Positions 1 to 64,000 of a DNA stretch of 64,000 bases are shown here, in pieces (within the stretch, counting starts at the first letter, position 1; each line of letters begins with the position of its first letter). A program made the position numbers and the translations under genes. The notes beneath the pieces are model-generated. The model was not told the origin of the DNA and searched no databases. It saw only the letters and a program-made list of their open reading frames with translations. This DNA comes from Rhizoclosmatium globosum (lineage: Eukaryota; Chytridiomycota; Chytridiomycetes; Chytridiales; Chytriomycetaceae), in assembly GCA_002104985.1 (NCBI GenBank), contig MCGO01000022.1:531268-595267 (forward strand), read 5' to 3'.

Positions 1-2905
1 CACCTCCTAACCTACTACTTCTCCGAGGCCTTTGATTCTGACCTCCCCCTTGTCCTTCCACTTGTTTCCGCCTTTTCTCTGTTCTCTTAAGCTCTGCTGC
101 AGCTTTAGTTATATAAGTGCCAACAGTCACAGGTCCCAACAGAAACTCATCGTCAGGTACAATGTCTCTGGGTAAGTCATCCACTCCTTTATACCGATCA
201 TCAATCCATTTCCGATAAACCGTGTAAGCCCTACTTTTGATCTGTTTCTGGTATCCCCAGAAAATCTTTAATGTTTCCTCCGGTAGTGTCTCGTCGGTAT
301 GCATTTGTAATTCTCTTACACCTTTCAACTTTACCACATAAAAGAATCCTGTTCCTTCTCGTCCCACATGAGTAATGGCCAAAATTTTATGTAAAGGATC
401 TGTGTCCTCGGTATGGTCATACTCTTCCATCTTTCTTCTCAAAGAAGGGTGAGTCGCAAACAATGGTTCGTGAGAGTACAAAGGCCTCCTCGTTAGGATA
501 CGCCCTTGTTTCTTCCACGCAGCTATTTCAGCTTTTAACTCCTCTTCCTTTGACACTTGTCGCACTGCTCTTTCAGCTGACTCTATTGGTCTCCTATGAA
601 CATAGGGTCTTAACCTACTCACATGTGCTTCACGTTGAACTACTTCTCCCCCCGGAAAAGTTTCCACCACTCTAAATAAAGTTCCTGAATCACCTTTAGA
701 CTGATCCATGATTCTTACAGGTCCAACCCATCTAAAGATAAATTTCTTTGGAGCTTTCAATCTCTGCATCTCACTTTCTAGTGGTACTGCTAACCAAGCT
801 CTGTCGCCGATCTCAAAGGTATGAGGTGCGCGGTCGTTTTCCAACGATTTTTCCCTAAGGGCCTCTTTTGCCTTGGCCACCTTTTCTTTTATAACGCTCT
901 GAGCTGCGTGAAGTCCTTTAAGGATGTACTTCATAAACAATTTACGCCGCTCATCATCCTTGAGTTTCCTAGTATCGACTACGGGTCGATCAACTGCCTC
1001 CTCTAGCTCAACTTCCTCGTCAGCTTCTTCATCGACAAAAACTTCAAAGATATTCCCTCGGCTCTCTTCGAATACAAAGGTCTCGGTCGACTTTACTCCC
1101 ACTGAGTATTCTGGTGGGTTAATTATCCAGAATTTTCCTGCTTTGTCCCAAAGCGGTTCAGCACCAAATAAATGTAAATCTCTCCTTCGAGGGTCGACAA
1201 GACTAACGGTTTTGTCTAAGTATTCCTCTTTCTCGTACGAACGATAAGTGCACTTCACGACTCCGACACCTTGTTCGCGTCCTAAGGTTACAACCGGTCT
1301 GCCATCGTTATACTCAAGATCTTCGGGCGAAGGTCCAATCTCCAAACTATTCGTTCGGCTATACACGGCCACAAGTCGAGAAACAGGTACCTTACCCATT
1401 CTTTCGTCAAAACCGTTCTCCTTCCCCGGGCTCAAACAATATACCGCGTCCCGTAGGTCAGCTCTCGATCCATCTCTCAAATAAATACAATTTGGGAAAG
1501 GACTAACTTTCGACTTCATTTTAGGATCGTACACTAAACACAACACATCCAAGTCGTGTCTTTCGAGGATGTCTCTTAGCATCATCCACAAAGGTTGATC
1601 GTCTTTGGTGTATCCGTACAAGTGTTTGCAACACTTATCTTTAAACTGCTCAACACTAACAAACTGGGCAACAGAAATCCTAGGAAGCCCTTCCCGTTTC
1701 CTATTGCTTTCCGCGTTTCCCTCGATATGTATGTTTGTTTCGGCTTCAATCCTTTCAACAGCCGCAGCTTCTTCTTCGTAAACCGCGTCATCAGGATTAA
1801 CGTCCCTGGGACTAATTCCAACGAACATATCCGTAGGTAGTCTCGCGTCTCTACCATGCCATGCAAAGTAGGGTGTCTCGTTAGTGGTTCCGTGTGGGTG
1901 CGTTCTATACGCAAACATTACAAAAGGGAGTATCTCTTCCCAATCGTTAAACTTAAATTTATCAATATACGCTCTTATCTCCTGTGATAGAGTTTTGATC
2001 ATCCTTTCGGCAGGTCCATTTGCTCTCGGCCAATAAGGCGCGGTAAAAGTCTTTTCGAATCCCAACCATCGGCTCAGTTGATGCACCAATGTACTATCAA
2101 GTGGCGGTCCTCCATCAGTGTGTAAGAAGACAGGTATTCCGTACCTACAGAATATCCGAGTCACTAATGCTTTACAAACAGTTTCCCCCGTCAAGTCAGG
2201 AATAGGGATGGCTTCAGCCCACTTCGTAAAGCTATCTACCCACACCATTATATAACGGTTTCCATTAGGGTTCTCTTTTCCCGTATCCATAAAATCTAGG
2301 AACGTTCGCTCCATTGCAAACTCTCCCAAAGGTATTGGATGTAAGTAACCAGTTTTCGTATGAAAGTCCTTAGATTTATTACAGGTTTCACACGATTCCA
2401 CGTGGTTCCTCAGATCTTTAACAATATCTGGCCACCAGAATCTATCCAACAACACGGGTAACACCTTCGCATGGCCGAAATGCCCTGCGTAGATATCGTC
2501 GTGGTGCCTCTCAAGAATTGTTCTCTTCAAAGAGTCAGGTACGCATAAAGCTATTCTTCCTGATGCCCTCCTAACCACATTTGTGTTCAAGTCCGAAACA
2601 AAGAACAGTAAGCCATTCAAGTCCAAAACCATTCGCTTTGATCTTGTAGCCATAGTTTCGGCATCCAAGTCTTCGGGTATTTCGAACTTCTCTTTGAAGC
2701 GAATAATGGGTCCTAAATAAGGATCCTCCAACTGCTTTTCACGCCACGTTTTCAAGGATTCTCCTTGAGTGAAGGACATAACTCCTAAATTAATCTCCAA
2801 TTCTTCCTCACAGAGTTTTATTGATCCATCGCAAATGTTGAGAAGTCCGACGTTGCCTTTCCATTCAGCCACTCTGTGGTGTCTACTAACATTTCTTCTC
2901 CTATT
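1..2905 (-). CDS. Pol, C-terminal part: integrase with GPY/F-like and chromo-like region (partial)
   Basis: One frame is open from just after a stop at 2906-2908 to base 1 with no stop; the first ATG is at 2779. It integrates element cDNA into the host genome. In order I see an HHCC zinc-binding region (about 2380-2530, ending CETCNK), then catalytic residues D in WVDSFTKW (2234-2236), D in HTDGG (2114-2116) and E in NGPAERM (2006-2008), a DD35E spacing. A GPY/F-like module follows, with KFIFRWVGP near 740. A stretch at about 230-400 with FYVVKLKG resembles a chromodomain, which in chromoviruses steers integration to heterochromatin. That last identification is weaker than the integrase call. 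Upstream it connects to the EEP domain through an apparent frameshift at 2840-2880. The C-terminus lies outside the window. Confidence 0.9.
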
Positions 2906-2942
2906 TTAGGGAATCCCTTCAAACTCGTGTGTAATTCGACTC

Positions 2943-3956
2943 TCAGTGGTCACTCCCACTCATGTCTGCATCGATTCGAACGTCGAATCCCTCCTCTTCG
3001 ATTCGCTTATCTATTAACACATGGTCGATTCTCCAAAATGGATATTCCGTCTTATTCTTAGCCTTCAACAGCCAAGTCGCTCCCAAGTCATCAGGATGTT
3101 TCACTCGAAAACCATCATGATAGTTCTCAGTCATTTTCTTGAACCATTCCTGTTCTTCCTTACTAATAGTTGAGGGGAATCGGTTCACCAATTTGTCTTC
3201 TGATACTATCGGCGAAACATCATTCATTGTCGGCGCAATATTCATGTCTCCCAACAAGATTACAAGGTGATCTTCTCTCAGGTTGTCACAGTGTGTCTTG
3301 AGGTCGTCTAAAAACTTCAATTTATACTCTGGCGCTCTGAGTGTCTCATTCCACTCGGACATAAGTATTTACTATTGCTATATCTCCAAGGATCAGGGTT
3401 AACACTCGTCCTTTATCTCCATCGTAGACAAGTGTCTCTCCGCCCTTAGATATCTCCATTCCTTCGATGGTCTTGGCTTCTACTTTTCCGTAGATTCCTT
3501 CCTCCATAAGATTGCGACTCCTGCATATCCTGTTTCTGAGTCATTCAACGAACATTCCAGTTCGGGAGCTCTTTAAAGCAGCGAATAACTTCTTACTTTT
3601 ATTATTCGTACCCATTCGTGTTTCCTGTAGACAAACGATACTACATCTCTGTGAATCAAGAAATGTTCGACTCTTTCTGTCAAAGGTAAGAGTTTAAGGT
3701 CGTGTTCTTCGTCGTATTTCTTCAATAAACTCCGCAATCCGTTAATATTCCATGTTGAAACGTTTATACTCTTCGAGATTGGCATTGTCTCAGGTTTCTG
3801 TCTCGGTACTTTCTGCACGTCTCTCAAGTTTTTCAGGCGCTTATCTGTTTTAGACTTATTCATAAGTCTCGTTCCTAAGTCGGTCATAAGATCGTTCGTG
3901 CTCTCAGGTTCAGCTGCTTCTGCAACCTGATTCGAAGTATATGTTTCCAAGAACAA
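2943..3956 (-). CDS. Exonuclease III/AP-endonuclease-like (EEP) domain inside Pol, between RNase H and integrase
   Basis: This is a metal-dependent endonuclease fold of the EEP superfamily (exonuclease III, APE1, LINE endonucleases). All signature motifs appear in the correct order: WNINGLRS (3735-3752), LQET with the metal-binding Glu (about 3619-3631), GYAGVAI (about 3515), VNTYV (about 3370), GDMNIAP (about 3241-3253), RIDHVL (about 3020) and SDH (2943-2951), followed by PLRVEL in the next frame. They lie in several frames joined by apparent single-base losses near 3672, 3545, 3490, 3357 and 2946. The same orientation and continuous coding on both sides place it inside Pol, not in a separate host gene. 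EEP domains are usual in non-LTR retrotransposons; I do not know a Ty3/gypsy lineage carrying one. Possible roles in cDNA processing or target cleavage are speculation. Confidence 0.85.
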
Positions 3957-4113
3957 TCTACGGTGTTCGCTCTTTGCAACTCTCTCTGTTTGTCAGTCGT
4001 AGCATATTTATTATACATGTATGTTTGGTACAAAGTTTTTAAAGGGGTATTCTCGTTCTCCCTTCCAGAATCCCCGGTCTCTTGACCATCAGCCTCTTTT
4101 TTAATCGCGTGCT

Positions 4114-4820
4114 TCACTCCTGTGAAGTCAACTCTTGATAGTGTATCGGTACAACCTGGTTTTTTCCTGGTACGTGAATGATTGACAAATCATAATCTGA
4201 AAGGGCGTAAGCCCATCTCGCGAATCTTCCTGTCAAAGCACCGCTTTTCACCAATTGTACAAGAGCTGAATGATCAGTTTCGATAGTAACTGGTCGATCG
4301 AAGATATACTTATCGAAGCAGCCACAAGCCCATACTACCGCAAGACCTTCTCGGTCTGTGTTCGAGTACTTCTGTTCCACTTCGTTCAGCGTTCTCGAAA
4401 TGAATGCAACAGGTTTTCTATCTGCTCGAGTTCCTTTCGGTCCTTTTGCGTAGAGTGCACCGCCTAAAGCCGTGCCAGAAGCATCACATTCGATGATATA
4501 TTCTTCGTTATCTCCCGGTAAGTATAATATTTTATCGTCACACAAAGCTGCTATTAATTTTTAAACGCTGCTTCGCATGCTTCTGTCCAAACCCACGATT
4601 TATCTCCTTTCAAGAGCGAGTACAACGGCGCTGCAATAGACGCGAAATCTTTAATGAATCTTCGGAAGTAGTTTCCAAAACCTAAGAAAGACTGCAATTG
4701 TCTAATTCCCGTTGGTACAGGCCAGTTTCTCAATTTAGAAATCTTATCTGGATCTCTCCTAAACCGTCCTTCGAAATAACATGTCCCAAAAATGGTAACT
4801 CTTGGTGGAAGAGTGCACAT
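4114..4820 (-). CDS. Pol: RT thumb/connection and RNase H
   Basis: This is the continuation of Pol in shifted frames. At 4554-4820 the RT thumb reads PTGIRQLQSFLGFGNYFRRF, typical of Ty3/gypsy. At 4114-4545 RNase H has an ECDAS start, Glu in the TDREGLAVVW helix, ETDHSALVQL and a terminal HVPGKNQ. It degrades the RNA strand of the RNA-DNA hybrid. Frames join the preceding RT at about 4758, join each other at an A-run at 4557-4562 (AAFK to KLIAAL), and join the following linker at about 4157 (HVPGKNQVVP to DTLSRVD). Each junction is explained by one missing base. The linker to the EEP domain (about 3800-4150) is charged and has no motif I recognise. Confidence 0.88.
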
Positions 4821-7800
4821 TTCGACGGTTTTATTTTCAAATTATACAAGTACATTCGCTCCAGAACCTTCTCAAGGTGTTCAAAGTGTTCTTCCTCTGT
4901 CTTCGAATAGATTATAATATCATCCACGTATACCAACGCGAAAACAAATTTATACCCAGCTAACACTGCGTCCATCATTCGTTGGAATGTTGGTGGTGAG
5001 TTTGTAAGCCCGAACGGAAGAACCTTAAAATGGTAAAGTCCTTGTGACGAGATAAAGGCAGTCTTCTCTTTACTCTCTTCGTCCATAGGAATCTGCCAGA
5101 ATCCACTCATCAAATCCACTGATGAGAAATAATGTTTTCCCGAAACCATGTCAAAGGTCTCGTCTATTCTTGGTAGAGGGTATCTGTCAGGTATCGTTAT
5201 CTGATTTAGTTTCCGAAAATCAGCACAGAATCTCCAATTACCATCGGCTTTCTTCGCCAAAACCACTGGAGCGGCATATTGAGACGTTGACGGTTCAATT
5301 ACCTCATCTTTCAACATTTTCTCAATATGTTCTCGCAATATCTGAGTTCGACCCGCCCCTTCCGGGTATGGGTGTGAATGAGGTATGCGAGCTCCTGGTT
5401 TCAACTCAATTTTATGTGCAGGGACTCTTTTCGTTCCTGTCACTACATCACTTTTAAAGACATCAATATATTTTCCAATTAAGTCCAGAAGCCTCCTTTT
5501 TGTGTCTGGGCCATAAAAGTCGGAGTCCATATGACTCAAGTCAATCTTATTAAAGATTTCTTCGTTCGACTTATACTCTTCAGGCATGTAATCTCTTTTA
5601 TCCTCTTTTGTGATATCATGTCCTGGTGTTGAATTCATGATTGGGTCAGGATCCAATTCCGATTCTACTATCTTCGTGTAGGTATAAGGGTCAAGCGTCT
5701 TTAAATCTTTAATAAATCTCGGATCGCGAATAGAATCTATCCATTCAGCGCGTCTTTCACGTATTCTTCGCTTCCGACGCGAAGTTTCATCTTCTAATTC
5801 ATATTTCTTGTCAATCTTCTTTGACAATTCATCGACGATGTCCTCTATATGCAACATCACCGCTCTGAACTCTTTATGAGTACGGGGTTTCTTCCTTCCT
5901 ACTGATTGTAAGATCGGGTCGAGGAAGTCCTTTTCTTTAAACAGTTTGTTCACTGAGGTAGGTTTCTGTTCAAGCACAGACTCGAAGAAATCCTCATCTA
6001 ATGAAACGTAAAGTTCTATCCGTCCTTCCGTTTCGTAGTCGGCCTCGTCTGACTCCTTCTCTGAGTCTTCGTCGGAATCCTCTTTATTCGGTGGGTCGAC
6101 AAAGTCGAGTTCGTCAACCAGTATAGGTTGGACCCTAACCTCTTCTTCTAAAGGCGTTTCGGGTGGTTTGTCCTCCATTAAACAGCTAAGAAACGCGATG
6201 TTATTCCCTGGATTATGCATTTTCGCCTGTAACGCCATTTCGATCATCATTGATTGATCGTTCACGTCTATACTTTTAGGTACATCTAATACAGGTACGT
6301 CCCCACATTGGACGGTTGCTAAGCATATTCCTTCATCTAATTTTAATTCCTCCGATCCCACATAAGTCAGTTGCATTTTAACTGCTTTCGAGTTGACATC
6401 TTCAACCCGATATATCGTATTTGCTACAAGAATTCCTCTGCTAGCCATATCAGGGAAACCTTGAAGTAAGCAATTTTCTTGGTTGTTGGGTAGCTTTCTA
6501 TCCAACTCTACTAAAACTATTCTTCCTTCCATTGGTTTCAGGAGTATATTTTCTTTAAGAACCATCGTCGGTTTCTCTTCTGGAACATACTCTTCATAAT
6601 ATTTTAATGGTACACTCAATCGTTCTTTATTGTGTACTAGTTCACCATTTTTCGTGTAGAACGAACGTGCTTTCATTCTGGGACCATAGAATAGCCTATC
6701 GATTGAAAAGCACAAGTCCATTTCAAATAGTTTAATGGCTGGTGTTCCCAGTATTATTGGTCTTGGCAATCCTGGAACCAGCGAAAACTTCACTTGTCTT
6801 TTGTATCCGTTTCTTTCACCAATGCAAACGTCGGCGTAAAAATAACCTATCATGGTCATTGATCCCGCTATCCCCTTCGTTGTTCTCAACGAATCATACT
6901 TGAATAGTCGAGGCCGTACACGAAATGACTTGTAAAATTCCAAAGAAGCCGAATTATGGTTCGCTCCGGTATCTACAAGTGCATCTGAAAAGTGAATCAT
7001 CTCCACGAACAGACTTATAGTCGTGATTCGAAAAACTCCATCCAACATGGAATAGGTCGCAAGTTCCACGTTTATATCTTTGTAATTGGTTCCTGGGACA
7101 TCGGATACTCTCGCCGTAGCTATTGATCCATCTTCAAAGACAGCGGTGAGTTTTTCTTCGAACTCAACGTTCTTTCGAGTTTTACAGAACGTTTTTACCT
7201 TAGGTGCAAGTTCATTCTTCTTCTCACGTCCTTTCTTATTCAGAAAGATGGGGTTTTTAAGGATATTCCTTGAGGGTATAACCTCTCGGTGATTTGTACC
7301 AACTTTGGATTCTAACTCACTTATAGGTACAGCATTCCATTCGTACCTATGAATCGGCGAAATCTGGGCGTCGAATGCTTTTGAAAGAGGGTCAATCGAC
7401 TCCTTCGACGGTATTTCCAATTCCATTCTTTCTTCATTCGACTCCGTTCCTTCTTGAGTCGATTTTCCAGTATGCATTCTCACATCACTACTAATTAAGA
7501 TTTTATTTTCAAAAGCTAACTCTCCATTATTAGAGGTTTCAACAGTAAGTTCAGAATCATTATTACACGTAAATTCAATAGGCACTTCGAATTGAGAAAC
7601 ATTATTAATTAAGTTTAAAGGTTTGTCGTTGTTGTTTGTTGTTTCTGTCAAAATGTTAATTTCATTCACAGTCTCCTCCTGTTCTGACTCACATCTGTCG
7701 CCGGCTCGTTCAGCTTTCACCGCACGGATAGCTTTCTCTACTACGTCAGCATACGGACAGTCAGCGGCTCGATGGCCTTCCTCCTTACAAGTGAAACACT

Positions 7801-10264
7801 TCTGTGGCATAGGGCGATTCGAGACTCTCCAATTCTGACGTTGATCCGTACTCATATTGAAGGTGTTTGCAATCAATTCGAACTTCTCGTCCCAGTTTTG
7901 AGGGTTCGTTTCCTGGTTCACCTGCATCAAAGCCGTGTGTAAAACCTTTTCCATGTTCGTATTAGGTCCGATTCCTTGACCATAGCGGCGTCCTTCCGAC
8001 GGCGCACGGTCACGATCTCTTTCACGATCATTCCGGTGACGACTCTGTTCTCGTTTACGCTCTTCCAGGAGCACCTGAGTCAACTTTCCAATATCAGCTG
8101 ATGTCTGCGCTTGTTGAAGTGCCACGTGTTGTACTGCGGTTTCCAAAGACGAAAGTCTGCTATCTTCGCGACTAGACTTCTTGTTACGTATTTCACCGTT
8201 AAAACCTTTCTTGTACAAGAATTGAGCAACCATGTCCATAGTTACACGTGAATCAGTGTACTTGACTTTCGAACCAGCCACTACAAAGTCGTGGTCATGT
8301 AGACGTTGAATTATACCGTCTTGCGTCGATTCTGGAATTTTAGCAATGAATGTATCCTTCAACGTTTGTGCGCTAACTGCTTTGTCACCCAACAGATGAT
8401 TCGCATTCTTACGCATTTCGCTTTCCTTCAGCGCATTGTTCGAACTCCATTCCCCATTAATCAAGGCTTGAGCTGCTTTAAATTGGACAATCGACGAGGT
8501 AACCAAAGTCTCCCATGCCCAATTAAAGTTATTAAACGTAGGGTCTCGACGCAAAGATGCCTTGAACGTCATGATATCGCTATCAGTAGAGTCCATGGGC
8601 AACGTTTGAACAAAGTTCTTGATGAACTCATCATCGGTCTTGTACCTCTTGTCTTGACCCACATAATCAGCTTTCAAGGCGTCGACGGCTCTCTTCCATG
8701 TTTCACGAGTATCCTTGTTCAAAGGTTCATTATGGAAGGACCTGACTCTTGTATCGAAGTTATTGTTTCCATACAATACACCCGTCAGTTTATCGGCAAA
8801 ATCAGTGAAACCTGTCATGGTATTCGAACCAATGTCAGAAACAGCATTATTGAGGCTCTTAACTTGTAAGCCAATTCCGGAAACTTCTTGGTTTACTGAC
8901 TCCGTCGCTGTAGCTAGACGTTCACTGTGTCTTGCAATCAAGTTTGCATGACCCTCAGCTTTTCTGTTCGAATGAACCAACTCATCCAACATAGTTCTCG
9001 GACCTTCTTGTTCTGGTTCCTCTTCCTGGTCTTGAGGTTCATCCGGGATAATTTCTACCGGCGTCAATGCATTATTGGGATATGTTTTTCCCAACTCATT
9101 CATCAGTTTGCGATAGTTATCATGGCTGTACGCTCTAACTCGAGTACCAGTCCTTGCTTCAAGGTGTTCTTTAACTTCCTTGAAGATTTGGCGAAGGGTT
9201 ACGTCACTGGTAACCTCAATGTTATCTGGGATCCGGAGGGTACCCGAAGTCTCAGTCCAAGAGTAAGATACTCCGTTAATACTGAATTGAATCATGATTC
9301 TAGGTGTTGTATTGTTAAACCAAATCCATAAGACACCAACGATCAAGGGTGTCCATAACAGGGACATCATAACACTCACGGGAACAAGATAGGTTGAGGA
9401 CCAGCCATCAATACTCGAAATACCGGTCGTCGGTTTAATTATAGAAGCAACTATCAAGTTGAAGAGGAGCCGATTCTTGGATCTTTTTGAAATACAACCT
9501 CTCCTCCCACCGCTTCTTAAAACTTCATCTCGGGTCATTTTCAAGCAATTATTATTCAAATAAACTCGATTAAACTCATTAAATGATGTAGATTCAACAA
9601 CACACTTCAAAGAATAAAGGATTACTTCAGAAATAATGAAAGTAACAAATTCAGTTACGCTTGTAGGATCAGCTTCGCTAGTTCCTTTCGCGAGAATATC
9701 TTCCTCCAGAGGATGAGTAATTTGGACGTCCGCGGTTTGAGGGACGTGGATCCCATTCACCTGTTCGAGAATGAATCCTTGATCACCTCTTCCTTCAACC
9801 TCACCTCTGTGGTCGTCATATTCGCGCTGTCCATAGCGATTACCTCTCATACGGTTATTACGGTTATTTTTCTTTTGAGCTCGATTGGCTTTTCCGAAAT
9901 CCTTTTGCTGGGCCAGATAACCTCCGATCTGCGCTCCAGTCAATGCCGCAATTCCGATATTGTCTTTCGTAAGTGGCGTAGATGCGGTAATCCCCGATTG
10001 GAGATTAATTCCGGCCACAACTTTCTGAAGGTTCGAGAGCTCTTCTTCTCTCGCCTTTTTCAAGAAGAACGTCTTTCCTACAGGAAAGAAGGACTTAGAA
10101 TAATCATATAGTCCCCTCCAAGTCGAAACTTGGGTACGCAGATATAAAAATCTGGAAATTCCTACAACAACGCTCCACAACTCAACCCAAAATAAAGTCA
10201 ACTTACTTTCATCCCTATCCGTGGTGGTGTTCCCGATTGGTCCTTTCCTTGGGCACGGATCCAA
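4730..10264 (-). CDS. Gag-Pol polyprotein: Gag, CCHC knuckle, aspartic protease, reverse transcriptase
   Basis: This is a single open frame of 1844 codons. The long frame begins at a TTG; the first ATGs in frame are 9850 and 9538, so the true start is uncertain and may need splicing or frameshifting from upstream ORFs. Gag is helical with an Arg-rich tract. Its knuckle CFTCKEEGHRAADC lies at about 7760-7802, the protease motif VDTGANH at about 6965-6985, and the RT palm YVDDIIIYS at about 4915-4940, with FCADFRKLN and LPFGLTNSPPTF upstream. A long acidic spacer separates knuckle and protease. Unusually, about 9340-9450 encodes one or two strongly hydrophobic segments (VSVMMSLLWTPLIVGVLWIW), which look membrane-spanning and are upstream of the main Gag helices. 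The frame ends after FLGHVISKDG, where the RT thumb continues in the next frame. Confidence 0.92.
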   Translation of the reverse strand: MDPCPRKGPIGNTTTDRDESKLTLFWVELWSVVVGISRFLYLRTQVSTWRGLYDYSKSFFPVGKTFFLKKAREEELSNLQKVVAGINLQSGITASTPLTKDNIGIAALTGAQIGGYLAQQKDFGKANRAQKKNNRNNRMRGNRYGQREYDDHRGEVEGRGDQGFILEQVNGIHVPQTADVQITHPLEEDILAKGTSEADPTSVTEFVTFIISEVILYSLKCVVESTSFNEFNRVYLNNNCLKMTRDEVLRSGGRRGCISKRSKNRLLFNLIVASIIKPTTGISSIDGWSSTYLVPVSVMMSLLWTPLIVGVLWIWFNNTTPRIMIQFSINGVSYSWTETSGTLRIPDNIEVTSDVTLRQIFKEVKEHLEARTGTRVRAYSHDNYRKLMNELGKTYPNNALTPVEIIPDEPQDQEEEPEQEGPRTMLDELVHSNRKAEGHANLIARHSERLATATESVNQEVSGIGLQVKSLNNAVSDIGSNTMTGFTDFADKLTGVLYGNNNFDTRVRSFHNEPLNKDTRETWKRAVDALKADYVGQDKRYKTDDEFIKNFVQTLPMDSTDSDIMTFKASLRRDPTFNNFNWAWETLVTSSIVQFKAAQALINGEWSSNNALKESEMRKNANHLLGDKAVSAQTLKDTFIAKIPESTQDGIIQRLHDHDFVVAGSKVKYTDSRVTMDMVAQFLYKKGFNGEIRNKKSSREDSRLSSLETAVQHVALQQAQTSADIGKLTQVLLEERKREQSRHRNDRERDRDRAPSEGRRYGQGIGPNTNMEKVLHTALMQVNQETNPQNWDEKFELIANTFNMSTDQRQNWRVSNRPMPQKCFTCKEEGHRAADCPYADVVEKAIRAVKAERAGDRCESEQEETVNEINILTETTNNNDKPLNLINNVSQFEVPIEFTCNNDSELTVETSNNGELAFENKILISSDVRMHTGKSTQEGTESNEERMELEIPSKESIDPLSKAFDAQISPIHRYEWNAVPISELESKVGTNHREVIPSRNILKNPIFLNKKGREKKNELAPKVKTFCKTRKNVEFEEKLTAVFEDGSIATARVSDVPGTNYKDINVELATYSMLDGVFRITTISLFVEMIHFSDALVDTGANHNSASLEFYKSFRVRPRLFKYDSLRTTKGIAGSMTMIGYFYADVCIGERNGYKRQVKFSLVPGLPRPIILGTPAIKLFEMDLCFSIDRLFYGPRMKARSFYTKNGELVHNKERLSVPLKYYEEYVPEEKPTMVLKENILLKPMEGRIVLVELDRKLPNNQENCLLQGFPDMASRGILVANTIYRVEDVNSKAVKMQLTYVGSEELKLDEGICLATVQCGDVPVLDVPKSIDVNDQSMMIEMALQAKMHNPGNNIAFLSCLMEDKPPETPLEEEVRVQPILVDELDFVDPPNKEDSDEDSEKESDEADYETEGRIELYVSLDEDFFESVLEQKPTSVNKLFKEKDFLDPILQSVGRKKPRTHKEFRAVMLHIEDIVDELSKKIDKKYELEDETSRRKRRIRERRAEWIDSIRDPRFIKDLKTLDPYTYTKIVESELDPDPIMNSTPGHDITKEDKRDYMPEEYKSNEEIFNKIDLSHMDSDFYGPDTKRRLLDLIGKYIDVFKSDVVTGTKRVPAHKIELKPGARIPHSHPYPEGAGRTQILREHIEKMLKDEVIEPSTSQYAAPVVLAKKADGNWRFCADFRKLNQITIPDRYPLPRIDETFDMVSGKHYFSSVDLMSGFWQIPMDEESKEKTAFISSQGLYHFKVLPFGLTNSPPTFQRMMDAVLAGYKFVFALVYVDDIIIYSKTEEEHFEHLEKVLERMYLYNLKIKPSKCALFHQELPFLGHVISKDGLGEIQIRFLN

Positions 10265-10391
10265 CTGGCTTGGTTCGCATAATCCAATTCTCTTGAAGAG
10301 TATTGACGTTACGCCACGCGTTAGTCAGCTGTTCATTGAGAGAATCGATTCGTTCTTTAAGTCTGAAAACTTGTTCCTCGTTGTTTACCAT
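10215..10391 (-). CDS. Small ORF of the retrotransposon leader, 58 aa
   Basis: The ORF starts with ATG at 10391 inside the last codons of the preceding ORF, so that ATGGTAA holds both this start and the other ORF's stop. It begins MVNNEEQVFRLKERIDSLNE, a heptad-like charged helix, and ends in a His-rich tail before TAG at 10215-10217. It overlaps the beginning of the long gag-pol frame in another frame. The overlap suggests reinitiation or a lost base joining this helix to the upstream coiled coil. No family recognised. Confidence 0.45.
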   Translation of the reverse strand: MVNNEEQVFRLKERIDSLNEQLTNAWRNVNTLQENWIMRTKPVGSVPKERTNREHHHG

Positions 10392-10849
10392 AGCTCGGCT
10401 CCTTCGGGAGGAGTCGACCCTGTAGTCACGGTTAGTTTGGCCTCGGCTTCTTTCAAGCGCGACTGAAAAGTATCACATTGCTTTTTGTGATGGTCGCGAC
10501 GACCAGTCAAATGCTTGCAACGGTGTTCCAATTCAACAACCTTATTCTTGGCGGCTGTGTACTTGGTAACCGTCTTATCAAGTTGCTCCATAATCAAATC
10601 GCGATCTTTCTTGACAGTTTCAAGCTCAGTCGCAGTCTCAATCGCTTGGTCTTGAACCGCAATCAAATTGTTTTGGACAGCGGTAAGCTTGGCACGCAAG
10701 TAGGTTTCAGAGTCGTTGCCAACGGTTCTCCCAGTGAAGTTTCTTGACAGCCGTTTCCAAAGAGTTTCTTGGTCAACGTCAATTACCATGGTCGCACTTG
10801 GCAAGGGAGAGAGTTCATCCACAATCTCGTCCTCGGCCGTAGATGCCAA
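10385..10849 (-). CDS. Coiled-coil ORF upstream of gag
   Basis: The open frame is about 154 codons with no ATG at its left boundary; a Met occurs in TMVIDVDQETLWKRL at about 10790. Most of it is a predicted coiled coil (heptads through AIETATELETVKKDRDLIME and the following 60 residues). No catalytic motif is visible. It may be the first part of Gag or an additional pre-gag protein, as known in some large plant Ty3/gypsy elements such as Ogre. It could be joined to the ORF at 10892-11002 by removal of a 63-nt in-frame intron-like segment (GTTTGT...CAAG). That joining is my inference. Confidence 0.45.
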   Translation of the reverse strand: MASTAEDEIVDELSPLPSATMVIDVDQETLWKRLSRNFTGRTVGNDSETYLRAKLTAVQNNLIAVQDQAIETATELETVKKDRDLIMEQLDKTVTKYTAAKNKVVELEHRCKHLTGRRDHHKKQCDTFQSRLKEAEAKLTVTTGSTPPEGAELW

Positions 10850-10891
10850 AGTGGACGCGCTTCCTTGAGTTTCAACAAGTTCTAATCACAG

Positions 10892-11002
10892 TTATTCAGC
10901 GTGTACCTTCGCAACAGTATACAAACTATTGGTCTTGAGATCACAACTGTCCTCAATGTCGTCAAAGTCGTAATCAATAAGCTCTTCTTCCGTTTGGCTC
11001 AT
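10892..11002 (-). CDS. Short acidic ORF at the start of the retrotransposon coding region, 36 aa
   Basis: ATG at 11002, stop at 10892-10894. It begins MSQTEEELIDYDFDDIEDSC, is strongly acidic, and lies in the same frame as the coiled-coil ORF downstream after two stops. A candidate intron whose length is a multiple of three would join them, so this may be the true N-terminus of Gag. No homology recognised. Confidence 0.35.
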   Translation of the reverse strand: MSQTEEELIDYDFDDIEDSCDLKTNSLYTVAKVHAE

Positions 11003-11207
11003 GTTTTTAGGGTGTTTTTTGTTTTGCACTGAACAAAAAGAAAGAAAGTCTTTTAAAGTTTCTAAATCAGGAACGTGATTCTGAGAACGTGCCCTTTAGG
11101 TTGATTGTGATTGGTTGGTTTGCAAAAAACATGTCAGTGTTCTTTTATTAGCTTCACATCTCACGTCAAACAACACGTGTATACTCGTCATTACGGTTCT
11201 GGACTTC

Positions 11208-11570
11208 TTAATCGTCCTCATTATCCGAAACTAGGTCTGGCATTGATGTATCATCAGAGATGTCAACAAGTTCTGGTAAATCGTCCAACGTTGCCAAATC
11301 TGGTGTTGATAGTTCACAGTACAATGCTAAAGCATTCTGTAGAAACTCGCTTGGCGAAGTAGGAAATCCATATCTTGTACTCTGTACTTGATACAGGATC
11401 AAATCGTCTTGAATCCGAGTTCCACGAAAGTATTGTAGTGTTCCCAACAGCTCCTGTTGTTCCGGTGTGAGGGACTCATCGACGACTCCGGTTTGTTTGT
11501 CACAATCCCTCGGACAAGCTACTGCTTTCTCGGCCTCTGTCAAGGATGACAAGGTCAACGTCTTCGTCAT
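11208..11570 (-). CDS. Unrecognised ORF at the 5' end of the retrotransposon, 120 aa
   Basis: The first ATG in frame is at 11570; the frame is open to 11639 without a better start. The protein has a central part with EQQELLGTLQYFRGTRIQDD and an acidic tail ending DNEDD. There is no signal peptide, membrane segment or zinc site. Orientation matches gag-pol, and it lies between the candidate primer-binding site and gag, so it is probably an accessory or pre-gag ORF of the element. Confidence 0.4.
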   Translation of the reverse strand: MTKTLTLSSLTEAEKAVACPRDCDKQTGVVDESLTPEQQELLGTLQYFRGTRIQDDLILYQVQSTRYGFPTSPSEFLQNALALYCELSTPDLATLDDLPELVDISDDTSMPDLVSDNEDD

Positions 11571-11912
11571 TCGCTGAGTTTCCAGAATGTATCCGCGAAT
11601 CCAAATTCGGAAATCGATTTTCACATCACTTATGGCCACGCAGTCATCTAAGTGATATCATGTTTTGTTATTTGTTCATGCCGTTGAACCCAAAAATCCA
11701 TTCCAACTAAATAAGTCCAACTTTAAACAAAGTACATCCTTTTACTTCGATTTTAAATTGTTTATTTATACATAGCTTCTCCAATAAACTAGTTCAGCTC
11801 TCACTAAGAGAGGCCTCATGTTTTAAACTACATGGAGTCTCATGTCTAATACATGGTACTACACACATTCCCGTGTGGTCAATCTCACTCACAACTCTAG
11901 GTTGTCGCTTTT

Positions 11913-11926
11913 ACGTTGGGCCCCCA
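11913..11926 (-). other. Candidate primer-binding site
   Basis: On the plus strand ACGTTGGGCCCCCA resembles the 3' end of some tRNAs (ACGTTGGGCGCCA in Lys-type tRNAs) with mismatches. It stands three bases before the TGTAACA at which the candidate LTR starts. The position is right for a minus-strand element. The match is imperfect, so this is tentative. Confidence 0.3.
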
Positions 11927-11929
11927 TTC

Positions 11930-12837
11930 TGTAACAAGTAAGGGTTGCTTCCCCTTTCCAGGTTTCAATCCTCGCTACCATCCTACAACACTCGCTCCTA
12001 GGTCTACGCTTACTTGCCAAAAAGCACGGTACGAATCAGTACCCTGGTCCCTCCTCCGTGGCTCCAATGATTCCAGGTACTGTCTGAAAGACCCAAGGTC
12101 TTCGCTCGCTAAGACACTAATCCCAGGCTGACGTAAATAAAGAACAATAAAAGAAATAACACATCGCTACGCTCTACCACTCCCTCCTAATGTTCCAGTA
12201 GTCCGTTACCGTTACATCATCCACTCCGCTCATCCGCTTGTTACTCCCGAGGCAAGATCCGTTACCCCCGAGAGACCCGACTTCGCTAACATTCCTGAAC
12301 GCCTCGGTGCGCCACCATAGCCCTTATGTCCATAGTGTGGAGTCTACGCTGATAGTTCCAGTCGCCGCTGGCTTTCCACCGCTTCCTCTGTGCAACAGAT
12401 CCATGGGTCAGCGTTCAAGCCTACAACCCATGGCAAGGCACGTGCTCCGTGGCCGGAGGAACCTGGGGTGCTCCACACACGCTAGCCCCAGCCCCCGCCA
12501 TGCACACGTACCCCACACATCCAGCCTACTCGTTCAGTCCAGAGGTAGCCCACTCCTCTCTTCGATTCGTCCCCTGCTACCTCCTTTGGTTCGCTAACCT
12601 GTAGTTCGCTAATCCGGCATCGGACTCCCTAACTCGGCCTTTCCCTTCGGTCGAGGTGACTTGTGTCTCGCTGATCCAGAGTACTCGCTCCGGCGCGTCT
12701 ACCGTGAAACCGGCCTATGGTGGCGTCTCCCTAAGAGCGGCCACGCCCGTCTGTTACACGTCGACGCCGTCGCTCGCTCGAGGTCCGTCTCGCTCTGGGC
12801 GACCTTGATCGACTCGCTCGCCTTTCAATTCGCAACA
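11930..12837 (-). repeat. Candidate 5' LTR
   Basis: The segment starts TGTAACAAG and ends CGCAACA, giving TG...CA borders of 908 bp. It is GC-rich compared with its surroundings, contains no convincing ORF, lies between the leader of the retrotransposon and the casein kinase gene, and follows a primer-binding-like site. The second LTR is outside the window, so the borders are a best guess. Confidence 0.4.
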
Positions 12838-13081
12838 ACTTTTTATTCCAATAATAGACACTGTTCTAATCTAAAGTCCCCAACTAAAATTCCAAAAATA
12901 GATAAAGAAAACGTGTCGAGTCCAAGTCCGAACCAAACCCCAGAACGTGCGCCTGCACACGTTACACGCCAACCGCGCCTCGTCGCAGCCAACGGCCGCC
13001 CAGTCCGCCGCAACTCTCCTCGCAAAACAACAACAACAACAGCAACAGCAACAGTTCTCGCCGCAGCAGCAGTACAACGCC

Positions 13082-15128
13082 ATGGTCGCTTCTGGCATCG
13101 TCCCTCTCTCCGCCGTGCCCCAGGCCTACTCCTCGCAGTCCGCACAACAGCAACAGCAACAAACAGCTCAGAACCAGCCTCAGATCATCGGCTCGCAACA
13201 GGCCACCTCCTCGTCCTCCTCCTCAAAGAAATCATCCCTCAGTCACAATGTCGTTGGAATGCATTACAAGGTTGGAAAGAAGATTGGTGAAGGATCTTTT
13301 GGAATGGTATATGAAGGTACGTCCTCAATCTTCACTTGTCGGCAATGATTGGAAGTTCTAACGTTTTTGGGTTTTGTAGGAGTGAATGTGATCAATAACC
13401 AACCTGTTGCCATCAAGTTTGAGCCAAGGAAAACGGATGTTCCTCAGTTGCGTGATGAGTACCGTACGTTCAAGATTCTTGCTGGATCAGGTACAATGGT
13501 CTTTGTTTTCAATGGCGCCCAATTTTTGTCGCAGCCACCACACCTTAATTGGATTCAGCTGACCTTTTTTGCACTTTTAACATTATAGTGGGTGTACCAA
13601 ACGTTTACTACTATGGTGCTGAAGGACTATACAATGTTCTTTGCTCGGATATGTTGGGACCTACCCTTGAAGATATGTTTGATCTTTGTAAACGGAAATT
13701 CTCCATCAAGACTGTTTGTATGACTGCAAAGCAAATGGTTTGTTTGTGATTTTTGCATTTGAGCTTGTGTGGTTTTTTAACAACAACGGCAAAACCAGAT
13801 TACAAGAGTTCAGACTGTTCATGAAAAGAACTTGATTTATCGAGACATTAAACCTGAAAACTTTTTGATTGGGCGTCTGCCTCGTCGTAGTGAGCTTGCT
13901 GCCAAAGCTGGAAACAACCCTGGTGAGTTGATGCACCCCCCATCCAACCCGCCTCGTGTTTCAGTTTCTCATGCAATCAATATTTCAGATCCATACGGTG
14001 TTGTATCAAGTCACACTCCTCAAAACCCACACCCTGCTGCTCAGATCTTCATTATCGATTTCGGAATGGCCAAACTGTACAGAGACCCAAAGACAAAGCA
14101 ACACATTCCATACCGTGAAAAGAAGAGTTTGAGTGGAACTGCCCGTTACATGTCCATCAACACCCACTTGGGAAGAGGTATAATTTGTTGTATGAAGAGT
14201 TGAGGAGGTTGTAACGATTTTAACAGAGCAATCCCGTCGTGATGACTTGGAATCTCTCGGTCACGTTTTCATGTACTTTTTGCGAGGATCTCTGCCATGG
14301 CAGGGACTCAAGGCTGCCACCAACAAGGAAAAGTACGAAAAGATTGGACAGAAGAAGCAGAGCACTTCCGTGAAGGACTTGTGTGATGGATTCCCAGAGG
14401 AGTTTGGACTCTATATGAAGTACTGTAGAGAGCTCAAGTTTGAAGAGACTCCTGATTACGATTACTTGAGGGGATTGATGAACAAGGGTAAGTGATTTTC
14501 CTTCTTGGGTGTTGCTAATGTGTGTACTAAACTCTGTACCATCTCCGCAGTTTTGGCAAGAATCGGTGAATTGGACGACGGAGTCTTTGACTGGATGTTC
14601 GCCATTGACGCCCAACGTCGTGAAAAGGAGCGTCTCAGAGAAATCGAGCGCGAGAAGCGAGAACGCGAGCGAGCACTCCGTCACCAACAAATGGCATCCG
14701 CAACCGCCGCCTCCACGCCAGCAACTTCTTCAGCACTTGCTCCACTGTCCCCGTCACCCTCTCCTGCCCCGAACCCAGCCCACCAAAGTTACATTAGTAC
14801 ATCAAACAACAACTACTACCTCCAACAGCCACAAGGGTCTGGTGCTGGTGCGTCTCGAGTCGTTTTGAATGGAACACCTGTTGACAACCGCGCAGATTCA
14901 CCGTACACTGCTCAACAGTACCAGCAGATGCAGCAACAGCAACAGGAATATTACCAACAACAGACTCAGCCTCAACAAGCACCTCTCGCACAAGCTAGAG
15001 AGGCGGGATACATGCAGTCTCAGTCGTCGTCTCCAGCTGGCGGAAACGTTGCGGGAGCTGCGGCATCTGCTGAATCTTCTAAGCCTGGAAAGAAGAAGTG
15101 GTGGAAAAAGATGTTTGGGGCCAAGTAG
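13082..15128 (+). CDS. Casein kinase 1 (yeast YCK/HRR25-type Ser/Thr kinase)
   Basis: Seven exons: 13082-13316, 13380-13490, 13589-13737, 13799-13922, 13989-14177, 14227-14487, 14551-15128; all junctions are GT-AG and keep the frame. The kinase domain has [11 protein letters not shown] (P-loop), PVAIKFEPR (Lys), [14 protein letters not shown] (catalytic loop), [12 protein letters not shown] and the CK1-specific [22 protein letters not shown]1 phosphorylates primed or acidic Ser/Thr sites in trafficking, clock and stress pathways. 13082 is the first ATG in frame; the frame is open upstream to 12902 and encodes a poly-Gln tract, so an upstream exon may exist. The C-terminus is Gln- and Pro-rich and ends [11 protein letters not shown]; there is no terminal Cys pair for palmitoylation. 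An insert between catalytic loop and DFG is longer than in most CK1s. A retrotransposon LTR ends 245 bp upstream. Confidence 0.93.
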
Positions 15129-15399
15129 TTTTAGAGTTGTTGGTTGGAGTTGTTTACTTGTTTTTTCCCTTTGTTCTTTTTGCATATTTTTTGATGTGTT
15201 TAGAGAGCATTCGATCCATGTTAGTTAAAGTTACTTTCTTTTTTCGTTGTTTGTCGTTTCTCATTAGTAAACGTGAAACCATCTGAAACAATTGCGTGGG
15301 ACAAGGCGCGCCCTTTGTTTTTCTTTTTCGAGTGAGCCCATTCGATTTTTCCAGCTTTTTCTTCCTTCAGGACCAACCAACCAAAACATTGAACGAAAG

Positions 15400-17416
15400 A
15401 TGGCGCCAAAGGAACCAAAAGAGGCAAAGGAGCCAAAGGAGAAGAAAGTGAGCAGATCCGCAGCCCGTCTTGCCGCCAAGAAGGCCGGCGCTACTGGGCC
15501 CGCCTCGACCGAGGTTGAGTCTGTCGCTGAGGAGCTCCGCAAGTTGGTTGTCGATGCCAACAGATCTGCCACCGGTGTCCTGACCTCGGAGAAGTCTTCC
15601 CGTGATGTATGCGTGCTTGCTTGCTTGTTTAGTATCCTGGCAGACTGCTAATGTGTGTGCTTCTACTCACAGATCAAGGTTGAGGGCTACTCGTTGATGT
15701 ACTACTCCCAGATCCTTATCCAGGAGTCCACCCTCGAATTCAACTACGGTCGTCGTTACGGTTTGCTTGGTCCAAACGGATGTGGTGAGTACTGTCCCCT
15801 TGCCAGTAATGCTGTCAACTGGTTTTTGACGTTTCCATCTCGGATAACAGGAAAGTCAACCTTCCTCAAGTCGCTTGCCTCCCGTGAAATCCCAATTCCT
15901 GAGCACATTGACATCTACTTGTTGAACCAGGAATTCCCTCCAACTGAGATGACTGCTCTGGAAGCCGTCATTGAATTTGCTGAGAAGGAAATCAAGGTGA
16001 GGATCTAACTCCACGTGCTTTGCCACGATTGTATCTACAATCTTCCACATACTCATACTTCATGTTCAGAACCTCGAAGCTAGAATGGAGGAGATCATGT
16101 CTGAGGACCCAGAGTCTTCTATCCTTCAAGACATTTATGAGCGTATTGACTCTCTCGATGCCGCAACCTTCGAAGTCCGTGCCGCTTCCATCTTGCACGG
16201 TCTCGGATTCAGTGCTGCCCGTATGAAGTTCAAGACAAAGGATCTTTCCGGAGGTTGGAGAATGCGTGTCGCTCTTGCCCGTGCCCTTTTCGTGAAGCCA
16301 ACCCTCTTGTTGCTCGATCAGCCAACCAACCACTTGGACTTGGGTGCCTGTGTCTGGCTCGAAGAGTACTTGTCCCAGTACGACCGTTGCTTGGTCTGCA
16401 TTTCCCACTCCCAGGACTTCTTGAACAACGTTTGTACCAACATTGTCGAGTTCAACCACAAGAAGCAGCTCGTCTACTACGCTGGTAACTATGACACCTA
16501 CGTCAAGACCAAGGCTGAGTTGGAGGTTAACCAGATGAAGGCTTACGAGAAGCAGCAAGCTGAAATTAAGGATATCAAGCAGTTTATTGCTTCTTGTGGT
16601 ACCTACGCCAACTTGGTGCGACAGGCCAAGTCTAGACAGAAGATTCTCGACAAGATGATTGAGGCTGGTTTGATTGAGAAGGTTGTCAAGGACACCAACT
16701 TGGACTTCCACTTCAACTCTGCTGGAAAGCTCCCACCTCCAGTCTTGTCTTTCACTGAAGTCGACTTCTCATACTCTGGAAACATGAACGAGAACCCAAT
16801 TTACAAGAAGCTCAACTTCTCTGTCGACACTGACTCTCGTATCGCTCTTCTCGGACCAAACGGTGCTGGAAAGTCTACCCTCTTGAAGCTCATGCTCGGA
16901 AAGCTCTCTGAGACCAGCGGAACTATCCAGAGACACTCCCACCTCAAGTTCGGTCAGTACTCCCAACACGCTGCTGACCAATTGGACTTGGAAGTCTCTG
17001 CTGTCGACCACCTCCGAAAGCAGTTCCCAGACATGCCACAAGATATCTCCCACTGGCGTTCCAAGTTGGGTCGTTTCGGTTTGACCTCCAACATGCAACT
17101 CTGTCCAATTGCCCAGCTCTCTGACGGTCAACGTGCCCGTATCGTTTTCTGTCAGCTCGCCTTGTCTGCCCCTAACTTGATTCTCTTTGACGAACCTACC
17201 AACGCTTTGGATATCGAGACCATCGACTCTTTGGCCAACGCTATCAACAAGTACGAAGGAGGAGTCGTTCTCGTGTCCCACGATTTCAGATTGATTTCTC
17301 AGGTTGCTCAACAGATTTTCGTGTGTGACAAGGGAGAGTGTACCTTGTGGCCAGGATCCATTGAGTCTTACAAGGCTGCCTTGAAGAAGGAAATTATGAA
17401 GTCTTTCAAGGCTTAA
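15400..17416 (+). CDS. ARB1: ABC-F ATPase, ARB1/ABCF2 type
   Basis: Exons 15400-15606, 15673-15784, 15851-15996, 16070-17416. A soluble protein with two ATP-binding cassettes and no membrane segments. The N-terminus is Lys/Glu-rich (MAPKEPKEAKEPKEKK). Cassette 1: GPNGCGKSTF split by intron 2, signature LSGGWRMRVALARALF, Walker B LLLLDQPTNHLDL. Cassette 2: GPNGAGKSTLLKL, LSDGQRARIVF, LFDEPTNALDIETID, and VLVSHDFRLISQV. The linker with KQFIASCGTYANLVRQAKSR and the ACVWLEEYL motif match ARB1/ABCF2, involved in ribosome biogenesis. The odd feature is Gln at the Walker B catalytic Glu of cassette 1 (DQPTN for DEPTN, codon near 16318). The 3' end has AATAAA about 150 bp after the stop. Confidence 0.95.
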
Positions 17417-17669
17417 GCAAACTGTGTTAGAGAGTAGGTTCTTTCAGCTCTGCTGTTTTTGGTGTCTGTTATTTGTTTGTTTTTCCTTACCTGTTCTTGT
17501 GTTGCATGTCTTTTTAGGTTTTGTTCTTGACTTGTGACTTATTCGGAGGTTTTTGCTCCATTAAATAAAACCTCCATTTGTGATGAAATTAGTTTTCTCT
17601 GTAATCTGTTGGATGGAGTACAATGAGTCTGCTTCCTGAGAATTGTCATTGAACACAACAAAAGACAGA

Positions 17670-20600
17670 ATGGAAGTTGCTCACCTCCCTGTCAATAGTG
17701 CCATATATATGAACTCAAAAGATCTGCCATCTATCGATATGGATTCCACAGAACCTATCAAACTTGAAGCTAAAATACCCCAACCACTACCAGCGGATCT
17801 TTCCTGGCTTCCAGACTATATTGGACGCGATGAAATGAATCTAGAAGATCTCGATGATGGATTTGTGCTGATTCAGGTGATTCCAGCATACATTGGCCTT
17901 TCACCTCTGAGCTCAAATTAATTATAGGTTCTCTCGATCATCGCCCCAAACGCAGTTGACCTGGCCTGGTACACAACAGACGCGGCATTAAAGCATCCAA
18001 ATCTGACTCAACATAATCGGTCGCTTTTACTTGAAGGAATATCAAAATCCACTGACATTGTCTTGTCGGTTGAAGAACGCGATGGGATACTAGCCGGGGA
18101 TATGAAACATATTTCAAGCGTAGCGTTAAAAATGAAGAATTGGAGCCGTCTAGATATCGATTCATCGATCGCAAAGTCAGTTGAAGTGCCGGAAACAAAA
18201 AAAGTGGAACAGACTATTGTTACAGCGTCGACTACGACACCATGGTGCTGGGACTACGAATATGAGCCTTCAGAAGTAGCTTTTAAATCGTCTGTGCGCT
18301 GGCTGCTCATGTTTGTCAAGCGTGGATGTCATACTTTAAAAACGTCCGAAAAAGGTGTCAAGCAGCTTGAAGATATGATAGATATCATTCAAGCATCTGA
18401 TCCATTGATTCCTGCTGGCCCAGTTATTTCGTCGTTGGCTCATGGGGCTATTTATCACGCAGCTTGTATTTTGGTATTCGACACTGAGATTGATACGACG
18501 ATTGAGGAATTCTTGCCCACACGAGAAGATAAAGTCTCGAAGTATCCCGCATTATTCTTGGAAACACTACAGAAGAGAGGATTTCTTGATTTCAGGGCCG
18601 GTTTGAAGGACGCAGTGAAGGATATGGTGTCTGATCGAACACCATTTTATGAGTCGATCCATTCAAAAATCATTGAGAACCTCATCAACGCGAGTCTAAG
18701 AAGTTTTACGACAGAAATGGTTGCTGCTCATTTGAAGTAAGTGTTGATTTTTCTTTCGAATTTTATATTTAACGATTCGAACAGGGAACGATTCCCTAAA
18801 CACAATCCCGCATTCGCTCCTTACGATCTGGAAGATGCGTTGCTAATGTGGACCAATACCTGTGCTCTTCAACTAGCAGACGAGTATGCTATCCAACAAA
18901 AGCAAACAGTAGACGCTGAGAAGCATCCATCCACTCCTCCAATCATGCCGCTCTTCATTGAATCATGGACTGAGCTCGATAACTTCTGCAAAGACTTTCG
19001 CGATGGACGCGCGTTCAACATAATAGCTTCATACTATGGAATCGGTGGCGGAATTATTGACCCATATAAAGTCTATCCAAGACGTCGGGGAGATGGATCA
19101 GGTCGTCAATCGTCTGTTGGTGGCTCTATAGCTGTGAACCTGACTCTCGCCTATCGGACTTCTAATTTGGAGTTGTTTGAAAGAGCTTGCTCGAAGAGCG
19201 GGATTGTTGTTCCACCTTGGAGACCAGAGGAGCTTGCACGCGCCGAAGGGAATATATCGCGGATTGGATCCGCTGCAGGTGATGGTGGGAGAAACGTGAC
19301 TTCGAATTCCGTTTCTACCACTGCGTTCCGTTACTTGTTGCAGGTGTTCTTGTATGAACTCTTTCAAGCCTGTGTCAAGTTGAGTAATTTTTGAGGTGAA
19401 AGAAATAACTAAGAGTCTATAAAGAATTCCTGTGAAACAGCAAACCAGGCGACCATTTAAAGTATCTCGAAAGCACCTGAAAGAGGTTGCTTTATCATCC
19501 TCGGGCTCATCGCGGCCAGGTAGGATATCCGTGAAAAAGGAAATTGTGGTTAACGAATTCGAAAAGACACGGGATTGCTTGCTGTAGCAGCCGAAGATGC
19601 ATCAAAAGTTGCGATAATAGTCTCAAAAACAGAAGCCGTTATAATTCAAAATGAACACGCTGATATGGAGTTAACCTCTTCAGACCAATCCAAACACCTG
19701 GAAGCAACGAATGATAGTCCGTTACTTGCAGACAAAAATGCTCAAGAGATTAGACCTCATGATATAATATCGGAGGAGCAAAAGTCGGAATCTGTTCAAC
19801 TTCCAAACGAAATTCAAACTGATGAAGTAGAATTGGAAATTGAAGAGTCAGAGTCCCATCTGATTCCAATTGAATACTCAATTCATTCTTTGGATAAAGT
19901 TATGCATGACCAAGTTGAAGACGTGGCGAGTGGAGACATGGAGACATCCAAAGAGTTGCTTGTGCCTCACTCAGATTTTGTCAAGCTCGAAAGCAACTCT
20001 CCTTCTGAAAATCACACGCATATTGATAATTCTTCGATATTAGATGAAATTGCGACCGTGAACTGTTCAGGAGAGCAAGAAATAGCTTCAACGCAGTTGC
20101 CCCTCGAAGAAAGCTTCCCCTCACCTGAGGTCGATCTAATTTCTTCGGAAAGTGTAGATGCTTTCTTGGTGAATCCTATGAAAAATCCCCTGGTGCCTCC
20201 AGAGTCAAAGAAACAGAAGAACCCAGGAAAGCTTGATGAAGACAAAATTGATCTACACAAGTCAAAAACTACCGAACTTTCATCTTCAAATTTAAGCACT
20301 AAGTTAAAAAAATCGACGAAGCCCCCGAAACTAAGTTCGGAAAAGCTACCGAAAGCATTTAAGCCTCCCTTAAAGTCTAACTTCAAGGTTGAGCCACCTG
20401 AAGAAGAATCTCATCACGAGAAAAAGACAGCCCATGCAACCATTTTATCGCAAGAATCTAAAAAGTCAACACCTGCCTCCTCATCTATTAATGAAGATCT
20501 TGCCCCAAAGTTTTCAATTGAGCCTGATTCTGATGCAGAATCAATAGAACGTAAAGAAACCACCTCATTCGCGCACCAATTGCACAGGGAATTTCTATTA

Positions 20601-22266
20601 GAAAAACAACATCATACTGCGTTATTAGTGGAAAATCATGCAACAATGCCTTCTCAACGTGTCGAAATCGAGACAACCTATCCACTTCAGAAAGTATCTG
20701 AATCGCATTATAATTTCTCAACAGCAGAAGAGGAGAATGAAGAAGGAAGTGCAGATTCTAAGCCTGTTTCGGCACCCGAATTTGATGTTGACGGCATTCT
20801 TGGTGATAACAACGACGAAGAGGAAGAAGACATCAATTCCGACATTCACGTCACATTCCAAGATAATGTCATTGAGCAAGAAAGCAGTAAATCCTGGCAT
20901 CGCCCTGCAACGAGAGGGGTGATGGAAGAAATAGATCAAGACTCTGAAGAGGTTTACAATTCATCAGAGTATGAAGATGATGAAACTGAAAAGATAACAA
21001 CGACCAGAAAGAAACGAAGTCGTGGCAAAAAGGCGATGAAACGCGTCGTTCGAGTAAACCCATCAAGAATTGAAGACGATGAAAGACGTGAAGATACAGC
21101 CGTGGCAGCTGAGCCACAGTTTCCAGAAACTCCGCAAAAAACATATCGTATCTCAACAGGCCTTATGACATTCCCGATACCAGAAACTGAAGCAGAAATC
21201 GAGCTTAAAGTGAAACGAGATTTGAATGAAGATGCCTGGGAAAGAAGCAAACAAAAAATATGCAAAGCAAAGCAGAAGCGAAGTAAAGCGAGAGGGTTGA
21301 CTGAGGCTGGATCAGTTTCAACTCCTCCCAGTGCTGTTGTGCGAAGTGTAACTCCGACTTTACCAGCAGTAAAAGACACTAGTGCCATGAAACAAAAATT
21401 GAAAGGAGAGAAAGAACGAGCGGCAGATGCCAAAATAGCAAAAGAACTGGAACAAAATGAATTAAGGCGGTGAGTTATCTCAAACTCCTATTTTTTACTG
21501 ACATCAAAGAATAGACAACGAGAACAAGAGCAAATGGACTTAATTGCAAGCAGGTCTCGTATTCGCGCAGCTCAAAAGGCAGCTGAAAAGGAAATGGCGC
21601 TCGCAGCAGCTCGTGCCTCATCTACCATATCTCACGTGTCGTCAAACTCCCTCAAACTGCCCCCTGTAGCAGGGCCGAATCAAATTGTTGCTGCGACGTC
21701 TTCATCGGCTCAACTCAAACACAAGAAAACCCCGATGGCTGTTGTCCCCAAAATGCAATCAAATCGAAAGCTCATAAAAAACGCGTTACAAGTCTGTCTT
21801 GCTGGAACAGTGAATGAAAAAGTCAAAAATGAAGTTCTAGAGGTAAGTCATCCCAACACACTTTGCTCTTGTGCCTGAAATCAATTTTTAGGACCTCGAA
21901 ACATCATCCGCGAACCATTTCATAATTCTCTTCCGAGGCTTGAAAAACCACGCCTTTAAAGGACTTTACTCATACGATCCACAATTACACCAAGTCCTTC
22001 GCGTTTATGCACCTGCGGCAATATCTTCTCCTCAACGACCTGCGACATCGTTCTTACCCGACATTGTCCCACCAACACCTGGAACCCCGAACATATCTGT
22101 TGTCGGACCAAACACAATCGCGGAGTCGGATGTACTGGAGTACTATAAATACGACAGTGGATCACGCAGTTTTAAGGCATTGCCCACAAAAAGTTTCGGC
22201 GTTAGCGTGCATGCGGTCGCAGTGAGAAGTGATTACGGCAGACGTATTTTGGAGTCGAATAAATAA
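17670..22266 (+). CDS. CAMSAP/Patronin-like microtubule minus-end protein (CH and CKK domains)
   Basis: Supported exons: 17670-17876, 17928-18736, 18785-about 19386, about 19441-19518, about 19594-21469, 21515-21842, 21892-22266. The C-terminal 125 residues form a CKK domain (HFIILFRGLKNHAFKGLYSY, then LEYYKYDSGSRSF and VSVHAVAVRSDY), which binds microtubule minus ends. The N-terminal half ends in a CAMSAP-type calponin-homology region (DFRDGRAFNIIASYYG, then FRYLLQVFLYELFQACVK). Between lie about 700 acidic, disordered residues and a charged helix (about 21380-21580). The junction at 19380-19600 is uncertain: the CH end continues best into a frame that stops, while another splice (GTG at 19342) keeps the frame but removes the CH end. 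Nuclear or cytosolic regulation cannot be inferred. The family is best known from animals. Confidence 0.82.
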
Positions 22267-22340
22267 AGGGAAATGATATATGAAAGGCATTCGTTCACTT
22301 TTGTGGAGAGAATATATACTTAACCTGCTTGCATTGCACA

Positions 22341-22412
22341 GACTCCTTGGCGCAACGGTAGCGCGTTCGTCTCCAAAGCGAAAGGTTGCGTGTTCAAATC
22401 ACGTAGGGGTCA
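22341..22412 (+). tRNA. tRNA-Trp (CCA)
   Basis: A full cloverleaf: acceptor GACTCCT/AGGGGTC with discriminator A, anticodon stem TTCGT/GCGAA with loop CTCCAAA, and T-arm with GTTCAAATC. There is no intron. It is identical over all 72 bases to the gene at 31115-31186. Confidence 0.95.
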
Positions 22413-24799
22413 GCGCCAGGGGGGGGGGGGACTGCCTGTTGGATTTTGCAAATCTGTGAAATCCAGCATTTCCAGAAATCCATCGTCCACCAGCCCTCGC
22501 AGTCACACCATCAGCCTACCTTCATCCACTGTTTTTAAACGTTGTAAACAAGCATTGCCATCTCACAATCTACTATCTTATGCGAAACAGAGTGAAGAAC
22601 ACCAAGTTGGTGGACAATACCTTCACTGTCTTGGTCCCTCAATTATTGATCCAATGCCTTCCTCTAACAGAGCTCCAATGCGACAGTTATATCAGTGAGT
22701 CGCTATCTTGGTTGCACTCTATCTAAGACTGGACAATAGAGCTGCAGCCTACAGCTGAAGGAGTTTGCAATGTACATCCTTCCTTGACGAGGGACATGGG
22801 CCGAGATGCTACAGTTGCGACTCAAAATAGTCAGATCCAGCAGTCTTTTGGTGATCAAAAACGGATTACGCTGCCTTGTGGCAGAAGCAAGGTTGTTTCC
22901 CATCAGGTATTGTTCATGGGAGTACTCAGGGACTCTCAATCTGATCCGATGTCCAACTTGTGCTGTCGCTGATCTCAGAGCTAGGTGAATCGAGTAAGTG
23001 AACTGAGAAACTGTTAGCATTGTATCTATTTAGCCAATCACAACTGTAAATCCCTCTCTCTGTGTTTCTGTGTAGCAATCGTGAATTCCTCTGAGTGTTC
23101 CACTGCTTATTTGTCACTGTTTATTTAAAATAAATTACTGAGAGGCTCACATTTTGTTTGTAATGCAGAGAAAACTCAATTAAATCCATGAAGGACATAT
23201 TTTGAATCATCTATTGATAAAATGAAACTGGAACAAAAATCAAGCAGGAAGCACCTTCTACTGGATCCGCAAGTCAGTGTTAGACAGCAAGCATTAGATA
23301 ATTAATATCTCTAAACGTCAACTCTTATAATTATTTAGCATTTTCTGAAATGATTTGCTTCATATTCGTGACTTGATTTCTAAGGACTGTGTTACGTCAA
23401 ACAAGGTCTCATCTCCAGATTTTACGAAGTTACACAACCCGTGCATACCAGATTGCACAAGCCCGTGTATATTGAATTGGGCTGAGTCCCCGGCCCCTGG
23501 GCAGGGGCCGGGTACTCGGGCTTGACCCAATTTAGCAAGGATTTTTCCAAAGACCGGGAGATGCTCATGTTACACTCAGAATTGTGGAGATTGTACCCCG
23601 TGTGACGTTGTACTTATGTAACACACGCACAAAATGGAGGAAGGGAGAACAGAAAGCGTCGAAAAAATAATGAACATGAATCGTAAAATATCGGAAATAA
23701 TCTCTTTCAATATTACACTGAATGTATAGTAGAAGTATCAATGGCAGAAAAAGATGTTGGAGTTCATGAACCCAACATATATCGCTTTATTCTGCTCTAA
23801 GCAATAAATATATCATTGTAATTCTTTCCAATTGAATCTATCGTATCTGTGGTTCTAACTGCCGTTTGACAAAGTTCAACAAAACTCCAAAAATAACGAA
23901 TCGCACTCATTCGGAAGACTCTGATTGATTGCTTTACTTGCCAATAAGAGGAGACTTTGGTTGGGAGTGATGGTGGGTTGCTGGTTTTGTTGGGACATTT
24001 TGTGAAAAATTGCGCAAGTCGCCATTTTGTCGAATTAGACCCCCCCAGTACCCGGCCCCTGGCCCCTGGGTCAGCGTTTTGCGTTGTGATGTTGGGAAGC
24101 GATGTTGCCCGGGCCGTTGCGCTCTTTGACGACCTGTCTCAAAGCGAACGCGGCGAACTTGGTTATGAGGAAGTAATGGAATGCTCATCAGGTCGAATAA
24201 TCTTGTCCGGGCTGTAACTGCAGAAGAAATGGTTGACTTTTACGCGATTACTGGTGGTATACCTTCCCTTTTCTGAATCCACTCCTGTACTTTCCTGATT
24301 TCCGCTGTGCTTATTTACATATTTATAAATCACGCCCGATTCAAACAAAATAAAGCATGGCCAAAACATGTGCATTGCATAGAACTGAAGTTGTTCACAC
24401 AATTGCAACAAATAAATCCGATTCTAGGTATTTCAAGGAACCATACAATCGCTGAGAAGAAATTATTCTTTTTATTTATGCCATGAATCATTGTCATAAA
24501 TTGTAATTGTTTCTGGCTTTTTAAGTAGTCTGTTTTGATGTCCTAATTATGCGAAAGTCAGCAAATCAATCCTGGCAATGTAACTATTATAATATTTTTG
24601 TCATTTCTCTAACGTAGCTCCGCAGTGCTACATCCGGAAAAGGCCTCAAAATCGTATTTCTAGATTGACATATCAATACTGCAAACGTACATAATACGTA
24701 AATGACAAGCATTATCCGAATTATTGAACGTTTATATCATATCGAGAGCCGGTTATCATATCTACGATCAGGTAGCCGTCATTGTGACCAACGAAATAA
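22413..24799. other. Intergenic region without a supported gene
   Basis: No ORF shows a recognisable domain or consistent splicing. It begins with a 12-G run at about 22419, is AT-rich from 23100 on, and contains the GC-rich hairpin at 23484-23519 and a related CCCGGCCCCTGG stretch near 24050. Confidence 0.5.
23484..23519. repeat. GC-rich inverted repeat
   Basis: CCCGGCCCCTG and CAGGGGCCGGG are perfect 11-bp inverted arms around a short spacer. Weaker outer arms (AATTGGG...CCCAATT) extend it to about 55 bp. A related half-motif with AGTACCCGGCCCCTGG occurs near 24050. This could be the remnant tip of a small inverted-repeat element. Confidence 0.6.
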
Positions 24800-24881
24800 G
24801 GGCAGATGACCGAGCGGTCCAAGGTGCCACGTTAAGGCCGTGGTCTCTCCGGAGGCGTGGGTTCGAATCCCACTCTGCTCA
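24800..24881 (+). tRNA. tRNA-Leu (AAG)
   Basis: A type II tRNA of 82 nt with a long variable arm. Acceptor GGGCAGA/TCTGCTC, anticodon stem CCACG/CGTGG with loop TTAAGGC, T-arm GTGGG-TTCGAAT-CCCAC, discriminator A. No intron. Confidence 0.93.
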
Positions 24882-25331
24882 AGTGTTTTGGCGGTGCGTG
24901 GCGGCGGCGGTATTACGAGGTTTGGTGGTAGTTGGTGCTGGAAGAAGTTCAGTGTTTTTGATTTGGTCCGAACAAATCCTGCAAACGCGGTTCTGGACCA
25001 ATTACAATCTATAATCGTGAAAACAAGGCGGTGTTGGCAGTGGTGGCGGTTTGGAGTCAGGGGCTGTTAAAAATCGCATCAAAGTATCCACCCATTACAC
25101 GCGTTTCCATCCATGACAATTATTCAAATCATTTAACTACACTCTGTTTCAACGTTGATGATTATGAACAGAGTGTATGAATGAAAGTGCATGAAGGTAA
25201 GCAGTTTGTTAAGCTTGAAGTTGGTTATATCATCTATACTTCAATACTGTACGTTTTTTTTAACGGCGGGTGGCAAGTATTGGCGCGTTTCTGTGAATTT
25301 CAGAGGAATTTGAGGGAAATTAAAAACAGAT

Positions 25332-25403
25332 TCCTAGATCGTCTAGTGGCCAAGATTCCACCCTCTCACGGTGGCGACCGGGGTTCAATTCCCCGTCTGG
25401 GAG
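25332..25403 (+). tRNA. tRNA-Glu (CTC)
   Basis: Cloverleaf of 72 nt: acceptor TCCTAGA/TCTGGGA, anticodon stem CCACC/GGTGG with loop CTCTCAC, T-arm with GGGGTTCAATTCCCC, discriminator G. No intron. Confidence 0.93.
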
Positions 25404-26106
25404 CGCTTTTGGCGGAGGTGAGCTGTATTGTTTAGGTTTGGGTGGAGTTCCTGTTGTCCACATAATGTGGTATCAACCACCTCTCGCAGAATGAACAATT
25501 GGTCCTTCATTATCTAAGTTTCTTTTTGTTGCAAGTTAGTGGTAGTCCAGTGAGAAGAGAGTGTTTATTGTGTAAGGAGTTGACAAAATTAAAGGACGCC
25601 AGGTCCCCGTTCAATGCGTTGTGAGCGATTTTTGTGGTATTTCTGAATGAAAATCATGCTGCAGTAAACTCGGAACGTAGTGGTAATTCCTCGGTCTCTA
25701 TGGGTGCTCAGGATACTTTTACCCTTGTCACCCATGCAATTCAGTCTCCTACTTTTGCGTAATTCAGTCTGATCTATCTTTCGTACTTAACTTTATTTGG
25801 CCATCATATGATTTTCCGCACTATAAATTATATTTCGCGATACATTCCAAGCCATGAAATTTCATTAGCTGAAGTTGAAACAACAAGAATTGAATAAAGC
25901 GATTTTCGCATAACCCACTGATATATTTCATACGAGTGAGTTATGCAAATGCAGCACGCGCTTGGTTGGTGGCGCAGAATGGAAAGGCTTGCATCGAAAA
26001 TTCGATTTACAGGAGGTCACGTTGGCAATCAGACCCACGAGACTCTTTGTGCTGTGTTTTTTGAACGCGTGAGTCTCAAAGCAAGCAGGCGCCACTTTGA
26101 AAATGG
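25404..26106. other. Intergenic region, nothing recognised
   Basis: AT-rich sequence between tRNA-Glu and the TATA box of the next gene. No domain-bearing ORF and no repeat structure seen. Confidence 0.4.
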
Positions 26107-26112
26107 TATAAA
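26107..26112 (+). promoter_or_regulatory. TATA box
   Basis: TATAAA 74 bp before the ATG of the secreted-protein gene at 26181, with CT-rich sequence 30 bp downstream as a plausible initiation region. Confidence 0.5.
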
Positions 26113-26180
26113 GCAGGCAAGGAATCCCCTTTTAGCTCACTCCAACCAATCAGAATACAAAATCACTCCTACTATAACAA

Positions 26181-27344
26181 ATGCTCTTGTCTCTTGTCTT
26201 GACTGTTGCTACCTTTGTCGCTGCTGCTCCAGCTGGGGAGCCTCTTCCACACAGTGTTTCTTGGCACTTGAAGGACGGCGTCAAGAAGCACGAAGCATTG
26301 AACCTTGCCGCTGCCTCCGCTCACTTGACATACTACGGAGGACCAGTCATCCCAAATGGTATGTCCATTATCCAATCAACAACATTCTCCTAATAAACAC
26401 TCACCACTTAAAAAACAGTTGAGGTTCACCCAATCTTCTACGGTAACGCCAACTACCAATCTCAAACCAATGCTTTCTACGCTGCCGTCACTCAATCTTC
26501 TTGGTTTGATGTTTTCGCCCAATACAATGTTGGCCGTGGATCTGCTGTCCCAGGATTCTCCGTCTCTGCCACCAAGACATCTTTGGATGACGTCAACGAC
26601 CTCCAACCTTTCCTGATCAACTTGGTTAAGGCCGGAACCATCAAGCCAACCGCCAACACGTACTACCCAATTCACTTTGCTCCAGGAATCACCATTACCC
26701 AAGGCGGTAGTGCTTCTTGTTCCGTTTTCTGCGCGTACCATGGAACCATTGACATTTCCTCTCTTAATGTTGGCACCAAGTACCTCTTCTACGGAGTCAT
26801 GCCAGACCAGGGAGGTTCCTGTGCCGGAGGTTGTGGAAGCAACCCATCCCAAGTGAACAACATGTTCTCCGTCGCGTCCCATGAACTCGCCGAGGCTGTT
26901 ACCGATGCTGCCGTCGGCCTTGCTACTGTGATTGGATCACCACTCGCCTGGTACGACCAAACCAACGGCGAGAACGGAGACATCTGTAACGCTCAGCAGG
27001 GAACTACTGTTGGTGGAGATGGAGTTACCTACGTGGTTCAGAAGACTTGGTCTAATGCTGATAACGCGTGTTTGGCTAACAGTGGAAAGCCAGTGACCAC
27101 CACTGCGGGTGGTGTCAAGACCACTACCACTGCCGCCGTTGTGAAGACTACCACTGCTGCTGTTAAGACCACTACCGCCGCTACTACCTGTGCCCACAGC
27201 AAGTGTGTCACTGGTGTTGCGTTGAGATCGTCTTGTGATGCTTGTGTTGGCAAAATTATTGCCCAGGACAGCTACTGTGGATCTACTTCTTGGGACAGTG
27301 TTTGCGTTGGCGAGGTTAAGTCCATTTGTGGAATCACTTGCTAA
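26181..27344 (+). CDS. Secreted HELxE-motif protein with Cys-rich C-terminal module
   Basis: Exons 26181-26358 and 26419-27344; the junction gives N|VEVHPIFYG. The N-terminus MLLSLVLTVATFVAAAPAGE is a signal peptide, so the product is extracellular. The mature part has a globular domain with SHELAEAVTD (about 26880) and AWYDQTNGENGDIC (about 26950), a His-Glu arrangement suggesting metal binding. I do not recognise the exact family; protease activity is inference only. A Thr-rich linker follows (repeats of KTTTAAV, about 27115-27190, likely O-glycosylated). The tail of about 50 residues is CAHSKCVTGVALRSSCDACV...YCGSTSWDSVC, a Cys-rich module seen appended to secreted enzymes. A TATA box lies upstream and AATAAA about 75 bp after the stop. 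Confidence 0.75.
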
Positions 27345-28039
27345 ACTGTGGCGAGCGCGTTTTTTTCTTGTGGTACACAACTCTCTATGTTTTACAGTTG
27401 TCCAGATATCTAGAAATAAATGAATAAGTATTCTGGTTTGAATGAATTGAGTTTCTTTAAATTCTTCGTCATAGTCTGAAGACCGACTGGAAAGCTACGA
27501 GCCAAATTCGATGTAATTGCGCCGAAATAAGATGACTTTGATCCAGCATCGTCTGTTGTGAAAGTTATGAGAGAATCCTTGAATCAAAGTAATCCAATTG
27601 TCAAGAAGTGTGTTGTAGATGAAGTGATTCTCTTGAATCCTTAGACAAGCAGCACCAAACAAGAAAATCAGCGACATCTAGAAAGAACAACACGATTGAT
27701 TCGATGACGGAATAGTCAAACTATTGTGCAAAAATGATACCATTAGTTGATTGTCACGCCCACTTTTACCCACCAAACTATACGTTACCCGAGATTGAGG
27801 AGCACCTCACCAGTCAAATCGATGGCTACTACATTGCGGCCGTTGTAGTCACACCCGAAACACTTGCGGAGAGTGAGACAGTTGCAGACCTGTCGAACAG
27901 GTTCACTCAAATCAAGTCCTGTGCGGGTCTCCATCCAGTCCAACACGTGACTTCATCGAACGAAGGAGCAGTCGTTTCAGTGTCAGCGCATCCGAGCCAT
28001 CTAGGCGGCGTTGTTGAGTTTGTGCGGACAAGGGCCTCA

Positions 28040-28047
28040 GTTGCAGT
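28040..28047 (+). repeat. Target-site duplication, left copy
   Basis: GTTGCAGT, repeated exactly at 28641-28648 on the other side of the hAT element. An 8-bp duplication is characteristic of the hAT superfamily. Confidence 0.93.
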
Positions 28048-28640
28048 TAGGGATGGCTACCCGGTGGTTACCCGATACCCGCGGGTACAAGAGTTCCTCA
28101 TATCTGGTCATTTAGTAACTGTACCCGTACCCGACCGGGTATGACCTACCCGGTTGTATCTGGTTATAAGAGACTAAAATAAAATAAATGATTTAAAGAA
28201 CAGAAATCATATCATCAACAGAATCATTGCAGTCGAAATGTTTCATTGCAAGCTTGGCACTCCCATTGATGGTAAACTCAAAAATTCCGAAACTGCACCA
28301 ATAATGAGTGCAAATAAGCGCCCGTGCGTTAGCAGGAGTGAGTCTTGCTCTTTTACTGTTCAAGATTAATCCAGCAGCGGAGAATAATCGCTCGCAAGGA
28401 ACTGATGATGCTGGGATCATTAAATAATCACAGGCCATTTTCGAAAGTTGCGGGTATGCCTTTGCATGAGATTTCCACCATTTCAGCACTTATAATATAA
28501 GCATTGAATTCGTCAGTAACAGTAACAGGACCAACAGTCAACCCTACCAACCGGGTAAAATGTGTGACAAACCCGAACCCGATAACTATCGGGTATACCC
28601 GGCCCAGGTAATCCGATCAGATACAAAATGGCCATCCCTA
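28048..28640 (-). mobile_element. Non-autonomous hAT transposon (593 bp) retaining the hATC domain
   Basis: Terminal inverted repeats TAGGGATGGC/GCCATCCCTA, flanked by the 8-bp duplication GTTGCAGT. Subterminal regions on both sides are crowded with ACCCG/CGGGT motifs in inverted orientation, likely transposase binding sites. On the minus strand 28193-28489 encodes the C-terminal hAT dimerisation domain (YLMIPASSVPCERLFSAAG, then SKRARLTPANARALI). The rest of the transposase, including the catalytic DDE part, is missing, so it is an internally deleted copy needing a transposase supplied elsewhere. Confidence 0.93.
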
Positions 28641-28648
28641 GTTGCAGT
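28641..28648 (+). repeat. Target-site duplication, right copy
   Basis: Second exact copy of GTTGCAGT next to the right end of the hAT element, followed at once by TGGTGAAATCGG, which continues the interrupted TatD reading frame. Confidence 0.93.
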
Positions 28649-29279
28649 TGGTGAAATCGGGCTCGACTTTTCGCCGTGGATTCTTGAATCGACAGCCAAG
28701 GTTTGATTACTGATTACTCTGATTGATTTGTGGCTGAGGTTGCATCAGGAGTGGGGCGTGAGTGTGGACGAGGTCAAGGCCGAGCAGCGACGAGTGTTTT
28801 CGGCGCAGATTAAATTGGCGAAGGAGCGCGGGCTGCCCGTGAATGTGCACTCGAGAAACGCGGGACATCATGCGATTGCCGTGCTGGAAGAGTGCGGAAT
28901 GCTCGACAGGTGCGTTCATTGGTTCACGTACAACTGGCAACACCTAAACACTGAGACAGAGCCCTTTTGCACGCATTCGATGGTGCTCCAAAACACGCAG
29001 TACGCGCTGCTCAGTTGGGCGCATTGTTCAGTGTTCCTGGTTCAATTGCGCGAGATGATTCCACCAAAAGACTCGTTGATAAGCTTCCCCTGGCAAGTCT
29101 GTGTCTGGAAAGTGATGCTCCCGCTCTGCCTCCTGTCAAAGGCGATCGAACATGGCCGCTCCACAGTGTCGTTATTTCTGCTCAACATATTGCATCCATC
29201 AAAGGTGTTTCAGTTGAGGAGGTTGCTCGTGTCACAACAGAAAACGCGTCAAAACTCTTTCGTTTACAATTAAAGGAAT

Positions 29280-30221
29280 CTATTTCCTGAATAAATACAT
29301 GTCTCTTTTGAATCCTGGAGCTGAATTCGGACTCATTCCCAGTCTCTCACACGATACAAACCCAATCTCTTCCACCAAATATGTAGGAAAGTCTTCAGGT
29401 CTCAGCTTTAGCCTTGCCTTCTTGGCAGCCGATACATTGGTAGGATAAAATCCCACGCTCTCATTCTTGCGCACAGCTTTATCGTATCCTCGGCCACCTT
29501 CCCAACTCTGCGGCTCCAGAATCAACGCACCGCCCTTCCGCAGCACACTCCAACATTTTTGAAAGAACAATTTGAGGCCTGCATCGCCATATCGCACGTG
29601 GATCCATTTCGTGATTGAGAGAGCCAGAACAGTGTCAAACTTGTCTTCCTGATTCGTTGGAACCGGATCCGTCAAGAAATTCGACAAACGAAACGAGACA
29701 TTATGCGGAAAGCCCGTCTCTGGCGGCGCGTGCACAATTGGCAACGGGCCGAGCAGCGTCGGAGCCGTCGACGGAAAGTAGTCCAACGCTCCGTCGGGCC
29801 CAACCTTCGACGCGGCCTGGGCAAGCGCGGCATTTGCTTTCACGACGAGCTTCGGATCAATGTCGACACCCTCGATGTGCGCCGGTCCAAACACCGCCGC
29901 AACGCCGAGCGCCACTTCGCCCACGTTGCAGCCGACATCGAGCACGCGCCGCCCACGCAATTCAGACACAGGAACACGTGACAGCCGTCCGTCAATTCCA
30001 AGCCCGCGATCACTTCGGCGCCGGCGCCCGTAGTAGAAGGCGTAGTTGCCAACACAGAACTCGCCGCCTTTGCTGGTTCCTGATGCTGCTGACGGCTCAG
30101 TCGATGGCTCAATCAATTCAGGTAGACGATCGTCAGGTAACTGCGTCACATGAACTCTTGTTGCTGGAGGTGGTGGGACATTAGCAGGTGCCTTGGTGCG
30201 CAGCGATCGAGGAACAAGCAT
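29280..30221 (-). CDS. Bin3/MEPCE-type RNA 5'-phosphate methyltransferase
   Basis: A single exon; 30221 is the first ATG (MLVPRSLRTKAP), and the stop is at 29280-29282. The family uses S-adenosylmethionine to methylate the gamma-phosphate of small nuclear RNAs such as 7SK, or U6 in fungi. Visible: NYAFYYGRR before the fold, SAM motif I VLDVGCNVGEVAL, acidic motif II GVDIDPKLV, then the family signature LSITKWIHVRYGDAG, and GGALILEPQSWEGGRGYDKA. The C-terminal DFPTYLVEEIGF is also typical. The sequence is GC-rich compared with neighbours. The gene is convergent with TATDN3 and the two coding ends overlap by 11 bp. Confidence 0.92.
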   Translation of the reverse strand: MLVPRSLRTKAPANVPPPPATRVHVTQLPDDRLPELIEPSTEPSAASGTSKGGEFCVGNYAFYYGRRRRSDRGLGIDGRLSRVPVSELRGRRVLDVGCNVGEVALGVAAVFGPAHIEGVDIDPKLVVKANAALAQAASKVGPDGALDYFPSTAPTLLGPLPIVHAPPETGFPHNVSFRLSNFLTDPVPTNQEDKFDTVLALSITKWIHVRYGDAGLKLFFQKCWSVLRKGGALILEPQSWEGGRGYDKAVRKNESVGFYPTNVSAAKKARLKLRPEDFPTYLVEEIGFVSCERLGMSPNSAPGFKRDMYLFRK

Positions 30222-30445
30222 CACTTCGACAGAAAATCAAAGAGTATTAAACAACAACCCTGCCACAATAGTTAACGCAGCTGACAATAGCAACAAATTC
30301 GGAACACAGTTTAATTGATTGATTTCCCAACAAAAGATCTCCAAATTGATCTCTCTTGTTCCTTTGAACCTCTGCGGAAAAATCATTGAAAGCCAGAAGC
30401 CAAAAAAGAGGCACTCCGTATAAAGCTCTTCTAGAAACACTTACC

Positions 30446-30937
30446 ATGTCAGGAATCGCAATTACCCTCCAAGACGCTTCCCCCGCCTGCGTCTTTGCAT
30501 TCACTGTCTACGATAACTCTTACAAACCATGCACTGACAAGACTCTCACTGATTTGGCTGCCTCTGCCTGTTACTGCAAAGTGAATCCCGATTCCATCCC
30601 CACTTACTGCCAAAACGATCCTCCCGCTATTTGGCAGAGCATTTACCAATCGTTTATTGATGGTCGCAAATTACAATGCGATGTCATCAAGACGGATGTG
30701 AAAGCGTACCCTGTCGAGACTCTCCCGGCTGATATTTCGGTGGTTGGCACTGGTATTGGCGCCGGTGCTGGTTTTCCTGTCCAAACTGGGACTTCTACTT
30801 CGACTGTTCAAGTTATTGCCCCTGCGCCTACCTCCACAAAAGCTGGTACGACTCAAGCTGTTACTACCACAAAGTCTGAAGCATACACATTGTCTGTCGG
30901 ATTTATTGCTGCAACAGTGTCTTTCATACTCTTTTAA
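30446..30937 (+). CDS. Small Cys-rich surface-type protein, probably GPI-anchored
   Basis: The first ATG in frame is at 30446, only 27 bp after a TATAAA at about 30419. The protein of 163 residues has a Cys-containing N-terminal domain (CVFAFTVYDNSYKPC, then CYCKVNPDSIPTYCQNDPPA), a Ser/Thr/Ala-rich middle and a hydrophobic C-terminus (YTLSVGFIAATVSFILF) suiting a GPI-attachment signal. No signal peptide is encoded from this ATG, so a first exon may be missing. A paralogue with the same Cys pattern lies at 51581-52045. No function recognised. Confidence 0.65.
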   Translation: MSGIAITLQDASPACVFAFTVYDNSYKPCTDKTLTDLAASACYCKVNPDSIPTYCQNDPPAIWQSIYQSFIDGRKLQCDVIKTDVKAYPVETLPADISVVGTGIGAGAGFPVQTGTSTSTVQVIAPAPTSTKAGTTQAVTTTKSEAYTLSVGFIAATVSFILF

Positions 30938-31114
30938 TTCCCTAACTGAACTTCCAGAATAAATCAATTGCGTATTGAAACTGAAAACCAACAAAATACG
31001 TTTCGCACAAACACAAGCTTAAGCATCAGTAGTTTTTATAGGTTATTGAGTTAATAACTGAATTATATTATATGTTTAACTGTCCATAAATTAATACTCC
31101 TTCATGACAATAAC

Positions 31115-31186
31115 GACTCCTTGGCGCAACGGTAGCGCGTTCGTCTCCAAAGCGAAAGGTTGCGTGTTCAAATCACGTAGGGGTCA
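31115..31186 (+). tRNA. tRNA-Trp (CCA), second copy
   Basis: Identical in all 72 bases to the tRNA-Trp at 22341-22412. Flanking sequences differ apart from two bases, so the copies are not part of an obvious tandem duplication. Confidence 0.95.
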
Positions 31187-31432
31187 GCTTTTCCTCGTGA
31201 TAGTGGAGGTTCAAGCAGGGAATGGGTCTTTTGGTTGTGACGGTTTCAATTTTTCCAAGCATCCGTAACATTGTCGGATCGTTTGACTCACTGCTGTATA
31301 CATTTTTCCGAACAAATTTCAAGAGGTAAGTGTCGATTTTATGACTATTTCACTAATTATTGCAAAAACGTAGAACTTCCCTGAAGAATTTTATTTGTGG
31401 AAGCGCACGGATCTTGTTTGCCAAGATTGAAA

Positions 31433-33232
31433 ATGACAAAATCCCGTCGCACCACATCCCATCTACTGGTTCCACTCACAGTTACCGCAACAGCCGCGAC
31501 TGCTGCAGCTTTCATTTTCGCGTACGCTTTGAAGCGTGAATCGTCAGCTACAACAAAGGCCGTATCTGCCAGAAATCTGCATCGCGTTTCGGGTGGCGCA
31601 CACCTGTTACTTGGCGACGCGGCCGTAATTTCCAAGAACTTTGATCGACTCCATGACTTCTTCCTCGGTTTGTTTATACTGCGCGTAGTGCCGTGCATTA
31701 GCTGACCACTCACCACATAGAAATGTTTGAGCAAACCAACAACGAGCCGTTCCTTATCGCGCTTCCATTTGTCTCGCCAACGATTATGGTTAATGATCCA
31801 GCTACAGTCGAGTTCATCCTGAAAACGCAGTTTCCTGTGTTCCAAAAGGTTAGTGGCGGCTGTCAAGTGAACAACTCTAGATGTTGTACTGACTCACAAT
31901 AATCGACAGGGAGTTAAATCAAGAGAACTCTTTCAGGATTTCTTGGGGCATGGAATCTTCAATGTTGATGGGGAGCGGTGGAAGTCTCAGCGCAAATTGG
32001 CAGCCAACATATTCAACGTCAAGGCAAGGGCGGTTTTACCTTTTGCTTGTTAAAGTATTAACATATACTCTTGCACAGAATTTTAAGGACTTTGTGAATG
32101 ACGTCTTCTCGTCGGAAATGAACGAGTTTAGTTCAGTTCTGGAAACTTACTCTGAAACTGGAGAGGAGTTTGATTTACAAGATCTTTTCTTCAAGTTTAC
32201 TTTTGATTCGTTCATGGAAATCGGGTTTGGGGTAACTTATTCTTTAAGTCTTGGATTAGTTGAAGCTGACGCCAATGTTAGGTACAAATGAAATCCGTTC
32301 GAGCTGCTGAGAAGGCACCATTCATGGTTGCGTTTGATGCCATCCAATCTCGCATCGTAAAGCGCGTGATGAATTCAATGTGGAAGTATTCAGTTTATGA
32401 CTGGTGACTCCAAGATCCATTCGGAACAAATCAAAACGATCCGTGAATTTGGCCGCTTGGTCATCCAAGAAAAGCGATTGACACAAGCGTCTGGTGAAGG
32501 AAATGAAAGAGACTTGCTCTCGTTACTTATGAAAGTGAAGGACGAGGAAGGAAACCTTCCATCTGATGAAGATTTGGTTGATTACGTCTTAAACTTTTTA
32601 CTTGCGGGTATGTGCATTTCTTTCATATTATTAGCAACTAACTCACGACAGGGCGTGATACGACCGCCGTAACCCTCTCCTGGGCGATATTCTTACTACA
32701 CCAGCACCCACAAACTCTCCACGCCTTATTGACCGAAATCAAAACCGTCCTAACCACAGATTCTGCACCTACGTACGATCAAATTCGCACTGAAATGCCA
32801 TACGCAAACGCCGTGTTCCATGAAACCCTGCGTCTCTACCCGTCAGTTCCCCGTGGCCGCAAAGAAGTGCAAAAAGACATCACGTTGCCCGATGGAACTT
32901 TTGTGCCAAAAGGATATTGGGTTTCTTGGAGCGGTTACTCGATGGGAAGAACGGAAGCTATCTGGGGTCCAGACGCGAAAGAGTTCAAACCGGAGAGGTG
33001 GCTCAAGATGGAGAAGCAGCCATCGCCGTTTGATTATCCCGCATTCAATGGAGGTCCGAGAATATGTCTTGGGAAGGGAATGGCGGAATTGGAAGGTGTG
33101 TTCGTGTTGGTTGAGATGATGAGACAGTTTGAGATTACTGTTGTCAAGGAAGACGAAGTGGGGTATGGAATGTCACTTTTATTACCGATGAAGAAAGGAT
33201 TGAGAGTGAAATGCTCGCTTCGTGAAGCCTGA
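31433..33232 (+). CDS. Cytochrome P450, copy 1 (with a frameshift in exon 5)
   Basis: Exons 31433-31667, 31721-31848, 31910-32023, 32079-32231, 32282-32607, 32652-33232. A haem monooxygenase, membrane-anchored by an N-terminal helix (LLVPLTVTATAATAAAFIFA). Motifs: AGRDTTAVTLSW (I-helix, oxygen binding), ETLRLYP (ExxR), EFKPERW, and FNGGPRICLGKG with the haem Cys. The layout suits fatty-acid hydroxylase-like clans, but substrate is unknown. Intron 3 (32024-32078) is GC-AG. In exon 5 the frame breaks at about 32397: WKYSVY is followed by MTGDSKIHSEQ in the next frame, while the paralogue at 44521-46317 is continuous here. Everything else is intact, so a sequence error or very recent lesion is likely. 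Confidence 0.9.
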
Positions 33233-33316
33233 TTCTGATTCAGGATCTGTGTTGCCTGGTTTGCTTAGTGAAATCTGAAATAAATTATCAATAATTTGTG
33301 ATTATCAATAATTTGT

Positions 33317-33506
33317 GATGGTGAAGGGTATGGCGGGGCTGAAGGATGTGTTTGTTTTGGTCGAATTTATGCGACAGTTTGAGATTCGCATTGATAAGAA
33401 GAGGAAGTTACGTATGGGATATCGATGTTGTTGCTGGAAGAACGGCTTGAAGGTCACATGTACTTTCCCATGTTCTTTCCAAGAATATGCTGATTTCCAA
33501 GGGTAG
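33317..33506 (+). pseudogene. Fragment of a P450 C-terminus
   Basis: It encodes KGMAGLKDVFVLVEFMRQFE and NGLKVTCTF, matching the last 60 residues of the two complete P450s here, starting just after the haem Cys. There is no upstream part: the sequence before it is a short AT-rich duplication (ATCAATAATTTGTGAT twice). It is the relic of a third P450 copy, more similar to the copy at 44521 than to its neighbour in the NGLKVTCTF end. Confidence 0.85.
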
Positions 33507-33620
33507 AAAATAAACTATTGATTATCTTTCAATGTACATTGGGTTAGCGCAGTTCTTGACTGACATCTGAAACAACTTTGAAACCAAGAGGAGTGGAGCC
33601 AACCCCCAACACCGAATCAA

Positions 33621-34892
33621 ATGGGATCTGTCCTCAGCCGCTTGATTCCATTCAAGAAAGTAGCGCTGAGGGCTCACAAGAAACAGAAGCTGAATGAAAG
33701 AGCCGACTCTGTATTCCAGTTCCCAAACCTTCCCCTTGAGATCGGGTCCGAGATTCTAAGCTGGCTACCGCCAAACCAAGTCATGCAATACCGGCGATTA
33801 TCGAGAACTTTTGATGCATGTTTGACGTCGAGATACTTTGCTACATTGAATCTGTCGAGATTCTTGGGAGTTGTGGACACAACTGCAACTAATCGACTCA
33901 CAGCGAATTCATTTGATCTACTTCTTCCAGGATTGCCTAAAACGTATCAAGAAGTTTATGTTTCACTCGAGCTTTCCAGTGTCGTCAAATTGTCATGGAG
34001 CTATTCAAAGTTTAGGCGCCTGCGGATTCCAGACTCTCTTGGCACTATTGATACGCTGGAGTATTTAGATCTCAGCTATTGTCTTCTGGAAGGCCCTATT
34101 CCCACTGATTTTGGGACTGACACTTTCAAAAGTCTTCGAGTACTGCGGTTGCATTGTAACGCACTGTCGAGGGAAATACCAGAGTCTATTGGCGGTATTA
34201 AACAGCTCGAGAAGCTAAATTTAATGTTTAATAAGCTCTCGGGACCTATTCCGTCAACTGTAGGATCTTTGTCAAATCTCAAGACACTTTGTTTGAATGG
34301 AAATCGGTTAACATCTTCTATTCCTCCTGAAATTGGATCCTTATGTAGCTTAGAAGAGCTCTACTTGAATAGTAACCAGTTGTCGGGCGAAATTCCCATT
34401 GAACTTGCGAATCTAGGAGAATTGCGGAAACTGGACATCTCAAAGAATCTGATTACAGGCAGTATTCGTGATGAAATCAGTCAGCTTTCTAAGCTTCTTT
34501 CCTTGGATTTGTCGGAAAATCATTTGCTGGGGTCGATACCTGCATCTTTGGCTCGTATGCATCGCTTGCGAGATCTTTCTCTTTCAAGCAATAATCTCTC
34601 TGGAAAGATTCCGGTCGAGTTTGGGAGTTCCGCAAGCCTGGAACATATACATATCAACTGCAACAAGCTTTCAGGCGTCATTCCAAAACAGTTAGGACAG
34701 CTTATGACTCTACGCTGTTTGCAGGTTGTAGGTAATAATCTAACCGGTTCGATTCCAATCGAACTTTGTGCGTTACCTCGATTGCGAGAACTTCACATTG
34801 CGGATAACTGTGGGATCACTGTTTCGGAAGAGACTAGAGTAAACCAGGAACAGCTCAAGTGGCTCCAAGAGAGGGTTGATGTTGATTTATGA
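33621..34892 (+). CDS. F-box and plant-type leucine-rich-repeat protein A
   Basis: A single intact exon of 423 codons from ATG 33621. The N-terminus MGSVLSRL is a possible N-myristoylation site. Residues about 35-72 form an F-box-like motif (LPLEIGSEILSWLPPNQVMQ), which in other proteins binds SKP1 and makes the protein a substrate adaptor of an SCF ubiquitin ligase. From about residue 125 some ten repeats of the plant-specific LRR type follow (LxGxIPxxLxxLxxLxxLxLxxN, e.g. NLKTLCLNGNRLTSSIPPEI). There is no signal peptide, so it is intracellular. Five related genes lie in this window. Ligand and target unknown. Confidence 0.85.
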   Translation: MGSVLSRLIPFKKVALRAHKKQKLNERADSVFQFPNLPLEIGSEILSWLPPNQVMQYRRLSRTFDACLTSRYFATLNLSRFLGVVDTTATNRLTANSFDLLLPGLPKTYQEVYVSLELSSVVKLSWSYSKFRRLRIPDSLGTIDTLEYLDLSYCLLEGPIPTDFGTDTFKSLRVLRLHCNALSREIPESIGGIKQLEKLNLMFNKLSGPIPSTVGSLSNLKTLCLNGNRLTSSIPPEIGSLCSLEELYLNSNQLSGEIPIELANLGELRKLDISKNLITGSIRDEISQLSKLLSLDLSENHLLGSIPASLARMHRLRDLSLSSNNLSGKIPVEFGSSASLEHIHINCNKLSGVIPKQLGQLMTLRCLQVVGNNLTGSIPIELCALPRLRELHIADNCGITVSEETRVNQEQLKWLQERVDVDL

Positions 34893-35000
34893 AGTTTGTT
34901 GAATAAAAGGCATGCGCCGTTGAGTCAAATTGATGTTCTATTGACAAGTTCAAAAGAGCCACCCCCGCCTCAAAAGGATCCTTTCAAATCCACATCAATC

Positions 35001-36128
35001 ATGGTACACCAACAGAACCGCTCGTCCCATACTTCAGACTCTCTAGCAGCTAGTCCACTTGAGGTCAATGTTCTCCCACTCAAAATCAGCCTACGATCCC
35101 TCTCAACGTCTCCCAATCGCATCTTCAAGCTTCTACATCCGTCGAAACTTCACCCACCTCCTCAAAGTACATCCATACAGCTTCCAACCCTCACTTATGA
35201 CATAATCTTCCACATCCTCACATACCTCCCACCATCCCATTCCATCAAACTACGCCGCCTCTCACAAATGTTCAACACGTATCTTCAGTCCCGTGCATAC
35301 GCAGTTGAGAATATCAAGAACTTCGCGGTGGAGAAGGCGGATGCTGTGATTTGCACAGCTGTGGATATGACTGAATATGATCGCTTGTGGCTGGTCCTTC
35401 CTCCCGCTTACGCAGCATTGTACGCGGAATCGCATTTAGATACAACGTCCATTGATTGGCCGTTCATGAGGATGAAAGCTGGTGCAAAGGTTCCACCGTC
35501 GTTGGGAATGTTGAATCTGCTCACGCGACTGAATTTGGGATGGTGTAGTCTTGTGGGTGAGATACCTCGGGAATTAGGGGCGTTGGTGAATTTGCGGGTG
35601 TTGGAGTTGCAACGGAATGATTTGAGTGGAGAGATTCCTTGTGAACTTGGGAACTTGGTGCAGTTGGAAGTGTTGAATCTTTCGGATAACCTTTTAGAGG
35701 GATGTTTACCAAGAGAGTTGTTTCGATTGAGAACGTTGAAAGAGTTTAAGTTAGGACATAATCGGTTGTCGGGCGAGTTGGGGGAATATGTCGATGGGTT
35801 ACAAGGCTTGGAAGTGTTTGATGTTTCGGTGAATGTAATTCAAGGTCAGATTCCAGCTGGGTTTGGGAACTTACGAAAGTTGAAGGAGTTGAGGCTGAAT
35901 GACAACTCATTTGTCGGGGAGGTTCCAGGAGAGTTGTGCACTTTAGTAGAGATGGAAGTCTTAATGTTGAATCGGAATCGATTAACTGGAGAGTTTCCGA
36001 GTGCGTTGGAAAGGTTACCAAGGCTAAAAGAGCTTAAAGTTGCACACAACCAATTTATGGGACCTTTACCGCCGAAACTGCGAAAGGCGACGAAGTTAAT
36101 GGATCGCTTGATGATGCATATATCATGA
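35001..36128 (+). CDS. F-box and plant-type leucine-rich-repeat protein B
   Basis: Intact, single exon; 35001 is the first ATG in a frame open from 34896. About 70 residues of Ser/Pro-rich N-terminus are followed by an F-box-like motif (LTYDIIFHILTYLPPSHSIK), a spacer with YDRLWLVLPPAYAALY, and about eight LRRs (e.g. LVNLRVLELQRNDLSGEIP). The spacer motif (DRLWxxLPxxY) recurs in copies C and D, so the family has a conserved central region. It follows gene A in tandem with 108 bp between stop and ATG. GT-rich codons in the LRR part differ from the C-rich N-terminus. Confidence 0.83.
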   Translation: MVHQQNRSSHTSDSLAASPLEVNVLPLKISLRSLSTSPNRIFKLLHPSKLHPPPQSTSIQLPTLTYDIIFHILTYLPPSHSIKLRRLSQMFNTYLQSRAYAVENIKNFAVEKADAVICTAVDMTEYDRLWLVLPPAYAALYAESHLDTTSIDWPFMRMKAGAKVPPSLGMLNLLTRLNLGWCSLVGEIPRELGALVNLRVLELQRNDLSGEIPCELGNLVQLEVLNLSDNLLEGCLPRELFRLRTLKEFKLGHNRLSGELGEYVDGLQGLEVFDVSVNVIQGQIPAGFGNLRKLKELRLNDNSFVGEVPGELCTLVEMEVLMLNRNRLTGEFPSALERLPRLKELKVAHNQFMGPLPPKLRKATKLMDRLMMHIS

Positions 36129-36198
36129 ACTAAATATATTGTCTAAAACAAACGAACGCATAACGCTCTATAATAACAATCTAAACTGCTAAAACATA

Positions 36199-37792
36199 TC
36201 ACAAGCACATCGATTCATATTCCTCCTCCTCTACTTCTTCCTCTGTGTCATCAGAATCACTGTGGTTGATGTCCTCTAAATCTTCACAGATATCTTCGTC
36301 ATCACTCCTATCATCAGATTCAGACGCACTCCCATTGATTTCTTCCAATTCGTCATACTCATCACTGTCGTGATTCGATTCTTTTATCACCTTTGTATTC
36401 TTTGGAGGGCGACCCCTCGGTTTTTTGTTGATTGGATAGGTGCAGGAGGCGGAGGCTCGATTATACGCGACGAAACTGCTTTAGGAGGCCGTCCAGGCCC
36501 TCTCGGTTTTGCTACGGCTGCTGGCTTCTTCATAGGGACAGGTTTTACCACTTCGGCTACGATAGATGGGGTTTCTTGCTGCTTAAGTTTCTTGTTTGCT
36601 GAAGACTTTGGAGGACGCCCCCGACGCTTTTGTGGCTCTTGGCCCAAAGGTGGATCAGCGACAGGTTTTATGGATATTGACGTTTGGGCGACAGGATTCA
36701 CAACCACAGGAGGAGTTTCTATAACGGCCGGTATTCTGTAAATCACAGGATCTGCAGAGACTTGAGTTACAGAGAAGATGTCTGGTCTGGCGCAAACAGG
36801 CGACGAACTGTAGGTTACAGATTGTGTAAAGACGGGAGGATGATCCGCAGCTAAACAGATGATTAGATGCCGTGAATTAAATAATATAAAGGCTAAATAC
36901 CAGGAGCAAGACGTAGTCGGGCTTCAGGAGATGCGTTTTCGACTGGTGGTGTCGGTAATGTTGGAGCTTCAACCATAGAGCACAAGGAATCCAGAAATGA
37001 CTCATCAGATTTGTTGGAGTCACAAGATTCTTGCTGTTGCTCTTGTATCAGAATCGGCTCCTCCTCTGCATCATAATAAGTTGGACCATTTGTGATTGTT
37101 GCACTACAAGCCCAAGGCCATGCATAGTTTGCATAACGAAGAGCTGTGGAACCAAATGCGGACCGATGTGAACAGCAGTTACTTTGCAGTTGAAGTAGGA
37201 GGTTTGATCAAAGTTGTAAGCGAAATTGATTGACGCGTCTGTGGAGAAGCCCAGCTCATCCTGCAGAACCACTAGACCCGCGTTCTTTGCAGGATCTTTT
37301 TCCCATTCCTGATTGTATGGATCCGAAGCAATTCCCGTCAAGAACGACTCGTCGCCCTCGCTCCTTACCACCTTGACAGAATACAGATGCGAGTTGTCTC
37401 TGTCTTCGTGCAGCAAAAACAAGAGAAATTGAGCAGATTCGCGAATGTTTCCGCGCCTGATACAATAGGTCAAAGTGGGGCACGTGGCGTTCGAGGCGGT
37501 TGACAAGGTCCGACTCCTGTCCGTCGATTCGAAGCCCGGCCTTTGCGCACGCCGAAACGAGGTCGGGCTTGGACAGCGAGCGCCACCGAGTCGACGTTGG
37601 TGCCGCCGCCGATGACGCCACCGCAGCGACAGTAAGCCCAAAGACACACCGCGACGCCGACGATCGAAGGTGCCGCCGTCCACTTCCAAGCCCGTGTCCG
37701 TCAACCAGCGCGTCGCCAACAAGCCCACGCGCGATTCGGACAAGCCGCTGCTGCTCTTCAACTGACACTGATGCGCGTTCGGACGAAGACAT
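36199..37792 (-). CDS. SAP-domain and AT-hook protein, probable chromatin factor
   Basis: ATG at 37792 (MSSSERASVSVEEQQRLVRI). A SAP-like DNA-binding motif follows (LSKPDLVSACAKAGLRIDGQ, about 37510-37570). Later, in shifted frames, comes a domain I do not recognise (ESAQFLLFLLHEDRD, about 37400), then three AT-hooks: KRRGRPPK (about 36625), PRGPGRPPK (about 36500) and PRGRPPK (about 36405). The C-terminus is very acidic and ends at 36199. Frame changes at about 37480 and at an A6 run at about 36425 are each explained by one missing base; introns are likely near 36860 and 37050 but I could not fix them. It is likely a nuclear architectural protein; the exact family is unknown. Confidence 0.55.
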
Positions 37793-38208
37793 GCCGTGCT
37801 ACAAGTTTGACAGCAAAGAGAAAGATTTACCGCCCGGACAAAACTGATCGAGAAACCGCTTTCTATCGCGTATTAATCACAATTATACTGAGATACTCAA
37901 ATAGTATATCTGTATTGTTATTGATGGTTCTCAATTGGATTGCACTCACACTGTCAATTGTTTGACCAAAATGAGTAAGGCCCCTCACTTTACAGTAGAC
38001 TATATCCATTCCCTTCTTATCATCCATGACTCACATAATGGGTAAGGTCGCGAATCTGAAATTTTATGTTCAAAGAGCATGAATTCAGTACAAGTAATTG
38101 CTTCATTGGTGATTAAGAGCATCTCAAGACTAACTAATCATAGCGTTTTCAGAGTTTTGATGGCGCGTTTGTCTTGTTCAAAATCTTCCAGCTGTCAAAT
38201 TGCCTGAA
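37793..38208. other. Intergenic region, nothing recognised
   Basis: Sequence between two divergent genes (SAP/AT-hook on minus, F-box-LRR C on plus). No ORF with domain content; probable shared promoter region. Confidence 0.4.
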
Positions 38209-39600
38209 ATGGGTGTTCAACACAGTCAACCAGATATTCCTCTCACAAACGATGATTTCGAACGCAAAAACGAGTAGTTGAGTATCACGGATGCAATTAT
38301 TCGATCATCCTTATCCCGCATACAGTATCTAACTATTTCGTTAAATTTGACAGCTCGCTGACCATTCCAATTCTCCCAAATCATTCAACAGCTTCAACCC
38401 AATACATTTCCAATACAACATTTCTTTCTCTTCCAAGAGACCTCTTTGTCCAGCTATTCCGCCACATCCCTCCGCAACAACTCCTTCCCCTCAGACGTGT
38501 CTGCAAAACGTTCAACACATGCCTCCAAACACGTCACTTCGCCCTAGCAAACCTATCAACGCACATAAACCGTGACACACAAACTCTCCAAACATATTAC
38601 CCAGACGTATTCGACCGCCTATGGTTCCAACTTCCGACAGTATCAACTAGTCTACGCCCAGTCATACCTCTCCCACGTCTCGGAAATCGATTGGGCCTAT
38701 GCACGCGGTGTAGGAAAGGACCCAAAGATCCCGCGCGCGATTGGGGTTTTGAAGGGGCTGCAGAAACTGGAGCTTACATTTATGGACTTGACGGGTGAGA
38801 TTCCGGTTGAAATTGGGGCGATTGGTGGCGCGTGTCGATATTGAGTTTGGGATGTAATCGGCTTGTGGGAAGGATCCCGAAGGAGGTTGGATCGCTTGCT
38901 GGATTGACGTCGCTTTACTTGGGAAAGAATCAGTTGAGTGGGGAGATTCCTGGGGAGTTGGGGTGCTGAGTATGTTGAGGAGCTGAATTTAGTGGGAACA
39001 TGTTGACGGAGGATCCCAAAAGAGTTTGGGCAGTTGAAGGAGTTGAGAGAGTTGCGGATTTCTGAAAACAAGATTGGGGGAGAGATTCCTTTGGAATTGG
39101 GGTCTTGTCGATATTTGGAATGTTTTCTGCTGGGGATAATGAGCTTTGTGGCAGCATTCCTGGAGACGCAGTGGGAAACTGGACAAGACTCGCCACACTA
39201 GATTTGAAGGTGAGGATTGAAATGAAGTGCGAGTGGAGTGCTTATCTTTTTACCACAGAATAATAGACTCTCTGGCGAGATTCCGAGACAAGTAGCCAAC
39301 TTAGTTTCAGTGGAGATCATCAATCTCAGTGGAAACAAGCTGAGAGGTGAAATCCCGCGTGGTTTCGGAATGTCCCCCAACTTGAGAAGATTGAATCTCG
39401 CAGACAACATTTATCTGGTTCTATTCCATGGGAACTCAGCGGCGCCATTAATTTACGCTGGATTTACCTTCAAAATAACGAACTCACGGGAAGAATTCCG
39501 GAGGAAATGGGTCCGATGCGTTTGTGTGCTCTGCAAATCACACACAACTACATGGATCGCCCGTCCCTTCCCAATTACGGAAAATTGTATCCTTGTATGA
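38209..39600 (+). CDS. F-box and plant-type leucine-rich-repeat protein C (frameshifted)
   Basis: Likely exon 1 at 38209-38273 (MGVQHSQPDIPLTNDD, again MG-start), intron 38274-38353, then an F-box-like motif (LPRDLFVQLFRHIPPQQLLP) and DRLWFQLP. LRRs run from about 38740 (LQKLELTFMDLTGEIP) to 39420; an intron at about 39210-39256 joins LDLK to NNRLSGEIP. The frame breaks near 38650, 38838, 38965, 39010, 39065 and 39410, usually explained by one missing base, with no in-frame nonsense changes. I therefore think the gene may be intact in the organism. The C-terminal end is unclear. Confidence 0.65.
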
Positions 39601-39722
39601 TCGCATTATGATGGATTCCAAGAAGCGTTCTTGGAGACGCCGGGTTGAATAATCCGCGGAAATAGACGTCGAATCCGTTACGAAATCCCTGTAGACTCTA
39701 TTGAATCCTGATATATTTATCT

Positions 39723-40820
39723 TTATTCGTCGCTTAATAAAGCCATAGCAAGCTTCCGCGCCATATCTCGCCTTTTGTCGTCGCTCATTGAGTTTGCTGA
39801 TTCTCGCAGGTTCTTGATTTGGCCTATTGCCTTTTCGAAAAAGTCGTCATCGTCCACGTCACCGAAAAGAGCCGCTCGTAAGTCTTTAGTTTCCTGGGAC
39901 GCGTTTGTGGGATCTTCAAGACAAGACAGGTGATGAGATCAATAAGGAGGCAAAGAAGAAACCTACCGAATTCATCCAACTCAGGAATATCAAAGTCAAA
40001 CTCGGATTTCTTAGCTCCAGCATTAATTTGACTTCCAGTGCTCGCCATAAACTCGCCAAACTCATCATCGTCCAAGTCATTCACATTCATTTCTGCTAAC
40101 ATTGATTGGAGCGTTCCTTCTTCCCTTTCCAGCACCTGATTAAGATCCAAATAGTCGTCATCATATCCCCAAACTCGGCTGCAGCAGCCGCTTTCCAATT
40201 CGCTGCCACAGTCACGGACGGAAGTGTATCGTCGTCAAGTGTACCAGCCAACCCTCCCACATTCTTTTCTTTCGCATCATTCATAACAAGTCCATCCCAT
40301 GCATTTGCTTCCAAAGCTTGAATCACTCTCTGAATTGGATCCTCCCCATCTTCTACACACACAAGTTCCAGTCCATTATCGGCACACCATGCAGCAGCCT
40401 CATCAAGAACAGCATCAGCTACAGTAGAAGGCATTGAAGCAGTTGATACATCGAAGCAGAGCGCAACCCAGGCTAAGTGATGCACATAGTTGCCATACTG
40501 AGTGTAAGTGAACAACTCACAGCAGCATCCGACACAAACTCCTTCCACGGTTTCACCGCCTCGAAAGTATCTGGTTTCTCAGAGTCAAAGAGAAGTACAA
40601 GTCCATCCACAGCGTCGCCCAGGCTTTCAACAACAGCTGTAACGTCGCTTGTGTCGTCCAGGGTGTCCAGCCAGAGCCGTACATTGGCAATGTAGTACTT
40701 TGTTTGAAGCGTCCATGGAACTACCGATTCGTCTGGTGCGATTGGGTGGCCTGTCAGTTGGGCGGCGAATGAATGTGTGTTGATGGCAGATGCGCCAAGG
40801 ACAAGGATTCCGTTTTTCAT
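39723..40820 (-). CDS. Alpha/gamma-adaptin-binding protein p34 (AAGAB/IRC6-like)
   Basis: Exons 40521-40820, 39967-40472, 39723-39913. The protein begins MKNGILVLGASAINTHSFAA, a GTPase-like P-loop remnant, with PWTLQTKYYIANVRLWLD and VDGLVLLFDSEKPDTFEAVKPW, the N-terminal AAGAB/IRC6 pattern. The C-terminus has the p34 domain (KAIGQIKNLRESANSMSDDK, then MARKLAMALL). In animals it is an assembly chaperone for AP adaptor complexes in clathrin trafficking. The junction of exons 1 and 2 is one base out of phase, and a second break lies near 40170 in a G-run (EFG to YDDDYLDLNQ); both look like lost bases. It lies between two F-box-LRR genes. Confidence 0.85.
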
Positions 40821-41024
40821 GGCTTTTCTTTCTTGTGCTTTATTTATTTATCAGTTTATGATTATATCGGTCTCTAAGTCTGAGTAGGGATTGTCAAGAT
40901 TCAAAGCCTCCAGGCGATCAACCTGTTGGAAGGTGACGACGCGATTGAGCAAAGTAGAGAGTTAATTCTCTTTTTTTATTACAGTTAAGTATTCCAAATA
41001 AGGTTTGGGAAGTGTGGGAAGGAA

Positions 41025-42208
41025 ATGGCGCCCCTTGTCAAACCAAAGGCACTTGCAAATCTCTCAACACAAATGGAGGATCTGCCCGACCCCATCTTGG
41101 CTTCCATCCTCTCATGGATCCATCCCCAAGACATCCTCCCCTTCCGTCGAGTATCCCATCGCTTCAACAGACTCCTCATGTCCCCACCTTCCCACCCCTG
41201 ATCTTCTCAAAACACATATCCGACACCCCAGCCCGAGTCTCCTTCGACACACCGTCTACAACATCCGAACTGGACAGGGTATGGTTCGCCCTGCCGCCAC
41301 ACTACCAGGAATCCTTCATCCAGCACCGGTTTGGGAAATTGGTTGAAGTGCATTGGAGTAAAGTGGACTTTGTAATTAACTGGATCCCGGCGCCGTTGGG
41401 GCGGCTTACGAATTTGGTTCAGTTACATGCGAATAACTGTAATTTAAGTGGGGATATACCTGGGAGATTGGGGGACTCGTGAATCTGAAGAACTTGGTGT
41501 TGAGTTTCAATAAGTTATCTGGGTCTATTCCTGCTGCGATGGCGAATATGAAGAAATTGGAAACCTGCGGTTGGAATCTAATGAGCTGTTTGGTCCGATA
41601 CCGGCCGAGTTGGGCTCACTTGAAAGTCTTAGGACCTTGTGTCTCTCGTCAAACCTGCTATCTGGGTCTATTCCGTCTGAATTAGGCAACTTGACACAAC
41701 TTGACAAATATATCTGGGAAGAAACAAATTAACGGGCGAAGTGCCCTCCAGCTTTGGGAATCTTGCTTCGCTTGTTGAAATGGACCTCTCAAAAAACCAT
41801 CTCTCAGGCAACTTACCGCCATCGTTGGGAAAATTACGAAATCTGAAGGCGTTGTTCTGCAGGAAAATGATATCTATGGTGCTTTGCCGAGGCAATTAGG
41901 GTCCCTATCTCAGTTGGAAGACTTGTATTTGGGAGGAATCGTTTCCTCGGACTTATTCCTCGCGAAATTGGAAAGCTCAAGAATCTTGTTGTATTGCAGC
42001 TTAGCTCAACAAACTGACGGGAACTGTGCCCATAGAATTTACAAACCTCATTCGCCTCGCTGAACTCTTCCTCAAAGGAAACCTGCTTGACCCAATAATA
42101 CCTCCTGGCATCGAAAAAGATACGAAACTGTTTCGGATGCTAGTGGAAGAGGGTTTTGACGATGGGGAAGTAGGGAAATGGTTCCTGTTGTATTACGTTA
42201 TTCAATAG
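41025..42208 (+). CDS. F-box and plant-type leucine-rich-repeat protein D (frameshifted)
   Basis: ATG 41025 (MAPLVKPKAL). F-box-like motif LPDPILASILSWIHPQDILP, the family spacer DRVWFALPPHYQE, then about nine LRRs to 42208. The frame changes near 41182, 41478, 41567, 41706, 41862, 41932 and 42008; at every point one added base joins perfect LRR sequence (e.g. GRLGD to VNLKNLVLSFN at 41478). No intron signals fit, and there are no substitutions to stop codons. Seven clean one-base losses in 1.2 kb are unlike normal decay, so sequence error is my preferred explanation. The function would be as for copy A. Confidence 0.7.
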
Positions 42209-42296
42209 GCGCCGTATTTATTCATTGCATATATACCAGCATGTTCGCAATAATACAATTCTATACAATTATTTTGTTTTTTGATTTCCAAGTGCA

Positions 42297-44319
42297 ATGG
42301 AAGCAACACCAACACCCATCGCCAGTCCGCCAATTTGTCGAAGTCAGCGAGGCGCTTCTCACGTGCGATGTGTGTGCCGAGCTTCTCCGCGGATCGGCCG
42401 TTCTTCCCTGCCGCCACGTGTTCTGTTCCGAGTGCATCCGGCGGCATCTTCAGGTGACTCACTCGCTTCGTCTTGCTCAAACGCTCAAACGACTGACCGA
42501 TCTCCGCCAAGGACAACTGCGACTGTCCCTCGTGCGCGTGTCAATCAAAAACGGAATGGTCGACGTGCGCTTCTGTTTGGGTGGTGTGTTGAATTGCCGA
42601 TGTCCGATAGTGTGACTCACTCGCACTCACTCGCTGCGAAACTAGTCCTCGACGCCCTTGCCGAAAACCTGAGAACGAACCGCGACAAAATACAATGGCC
42701 GTCGATGCGGCTGAGAAGAAGCCGCCACGTCAAAGACAAACGTGGCACTGTTGTGCTGGAAAGGGAAAGAAGCGGGCTATTGCGAAGGAGACAGTTGCAT
42801 CAAATGCCTTGGAAGTGGCTTGTCAGACATCACCCGTGAAAGCTCAGAGTCCGTCACTGGATTCAGAATCTCGAAAGAGACCTCGCATTGCCTCTTCCAG
42901 CTTCTGTCAACATCAACAAGCACAACCATATCAAGGCCTCCTGCTGTAATAAATGATGTAAATGGCGGAGATGCGGGACGCTTGGAAGTCTTTGGAGACG
43001 GTAAACACTCGAATTCACAGATATTCGTCATCCTAACTGATCATATACAGCTGACGCGTTCTTTCCTTGTCCAATATGCAGTCAATGCGTGAAAAACCGT
43101 AATATGGATGCGCACATTTCTTCGGATTGTCAAGTTCACATTGAACTGAATCCTAACTCTGGTCCATCGGTTTATGCCTTGCATTCTATCCAATCATCTT
43201 CTCCTCTATATCTCAATGATTGCAAAGAAGTTGTTGGACGCAACTCTGAAAAGTCTGGTTCTGCATCTATTACGTCCGTTGAAGTCAAATCAACAAAGAC
43301 AATCATAATCGACCATGGATCTTCACCAATTATCTTGTCAAAGTCGAATTCGCAACTAATGGAGGAGGCGGATAGTATAGATGATGAATTTGGTGATGTG
43401 GTCTTTTCAACACCAGTCAAACCTACACGAACAACATCTGGAATATCGATTGAGGATGTCGAAACAACCGACGACGAAAGTGATTTCCAAGATTTTATTC
43501 CGAGGAAGTCAATTCGGAGTAAACGACACAAATCACTCGAACCTGAATTAGTCGTCGATCCAGTGGAAGTATCAACGACGTCCAAAACTATGGGAACGTC
43601 AAACAGCCTCAATGCAAAGAAACATGGAGTAGCAAGACACTCCATTCTTGCAACATCATGCCATCCAAACAGTTGAGTATTCAAAATCAATTATAAACAC
43701 CACTAACATCCAATCAGACCCGATTCTCGAAAACCCAAACCCGCCGTCGCATACGACACCCTCAAAGACGCCCAACTCCGCAAACTCCTCAAAGACGAAG
43801 GTCTCCGCACAACAGGCGACAAGGCAACCCTCAAAAACGACATAAGGAATACACGCTCCTCCACAACGCGAACCTCGACACACTCAACCCGCTCCCACAG
43901 TCCCAAATCCTTGCGAAAATGTTGGTGTGGGAGCAAACGCATGGGGAACTGAGTGGCGGGCGTGGAACGTTGCGGCTGGTATGGGTGCTGTTGCGGCGTT
44001 TCATGGACATGCTGTGAGTAAGGAAGGGACGGAGAGGGATGTAAAGCATATGACTAAATATGCGGATGAGTTTCGGAGTTTGATTGAAGGGATGAAGGAG
44101 AGGAGGCGGTTAAAGCGTGAGGAACGTGAAAAGGAGGCGGAAAGGGAGCGACAAAAACGTGGAGAGATGATGGGGAAATGGTTGAGGATGACGCGGATGA
44201 TGATGGTGTCAGGTAAATCTGTTAGTAAAACGCCAAGGAATGAAACAATCAACCTGTCATACATCTATCCTTATTCTGGTGTATTGTGTATCTGTTTTTA
44301 TTACAATTCACGAACCTGA
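42297..44319 (+). CDS. RAD18: RAD18-like E3 ubiquitin ligase (RING, UBZ4, SAP)
   Basis: ATG 42297. RING finger first half: CDVCAELLRGSAVLPCRHVF followed by CSECIRRH (about 42365-42450); an intron then leads to CDCPSC (about 42530). A UBZ4 zinc finger is split by an intron at about 43002-43050 and reads FFPCPICSQCVKNRNMDAHISSDC in two halves (about 43060-43135). The SAP domain is YDTLKDAQLRKLLKDEGLRT (about 43760-43820). This order is diagnostic of RAD18, which with RAD6 monoubiquitinates PCNA to start translesion DNA synthesis. A charged helix ends the protein (EREKEAERERQKRGEM). Breaks near 42318 and 43840 (KN to RHKEYTLLHNANLD) each fit one lost base. Exact exon limits in 42550-43000 and the stop are uncertain. 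Confidence 0.82.
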
Positions 44320-44520
44320 GGCTTCTGCCAAACGCTCCTTTGTTCTAAAGTGGTGCCAGGCCAGGGAAACTGCATTAGTGTTGAGTGAATATACTCGGAC
44401 AAGCATTGAGTATAGTTGTGCCCTGTTAACCACGAGGCTTGGAACGAAACGGCAAGTATCTGTTAATACGACAAGATAAGGATTATAATGACTATCGTGG
44501 GATAATAAATAGTTTATTTT

Positions 44521-46317
44521 CTAAGCTTCCAAACCAGCATGTTCTCGGAAAGTACATGTGACCTTCAAACCGTTCTTCATGGGCAACAACATGGATATAC
44601 CATACGTAACTTCCTCTTCTTTAACAATGCGAATCTCAAACTGTCGCATTAATTCTACAAAACAAACACACCCTCCAGCTCCGCCATGCCCTTCCAAGAC
44701 AAATTCTCGGACCTGCATTGAACACAGGGTAATTAAAAGGTGAAGGCTGTTTCTCCATCTTGAGCCATCGTTCTGGCTTGAACTCCTTCGCATCAGGACC
44801 CCAGATTGCTTCAGTTCTCCCCATTGAATATGGCGACCAACCAACAAAACTACCTTTCTCCACAAAGGTACCATCTGGAAGCAAATGTCTTCTAAGCCTC
44901 TTTCCGACCACGAGGGATGGACGGGTATAATCGAAGCGTTTCGTGGAAGACGGCTTTCGCGTAAGGCATTTCGTTCCGAATCTGTTCATACGTTGGCGCA
45001 CAGCTTCGATTGAGCACAGTATTGATTTCCGTTAAAAGAGCGTCCAGAGTGGCAGGATTCTTGTGAAGTAGGAAAACTGCCCAAGAGAGTGTAATAGCAG
45101 TTGTGTCGCGACCTATCATGAGTTGACAACAAATTAAAAAGGTTAGGAAAATGTTGGCTTGGTTATTACCTGCAAGTAGGAAGTTCAAGACATAGTCCAC
45201 CAAGTCGTCGTGTGACGACAAGTTCCCTTCATCGTCTTTCACTCTCATGAGTAATGACAGCAAATCGTTGTCCTTTTCTCCACCTTCAACCTGTTTTTCT
45301 TGGATGATGGAACGTCCAAAGTCCCTGATGATTTTGATTTGCTCTGTATGAGTCCTGGTTTCGCCGGTCAAGTACTCAGAATACTTCCATGCTGGATTTA
45401 TGAGCCTTTTGATCAAACGGGCTTGAATGCTTTCAAATGCAACCATAAATGGAACCTTATCAGAACTCCGCACCGTTTTCATTTCAGTCTGAAGCATAAA
45501 TTAGCAAGGTGAGAAATGTGAAACAGTATCGTACTCCATAGCCTATTTTCATGAATGAGTCAAATGTGAACCTGAAGAATAGATCTTGCAAGTCAAACTC
45601 TTGCTGTGTAGCAGCATATCCAGCTAGAACAGAACTGAATTCGTGCATTTCGGACTTGAATGTGTCATTAACAAAATCTTTGAAGTTCTGGAGTGGAATG
45701 TAATTGACATTAGTTCATTACTATCGTCCAGTTGTCAATCAAACCTTGACATTGAAAATGTTTGCTGCAAGCTTACGTTGAGATTTCCATCTCTCTCCAT
45801 CGACGTTGAAAATTCCATGACCCAGGAAGTCTTGGAATATCTCCCTTGATTTAGATCCCTGCTTGGAATTTTAGGGGTGTTGTAGTTGTCAGGAGGTAGC
45901 CTTACTTTCTGAAAGACTGCGAATTCGGTTTTGAGAATAAATTCCAGCGTAGCTGGATCGTTAATCATGAGGTAGAAGACACCAGTGGTAAGGATAGAGA
46001 AATGGCTCGTTTTTAGTTCGTTCGAATGTTTCTGTACATTCACGTAAGATTCAATGTATCGTATATCGAATACATAAGACAACAAACCGATTAGAAATCA
46101 TGAAGGCGGTCGAAATTCTTTGCAATGGCAGCTCCGTCACCCAAAAACGGATGGCCGCCTCCCTCGACGCGGTGAATTGTATGTCCAGGACGAGTGTAGA
46201 GTAGTGGAGGGTTTTGTGAAGCGAATACCCGACAAGAGCCACTACGATGGTTGCGCCAGTAACAGTAGTAGTCAGAGGGACGAGCATACTTGCAGAGCTT
46301 GGCTTTGATTTCGACAT
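44521..46317 (-). CDS. Cytochrome P450, copy 2 (frameshifts near both ends)
   Basis: ATG 46317 (MSKSKPSSASMLVPL), stop 44521-44523. Paralogue of the gene at 31433-33232 with the same exon structure. Motifs: AGRDTTAITLSWAVF (44 nt intron before GRDTT), ETLRLYPSIPRGRKE, EFKPERW, and FNAGPRICLG. The frame is lost near 46195 (HYST to RPGHTIHRVEGGG), twice at about 44885-44895, at about 44690 just after the haem Cys, and at about 44653; each is fixed by one added base. The middle (44900-46000) is clean. It is likely an intact membrane-bound monooxygenase with unknown substrate. It is on the opposite strand to copy 1, and together they bracket the F-box-LRR array. Confidence 0.85.
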
Positions 46318-46808
46318 TGGTGGTCAGATATTAATTCAGTTGAGAGGAGCCTCAGCAGCTTTGACTCCATTTCAGGAATCCAGACCCTACCCCACTCAAC
46401 GCGTCCGATCTCTGAATCGAGACTCTGTCACATGCTTGCAACCACCACAAGTTATTGATAATTCATATATTTCAGACTTTGCCACGCAAGCTAAGCAATA
46501 CAGCCTCTGATTCTGCAGAAAGCTTGACGGAGCGAGCATTTTACTCTCAATCCCATACCAAACAATGTTTTAAAGCACTTGTCGGCTTTACTTTTGATTT
46601 TGATTGCATAAAGGATTTTTCTTATCTAATTTTAACTTATTCTAAAGTATATCAGCTTTCTCAGGGTGTCATTTTAGCTCCCTGCGTCTCAGGCGTGTCA
46701 ACACACATTCAACGGTAATATGTGTACTACTCATTTATAGTTGACAAGGAAAATAACACACACTCCCCAAAACCACATCAAAAAAATATTTGTTCCCCTG
46801 TATATCTT
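46318..46808. other. Intergenic region, nothing recognised
   Basis: The sequence between the P450 promoter side and the 3' end of the RhoGAP gene. No domain-bearing ORF seen. Confidence 0.4.
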
Positions 46809-49800
46809 CTACTCCTTTGACCCATCAAACAGCCAATCATACTGCTCAATCATACTCTCAATCAGCTTATTATGGAACGGCATGTTTGCCATTGATGCGT
46901 AGCCTTGCTGTGCAACGGCAGCAGCGTCTCCAGTTCCTTCCGGTGTTCGGATCAGTGTTGGTGCAAACACAATGGCGAGATTTGATTGCTCCATTTTGTT
47001 TACTTCTGATTCTCGGCGATCCTGGTGGGAGTTAGCTGGGGTGAAAAGCGGGGATATTTTCTTACTTTTTCAAGTGTTTGAGGAGGTATGATAAGACATT
47101 GTAGTTGCAGGTTGGAAGTGCTTGAATCAATGTTTTTAATTGAATGAGACGTTCATTGTAGTCTTGTATTTCTACAGATTTATGTTGGTTAGGACGACAA
47201 ACACCCCCAACAAATACAAAATACTCAACTGGACGAAGCAATAAACTGGTCATAGACTTCAAAAGGTATCAAAGGGTTTTGCAGCTCTCGGAAATAAGCT
47301 GATTGAAAAACGATCAACACTAATAAGTTTGAAGAGTCTCAGACTAACACTTCAATAGCCCCGTTATCACATTGATATCATCTTCGGTAGATAGGTCGAC
47401 AGTTTCACCTAATTATTCGACAAAGTCAGGATTCGACACACATGAGTCACTAACTCACCATGATTAAACGCAACCTTCAACTTCCCAATCGTAGCCGAAT
47501 TCCCTGACAATCGATAAATCCCTTGACACTCAATCCCTTCTCGCGCCTCCACAGCAGACACACACATCTCAACAACCATTGGAACCTCGCGTCCTTCAAA
47601 CTGCAGTTGTACGTCTAACAGACCCCCAAATGGAAGTTCGGGTCGAGACACGGCTTCAGCAGCTGCAGATGGTTTCGACGGGGCAACGACTGACGGGGAC
47701 TTTTTGCCACCGCCAAAAAGGATGGACTGATGTACGGCACCGAAAACGTTGATGGAGCGGCGGGTTGTTGTTACGGCTGGAGCCGTGCCCGCGTTTGGGA
47801 GGAGTTGCTGCGGCTTCTGGGCGGAGTTGGAGTTGGGGCTGGTGGGGTTGTGTTTGAAGCGGTTGTTGTTGTGTTGTTGTTGCGGGGCTTGTGATTTGGA
47901 TTGGGTCGCTGATTGTGATTTGGCCTGGAAGTGGGGGTTTCGCTTTTGAAAACACACGACTGATTACAGCTTCGTACTGTGAATCTGTTAGTTTCTCACA
48001 AAACGTGAATATTCAGACTAACCTCAGCAGCGGTATGTTTCTCCTTCATGCACTCCTTCACAGCTTCAATCCATCCAGCCGTGTTTGCATCCGAATCACT
48101 CATGAAAAGACGATGCGTCCCGAACTACTCGTGATCATAAACGCATTCTTTTTCGATGTCTGGTCTTTCCCAACAGCCTCTACAGATCCATGCGACAGAA
48201 CAATCGCATCAATAGGCGTGAGTGGTTTCTAGGATAACAAAGACACATCAACTCTTGAGAACTCGAACCAAGTAAAATCACCTTATTCTTCCCCATTCCA
48301 CCTCCCTCCTTCACTAAAAACAACACTCCAACACAAAGCACACCGTGACACGCTTTCCAAGAACTTTGAAGCAATCCATGCTTCCCTCCAGCGTCCGTTG
48401 CAATTTTGTACTTGATGTTACCCTCCTTCTTGATCAAGTCTACAGGGATGCTGTCGAACCGCGTCAAGTCCAAATCCGCATCTGCAAGCAAATCGTGATC
48501 GCTACCACCGCCACCACCGCTAACTACAGGTGGCGTAGTATCAGTGAGGGCAGGGGTGGAGCGTGGATGGGTGAGGTTGTTGAAGGAGATGTTGGGAGTT
48601 GATTGGAGCTCTTCGCGGGATTGGTTCGCTGGTGGGATGGGAGCGTCCCAGGTTGTGTGGTTTGTTGACTCGTTCCAGTAATATATTTGGCCGGACGTGT
48701 CTTTCATTGGTTTCCATTTGGATCCGTTTTGAGATGTGATGGATGTCTGTGTGTTTCAGGGAGGTTAGGTTAGGTGGAAATAGGATAGAAAATGGGTGCT
48801 TACAAGACTGTCTCCAATTTCTTGTGCGGAGTCGAGGGGAATTTCAGCGTCGGCGGGCTTTACTGGAGAGGATGTATCCTTTTCCACATGCACAAACCCG
48901 TCTTCGCTGTCTAGAGCGTCCTCAACACCCAAATCTGGGGACGATTTTTCATCCGGCGAAGTAATTTCGTCTGAAAATGGATCGCGTGGCGGAGAAGAGA
49001 TGGGTGTTGCGTTTGGAGGTGTTGGTGTTGAGTCTTCAACAACCAAAGTAAGGGCGCAGTTTGTGGTGGCTGCGTGGATGCTTCCGAAAGTGTTTCTTCA
49101 GCTGGTGGAGTTTGTGAAACGAGACTTGTTCGTTTCTAATTAATAGTTAGTAATGGGCGATAAGAGTTGAACGTCTTACATTGGAAGTAGTATCGCCATG
49201 ACTAATTCGATGCATAATTTAGCAATAATTGAATTACAGGAGACGGGACTCACTGACGGATCGTCTAGACGGAGGTGGTTCTGGGGCCTGCTTTCGGAGT
49301 GTTGTACTCAGACGTTTCGGATCGACAGTTGGAACATCGGTAGACTCTACCGCAGGTTCGTCTATTGGTACAATATCTGCGTAGATAGACGATTAGGTTT
49401 GGGTTTGAATAAGAGTTGGAAGTAGGAGAGACATCCAGCTAGGAAGAATTAACTCATTCATCAAACCGATACTGCTCTCTTTTACTGTTGAATGTTTTGG
49501 CTGTCCAGGCAGGCCAAGGCATTGGTCATAGCCCATCAGCCACTCATTTGATCGCGAAGCATTCACTTGTACCCATCGAATATTGGTTCAATCCATCGCG
49601 TCCATGGCTGCCAAACCAGAATCCATTGAACAAGTTTGAAGTCCGGACACAGAATGAGATCCAGGTGGTATTGAAGAAGGGATGATATTTTTAGAGTTGA
49701 AGGGAAGGAGACACGGAGTTTCGAGGGGAGTGGCAGACATTGTCCAGCCGTCCAGCAACACACACCCTTTGTCTCTTGCGGTACCAGAATGGGATCCTGT

Positions 49801-49988
49801 GCTTGTGGTGGATCAGAAGCAGGCAGCAGCTGGACTCTGTTTGCGGGGAAGTATCCAGCCTTCCCGTTGAGTTCGCCCTCAAACCAGTCGTCGTTGCACA
49901 GTTCGATGATGTTAATGATGTCATTTGCGGCAAAGGACAGTTCGTTGTCCTCGATGGCCTCGTAGTTCCAGAGGGCCTTTGCCTTCAT
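46809..49988 (-). CDS. SH3-WW-PH-RhoGAP protein (ARHGAP12/15/27-like)
   Basis: ATG 49988 (MKAKALWNYEAIEDNELSFA). Domain order: SH3 (NDIINIIELCNDDWFEGEL, GYFPANRVQLL; about 49820-49988), a disordered part, WW (GQIYYWNESTNHTTWDAP, about 48640-48700), PH (KYKIATDAGG...HGVLCVGVLFLV, about 48240-48440), a Gln/Asn/Pro-rich linker, and RhoGAP (FGGLLDVQLQF; GIYRLSGNSATIGKLK with the arginine finger; YNVLSYLLKHLKK; SNLAIVFAPTLIRTPEG) ending at 46809. RhoGAP switches off Rho-family GTPases. Introns are numerous and short; I did not place all of them, and frame changes near 49690 may include lost bases. The architecture is the one of animal ARHGAP12-type proteins. The start is 46 bp from the divergent TAF8 start. 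Confidence 0.82.
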
Positions 49989-50034
49989 TTGTTGTGTTTT
50001 TTGCAAGGTTAAATAGTTGAGTAGAAACAAAGCA

Positions 50035-51056
50035 ATGGAGGCCCACGCTCAGGCCGCACTCGCCCAGACCCGCGCGCGCCTCCTCCGATCGACAGGGTTC
50101 GAAGCCGCGTCGTCCGAGGCCGCGCTCGCCCTCGACGCTCTCGAAAAACACTTTCTCGACTCGCTCGCAACTCGCGCAACAAACTTTGCCGCAATTGCTG
50201 CCCGCCGATTCGTCAACTTGAACGACGTGCGCGCCGCCTTTGAAGACGCTCAAATTGAAGTCGCCGAGTTGGCCGTCTTTGCGGCGACAGAGGCTAAGAA
50301 GCAACAACTCCACGAACAACTCGAACTACAACAGATACACGCTAGAAATGATGAACCCTCTTCATTCGACCTCTTCAGCCACAGAGAGTTTCAGGCTACG
50401 GCGCCCGTCGGCCAAAAGCCTCCTGTCTCCCGCTCAAATCCTCAATACCCACTCGATCCTTGTCTGCCACCATTCCCTAGTGTACATACTTACAAGAAAG
50501 GAGAGGTGTGTTTTTGTAAAAGATCAGTTGAACGGTTGACTTGGCGAAGTGATGTCAACTTGGACTGATGTCACCAGCAACTCCCTCACTTGAGCCGTTT
50601 TGGAGTGACACATTCTGCGAACCAAGAACAATGCAATTTGGGCAGTAGAGTAACGATGGTTGAAAACCGAACGGGATCTATATGACAGAATCAAACCATA
50701 TTCTGGAGTCACTTTGAGCACTCACACTTCTTCATCATCTCACTTATTTGAATCATACTAAATTTCACTCTTCTCTTCAGATCTCCGGCCAACGAGAAAC
50801 AGATACTGCGAAACTACGAGAAATCAAAGCCATGCGTGCCCTTGAAGTCGATGCAAATCTACGACGACTATTGCTTGCTCGTGAAAGTTTAAGGCCTGGT
50901 GGGAGTGGATCCACAATAACTTCAGAGTCTGTGAATGGAAATGGGTCTGTTGTACTGACGGCAACAAAGAATAATTATGTGACGAGTGATGTCCGGGATG
51001 GAAGTAGTGGCTTTGTAAATTATCAAGTTCAAAAGCGGAGGAAAAGGGTTGGATGA
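50035..51056 (+). CDS. TAF8: TFIID subunit TAF8 (histone-fold)
   Basis: Exons 50035-50505 and 50781-51056 (phase 0, acceptor TTCTCTTCAG). Residues 1-90 form a histone fold of the bromodomain-associated type (LALDALEKHFLDSLATRATN, then RRFVNLNDVRAAFEDAQIEV). Residues about 145-157 carry the TAF8 C-terminal motif LPPFPSVHTYKKGE. The tail has a Lys/Arg-rich nuclear signal (QVQKRRKRVG). TAF8 pairs with TAF10 in TFIID. The 275-nt intron is long for this genome and could hide a small exon. The gene is head to head with the RhoGAP gene. Confidence 0.85.
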
Positions 51057-51580
51057 GTTGGTGGGTGTTTGATGATTCGTTATTCTAAGGTGCTGCGTGT
51101 CGTCGTCAGTACATGAAGGACACTAAGTACCATGATTGCAAATAAATTTAAATTATGTTGAAGAAGTACATATCATGTGTGTATACTTCTTTGGCTATGC
51201 TGTTGTTTGCGATCCGATGCTGTCAGAATTTTCAAGTATAGGAATGGCAATTTAATTGTAGCTCCCAAAATATCGAGCACTTAGGCATTGTATGAGTGCT
51301 ATATTCACACGTTATTGTTGTGGCTTGTTAACGGCAAAGGCTTGGAAGAGATACTGTTCAGTCGACAAGATGAGGACCTGTCAAGACGACAAGATGGGAT
51401 TATAATGACTATCGTGGGTGTATCATGGCTCTTATGTGTAGGGTTGGAAGCAGGAGGCAGGAAGAAGGAGATAAATTGGGTTGGTCAAATCTGATGATAT
51501 CAATCCGTTCTATTATCTTTACTCGGACAACAGACAACCTAATATACAATGTATGAAGAACAAAGGAACAAAGAGTGGAC
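51057..51580. other. Intergenic region with a 22-bp dispersed repeat
   Basis: No gene seen. 51397-51418 (GGATTATAATGACTATCGTGGG) occurs exactly again at 44480-44501, with the neighbouring ACGACAAGAT also shared. Confidence 0.5.
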
Positions 51581-52045
51581 TCAGAGCAAGAAGAGTGCAA
51601 TGACAGTCATAACACTGGCACCAGCAACTGCAACGCCTCCAGACTTAGTGGTAGTAACCACAGCAGAAGTAGGCTTTGGCGGCGTCGCAGGAGGTGGCAA
51701 GCTAATCCCGGAATGCAACGGCTGAACAGGATGAGTCTTAACCTCCATCTTTGCCGCATCACAGATAACCTTGCGCCCTACCAAAATAGCTGAATACTGC
51801 TTCTCCCACAAGAACCCGAAATCGTTCTGGCAGTGTACGGGGATGGACTCGGCATCTACGTTTGTGCAGTAGCATTTCATGGACTCTGTGTCGGTGAGGG
51901 CGTCGGGGATTGCCGTTGCTGTGACGAGGTTTGCGCAGAGGAGTTCGGAGTCTCGGTAGACTTTGAAGCCGAATGTGCAGGCTGCCGAGAGGCCTGTGAG
52001 GTTGAGAGTTACGGAGGTGGAATGTGTCCGACAAAACGGACGAGT
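51581..52045 (-). CDS. Small Cys-rich surface-type protein, paralogue (5' end unclear)
   Basis: The frame reads TLNLTGLSAACTFGFKVYRD, then MKCYCTNVDAESIPVHCQND, a Ser/Thr/Pro-rich part and a hydrophobic C-terminus (GGVAVAGASVMTVIALFLL) like a GPI signal. Cys spacing and SIPxxCQND match the protein at 30446-30937. The only ATG in frame is internal (51880); the open frame continues upstream to about 52045 without ATG, so the first exon with the signal peptide is missing or the copy is 5'-truncated. No function recognised. Confidence 0.6.
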   Translation of the reverse strand, partial: TRPFCRTHSTSVTLNLTGLSAACTFGFKVYRDSELLCANLVTATAIPDALTDTESMKCYCTNVDAESIPVHCQNDFGFLWEKQYSAILVGRKVICDAAKMEVKTHPVQPLHSGISLPPPATPPKPTSAVVTTTKSGGVAVAGASVMTVIALFLL

Positions 52046-52597
52046 TAATTTGACGAATAAATTGATTACATTTACTTCAATTTATTGGCTTATTGGATGT
52101 ACTTTACAACTTAACTTCAGAAAAGGCTTCACAAAACCTGAGCCATAGACAATGTTTGATGCAGCAAGCTTTTCTCTTGGTCACCAGTCTTTATTGCCAA
52201 TTCCAATAATACTCAATGGATGGATGGGAAGAAGAAAAATACGGTTATAGCTGAGCATTTCTTGGAAAATGAAAGAAGTATAGTGGTGGATTATTTAAAC
52301 TTCCCAATAAATTTTCCGAAGGGTTGTTTCGGAAATTTGAGCCGAACAAACCAACCGTTTAGTCCTTGCAGCTGCAGCAGACATAAGGGAAGAAGACTAA
52401 AGCTTTGGCTATTAGTACACTGTTTGGGATGTAATCAATCTTGCCGTCCTCCTTTGAGTTGAAGTTGATGCCAAGATTTGTGTTTTTTTCTTTCAATCAA
52501 TGGTCATCACCTACAACCTCTCATTCCCGTCGCTCTCTTCCTCCAACCCAGGCTAATTCGTGCTTAATTCAATGGGATAACTCTCTTCTACTACAAC
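52046..52597. other. Intergenic region, nothing recognised
   Basis: The sequence between two divergent genes. No supported ORF; it ends in the CT-rich 5' flank of the homeodomain gene. Confidence 0.4.
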
Positions 52598-53731
52598 ATG
52601 GCTTACATCAAGAACTCAGCCGCATCGGCAAAAACATTCACTCTCCGCTCCAACGCCCCTTCTCACTACAACAATGCCGAGCCTTCTGTGCGAGAGCTTG
52701 CAAGTAGACGTGATATTATCGAATATCTCTCACTTCGGCCCTCGAACGAAAGCAACATTCCGCAAGACATTACCATCATCACTCAACCACGTTATCCCAC
52801 TGTCGTCACCACCATTCCTGGCTTTCTGCCTGGCGATGTTTTACTTAATATCCCAGCTGGATACAGATTCAGTGGTCCTTCAATTGTTTCATCTACCCAA
52901 ACGGCAGATTCCCCGTCCATGACTACTTTATCGCCCATGGGTTCGGTTCCAGAGGTTCTTATGGAAGAACTGAACAGCAACTTTGGAACCCCAACTCTCT
53001 CGCAAGATGATGAAACGCAAACTGCTTCATCGTGTAACTCGAACCTTTTCGCCTCCAACTTGGAGGCTGACCCCTTCGCATTCCTGCTTTCAGGACCACT
53101 GGAACAGCCAACTAATTCACTCACCGCTGATATCTCGCAATGGCTAGACATCATGTTTGAACCCTCTGCTCAAGTTCAATTGCCAGGTTGTTCCAGCCCC
53201 ACTACTGATTTGAGTTCTGGAAACACAAAGCAACGCAAACGCGTTCATTTAAGCCAGATGCAACGCGATCATCTTACCTCCGTCTTCAAGGAAAACAAGA
53301 TGCCGGACCCAAAGATGCTTAAAGAACTTGCTCAAAAGCTGGAACGGAAAAGAAACATGTCGTTACTGGTTCCAGAACGACGAGCGGATGAAGGAGAAAG
53401 AGCAAGTTTGATTGACAGGTTGATACGCTATTTCTTTTCAAACATCAATAAATACAGAAGTTTATCAATTCAAAACAATTTGAAGAATAACATTATCCAA
53501 TTCAAAATCGCATCACAGCAGATAACTCCCATAACACTGCAGACCAAGACTCTGACCAAGCTAGGTAAGGGTTTTCCATTAGCAAACCCCAGAGCCGCGA
53601 ACCGCGAGCGATATCAGTGGGAAGAAACAAGTGAATTTTGTTCCTCCAAGTTTCACCTCTTGTATCTCAGTAAGGGCAGAAAATGTCGGAGGAACGCCAC
53701 CAATTATGTGCTTGTTGTTCTGAAGGTGTAA
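52598..53731 (+). CDS. Homeodomain-like transcription factor (frame broken in helix 3)
   Basis: ATG 52598 (MAYIKNSAASAKTFTLR). About 205 residues of Ser/Thr/Pro-rich, probably regulatory sequence precede a basic stretch and a homeodomain start (KQRKRVHLSQMQRDHLTSVF, KENKMPDPKMLKELAQKLE; 53230-53345). The recognition helix WFQN is encoded at about 53368-53380 but in the next frame; a further one-base change would return to RRADEGERASL in the original frame. The open frame runs to 53731, overlapping the convergent F-box-LRR gene, whereas the shifted frame stops at about 53410, shortly before AATAAA at 53447. The real C-terminus therefore probably lies near 53410. Nuclear DNA-binding role is expected; target genes unknown. 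Confidence 0.65.
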   Translation: MAYIKNSAASAKTFTLRSNAPSHYNNAEPSVRELASRRDIIEYLSLRPSNESNIPQDITIITQPRYPTVVTTIPGFLPGDVLLNIPAGYRFSGPSIVSSTQTADSPSMTTLSPMGSVPEVLMEELNSNFGTPTLSQDDETQTASSCNSNLFASNLEADPFAFLLSGPLEQPTNSLTADISQWLDIMFEPSAQVQLPGCSSPTTDLSSGNTKQRKRVHLSQMQRDHLTSVFKENKMPDPKMLKELAQKLERKRNMSLLVPERRADEGERASLIDRLIRYFFSNINKYRSLSIQNNLKNNIIQFKIASQQITPITLQTKTLTKLGKGFPLANPRAANRERYQWEETSEFCSSKFHLLYLSKGRKCRRNATNYVLVVLKV

Positions 53732-54502
53732 AAGCTCTAAATGTACGAGATTTCCGAGCGCGTCAGGTATGAATCCTGACAGATTGCAATTATCAAGTTT
53801 AATTTGTTGTAGATGTGAAAGGGTCCCCAGGAATGTAGGAATAGGGCCTTGTAGTTGATTTTGAGAAAGATTGATTACTTGCAATTCATTAAATCTTTCC
53901 AGGAATTCAGGTATTCTTCCCGTCAGTTTGTTACGCGACAGTGACAATGTGCGAAGTTCAGTCAAAGTAGATAATTCAGGTGGAATAGGCCCGGATAACT
54001 CGTTTTCGTCAAGAAGAAGTCGCTGTAGGTGGATCAAGTTGCCGATTTGTATTGGAATATGGCCAGAGATATTACAGGACGAGAGGTTCAGTTCTATCAG
54101 ATGTTCAAGTCGTCCAACCAAGTTTCCAAAGTGACTTGAAGAAGCAATCGGGAATTTCGTTGACTGCCAATGAATTTCGCTGAAGACTGAGAGATGACGT
54201 TGAATGTAAGAAGTCTGGAATGCTTCGCACCAAGCAACACAAATGATATCAAGAGACGAAGCCTTGGACTTAGTCGGCCTTCGCACATCAGATATTTGAC
54301 AGTGTATGTTTGGGAAGATTCTCTTCATTGTCATATGTGTGAAGTGACGTGCCGACAGGTTGGAGTGGAACCACTGGTTCAGACGTCGGAATTTGTGGAC
54401 AGTTTGTGGATGGAGCCATGAAAAGATAAGGAGAATCAACTCCGTTGGAACTAGAGAGATATCCAGTACTCGAGCTTTCTCTTGTTGGATGAGATCCGTC
54501 AT
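53579..54502 (-). CDS. F-box and plant-type leucine-rich-repeat protein E
   Basis: Intact single exon. 54502 is the first ATG in frame (MTDLIQQEKARVLDIS). F-box-like motif VPTELILLIFSWLHPQTVHK with FRRLNQWFHSNLSARHF, then about six plant-type LRRs (e.g. LTELRTLSLSRNKLTGRIPE), shorter than copies A, B and D. The C-terminus ends abruptly after TKFTCFFPLISLAV. It lies outside the main array on the other strand, so the family is dispersed as well as tandem. Function as inferred for copy A. Confidence 0.82.
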   Translation of the reverse strand: MTDLIQQEKARVLDISLVPTELILLIFSWLHPQTVHKFRRLNQWFHSNLSARHFTHMTMKRIFPNIHCQISDVRRPTKSKASSLDIICVAWCEAFQTSYIQRHLSVFSEIHWQSTKFPIASSSHFGNLVGRLEHLIELNLSSCNISGHIPIQIGNLIHLQRLLLDENELSGPIPPELSTLTELRTLSLSRNKLTGRIPEFLERFNELQVINLSQNQLQGPIPTFLGTLSHLQQIKLDNCNLSGFIPDALGNLVHLELLHLQNNKHIIGGVPPTFSALTEIQEVKLGGTKFTCFFPLISLAVRGSGVC

Positions 54503-54612
54503 GATAGTTGTCAATGTCGATTTTTGTGCTACACTTTTTTGCTTGACTGCTTTGTAACTACATTGGCAAGAAATAACCAAATCCAATTTATTAAAACAGC
54601 CTCAAAGAAACT

Positions 54613-57600
54613 CACTTTTTCCCTTTCTTTTTCGCAGCGGCAGCGTCCTTTGCTTGCTCCTCGGCTGCACCTTCCAACGCCGCCAACTCCGCTGCCCGTT
54701 GCATTTCCTGCTGCAACTTCAACTTTGACGCATCTTCGTACCTATTACCATTTAATAAGCTGTCAAATGCAGCAATTGATTCCACTTACTCTTTCGCTAC
54801 TCTTGCTCGATACATCTCACGTCTAATCTGGTCTTCTCCCTTTTCACCATCAATATCCTGGAGTCGCTCTTCCATTTTCTCTTGAATGTAATGCTTAACT
54901 CGCATGCGATATTCTTTTTCCGCCAACCGCATTTTTAGCACTTCATCATGGAATTTGACGTGCTCCTGCATTCTCTCAAGTCGTTTTTGTGCCCGCTCTT
55001 CCTTTTCTGCTTCAGTCAAGACTCGGCCTTTTAATTTCGATGGTAGTGGCGGAACCCATGTTGTGGCAAAACTTTGCTTTCGTGAATCAGGGAAGACGGA
55101 GACGCGACCTTCCTCATACTCAGATTCTCTCACAAAATCAGCCTCTTCTGCAACGGATTCGACTGACGCCAACTGGTTGGATTGTGATATGGATTCAGTC
55201 GATAACATGGTGAGGTCTCTTGAGTGTCGTTGAATGTGCTTCATCAAACTCTTTCGACCATAGGCTTTTGACTCTCGGTTTGGTGCCTGCGATTGTCTTC
55301 CAGTGACTGACGTTCGAGCTTCGACTAGTGATGTTCGTTTCGCATCCAAGCTTTTTTTATATCCTCCTGGAAGAATCACACTTGGCATTTTAAACTCAAA
55401 TGCATCTCCCGGAAGAGGAGGCTTTTGTGATAGATGTGCGCCCATTGAGAACAGAGTTGCGCGGCGAGTATAAGACAGTTTGCCTTTAAGATATGCTTGT
55501 AACTCGTTGACAGTCGCTGGGCATTCTCCTGTGTCGTTATCGTCTTCCTCTGGTATTGTCATGATGGAGTCACTCATAAATGAAATGTTGGTTACTTTTT
55601 GGGGAGAATCTGTGATCTCGTTCAATAAGTTATCCACGGATTGATTTTGGAAATTCTCATTGCTATGAGGTTGTGGTGTAGCTGGCGCAACTTCAATTGA
55701 AAACGGCTGCTGCCCCTCAAGAGCAGGCGATCGAGCCTCAACGCTCAATGGTGCTCCAGTTAGAGGAGAAGAGACTAAATTGGGTTTTGAGTTGAATTTG
55801 GTCAGAGTGTCACTGGCTGCGGTGGCGGGTTTACTGCTCGGAACAGTCAACGAGGTCAAATCCAGATTTTCATCGAGTAAACTGTTTGCACGACCCAAAG
55901 ATCCTTCTGTTGAAGTTGTTGTAGGTTTAGCGATTTCATACTGCACCTTTTCTCCATTTGTCCCGAAAACGCTTGGTTGGACGGGTATAGTATCAAGCCG
56001 TCTTCCGCCATTCATGTTCTCTTTGAGGATTGTCCAAGGCTTGAAGACAATGTCACTTCCCACTGCTGTAACAACAATTTCTTTAGGCTTTCCAATTACT
56101 GGCGGAGGATTTTCATCAGCAGGTGGGGTCATCATGATAACGACAGGTTTAATGGTTCCGGACTCAGTCAACCTCAAATATTGGTCTCTTGATTCGCGAG
56201 CCTTTGCAGCACGGCCTGGTTGATTCGCCTCCCACGAATCTTTGATCATCTTATATCGATCCTCTTTCTCGGTATCCTTTACTACGATTAACGAAGTTGT
56301 ATCTGTCGATATAACACGCAGTTTCCACATCCATATCGGTTCGGCTGGACCAGCTGGACTTGTCGCTTCAACAGCTCCGGGTCCAGCAGATTGTTTCTTT
56401 TTGGCTTTCGATGGAGATGCTGAAGATGGAGCGGGCTTTCCACCTCTGGATGTGGGTCGGTTTGCATCTGATACAGCGGCTTGAACGTTTGGCGATGTTG
56501 GTTTCATTTGGTCAAGGGGCTGGATAGTTGCTTGGAGGACATAACGATGTTTTGGGAGAGGCTTCTCCTATAATGCAGATCATTTAGAAATTCCCAAAGC
56601 AAAGGGGCTTACCCCTAATGCTGCAGCAACAGCAGCAGCGGATTCCTTTGCGAGACGCTCCTTTTCTTCCTTTTCTTTGGCTTCCCTTTCTTTATCTTTC
56701 TTGTCTCCTTTACCACCCGCTGGTGCTGTGGCAGGGCTGATTGTTTCTTCAATAACTTGGACCAGATTCACTGCGTGAATGGTTGCAACTCCTTTCCCCG
56801 AAGCTGATGCAATTTCAACATCATTATCGAATAATTGAAGCTTCAGCACTGCTTGCGAAAGGGAAAACGTGAGTTGGAAAGAAGCCATACTTTCAGGACC
56901 GTCTTTCACTTTCAGCACAGATCTACGATGAAGCCGTCATTAAAATCGATTTCTAACTTGATAAAATGATCAAGGTACCTGAATAAGATATTGTGCTTAT
57001 TTGGAACATATCCATCTTCAAAGTCTTGTGTGATGGGCTTGACCGACAGCTCCGTTGGTGGCTTTTCGGGAGCATAGACAGGAGTCGGGTCAGAAATAAG
57101 TCTGAGTTTCCATTTTCCAGCAGGCCGTGCTGCAACAGTTCGACTGTCCGCGAGAAGTGTGAAACCATTCTAACAGGCGTTTAACGACATGTCGTCCTTA
57201 CATATTTAACTCACTGTGTTTGGATGGAAATGGCGAGATTTTAAATTATGGAATATGTTTGGTAACTCTTTGCCTGTGTCGTTGTCGAACATCCGGAGAC
57301 AGGTGGACGCTTGAAGACTATCTGGAACGTACAATGAAGCGGCGAGGTAGACTGGCTCAGTGAAGCGTAACTGATTCCTACGTCCTTTTTAAATATACAA
57401 CTGACTTCATAGAAACACATACTTGAACAACATAAACCACGAGTTTGCTTGTTGAGCAGGAAATGTTTCGTCGATGTCACGTACACAGAGACCAAGTCGT
57501 TCCGATACATATTTTGCCTCATCCTCCAACAAAAACTCGTCTCGAGACCAGAAAGAAAGGCTGTAAGATGTTGGGCAATCAACAACAAATCGAAACGCTA

Positions 57601-59987
57601 CGTTGCTTTTGGAATTAATCCGTCAGTATGATTTCGTAAGCGGAACCCTTATATTACCCTGCCGGAAAATTGAAATATGTGGCAAGAGTTGAATTTGTGC
57701 TCAGTCGAACAACTGGCTTTTGAGGAACTTTGGAAGATTCTGGGTCAAACTTCCAATCGTATTGCTCTATCATCAACGACGAAATCTGAGGCAAACCATC
57801 CATTTTGACTCGGCCAAATGTCGAAAGCGAGCAAAATATATGACAGTCCTTGGCCACGTCAGGAAGATCTGATAAAAAACATTAGCGTTTTGATTGGCAA
57901 GGAAAGGAGCAACATACATAAAAGTGGTGGAATCCGAGTAGCATCGACAGGCTTTGCCGGATCTACAATATTCTGAATAGTTCGAAGCGTTTTAAACGAG
58001 CCTTGATTGTGATAAATCATAAGATGCCTATGGATGAATCAAATGTTGAAGAACTTTAACCAGGACAACAATGAAGTCACCTATACGATTTCGCGAACTC
58101 AGAGAATGATATCGTAAATTCCGTGCAGTCGTCGGAATTTGAAACCTCGTCGCCAGGTTTTGATCCTGGTGGGATTGTCTTTTTGTTTCGTCTGTTATAG
58201 AATTTCAATAAATATATTAATTTAAATAGTGGTATAGTCACCCAAGAGAGAAGTAATGCTTCATTACCAACACCTTCTCGGTAGTGATTGGTGTACCATC
58301 CTCCTCTTCTTCAATGGTGACTTCTTTCACATCACAAATCCGAAATAAATAGCCGATTGTCGTGAGATCAAGCTTCTCTGACGCATCCTTTGCAATTTCC
58401 TCGTTAGTACTATGTTGACCCACCATCAACTCACATCTCCAAAACGTAACGCCAAAGCAATAGTGTAAGGACCGTTCTTTCCTCCGCCAGGGGTGTTAGG
58501 TACTCCTTTGTCCGCAGCTGTTGTTGTAACCTGGGCTGTTGATGGAGCAGCAGCGGCGGCCGCGGCTGCAGCTGCAGCTGCACCTCCTTTGGCAGGTGGA
58601 GCAGGTGCCGCAGCTACTGGAGCGACAGGAGCTCCCCAAATCACGTTTTTTGGTGCCGATGGAAAGCTCATCAAATTCTTGAGGTTCAAGTCGTTCAGCA
58701 CTCCCCACAGTCGATTCACACGTTCTTCGCGATCCCAAACGGCAATTCGCTCCGGAACCCATCCTTTTAAGGCATGCAGGACATCAAAATCTCCATGTTC
58801 GAATGAGGCACGGGTTCCATTTCCCATACACCCATTGAAACTTGTTGAACTGGCGTCGTAGTCTTTATAACTTGCTGTAGCGACTTTCAAAAGGGCTTTT
58901 GTGATCAAAACCGGCCAGATTTCTTGCGGCGTTGGACTGAAGATCACAAGTGGACGTCCTTGTTCGTCGACTGGGATTCTGTCATCCACAATCACTTTTC
59001 GCCAACATCCAAGCCAAAAGAGCTTCACTGCGTATCGACCAGATGGGTTATACATGGGTAAACCGTCTTTTCCTTTCGGGTACAAGTTGTCCCACGGAGT
59101 GAACTCGTCAGGGAGGTTGTTTGCACGAGAAGTCTTTGATTGATCATATAGAAGGTGAAAAGTTGCGAGGATTTGACGGATTAATTCGGATCCAATCAGA
59201 TGGCGATTTTGCTGAAATAATCTTGATGTCGCAGCCAAGTTTTCCTTTTCCGTGTCTTGGGCTAAGACAGTAATATTCACATCTTCTACAAGATTTATGG
59301 AAGATGCGTTTTGTCCCTGGCTGTCGATTCCAGAGAACATAATATCTGGAGCTGCCGCTAGCAAGTTTGTGTTGGAAGTCGACGCCGCGACTGGGTGTTC
59401 ATACTCTACAGAATTATTCTCGACTACAGTGCCGTCTACGGTAGCTTCGTTCTCATCTCCAGGTTGTAATTTTGCTCTCGCGCTTGCTGTGTGTGCCGCG
59501 TTTGCAGCAGAAGGAGTTGCTACTGGAGTAGCGATTGGAACAATGCAGAACGAGTCTTCAACTAAAGCGGGTGCAGCGACTCCAATAGGGGTTGATCCAT
59601 CGCCAAGTATATCAATATGTCTATGGTTTTGTAAGACTAAAGGGTAAGGACGCGAATCAATAGCCCCTACCTCTTCTGTACATATCCATTTTGATTCGAG
59701 TTTGGTGGTAGTAAAGTGCGAAGTGATTTTGGTAGAGGAGCAAACCCTTCTGGGTCCTCAAACGTGTGTTTTGTCGACCACTTCTCCGCCGCTATTTCCG
59801 CGTCACTCCACTCAGGGAATATGATAACTGGAGCCTCGACGGGATCGTCAATTTGAGCACCGATCATAGAGGATGCTGCAGCGGCTGCTGCATTTGCCAA
59901 AATTGTTGATGCTCCTTGTGCCGTCTTCTTGAGGCTTCCAGATTTCAGAGCAGCGCCCGCTTTGGCGCTGTCAATAACTTTCTTCAT
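54613..59987 (-). CDS. ADGB: Androglobin-like protein with calpain-like domain
   Basis: ATG 59987 (MKKVIDSAKAGAALKSG), stop 54613-54615, more than ten short introns, total near 1600 residues, close to animal androglobin. The N-terminus has FPEWSDAEIAAEKW and FEDPEGFAPLPKSL, both androglobin-typical. The calpain-like region (about 58700-59260) reads ELIRQILATFHLLYD, NPSGRYAVKLFWLGCWRKVI with VDDRIPVDEQGRPL, QEIWPVLITKALLKV and LKGWVPERI. I do not see the calpain active-site Cys motif. A poly-Ala tract lies at about 58555. I could not identify the permuted globin domain. The C-terminal third is disordered, then a charged helix (YRMRVKHYIQEKMEERLQDI) and a KKKGKK end. In animals androglobin is needed for sperm flagella, so a flagellar role in zoospores is a fair inference. 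Exons: 54616-54738, 54786-56507, 56580-56918, further parts to 59987. Confidence 0.8.
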
Positions 59988-60321
59988 ACTATGAGTTCAG
60001 AGGGATTTGGTTGGTTGTGCTGGTAGTTGAAGTGGTTGGAATGAAACTGACAATTCTTATTATCTCTAAATTCTGTTCCGCAACACTCAAACCTATGAGG
60101 GAAGGGGGGTATTATAAATGATTAATAATTCAAATCTTCCCAAGCCTACAGTTCTTTAGTTTTGCCTCTCTGTGCATTCTTTTTATATCCCAAAAGCCGT
60201 CTGCTCAGTAATGACGAAACCTTCTCTTATCGTTATCGACTTACTAACTGAAATCGAGCACGTGGGCAAGCCAGAAGGAAGGGTCTGACCAAAAAGTTAA
60301 CTCACAAAAATTCCAAAGGCC
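59988..60321. promoter_or_regulatory. Divergent intergenic region between androglobin-like gene and NDE
   Basis: 334 bp between two outward-reading starts. No TATA box next to either ATG; contains pyrimidine-rich stretches. It probably carries both promoters. Confidence 0.4.
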
Positions 60322-62172
60322 ATGCTCGCGTTATCTCGAGCGCCAGTTCGTTTCGCCACCGCCAAAGTCCCAACGTCGCGGTTCAGCAGTACCGTAGCTA
60401 CATCTACTCCAAAGGCACCTCGATTCAAATGGACTAAACGGGTGCTCAAGGGTGAGTGTAGTTTCTTACAAATCGGAGCTGTCAATCCTTTGTGTCTCCC
60501 TCGAGATGCTTATCACCCACGACCCCCAACCTTGCAACCCACGCCCTCTCCTTCTCAACCACCCTAACCTCGTACTGTCAAACAGGTTCGGCCGCCGTGG
60601 GTCTCGCCGTGTTTGCCTGGACCGTCTACGAATCGCGCCATCCACTGCCGCAGTTCGAGTGGGACCACAGCAAAGAAACAATCGCAATCCTTGGAACTGG
60701 ATGGGGATCAACCTCGCTCCTCAAAGATCTCGACACTGAAAACTACAACGTCGTCCTCGTTTCTCCACGCGCCTATTTCCTCTTTACACCACTCCTCCCA
60801 AGTAGTACCGTTGGAACTGTCGAGTTGCGCTCAATTATGCAGCCTATTCGTTTCTTGACTAGATTCAAGAGGAGGGAGATCTTGTATGTCGAAGGAAACT
60901 GCACAAACATCGATCCTACAAAGAAGGTGATCACTGTCGAGGACAGCAGTGAGATCCAGGGCGCTGTTTCGAAATCTGAAATCAAGTACGATTATCTTGT
61001 TGTTGGTGTTGGTGCAGAGAATGCCACATTTGGAATCCCTGGTGTCAAAGAGAATGGTGATATAACCCCTTATCGGACAGATAATTCAATGCTAATCACC
61101 ATTTCTTCCATCACCAGCCTGTTTCTTGAAGGAAGCTTGGTACGATTTTCTTATCGTTCCATGTTTTTTACGTATTGCTAACGAGAGAAAACAGGGATGC
61201 ACGTCGAATCAGAACCCAACTTCTCGACTGCCTCGAATCCGCTACTTTCCCAGGCCAACCCGAATCAGAAATCAACCGTCTCTTACACATGGTTGTTGTG
61301 GGTGGAGGACCCACTGGAGTAGAATATGCTGCAGAACTGCACGATTTCTTGAACGACGATATCCAAACCTGGTACCCGGACATTGCTGGAAAGTTTAAAA
61401 TCACTCTTGTTGAGGCGACACCTCATGTACTCGGAATGTTCCCGAAAGACCTCATTCAATATACGGAACGCACTTTTGCGGAAAAACAAGGTGGAGATTT
61501 TGAACAATACGATGGTGAAGGAGGTGCATCAAAAAGATATTTTGGTGTTGAATAAGGATAAGGAGTTGGAGACGATTCCGTTTGGGCTTCTTGTTTGGGC
61601 GACTGGAAATACTGCGAGACCACTTGTCTCGGATTTGATTTCGAAATTGCCAAAGGACTTGCAGAACCAAAGACGTGGTCTTGTTGTGGATGATTGGCTC
61701 GCGGTGAAGGGATCTAAGGGATCAATCTATGCATTGGGTGACTGTTCAGCTACAAAGTGGGCTCCTACAGCTCAAGTTGCTTCTCGACAAGGAGCATACT
61801 TGGCAGAGCAATTTGCTCAATTGTACGCCTTGAAGCGGGAAAAGAGCAAGTTTGTTGAAGAGGGGAACAAACCTGAAGAATTTTTGCAAAAGCTTCAACC
61901 ATTTGTGTAAGTGAGACCTTTCTATTCGTTTGGAACGAGATCCTAAGATATTTTCATTTTGTAGTTACAACCACCAAGGATCTCTTGCATATGTTGGCGG
62001 TGATAAGGCTATCGCTGACCTTCCTTTTGGTATTCACTTGAGTGGAGCCATGACCTACCTGTTCTGGCGCTCTGCTTACATGAGCAACCTGTTCTCACTG
62101 AGAAACAGAGTTCTCGTTGGTTTCGATTGGTTGAAGGCCAAGACTTTCGGCCGTGACATCTCCCGCGAGTAA
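60322..62172 (+). CDS. NDE1: Alternative (type II) NADH dehydrogenase, mitochondrial
   Basis: Exons 60322-60451, 60586-61056, 61118-61139, 61195-61906, 61965-62172. It transfers electrons from NADH to ubiquinone without proton pumping. The N-terminus (MLALSRAPVRFATAKVPTSR) is a mitochondrial presequence. FAD site: IAILGTGWGSTSLL. NADH site: MVVVGGGPTGVEYAAEL. Further: FLFTPLLPSSTVGTVE, LLVWATGNTARP and YALGDCSATKWAPTAQVA. Exon 3 has only 22 nt and encodes most of ACFLKEAW, the family motif, which confirms it. Near 61490, in GAAAAACAAGG, the frame must shift to continue as NKVEILNNTMV; an A-run length error fits. There is no EF-hand insertion, unlike some external calcium-binding NDEs. Confidence 0.92.
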
Positions 62173-62386
62173 ACCAAGGCGAATCCCATAAATCGCATTC
62201 TTCCTTCAAGTTTCCTCCCCAAGTTTTGTTTGTTAGCTTATTACGCATCGGTTCTAGAACCTCTAATGGGGAGCAATAATAATAAAAAAAGGCGTTTGAA
62301 GCAATTTTTTATGAACGTATCAGTACAAAAAAAGACATCATCCCAAATCAACGAATATATATACGGAGCTTTTTTTTAAACAACAT

Positions 62387-63788
62387 TTACTGCTTTGGTG
62401 GAACGTACTCCTCAACGAGCATCTTGGAGAATTCCTTGATTTTGTCTACACCACGAACTTCCTGGGTCAAGAGTGGGAGCTTGATGATGTGGAAGTCTTC
62501 GTACAAGTCGTGGATTTGGTTCAAGTATTTCGCTTGCATCTTGGCACGCACGAGACATTGGTCACAGTTAGATTCTACCAGTGGTGGGAACAATTTAGCA
62601 ATTGCAGAATCCGATGTAATCAATAAAACGACTCTTACCCTTCTTTGGGTACAACAACTGGTTCACAATAATATTGTGCACATCAATATTGAATCCAGCC
62701 AAATCCTGAATCATTCTCTCCGTCTCATACAAAGACAAGAACTCTGAAATACAGACACAAATGAATGTAGTCTTATCCGGGTCCTGGAACTGCGTGTTGA
62801 CCTCCTGAATCACACTTCTCATGCTATTCAACTTTTCAAACATGTCTTCCGGGCTCGCACCTTGGGCACCCATCAAGCTAGACATTTGAGAAATCATGGG
62901 TCCAAAGCGTCCACCGAGTTCACTCAATTTTCCGAGGGCCTTGTCGAGGACGGAAGGGAAGGAGAGGAAACGGAGGGTGTGGCCTGTTGGGGCTGTGTCA
63001 AAGACGACGGTTGAGTAGTCGAGGGATTTGACGAGTTTCATGACTTCTGCGAAACCCATGGCTTCGTCGACACCTGGGATGGCGAAGGCGAGCTCTTGGA
63101 GACCGGTTTGCATGGCTGAGTCTTCGGCTGTGTTGTTGGTTATGACGTGGTCAGCTTCTTTCGGGTTCTCCTTCCTTCTTCGCTACTTACAGTTGCTGTC
63201 CAACATTTCCTGCATGCTGCTGTTTGGGTCGATTTCCATGGCGTACAAGTTGTCGAATCCGTTCACGAGCATAGGAACCTTGGTAAACTTTTGGCAGAAG
63301 GCATCTGTAGTGTTGTTTCAGATTTCCCTAGTATCCCCACAACCAAACTCGAAGTGAAACTAACCAGACAAGTTGTGAGCCGGGTCCGTCGAGATCAAGA
63401 GAACCTTCTCTCTGACAGCGGCAAGTTGAACGGCAAGGGAACATCTGTTTTGGGCCGAACGGAATGAGTAAATTGGAGTGAAGCAGAGGGAAGCGAAAAA
63501 CGTCAAAGGCAACGTACGAATTAGTGGTCTTTCCGACACCACCCTTTCCTCCGACAAAGATCCATCTGAGAGACTCTTGGTCGAGGATGTTTTGGATGTT
63601 TCCTGGAAGTTGTTCGTCGGCTAAAAGGGGATTGGGAGAGTTTAGAGCACAGTTTGCGGGTACAGGCTATGAGGGAGTCAGGGATACAGGGCCCTTTGTG
63701 CATGTTCCAATCATGTCAATGCAATCACACTTTGCTGTTCCAGGTGGCAGTCTTCAAGGGGCAGTCCTAGTTTGAGGCACTCACCCAT
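62387..63788 (-). CDS. GET3: GET3/ASNA1 tail-anchored protein targeting ATPase
   Basis: Exons 63785-63788, 63518-63620, 63365-63444, 63191-63304, 62639-63127, 62387-62574; all junctions are GT-AG and in phase. It carries tail-anchored proteins from the ribosome side to the ER receptor. Motifs: deviant P-loop [26 protein letters not shown] (switch I), [12 protein letters not shown] (switch II), the hydrophobic-groove region [15 protein letters not shown], and the zinc-binding CDQC pair of the homodimer. Exon 1 contributes only ATGG, so the start codon and first base of Ala-2 are alone on a 4-nt coding exon. The gene is convergent with NDE1 and head to head with a secreted-protein gene, starts 47 bp apart. 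Confidence 0.95.
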
Positions 63789-63835
63789 TTTGTATTGTCC
63801 TTTTTTTCCAGCCAACCAACTCAACAACCAAACCA

Positions 63836-63974
63836 ATGAAGGTCTTCATCGCCGCCGCCTCGCAACTCTCGCCATCTTCAGCACAACTGCCTCGGCCCAA
63901 GAAGCAAACCATCCCGCAAAAGTGACTAAAGAATGGACGTTGCCAATCGGAATTCAATGGGACACGCTGCGAAA
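63836..63974 (+). CDS. 5' exon of a secreted protein (partial, one apparent base lost)
   Basis: ATG 63836 (MKVFIAAA); after one presumed lost base near 63863 the frame continues LATLAIFSTTASAQEANHPA, together an ideal signal peptide with cleavage after ASA. The mature part begins with KVTKEWTLPIGIQWDTLRK, then a donor GTGAGG at 63975. The remaining exons lie outside the window. The family cannot be named from this piece; start of a multicopper-oxidase-like protein is one possibility but unsupported. Confidence 0.5.
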
Positions 63975-64000
63975 GTGAGGATGCTTTACCTTTACCTTTA

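Follow-up and report, generated by a model that had tools for sequence, protein, structure and literature searches.

The question raised by this locus is whether an AP endonuclease-like (EEP) domain lying between the RNase H and the integrase of a Ty3/gypsy-type long terminal repeat (LTR) retrotransposon is a regular part of that element and, if so, what such an enzyme would do beside an integrase. The locus was found in a 64,000-nucleotide stretch of the genome of the chytrid Rhizoclosmatium globosum (assembly GCA_002104985.1, contig MCGO01000022.1), which is referred to here as the window; positions given without a contig or locus name are those of the window.

Architecture and state of the copy in the window

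The element occupies positions 1-12966 on the minus strand, as do all of its features listed below, and was recognized as a Ty3/gypsy-type LTR retrotransposon by its LTR and the order of its Pfam domains. Its 5′ LTR (11930..12966, 1037 bp, TGTAAC...GTTACA) is 100% identical to the 3′ LTR of two sister copies (L009 and L010), and its own 3′ LTR is located just beyond the window edge (L048 561-1598, 98.2% identical). A candidate primer-binding site, proposed from reading of the sequence, adjoins the inner edge of the 5′ LTR (11914..11926), and a short open frame of 166 amino acids (10385..10885) separates this LTR from the gag frame. That frame (4730..10324, 1864 amino acids) encodes a gag CCHC knuckle (zf-CCHC, E=1.8e-5), a protease, and a reverse transcriptase (RT; RVT_1, E=5.5e-37) with the motif YVDD at 4919-4930. 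The protease was assigned from a DTGA motif (6962-6973) and its position; the Pfam scan of the frame returned no protease match. RNase H follows at 4186..4560, within the frame 4114-4560 (PF17917, E=2e-28), with the acidic motifs CDASG, TDREGL, and TDHSAL present. The EEP domain (2946..3764) is flanked by two fast-evolving linkers of low between-family identity, one toward RNase H (3765..4185) and one toward the integrase (2543..2945). The integrase (2000..2542, in the frame 2-2905) consists of an H2C2 zinc domain (PF17921, E=2.7e-18) and a D,D(35)E core (PF00665 [rve], E=1.6e-9) with 35 residues between its second aspartate and its glutamate. It continues in a long C-terminal extension of about 620 amino acids (2..1999), which is open in the window copy, L009, and L014, evolves faster than the integrase core, and gave no Pfam match.

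Ty3/gypsy elements (Metaviridae, chromoviruses included) share the order gag, protease, RT, RNase H, and H2C2 plus D,D(35)E integrase between TG..CA LTRs. This Pol order is present in the window element, its LTRs have TG..CA ends, and a target duplication of fixed, short length (4 bp) accompanies 3 of 6 copies. The differences are the ExoIII/APE1-type domain between RNase H and integrase and the long integrase C terminus. In contrast to chromoviruses, the window family has no Pfam chromodomain (PF00385 absent from the window frame at E<=0.1 and from L009 at E<=0.01), whereas two more distant relatives described below carry one at the C terminus.

The EEP motifs of the window copy are TWNINGLRS (3729-3755), LQET (3619-3630), NTYV (3358-3369), GDMN (3240-3251), RIDHVL (3015-3032), and SDH (2946-2954). 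The original prediction that they occur in order and in one orientation between RNase H and a DD35E integrase was confirmed. They are split over two reading frames, however, and the window copy is for this reason broken. The span of 2943..3956 proposed for the domain holds for a core of about 2946-3764, and 3765-3956 belongs to the linker. The criterion used here for the ExoIII/APE1 (xth) type was the curated model TIGR00633 with its cut-off of 99.05 bits; the window EEP, read as a single frame with stops read through, scored 66.8 bits, below that cut-off, and the Exo_endo_phos (PF03372) match is to the C-terminal half alone (frame 2943-3368, E=1.7e-7).

Compared piecewise with L009, the window copy is 99.9% identical over 4600-8000 and 97.9-98.7% identical over 1-4000, and all 12 gap columns of the alignment (first and last bins excluded) fall in bins 2500 to 4999, which coincide with the frame breaks. 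The 5′ flank, with 734 bp common to the ends of contigs C43 and C324 (99.5%), ends in GGCG, and the 3′ flank starts with GTTG and thus does not match it. The step in identity, the clustering of gaps, and the mismatched flanks suggest that the window copy, which looks like a mosaic formed from two insertions, probably arose by recombination or as a chimera of the assembly; the frame breaks, being close to the junction, may be sequence errors. Contigs C43, C324, and C135 share one flank of the same element and not the other, as do C372 and C184; this one-sided sharing is a sign of assembly chimeras or of recombination at the long repeat (1-4000 versus 4000-12966).

Recurrence of the domain order

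A search of the 56.9-Mb genome with the EEP half as the query gave 40 matches, several of which were pieces of one locus and many of which lay in long open frames. Twenty sister loci were fetched. All 20 have EEP and integrase on one strand with EEP upstream, an arrangement far above chance, and RNase H lies upstream of EEP in 19; the exception (L022) has only the C-terminal part of EEP, with nothing recognizable before it. The multicopy order that the original prediction asked for beyond the window was thereby found. In L009, the gag knuckle, RT, RNase H, full EEP, and integrase stand in one frame of 2701 amino acids within the fetched stretch, and the EEP matches both PF03372 (E=6e-18) and xth (130.7 bits) over nearly the full profiles.

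A census of loci was assembled from genome-wide profile matches (xth, 71; H2C2, 60; RVT_1, 132; all of them lower bounds) clustered at a gap limit of 3.5 kb. The loci with an integrase comprised at least 33 with the order RT-EEP-integrase, 11 EEP-integrase, 4 EEP-RT-integrase, 11 RT-integrase, and 1 integrase only; those without comprised at least 11 EEP-RT loci, which are LINE-like, 6 with EEP alone, and 60 with RT alone. EEP is therefore present in 48 of the 60 detected H2C2-integrase loci, with the caveat that haplotype duplicates may inflate all of these counts, the 48 included. By the spacing of their domains, the 48 loci fall into 34 of the window's kind (class I), 7 of class II, and 7 of class III. 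In 32 of the 48, the open frame that holds the EEP match is as long as the one that holds the integrase match, at least 5 of these 32 having a partial EEP in the frame. A host EndoIV gene was found twice, with near-equal scores (C109:9401-10311 and C372:155306-156216), and its presence on two contigs suggests that the assembly probably holds uncollapsed haplotypes.

Proteins of the same kind were sought among about 5.8 billion database sequences with residues 1300-1950 of L009, a search that admitted only sequences of 0.55-1.75 times the query length. Eight proteins were found. Two of them, P0001 (3338 amino acids, JGI) and P0002 (3286 amino acids, ENA), with identities of 31-33%, carry RVT_1, RNase H, Exo_endo_phos, H2C2, rve, and a chromodomain in that order; the precomputed domains of the other six include no Exo_endo_phos. 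No relative was found among IMG/VR contigs searched with the class I EEP-integrase alignment. The EEP-integrase part of L009 matched 11 phage records by tblastn, none over 80% of the query, and the five matches shown cover the EEP part only, in unannotated records.

Class I is a Ty3/gypsy LTR lineage in which an ExoIII/APE1-type domain is encoded in frame between RNase H and integrase, and the claim that an EEP forms part of a Ty3/gypsy Pol beside a DD35E integrase can be extended, as the domain is a regular, multicopy component. The broken and mosaic window copy would by itself be compatible with a passenger acquired by chance capture, misassembly, or the nested insertion of another element. 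Misassembly, which had been named as a possible source of the domain order, is likely inside the window copy, yet the order and the open frames stand in many other contigs and in P0001 and P0002, which rules out misassembly or nested insertion as its origin; with dN/dS values far below 1 (see below) and sister copies that already contradict it, there is hardly any probability left for a passenger or an artifact.

Copies lacking the EEP segment and showing insertion borders were the other finding that would have spoken for a recent acquisition by one copy. None were present among the 4 fetched (L054, L057, L058, and L059) of the 11 RT-integrase loci. The only close relative, L054 (C384:149 kb), is a class I copy with a broken frame and an internal deletion that removed almost all of EEP together with the linker as far as the beginning of the integrase match; it was accordingly rejected as an ancestral EEP-less site. 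The other three belong to other gypsy branches in the RT tree.

Type, conservation, and probable captures of the nuclease

All eight of the scanned class I to III proteins exceeded the xth cut-off (115.6-165.7 bits). Besides L009, these were P0001 (165.7), P0002 (125.5), L014 (122.4), and L033 (115.6) of class I, L042 (126.3) of class II, and L043 (116.2) and L044 (125.9) of class III. Three LINE-like EEPs from the same genome remained below it (71.4, 85.4, and 41.0 bits). Genome wide, 35 of the 71 xth matches (one together with its neighbors) exceeded the cut-off, and all 35 are in integrase-bearing loci, compared with none of the 11 LINE-like loci; the 13 of 48 EEP-integrase loci below the cut-off are broken, partial, or divergent. 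Against solved structures, the best matches of the class I to III EEPs were of the Xth/APE1 type, with no LINE endonuclease among the matches listed, whereas the top match of a LINE-like EEP of this genome was the L1 endonuclease.

The EEP tree comprised 52 of the 54 collected rows, as L045 and L047, which read as LINE relics, were dropped. It drew on an EEP-alone protein search with 36 hits, many of them named exodeoxyribonuclease III at their source, of which 29 passed a length filter. Class I, with nine rows of this genome plus P0001 and P0002, formed one clade (99/99), its near-identical copies having entered only in part; classes II and III together formed another (99/95); and the five LINE-like EEPs sampled from the 11 EEP-RT loci formed a separate branch (98/98). 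The position of a host APE2-like fragment was unsure. Since the Xth rows were picked by likeness to L009, this tree does not tell the source of the captured gene.

Judged by these comparisons of sequence, the class I EEP is of the ExoIII/APE1 (xth) type and not of the LINE type; a LINE-type endonuclease was rejected by the structure matches, the EEP tree, and the xth scores alike. With ExoIII and APE1 the sister copies and relatives share a near-full-length match above the xth cut-off and a conserved active site; they differ in residing within a retroelement polyprotein, in extra residues that class I has inserted behind the first motif, and in not keeping N229. With the LINE APE-type endonucleases such as L1 EN they share the EEP superfamily and the location in a retroelement, but the five sampled LINE-like EEPs, besides branching separately, lack the pocket tryptophan. 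An Exo_endo_phos match in a retroelement therefore need not mean a LINE.

In human APE1 numbering, N68, E96, Y171, D210, N212, D283, D308, and H309 are kept in all class I to III rows with letters at these columns; the rows without letters there are limited to those truncated by a frame break or by the shortness of the locus (L021 and L039). W280 is a tryptophan in 10 of 11 class I rows (leucine in P0002), a phenylalanine in class II, and an alanine or methionine in class III. Of the 11 class I rows, 4 have N226, and no row of classes I to III has N229. The loss of N229, the patchy N226, and the absence of W280 from classes II and III suggest that the preference for AP sites may be altered.

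The original prediction attributed the conservation of the motifs to selection and not to chance capture, and the substitution rates agree with it. In five within-family pairs, EEP dN/dS was 0.054, 0.048, and 0.165 in family C (the last resting on few changes) and 0.040 and 0.042 in family E, indicating purifying selection at 0.04-0.17; in five between-family pairs the synonymous sites of EEP were saturated. Amino acid identities between families A-B, A-C, and A-E were 82, 61, and 48% for EEP, 90, 71, and 71% for RT, and 91, 62, and 59% for the integrase core. In the two linkers they were 74 and 79% (A-B), 31 and 32% (A-C), and 34 and 35% (A-E). EEP thus evolves faster than RT and the integrase core (A-E, 48% versus 71% and 59%), and it appears to behave like a working enzyme that is somewhat less constrained than these two.

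Classes II and III place the domain in different surroundings. L042 of class II (C383:218000-223000) has the order RT-RNase H-EEP-integrase in one frame of 1477 amino acids with a distant RT. Class III has EEP-RT-RNase H-integrase in one open frame, as in L043 (C368:95800-101600, 1758 amino acids) and L044 (C146:333400-337700, 1415 amino acids; its RT was not detected by Pfam). The class III order is LINE-like in front, with EEP before RT, and that of an LTR element at the back, with an H2C2 integrase. A protein search with a class II query, in which scoring was limited to the 7993 candidates with the most words in common with it, gave two hits, P0046, an EEP-less relative, and P0045 (964 amino acids, ENA), an Xth-type nuclease fused to an RT with a group II intron maturase domain.

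In the RT tree, which had 21 rows, among them two poor ones that span repeated RTs (P0003 and P0006), and in which not every clade includes a named reference, class I formed a single clade (100/100) within the gypsy-type RTs, and the same region of the tree contains the other EEP-less gypsy RTs. Classes II and III grouped with the EEP-less P0046 (100/100), apart from class I. This separation and the different positions of EEP favor at least two captures of the domain or its transfer between elements, and the EEP of classes II and III probably stems from a separate capture; a single clade of classes I, II, and III was not rejected in the EEP tree (p-AU 0.315).

Insertion mode and possible roles of the nuclease

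The likening of this domain to the target-nicking endonucleases of non-LTR elements leads to a reading in which EEP nicks the chromosomal target as in LINEs and offers a second, integrase-independent route of entry. In LINEs, the endonuclease domain is N-terminal to RT and insertion proceeds by target-primed reverse transcription (PMC12809410). The class I elements lack those of these hallmarks that were tested: EEP is not N-terminal to RT, and target-primed insertion is not indicated. Six class I copies were sampled with both flanks read, and the LTRs are bordered by perfect 4-bp target duplications in three of them (GGCG, CGCT, and AACT). The other three, the window copy among them, have nonmatching flanks, which could be counted in favor of a second route, as could the membership of EEP in the superfamily of LINE endonucleases and its place in a retroelement; each of these three, however, shares one flank with another copy, and TG..CA LTRs form the ends of the copies that were read. 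The two LTR pieces of L009/L050 match the window 5′ LTR at 100% identity across the 687 bp that they have in common with it, which makes at least part of this sequence recent.

The TG..CA LTRs and 4-bp duplications of class I speak against LINE-like insertion. The acidic triad of the integrase is intact in the window copy and in four class I families, and the integrase is most likely the enzyme that would cut target DNA, given the duplications in three of six insertions, a small sample. With an EEP of the xth type that groups apart from the sampled LINE endonucleases, and with insertions that look like those of an integrase, the likening to a target-nicking enzyme was not supported, and we consider target nicking by EEP very unlikely. 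The idea of two DNA-cutting activities in one element remains plausible in the form of an integrase plus a nuclease for AP sites and 3′ ends, though not with EEP as a second target cutter.

Enzymes of the ExoIII/APE1 family incise DNA at AP sites and restore 3′ ends that are blocked or mispaired. By analogy with these activities, and from its family membership, we think it rather probable that the EEP serves as an element-borne AP endonuclease that repairs cDNA in the virus-like particle, with target cutting left to the integrase. EEP, like the rest of the Pol enzymes, would be set free in the particle and would act there on the element's own cDNA, incising abasic sites and cleaning blocked or mispaired 3′ ends, so that reverse transcription could be completed and the integrase would receive clean ends. 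This suggests that the elements may carry their own repair step along when copying themselves. Abasic sites are reported to be cut by APE1 and not by L1 EN (PMC12809410).

Such a role would be comparable to that of retroviral dUTPase in keeping uracil out of cDNA. Retroviral dUTPases are reported to go back to independent captures and to occupy several genomic positions, including one between RT and integrase (PMC2427051). They too are nucleotide-repair enzymes captured repeatedly, but they are unrelated to EEP and act on the deoxynucleoside triphosphate pool and not on DNA lesions. The Pfam scans of the element gave no dUTPase or glycosylase domain. A UDG-family gene is present in the genome and is a possible source of AP sites. 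The genome also has an EndoIV-type AP endonuclease gene and an APE2-like gene fragment, so that the element's need for an AP endonuclease of its own is not obvious. The best structure chain for the fragment was 6wcd, presumably an APE2; the fragment is one of three fetched EEP-only loci, the other two reading as LINE relics, with C34, C259, and C368:92 kb making up the six. No host APE1-type gene was recognized in the genome, where an intron-split gene could escape the search.

ExoIII-family enzymes also have 3′-5′ exonuclease and RNase H-like side activities, and EEP could be mainly a helper of this kind, trimming the ends of cDNA or of primers or proofreading for RT, with little AP cutting. 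The loss of N229 and, in classes II and III, of W280 would fit such a helper. On the other hand, an RNase H with its acidic motifs is already present, and class I has largely preserved the tryptophans of the abasic pocket; we regard this alternative as unlikely.

A role in counterdefense, in which EEP resolves lesions set on the element's DNA by a host cytosine deaminase, glycosylase, or DNA modification system, appears more doubtful still. The UDG-family gene is in line with it, as are EEPs in two distant Ty3/gypsy groups of one genome, which would be expected under a host-wide pressure, but AP cutting of heavily damaged cDNA could equally destroy that cDNA (PMC2427051).

Returning to cDNA repair, a broader and tentative reading is possible in which a nuclease of base excision repair has become a recurrent, selected Pol module of Ty3/gypsy elements in some early-branching fungi, captured at least twice, placed at either of two sites, and still present in the majority of a genome's integrase-bearing elements. 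Repair of cDNA would then be built into the element, possibly in answer to damage inflicted on cDNA by the host. Persisting additional enzyme domains in LTR retrotransposons are considered rare (PMC9289625). Where they do persist, they point to real bottlenecks in the life cycle, and a conserved AP endonuclease beside the integrase would imply that, in these hosts, Ty3/gypsy retrotransposition is limited by cDNA that is abasic or blocked.

Our search of the open PMC literature, as distinct from Repbase reports, subscription papers, and preprints, yielded no description of a conserved EEP in Ty3/gypsy elements in the portions of text it returned. The nearest case is that of the Kuafuorterviruses, some of which, being LTR elements of animals, carry Exo_endo_phos that is "only present sporadically" (PMC11673190) and have the RT motifs IADD, VADD, or LADD. 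By that description they are set apart from the present elements, in which the RT motif is YVDD and EEP is regular and under selection. Orchid Ty3/gypsy elements with an AlkB m6A demethylase (PMC9289625) likewise captured an enzyme that modifies nucleic acid, but a different one, in an additional open reading frame and with an RNA substrate. Other near cases are DNA methyltransferases carried by retrotransposons of dinoflagellates and charophytes (PMC5890265), a survey of fungi in which complex elements are noted to have additional domains (PMC3248453), and a table of camel transposon domains in which Exo_endo_phos_2 appears under an LTR heading beside LINE-type domains (PMC8605555). In the passages retrieved from PMC9926174, PMC4112212, PMC10799480, and PMC3391268, Exo_endo_phos is treated for LINEs or within a domain list, and PMC10799480 names LINEs as the transposon source of Exo_endo_phos in fungi.

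Beyond the element, the window holds two tRNA-Trp(CCA) genes (22341-22412 and 31115-31186), 8.7 kb apart and with the same Rfam score of 64.7 bits. P450, calpain-like, and other gene families are also encoded there, and together with likely leucine-rich-repeat genes they give a gene content that would fit a zoosporic fungus. By eye, several open frames at 33582-36128 and 53579-54601 resemble leucine-rich-repeat proteins.
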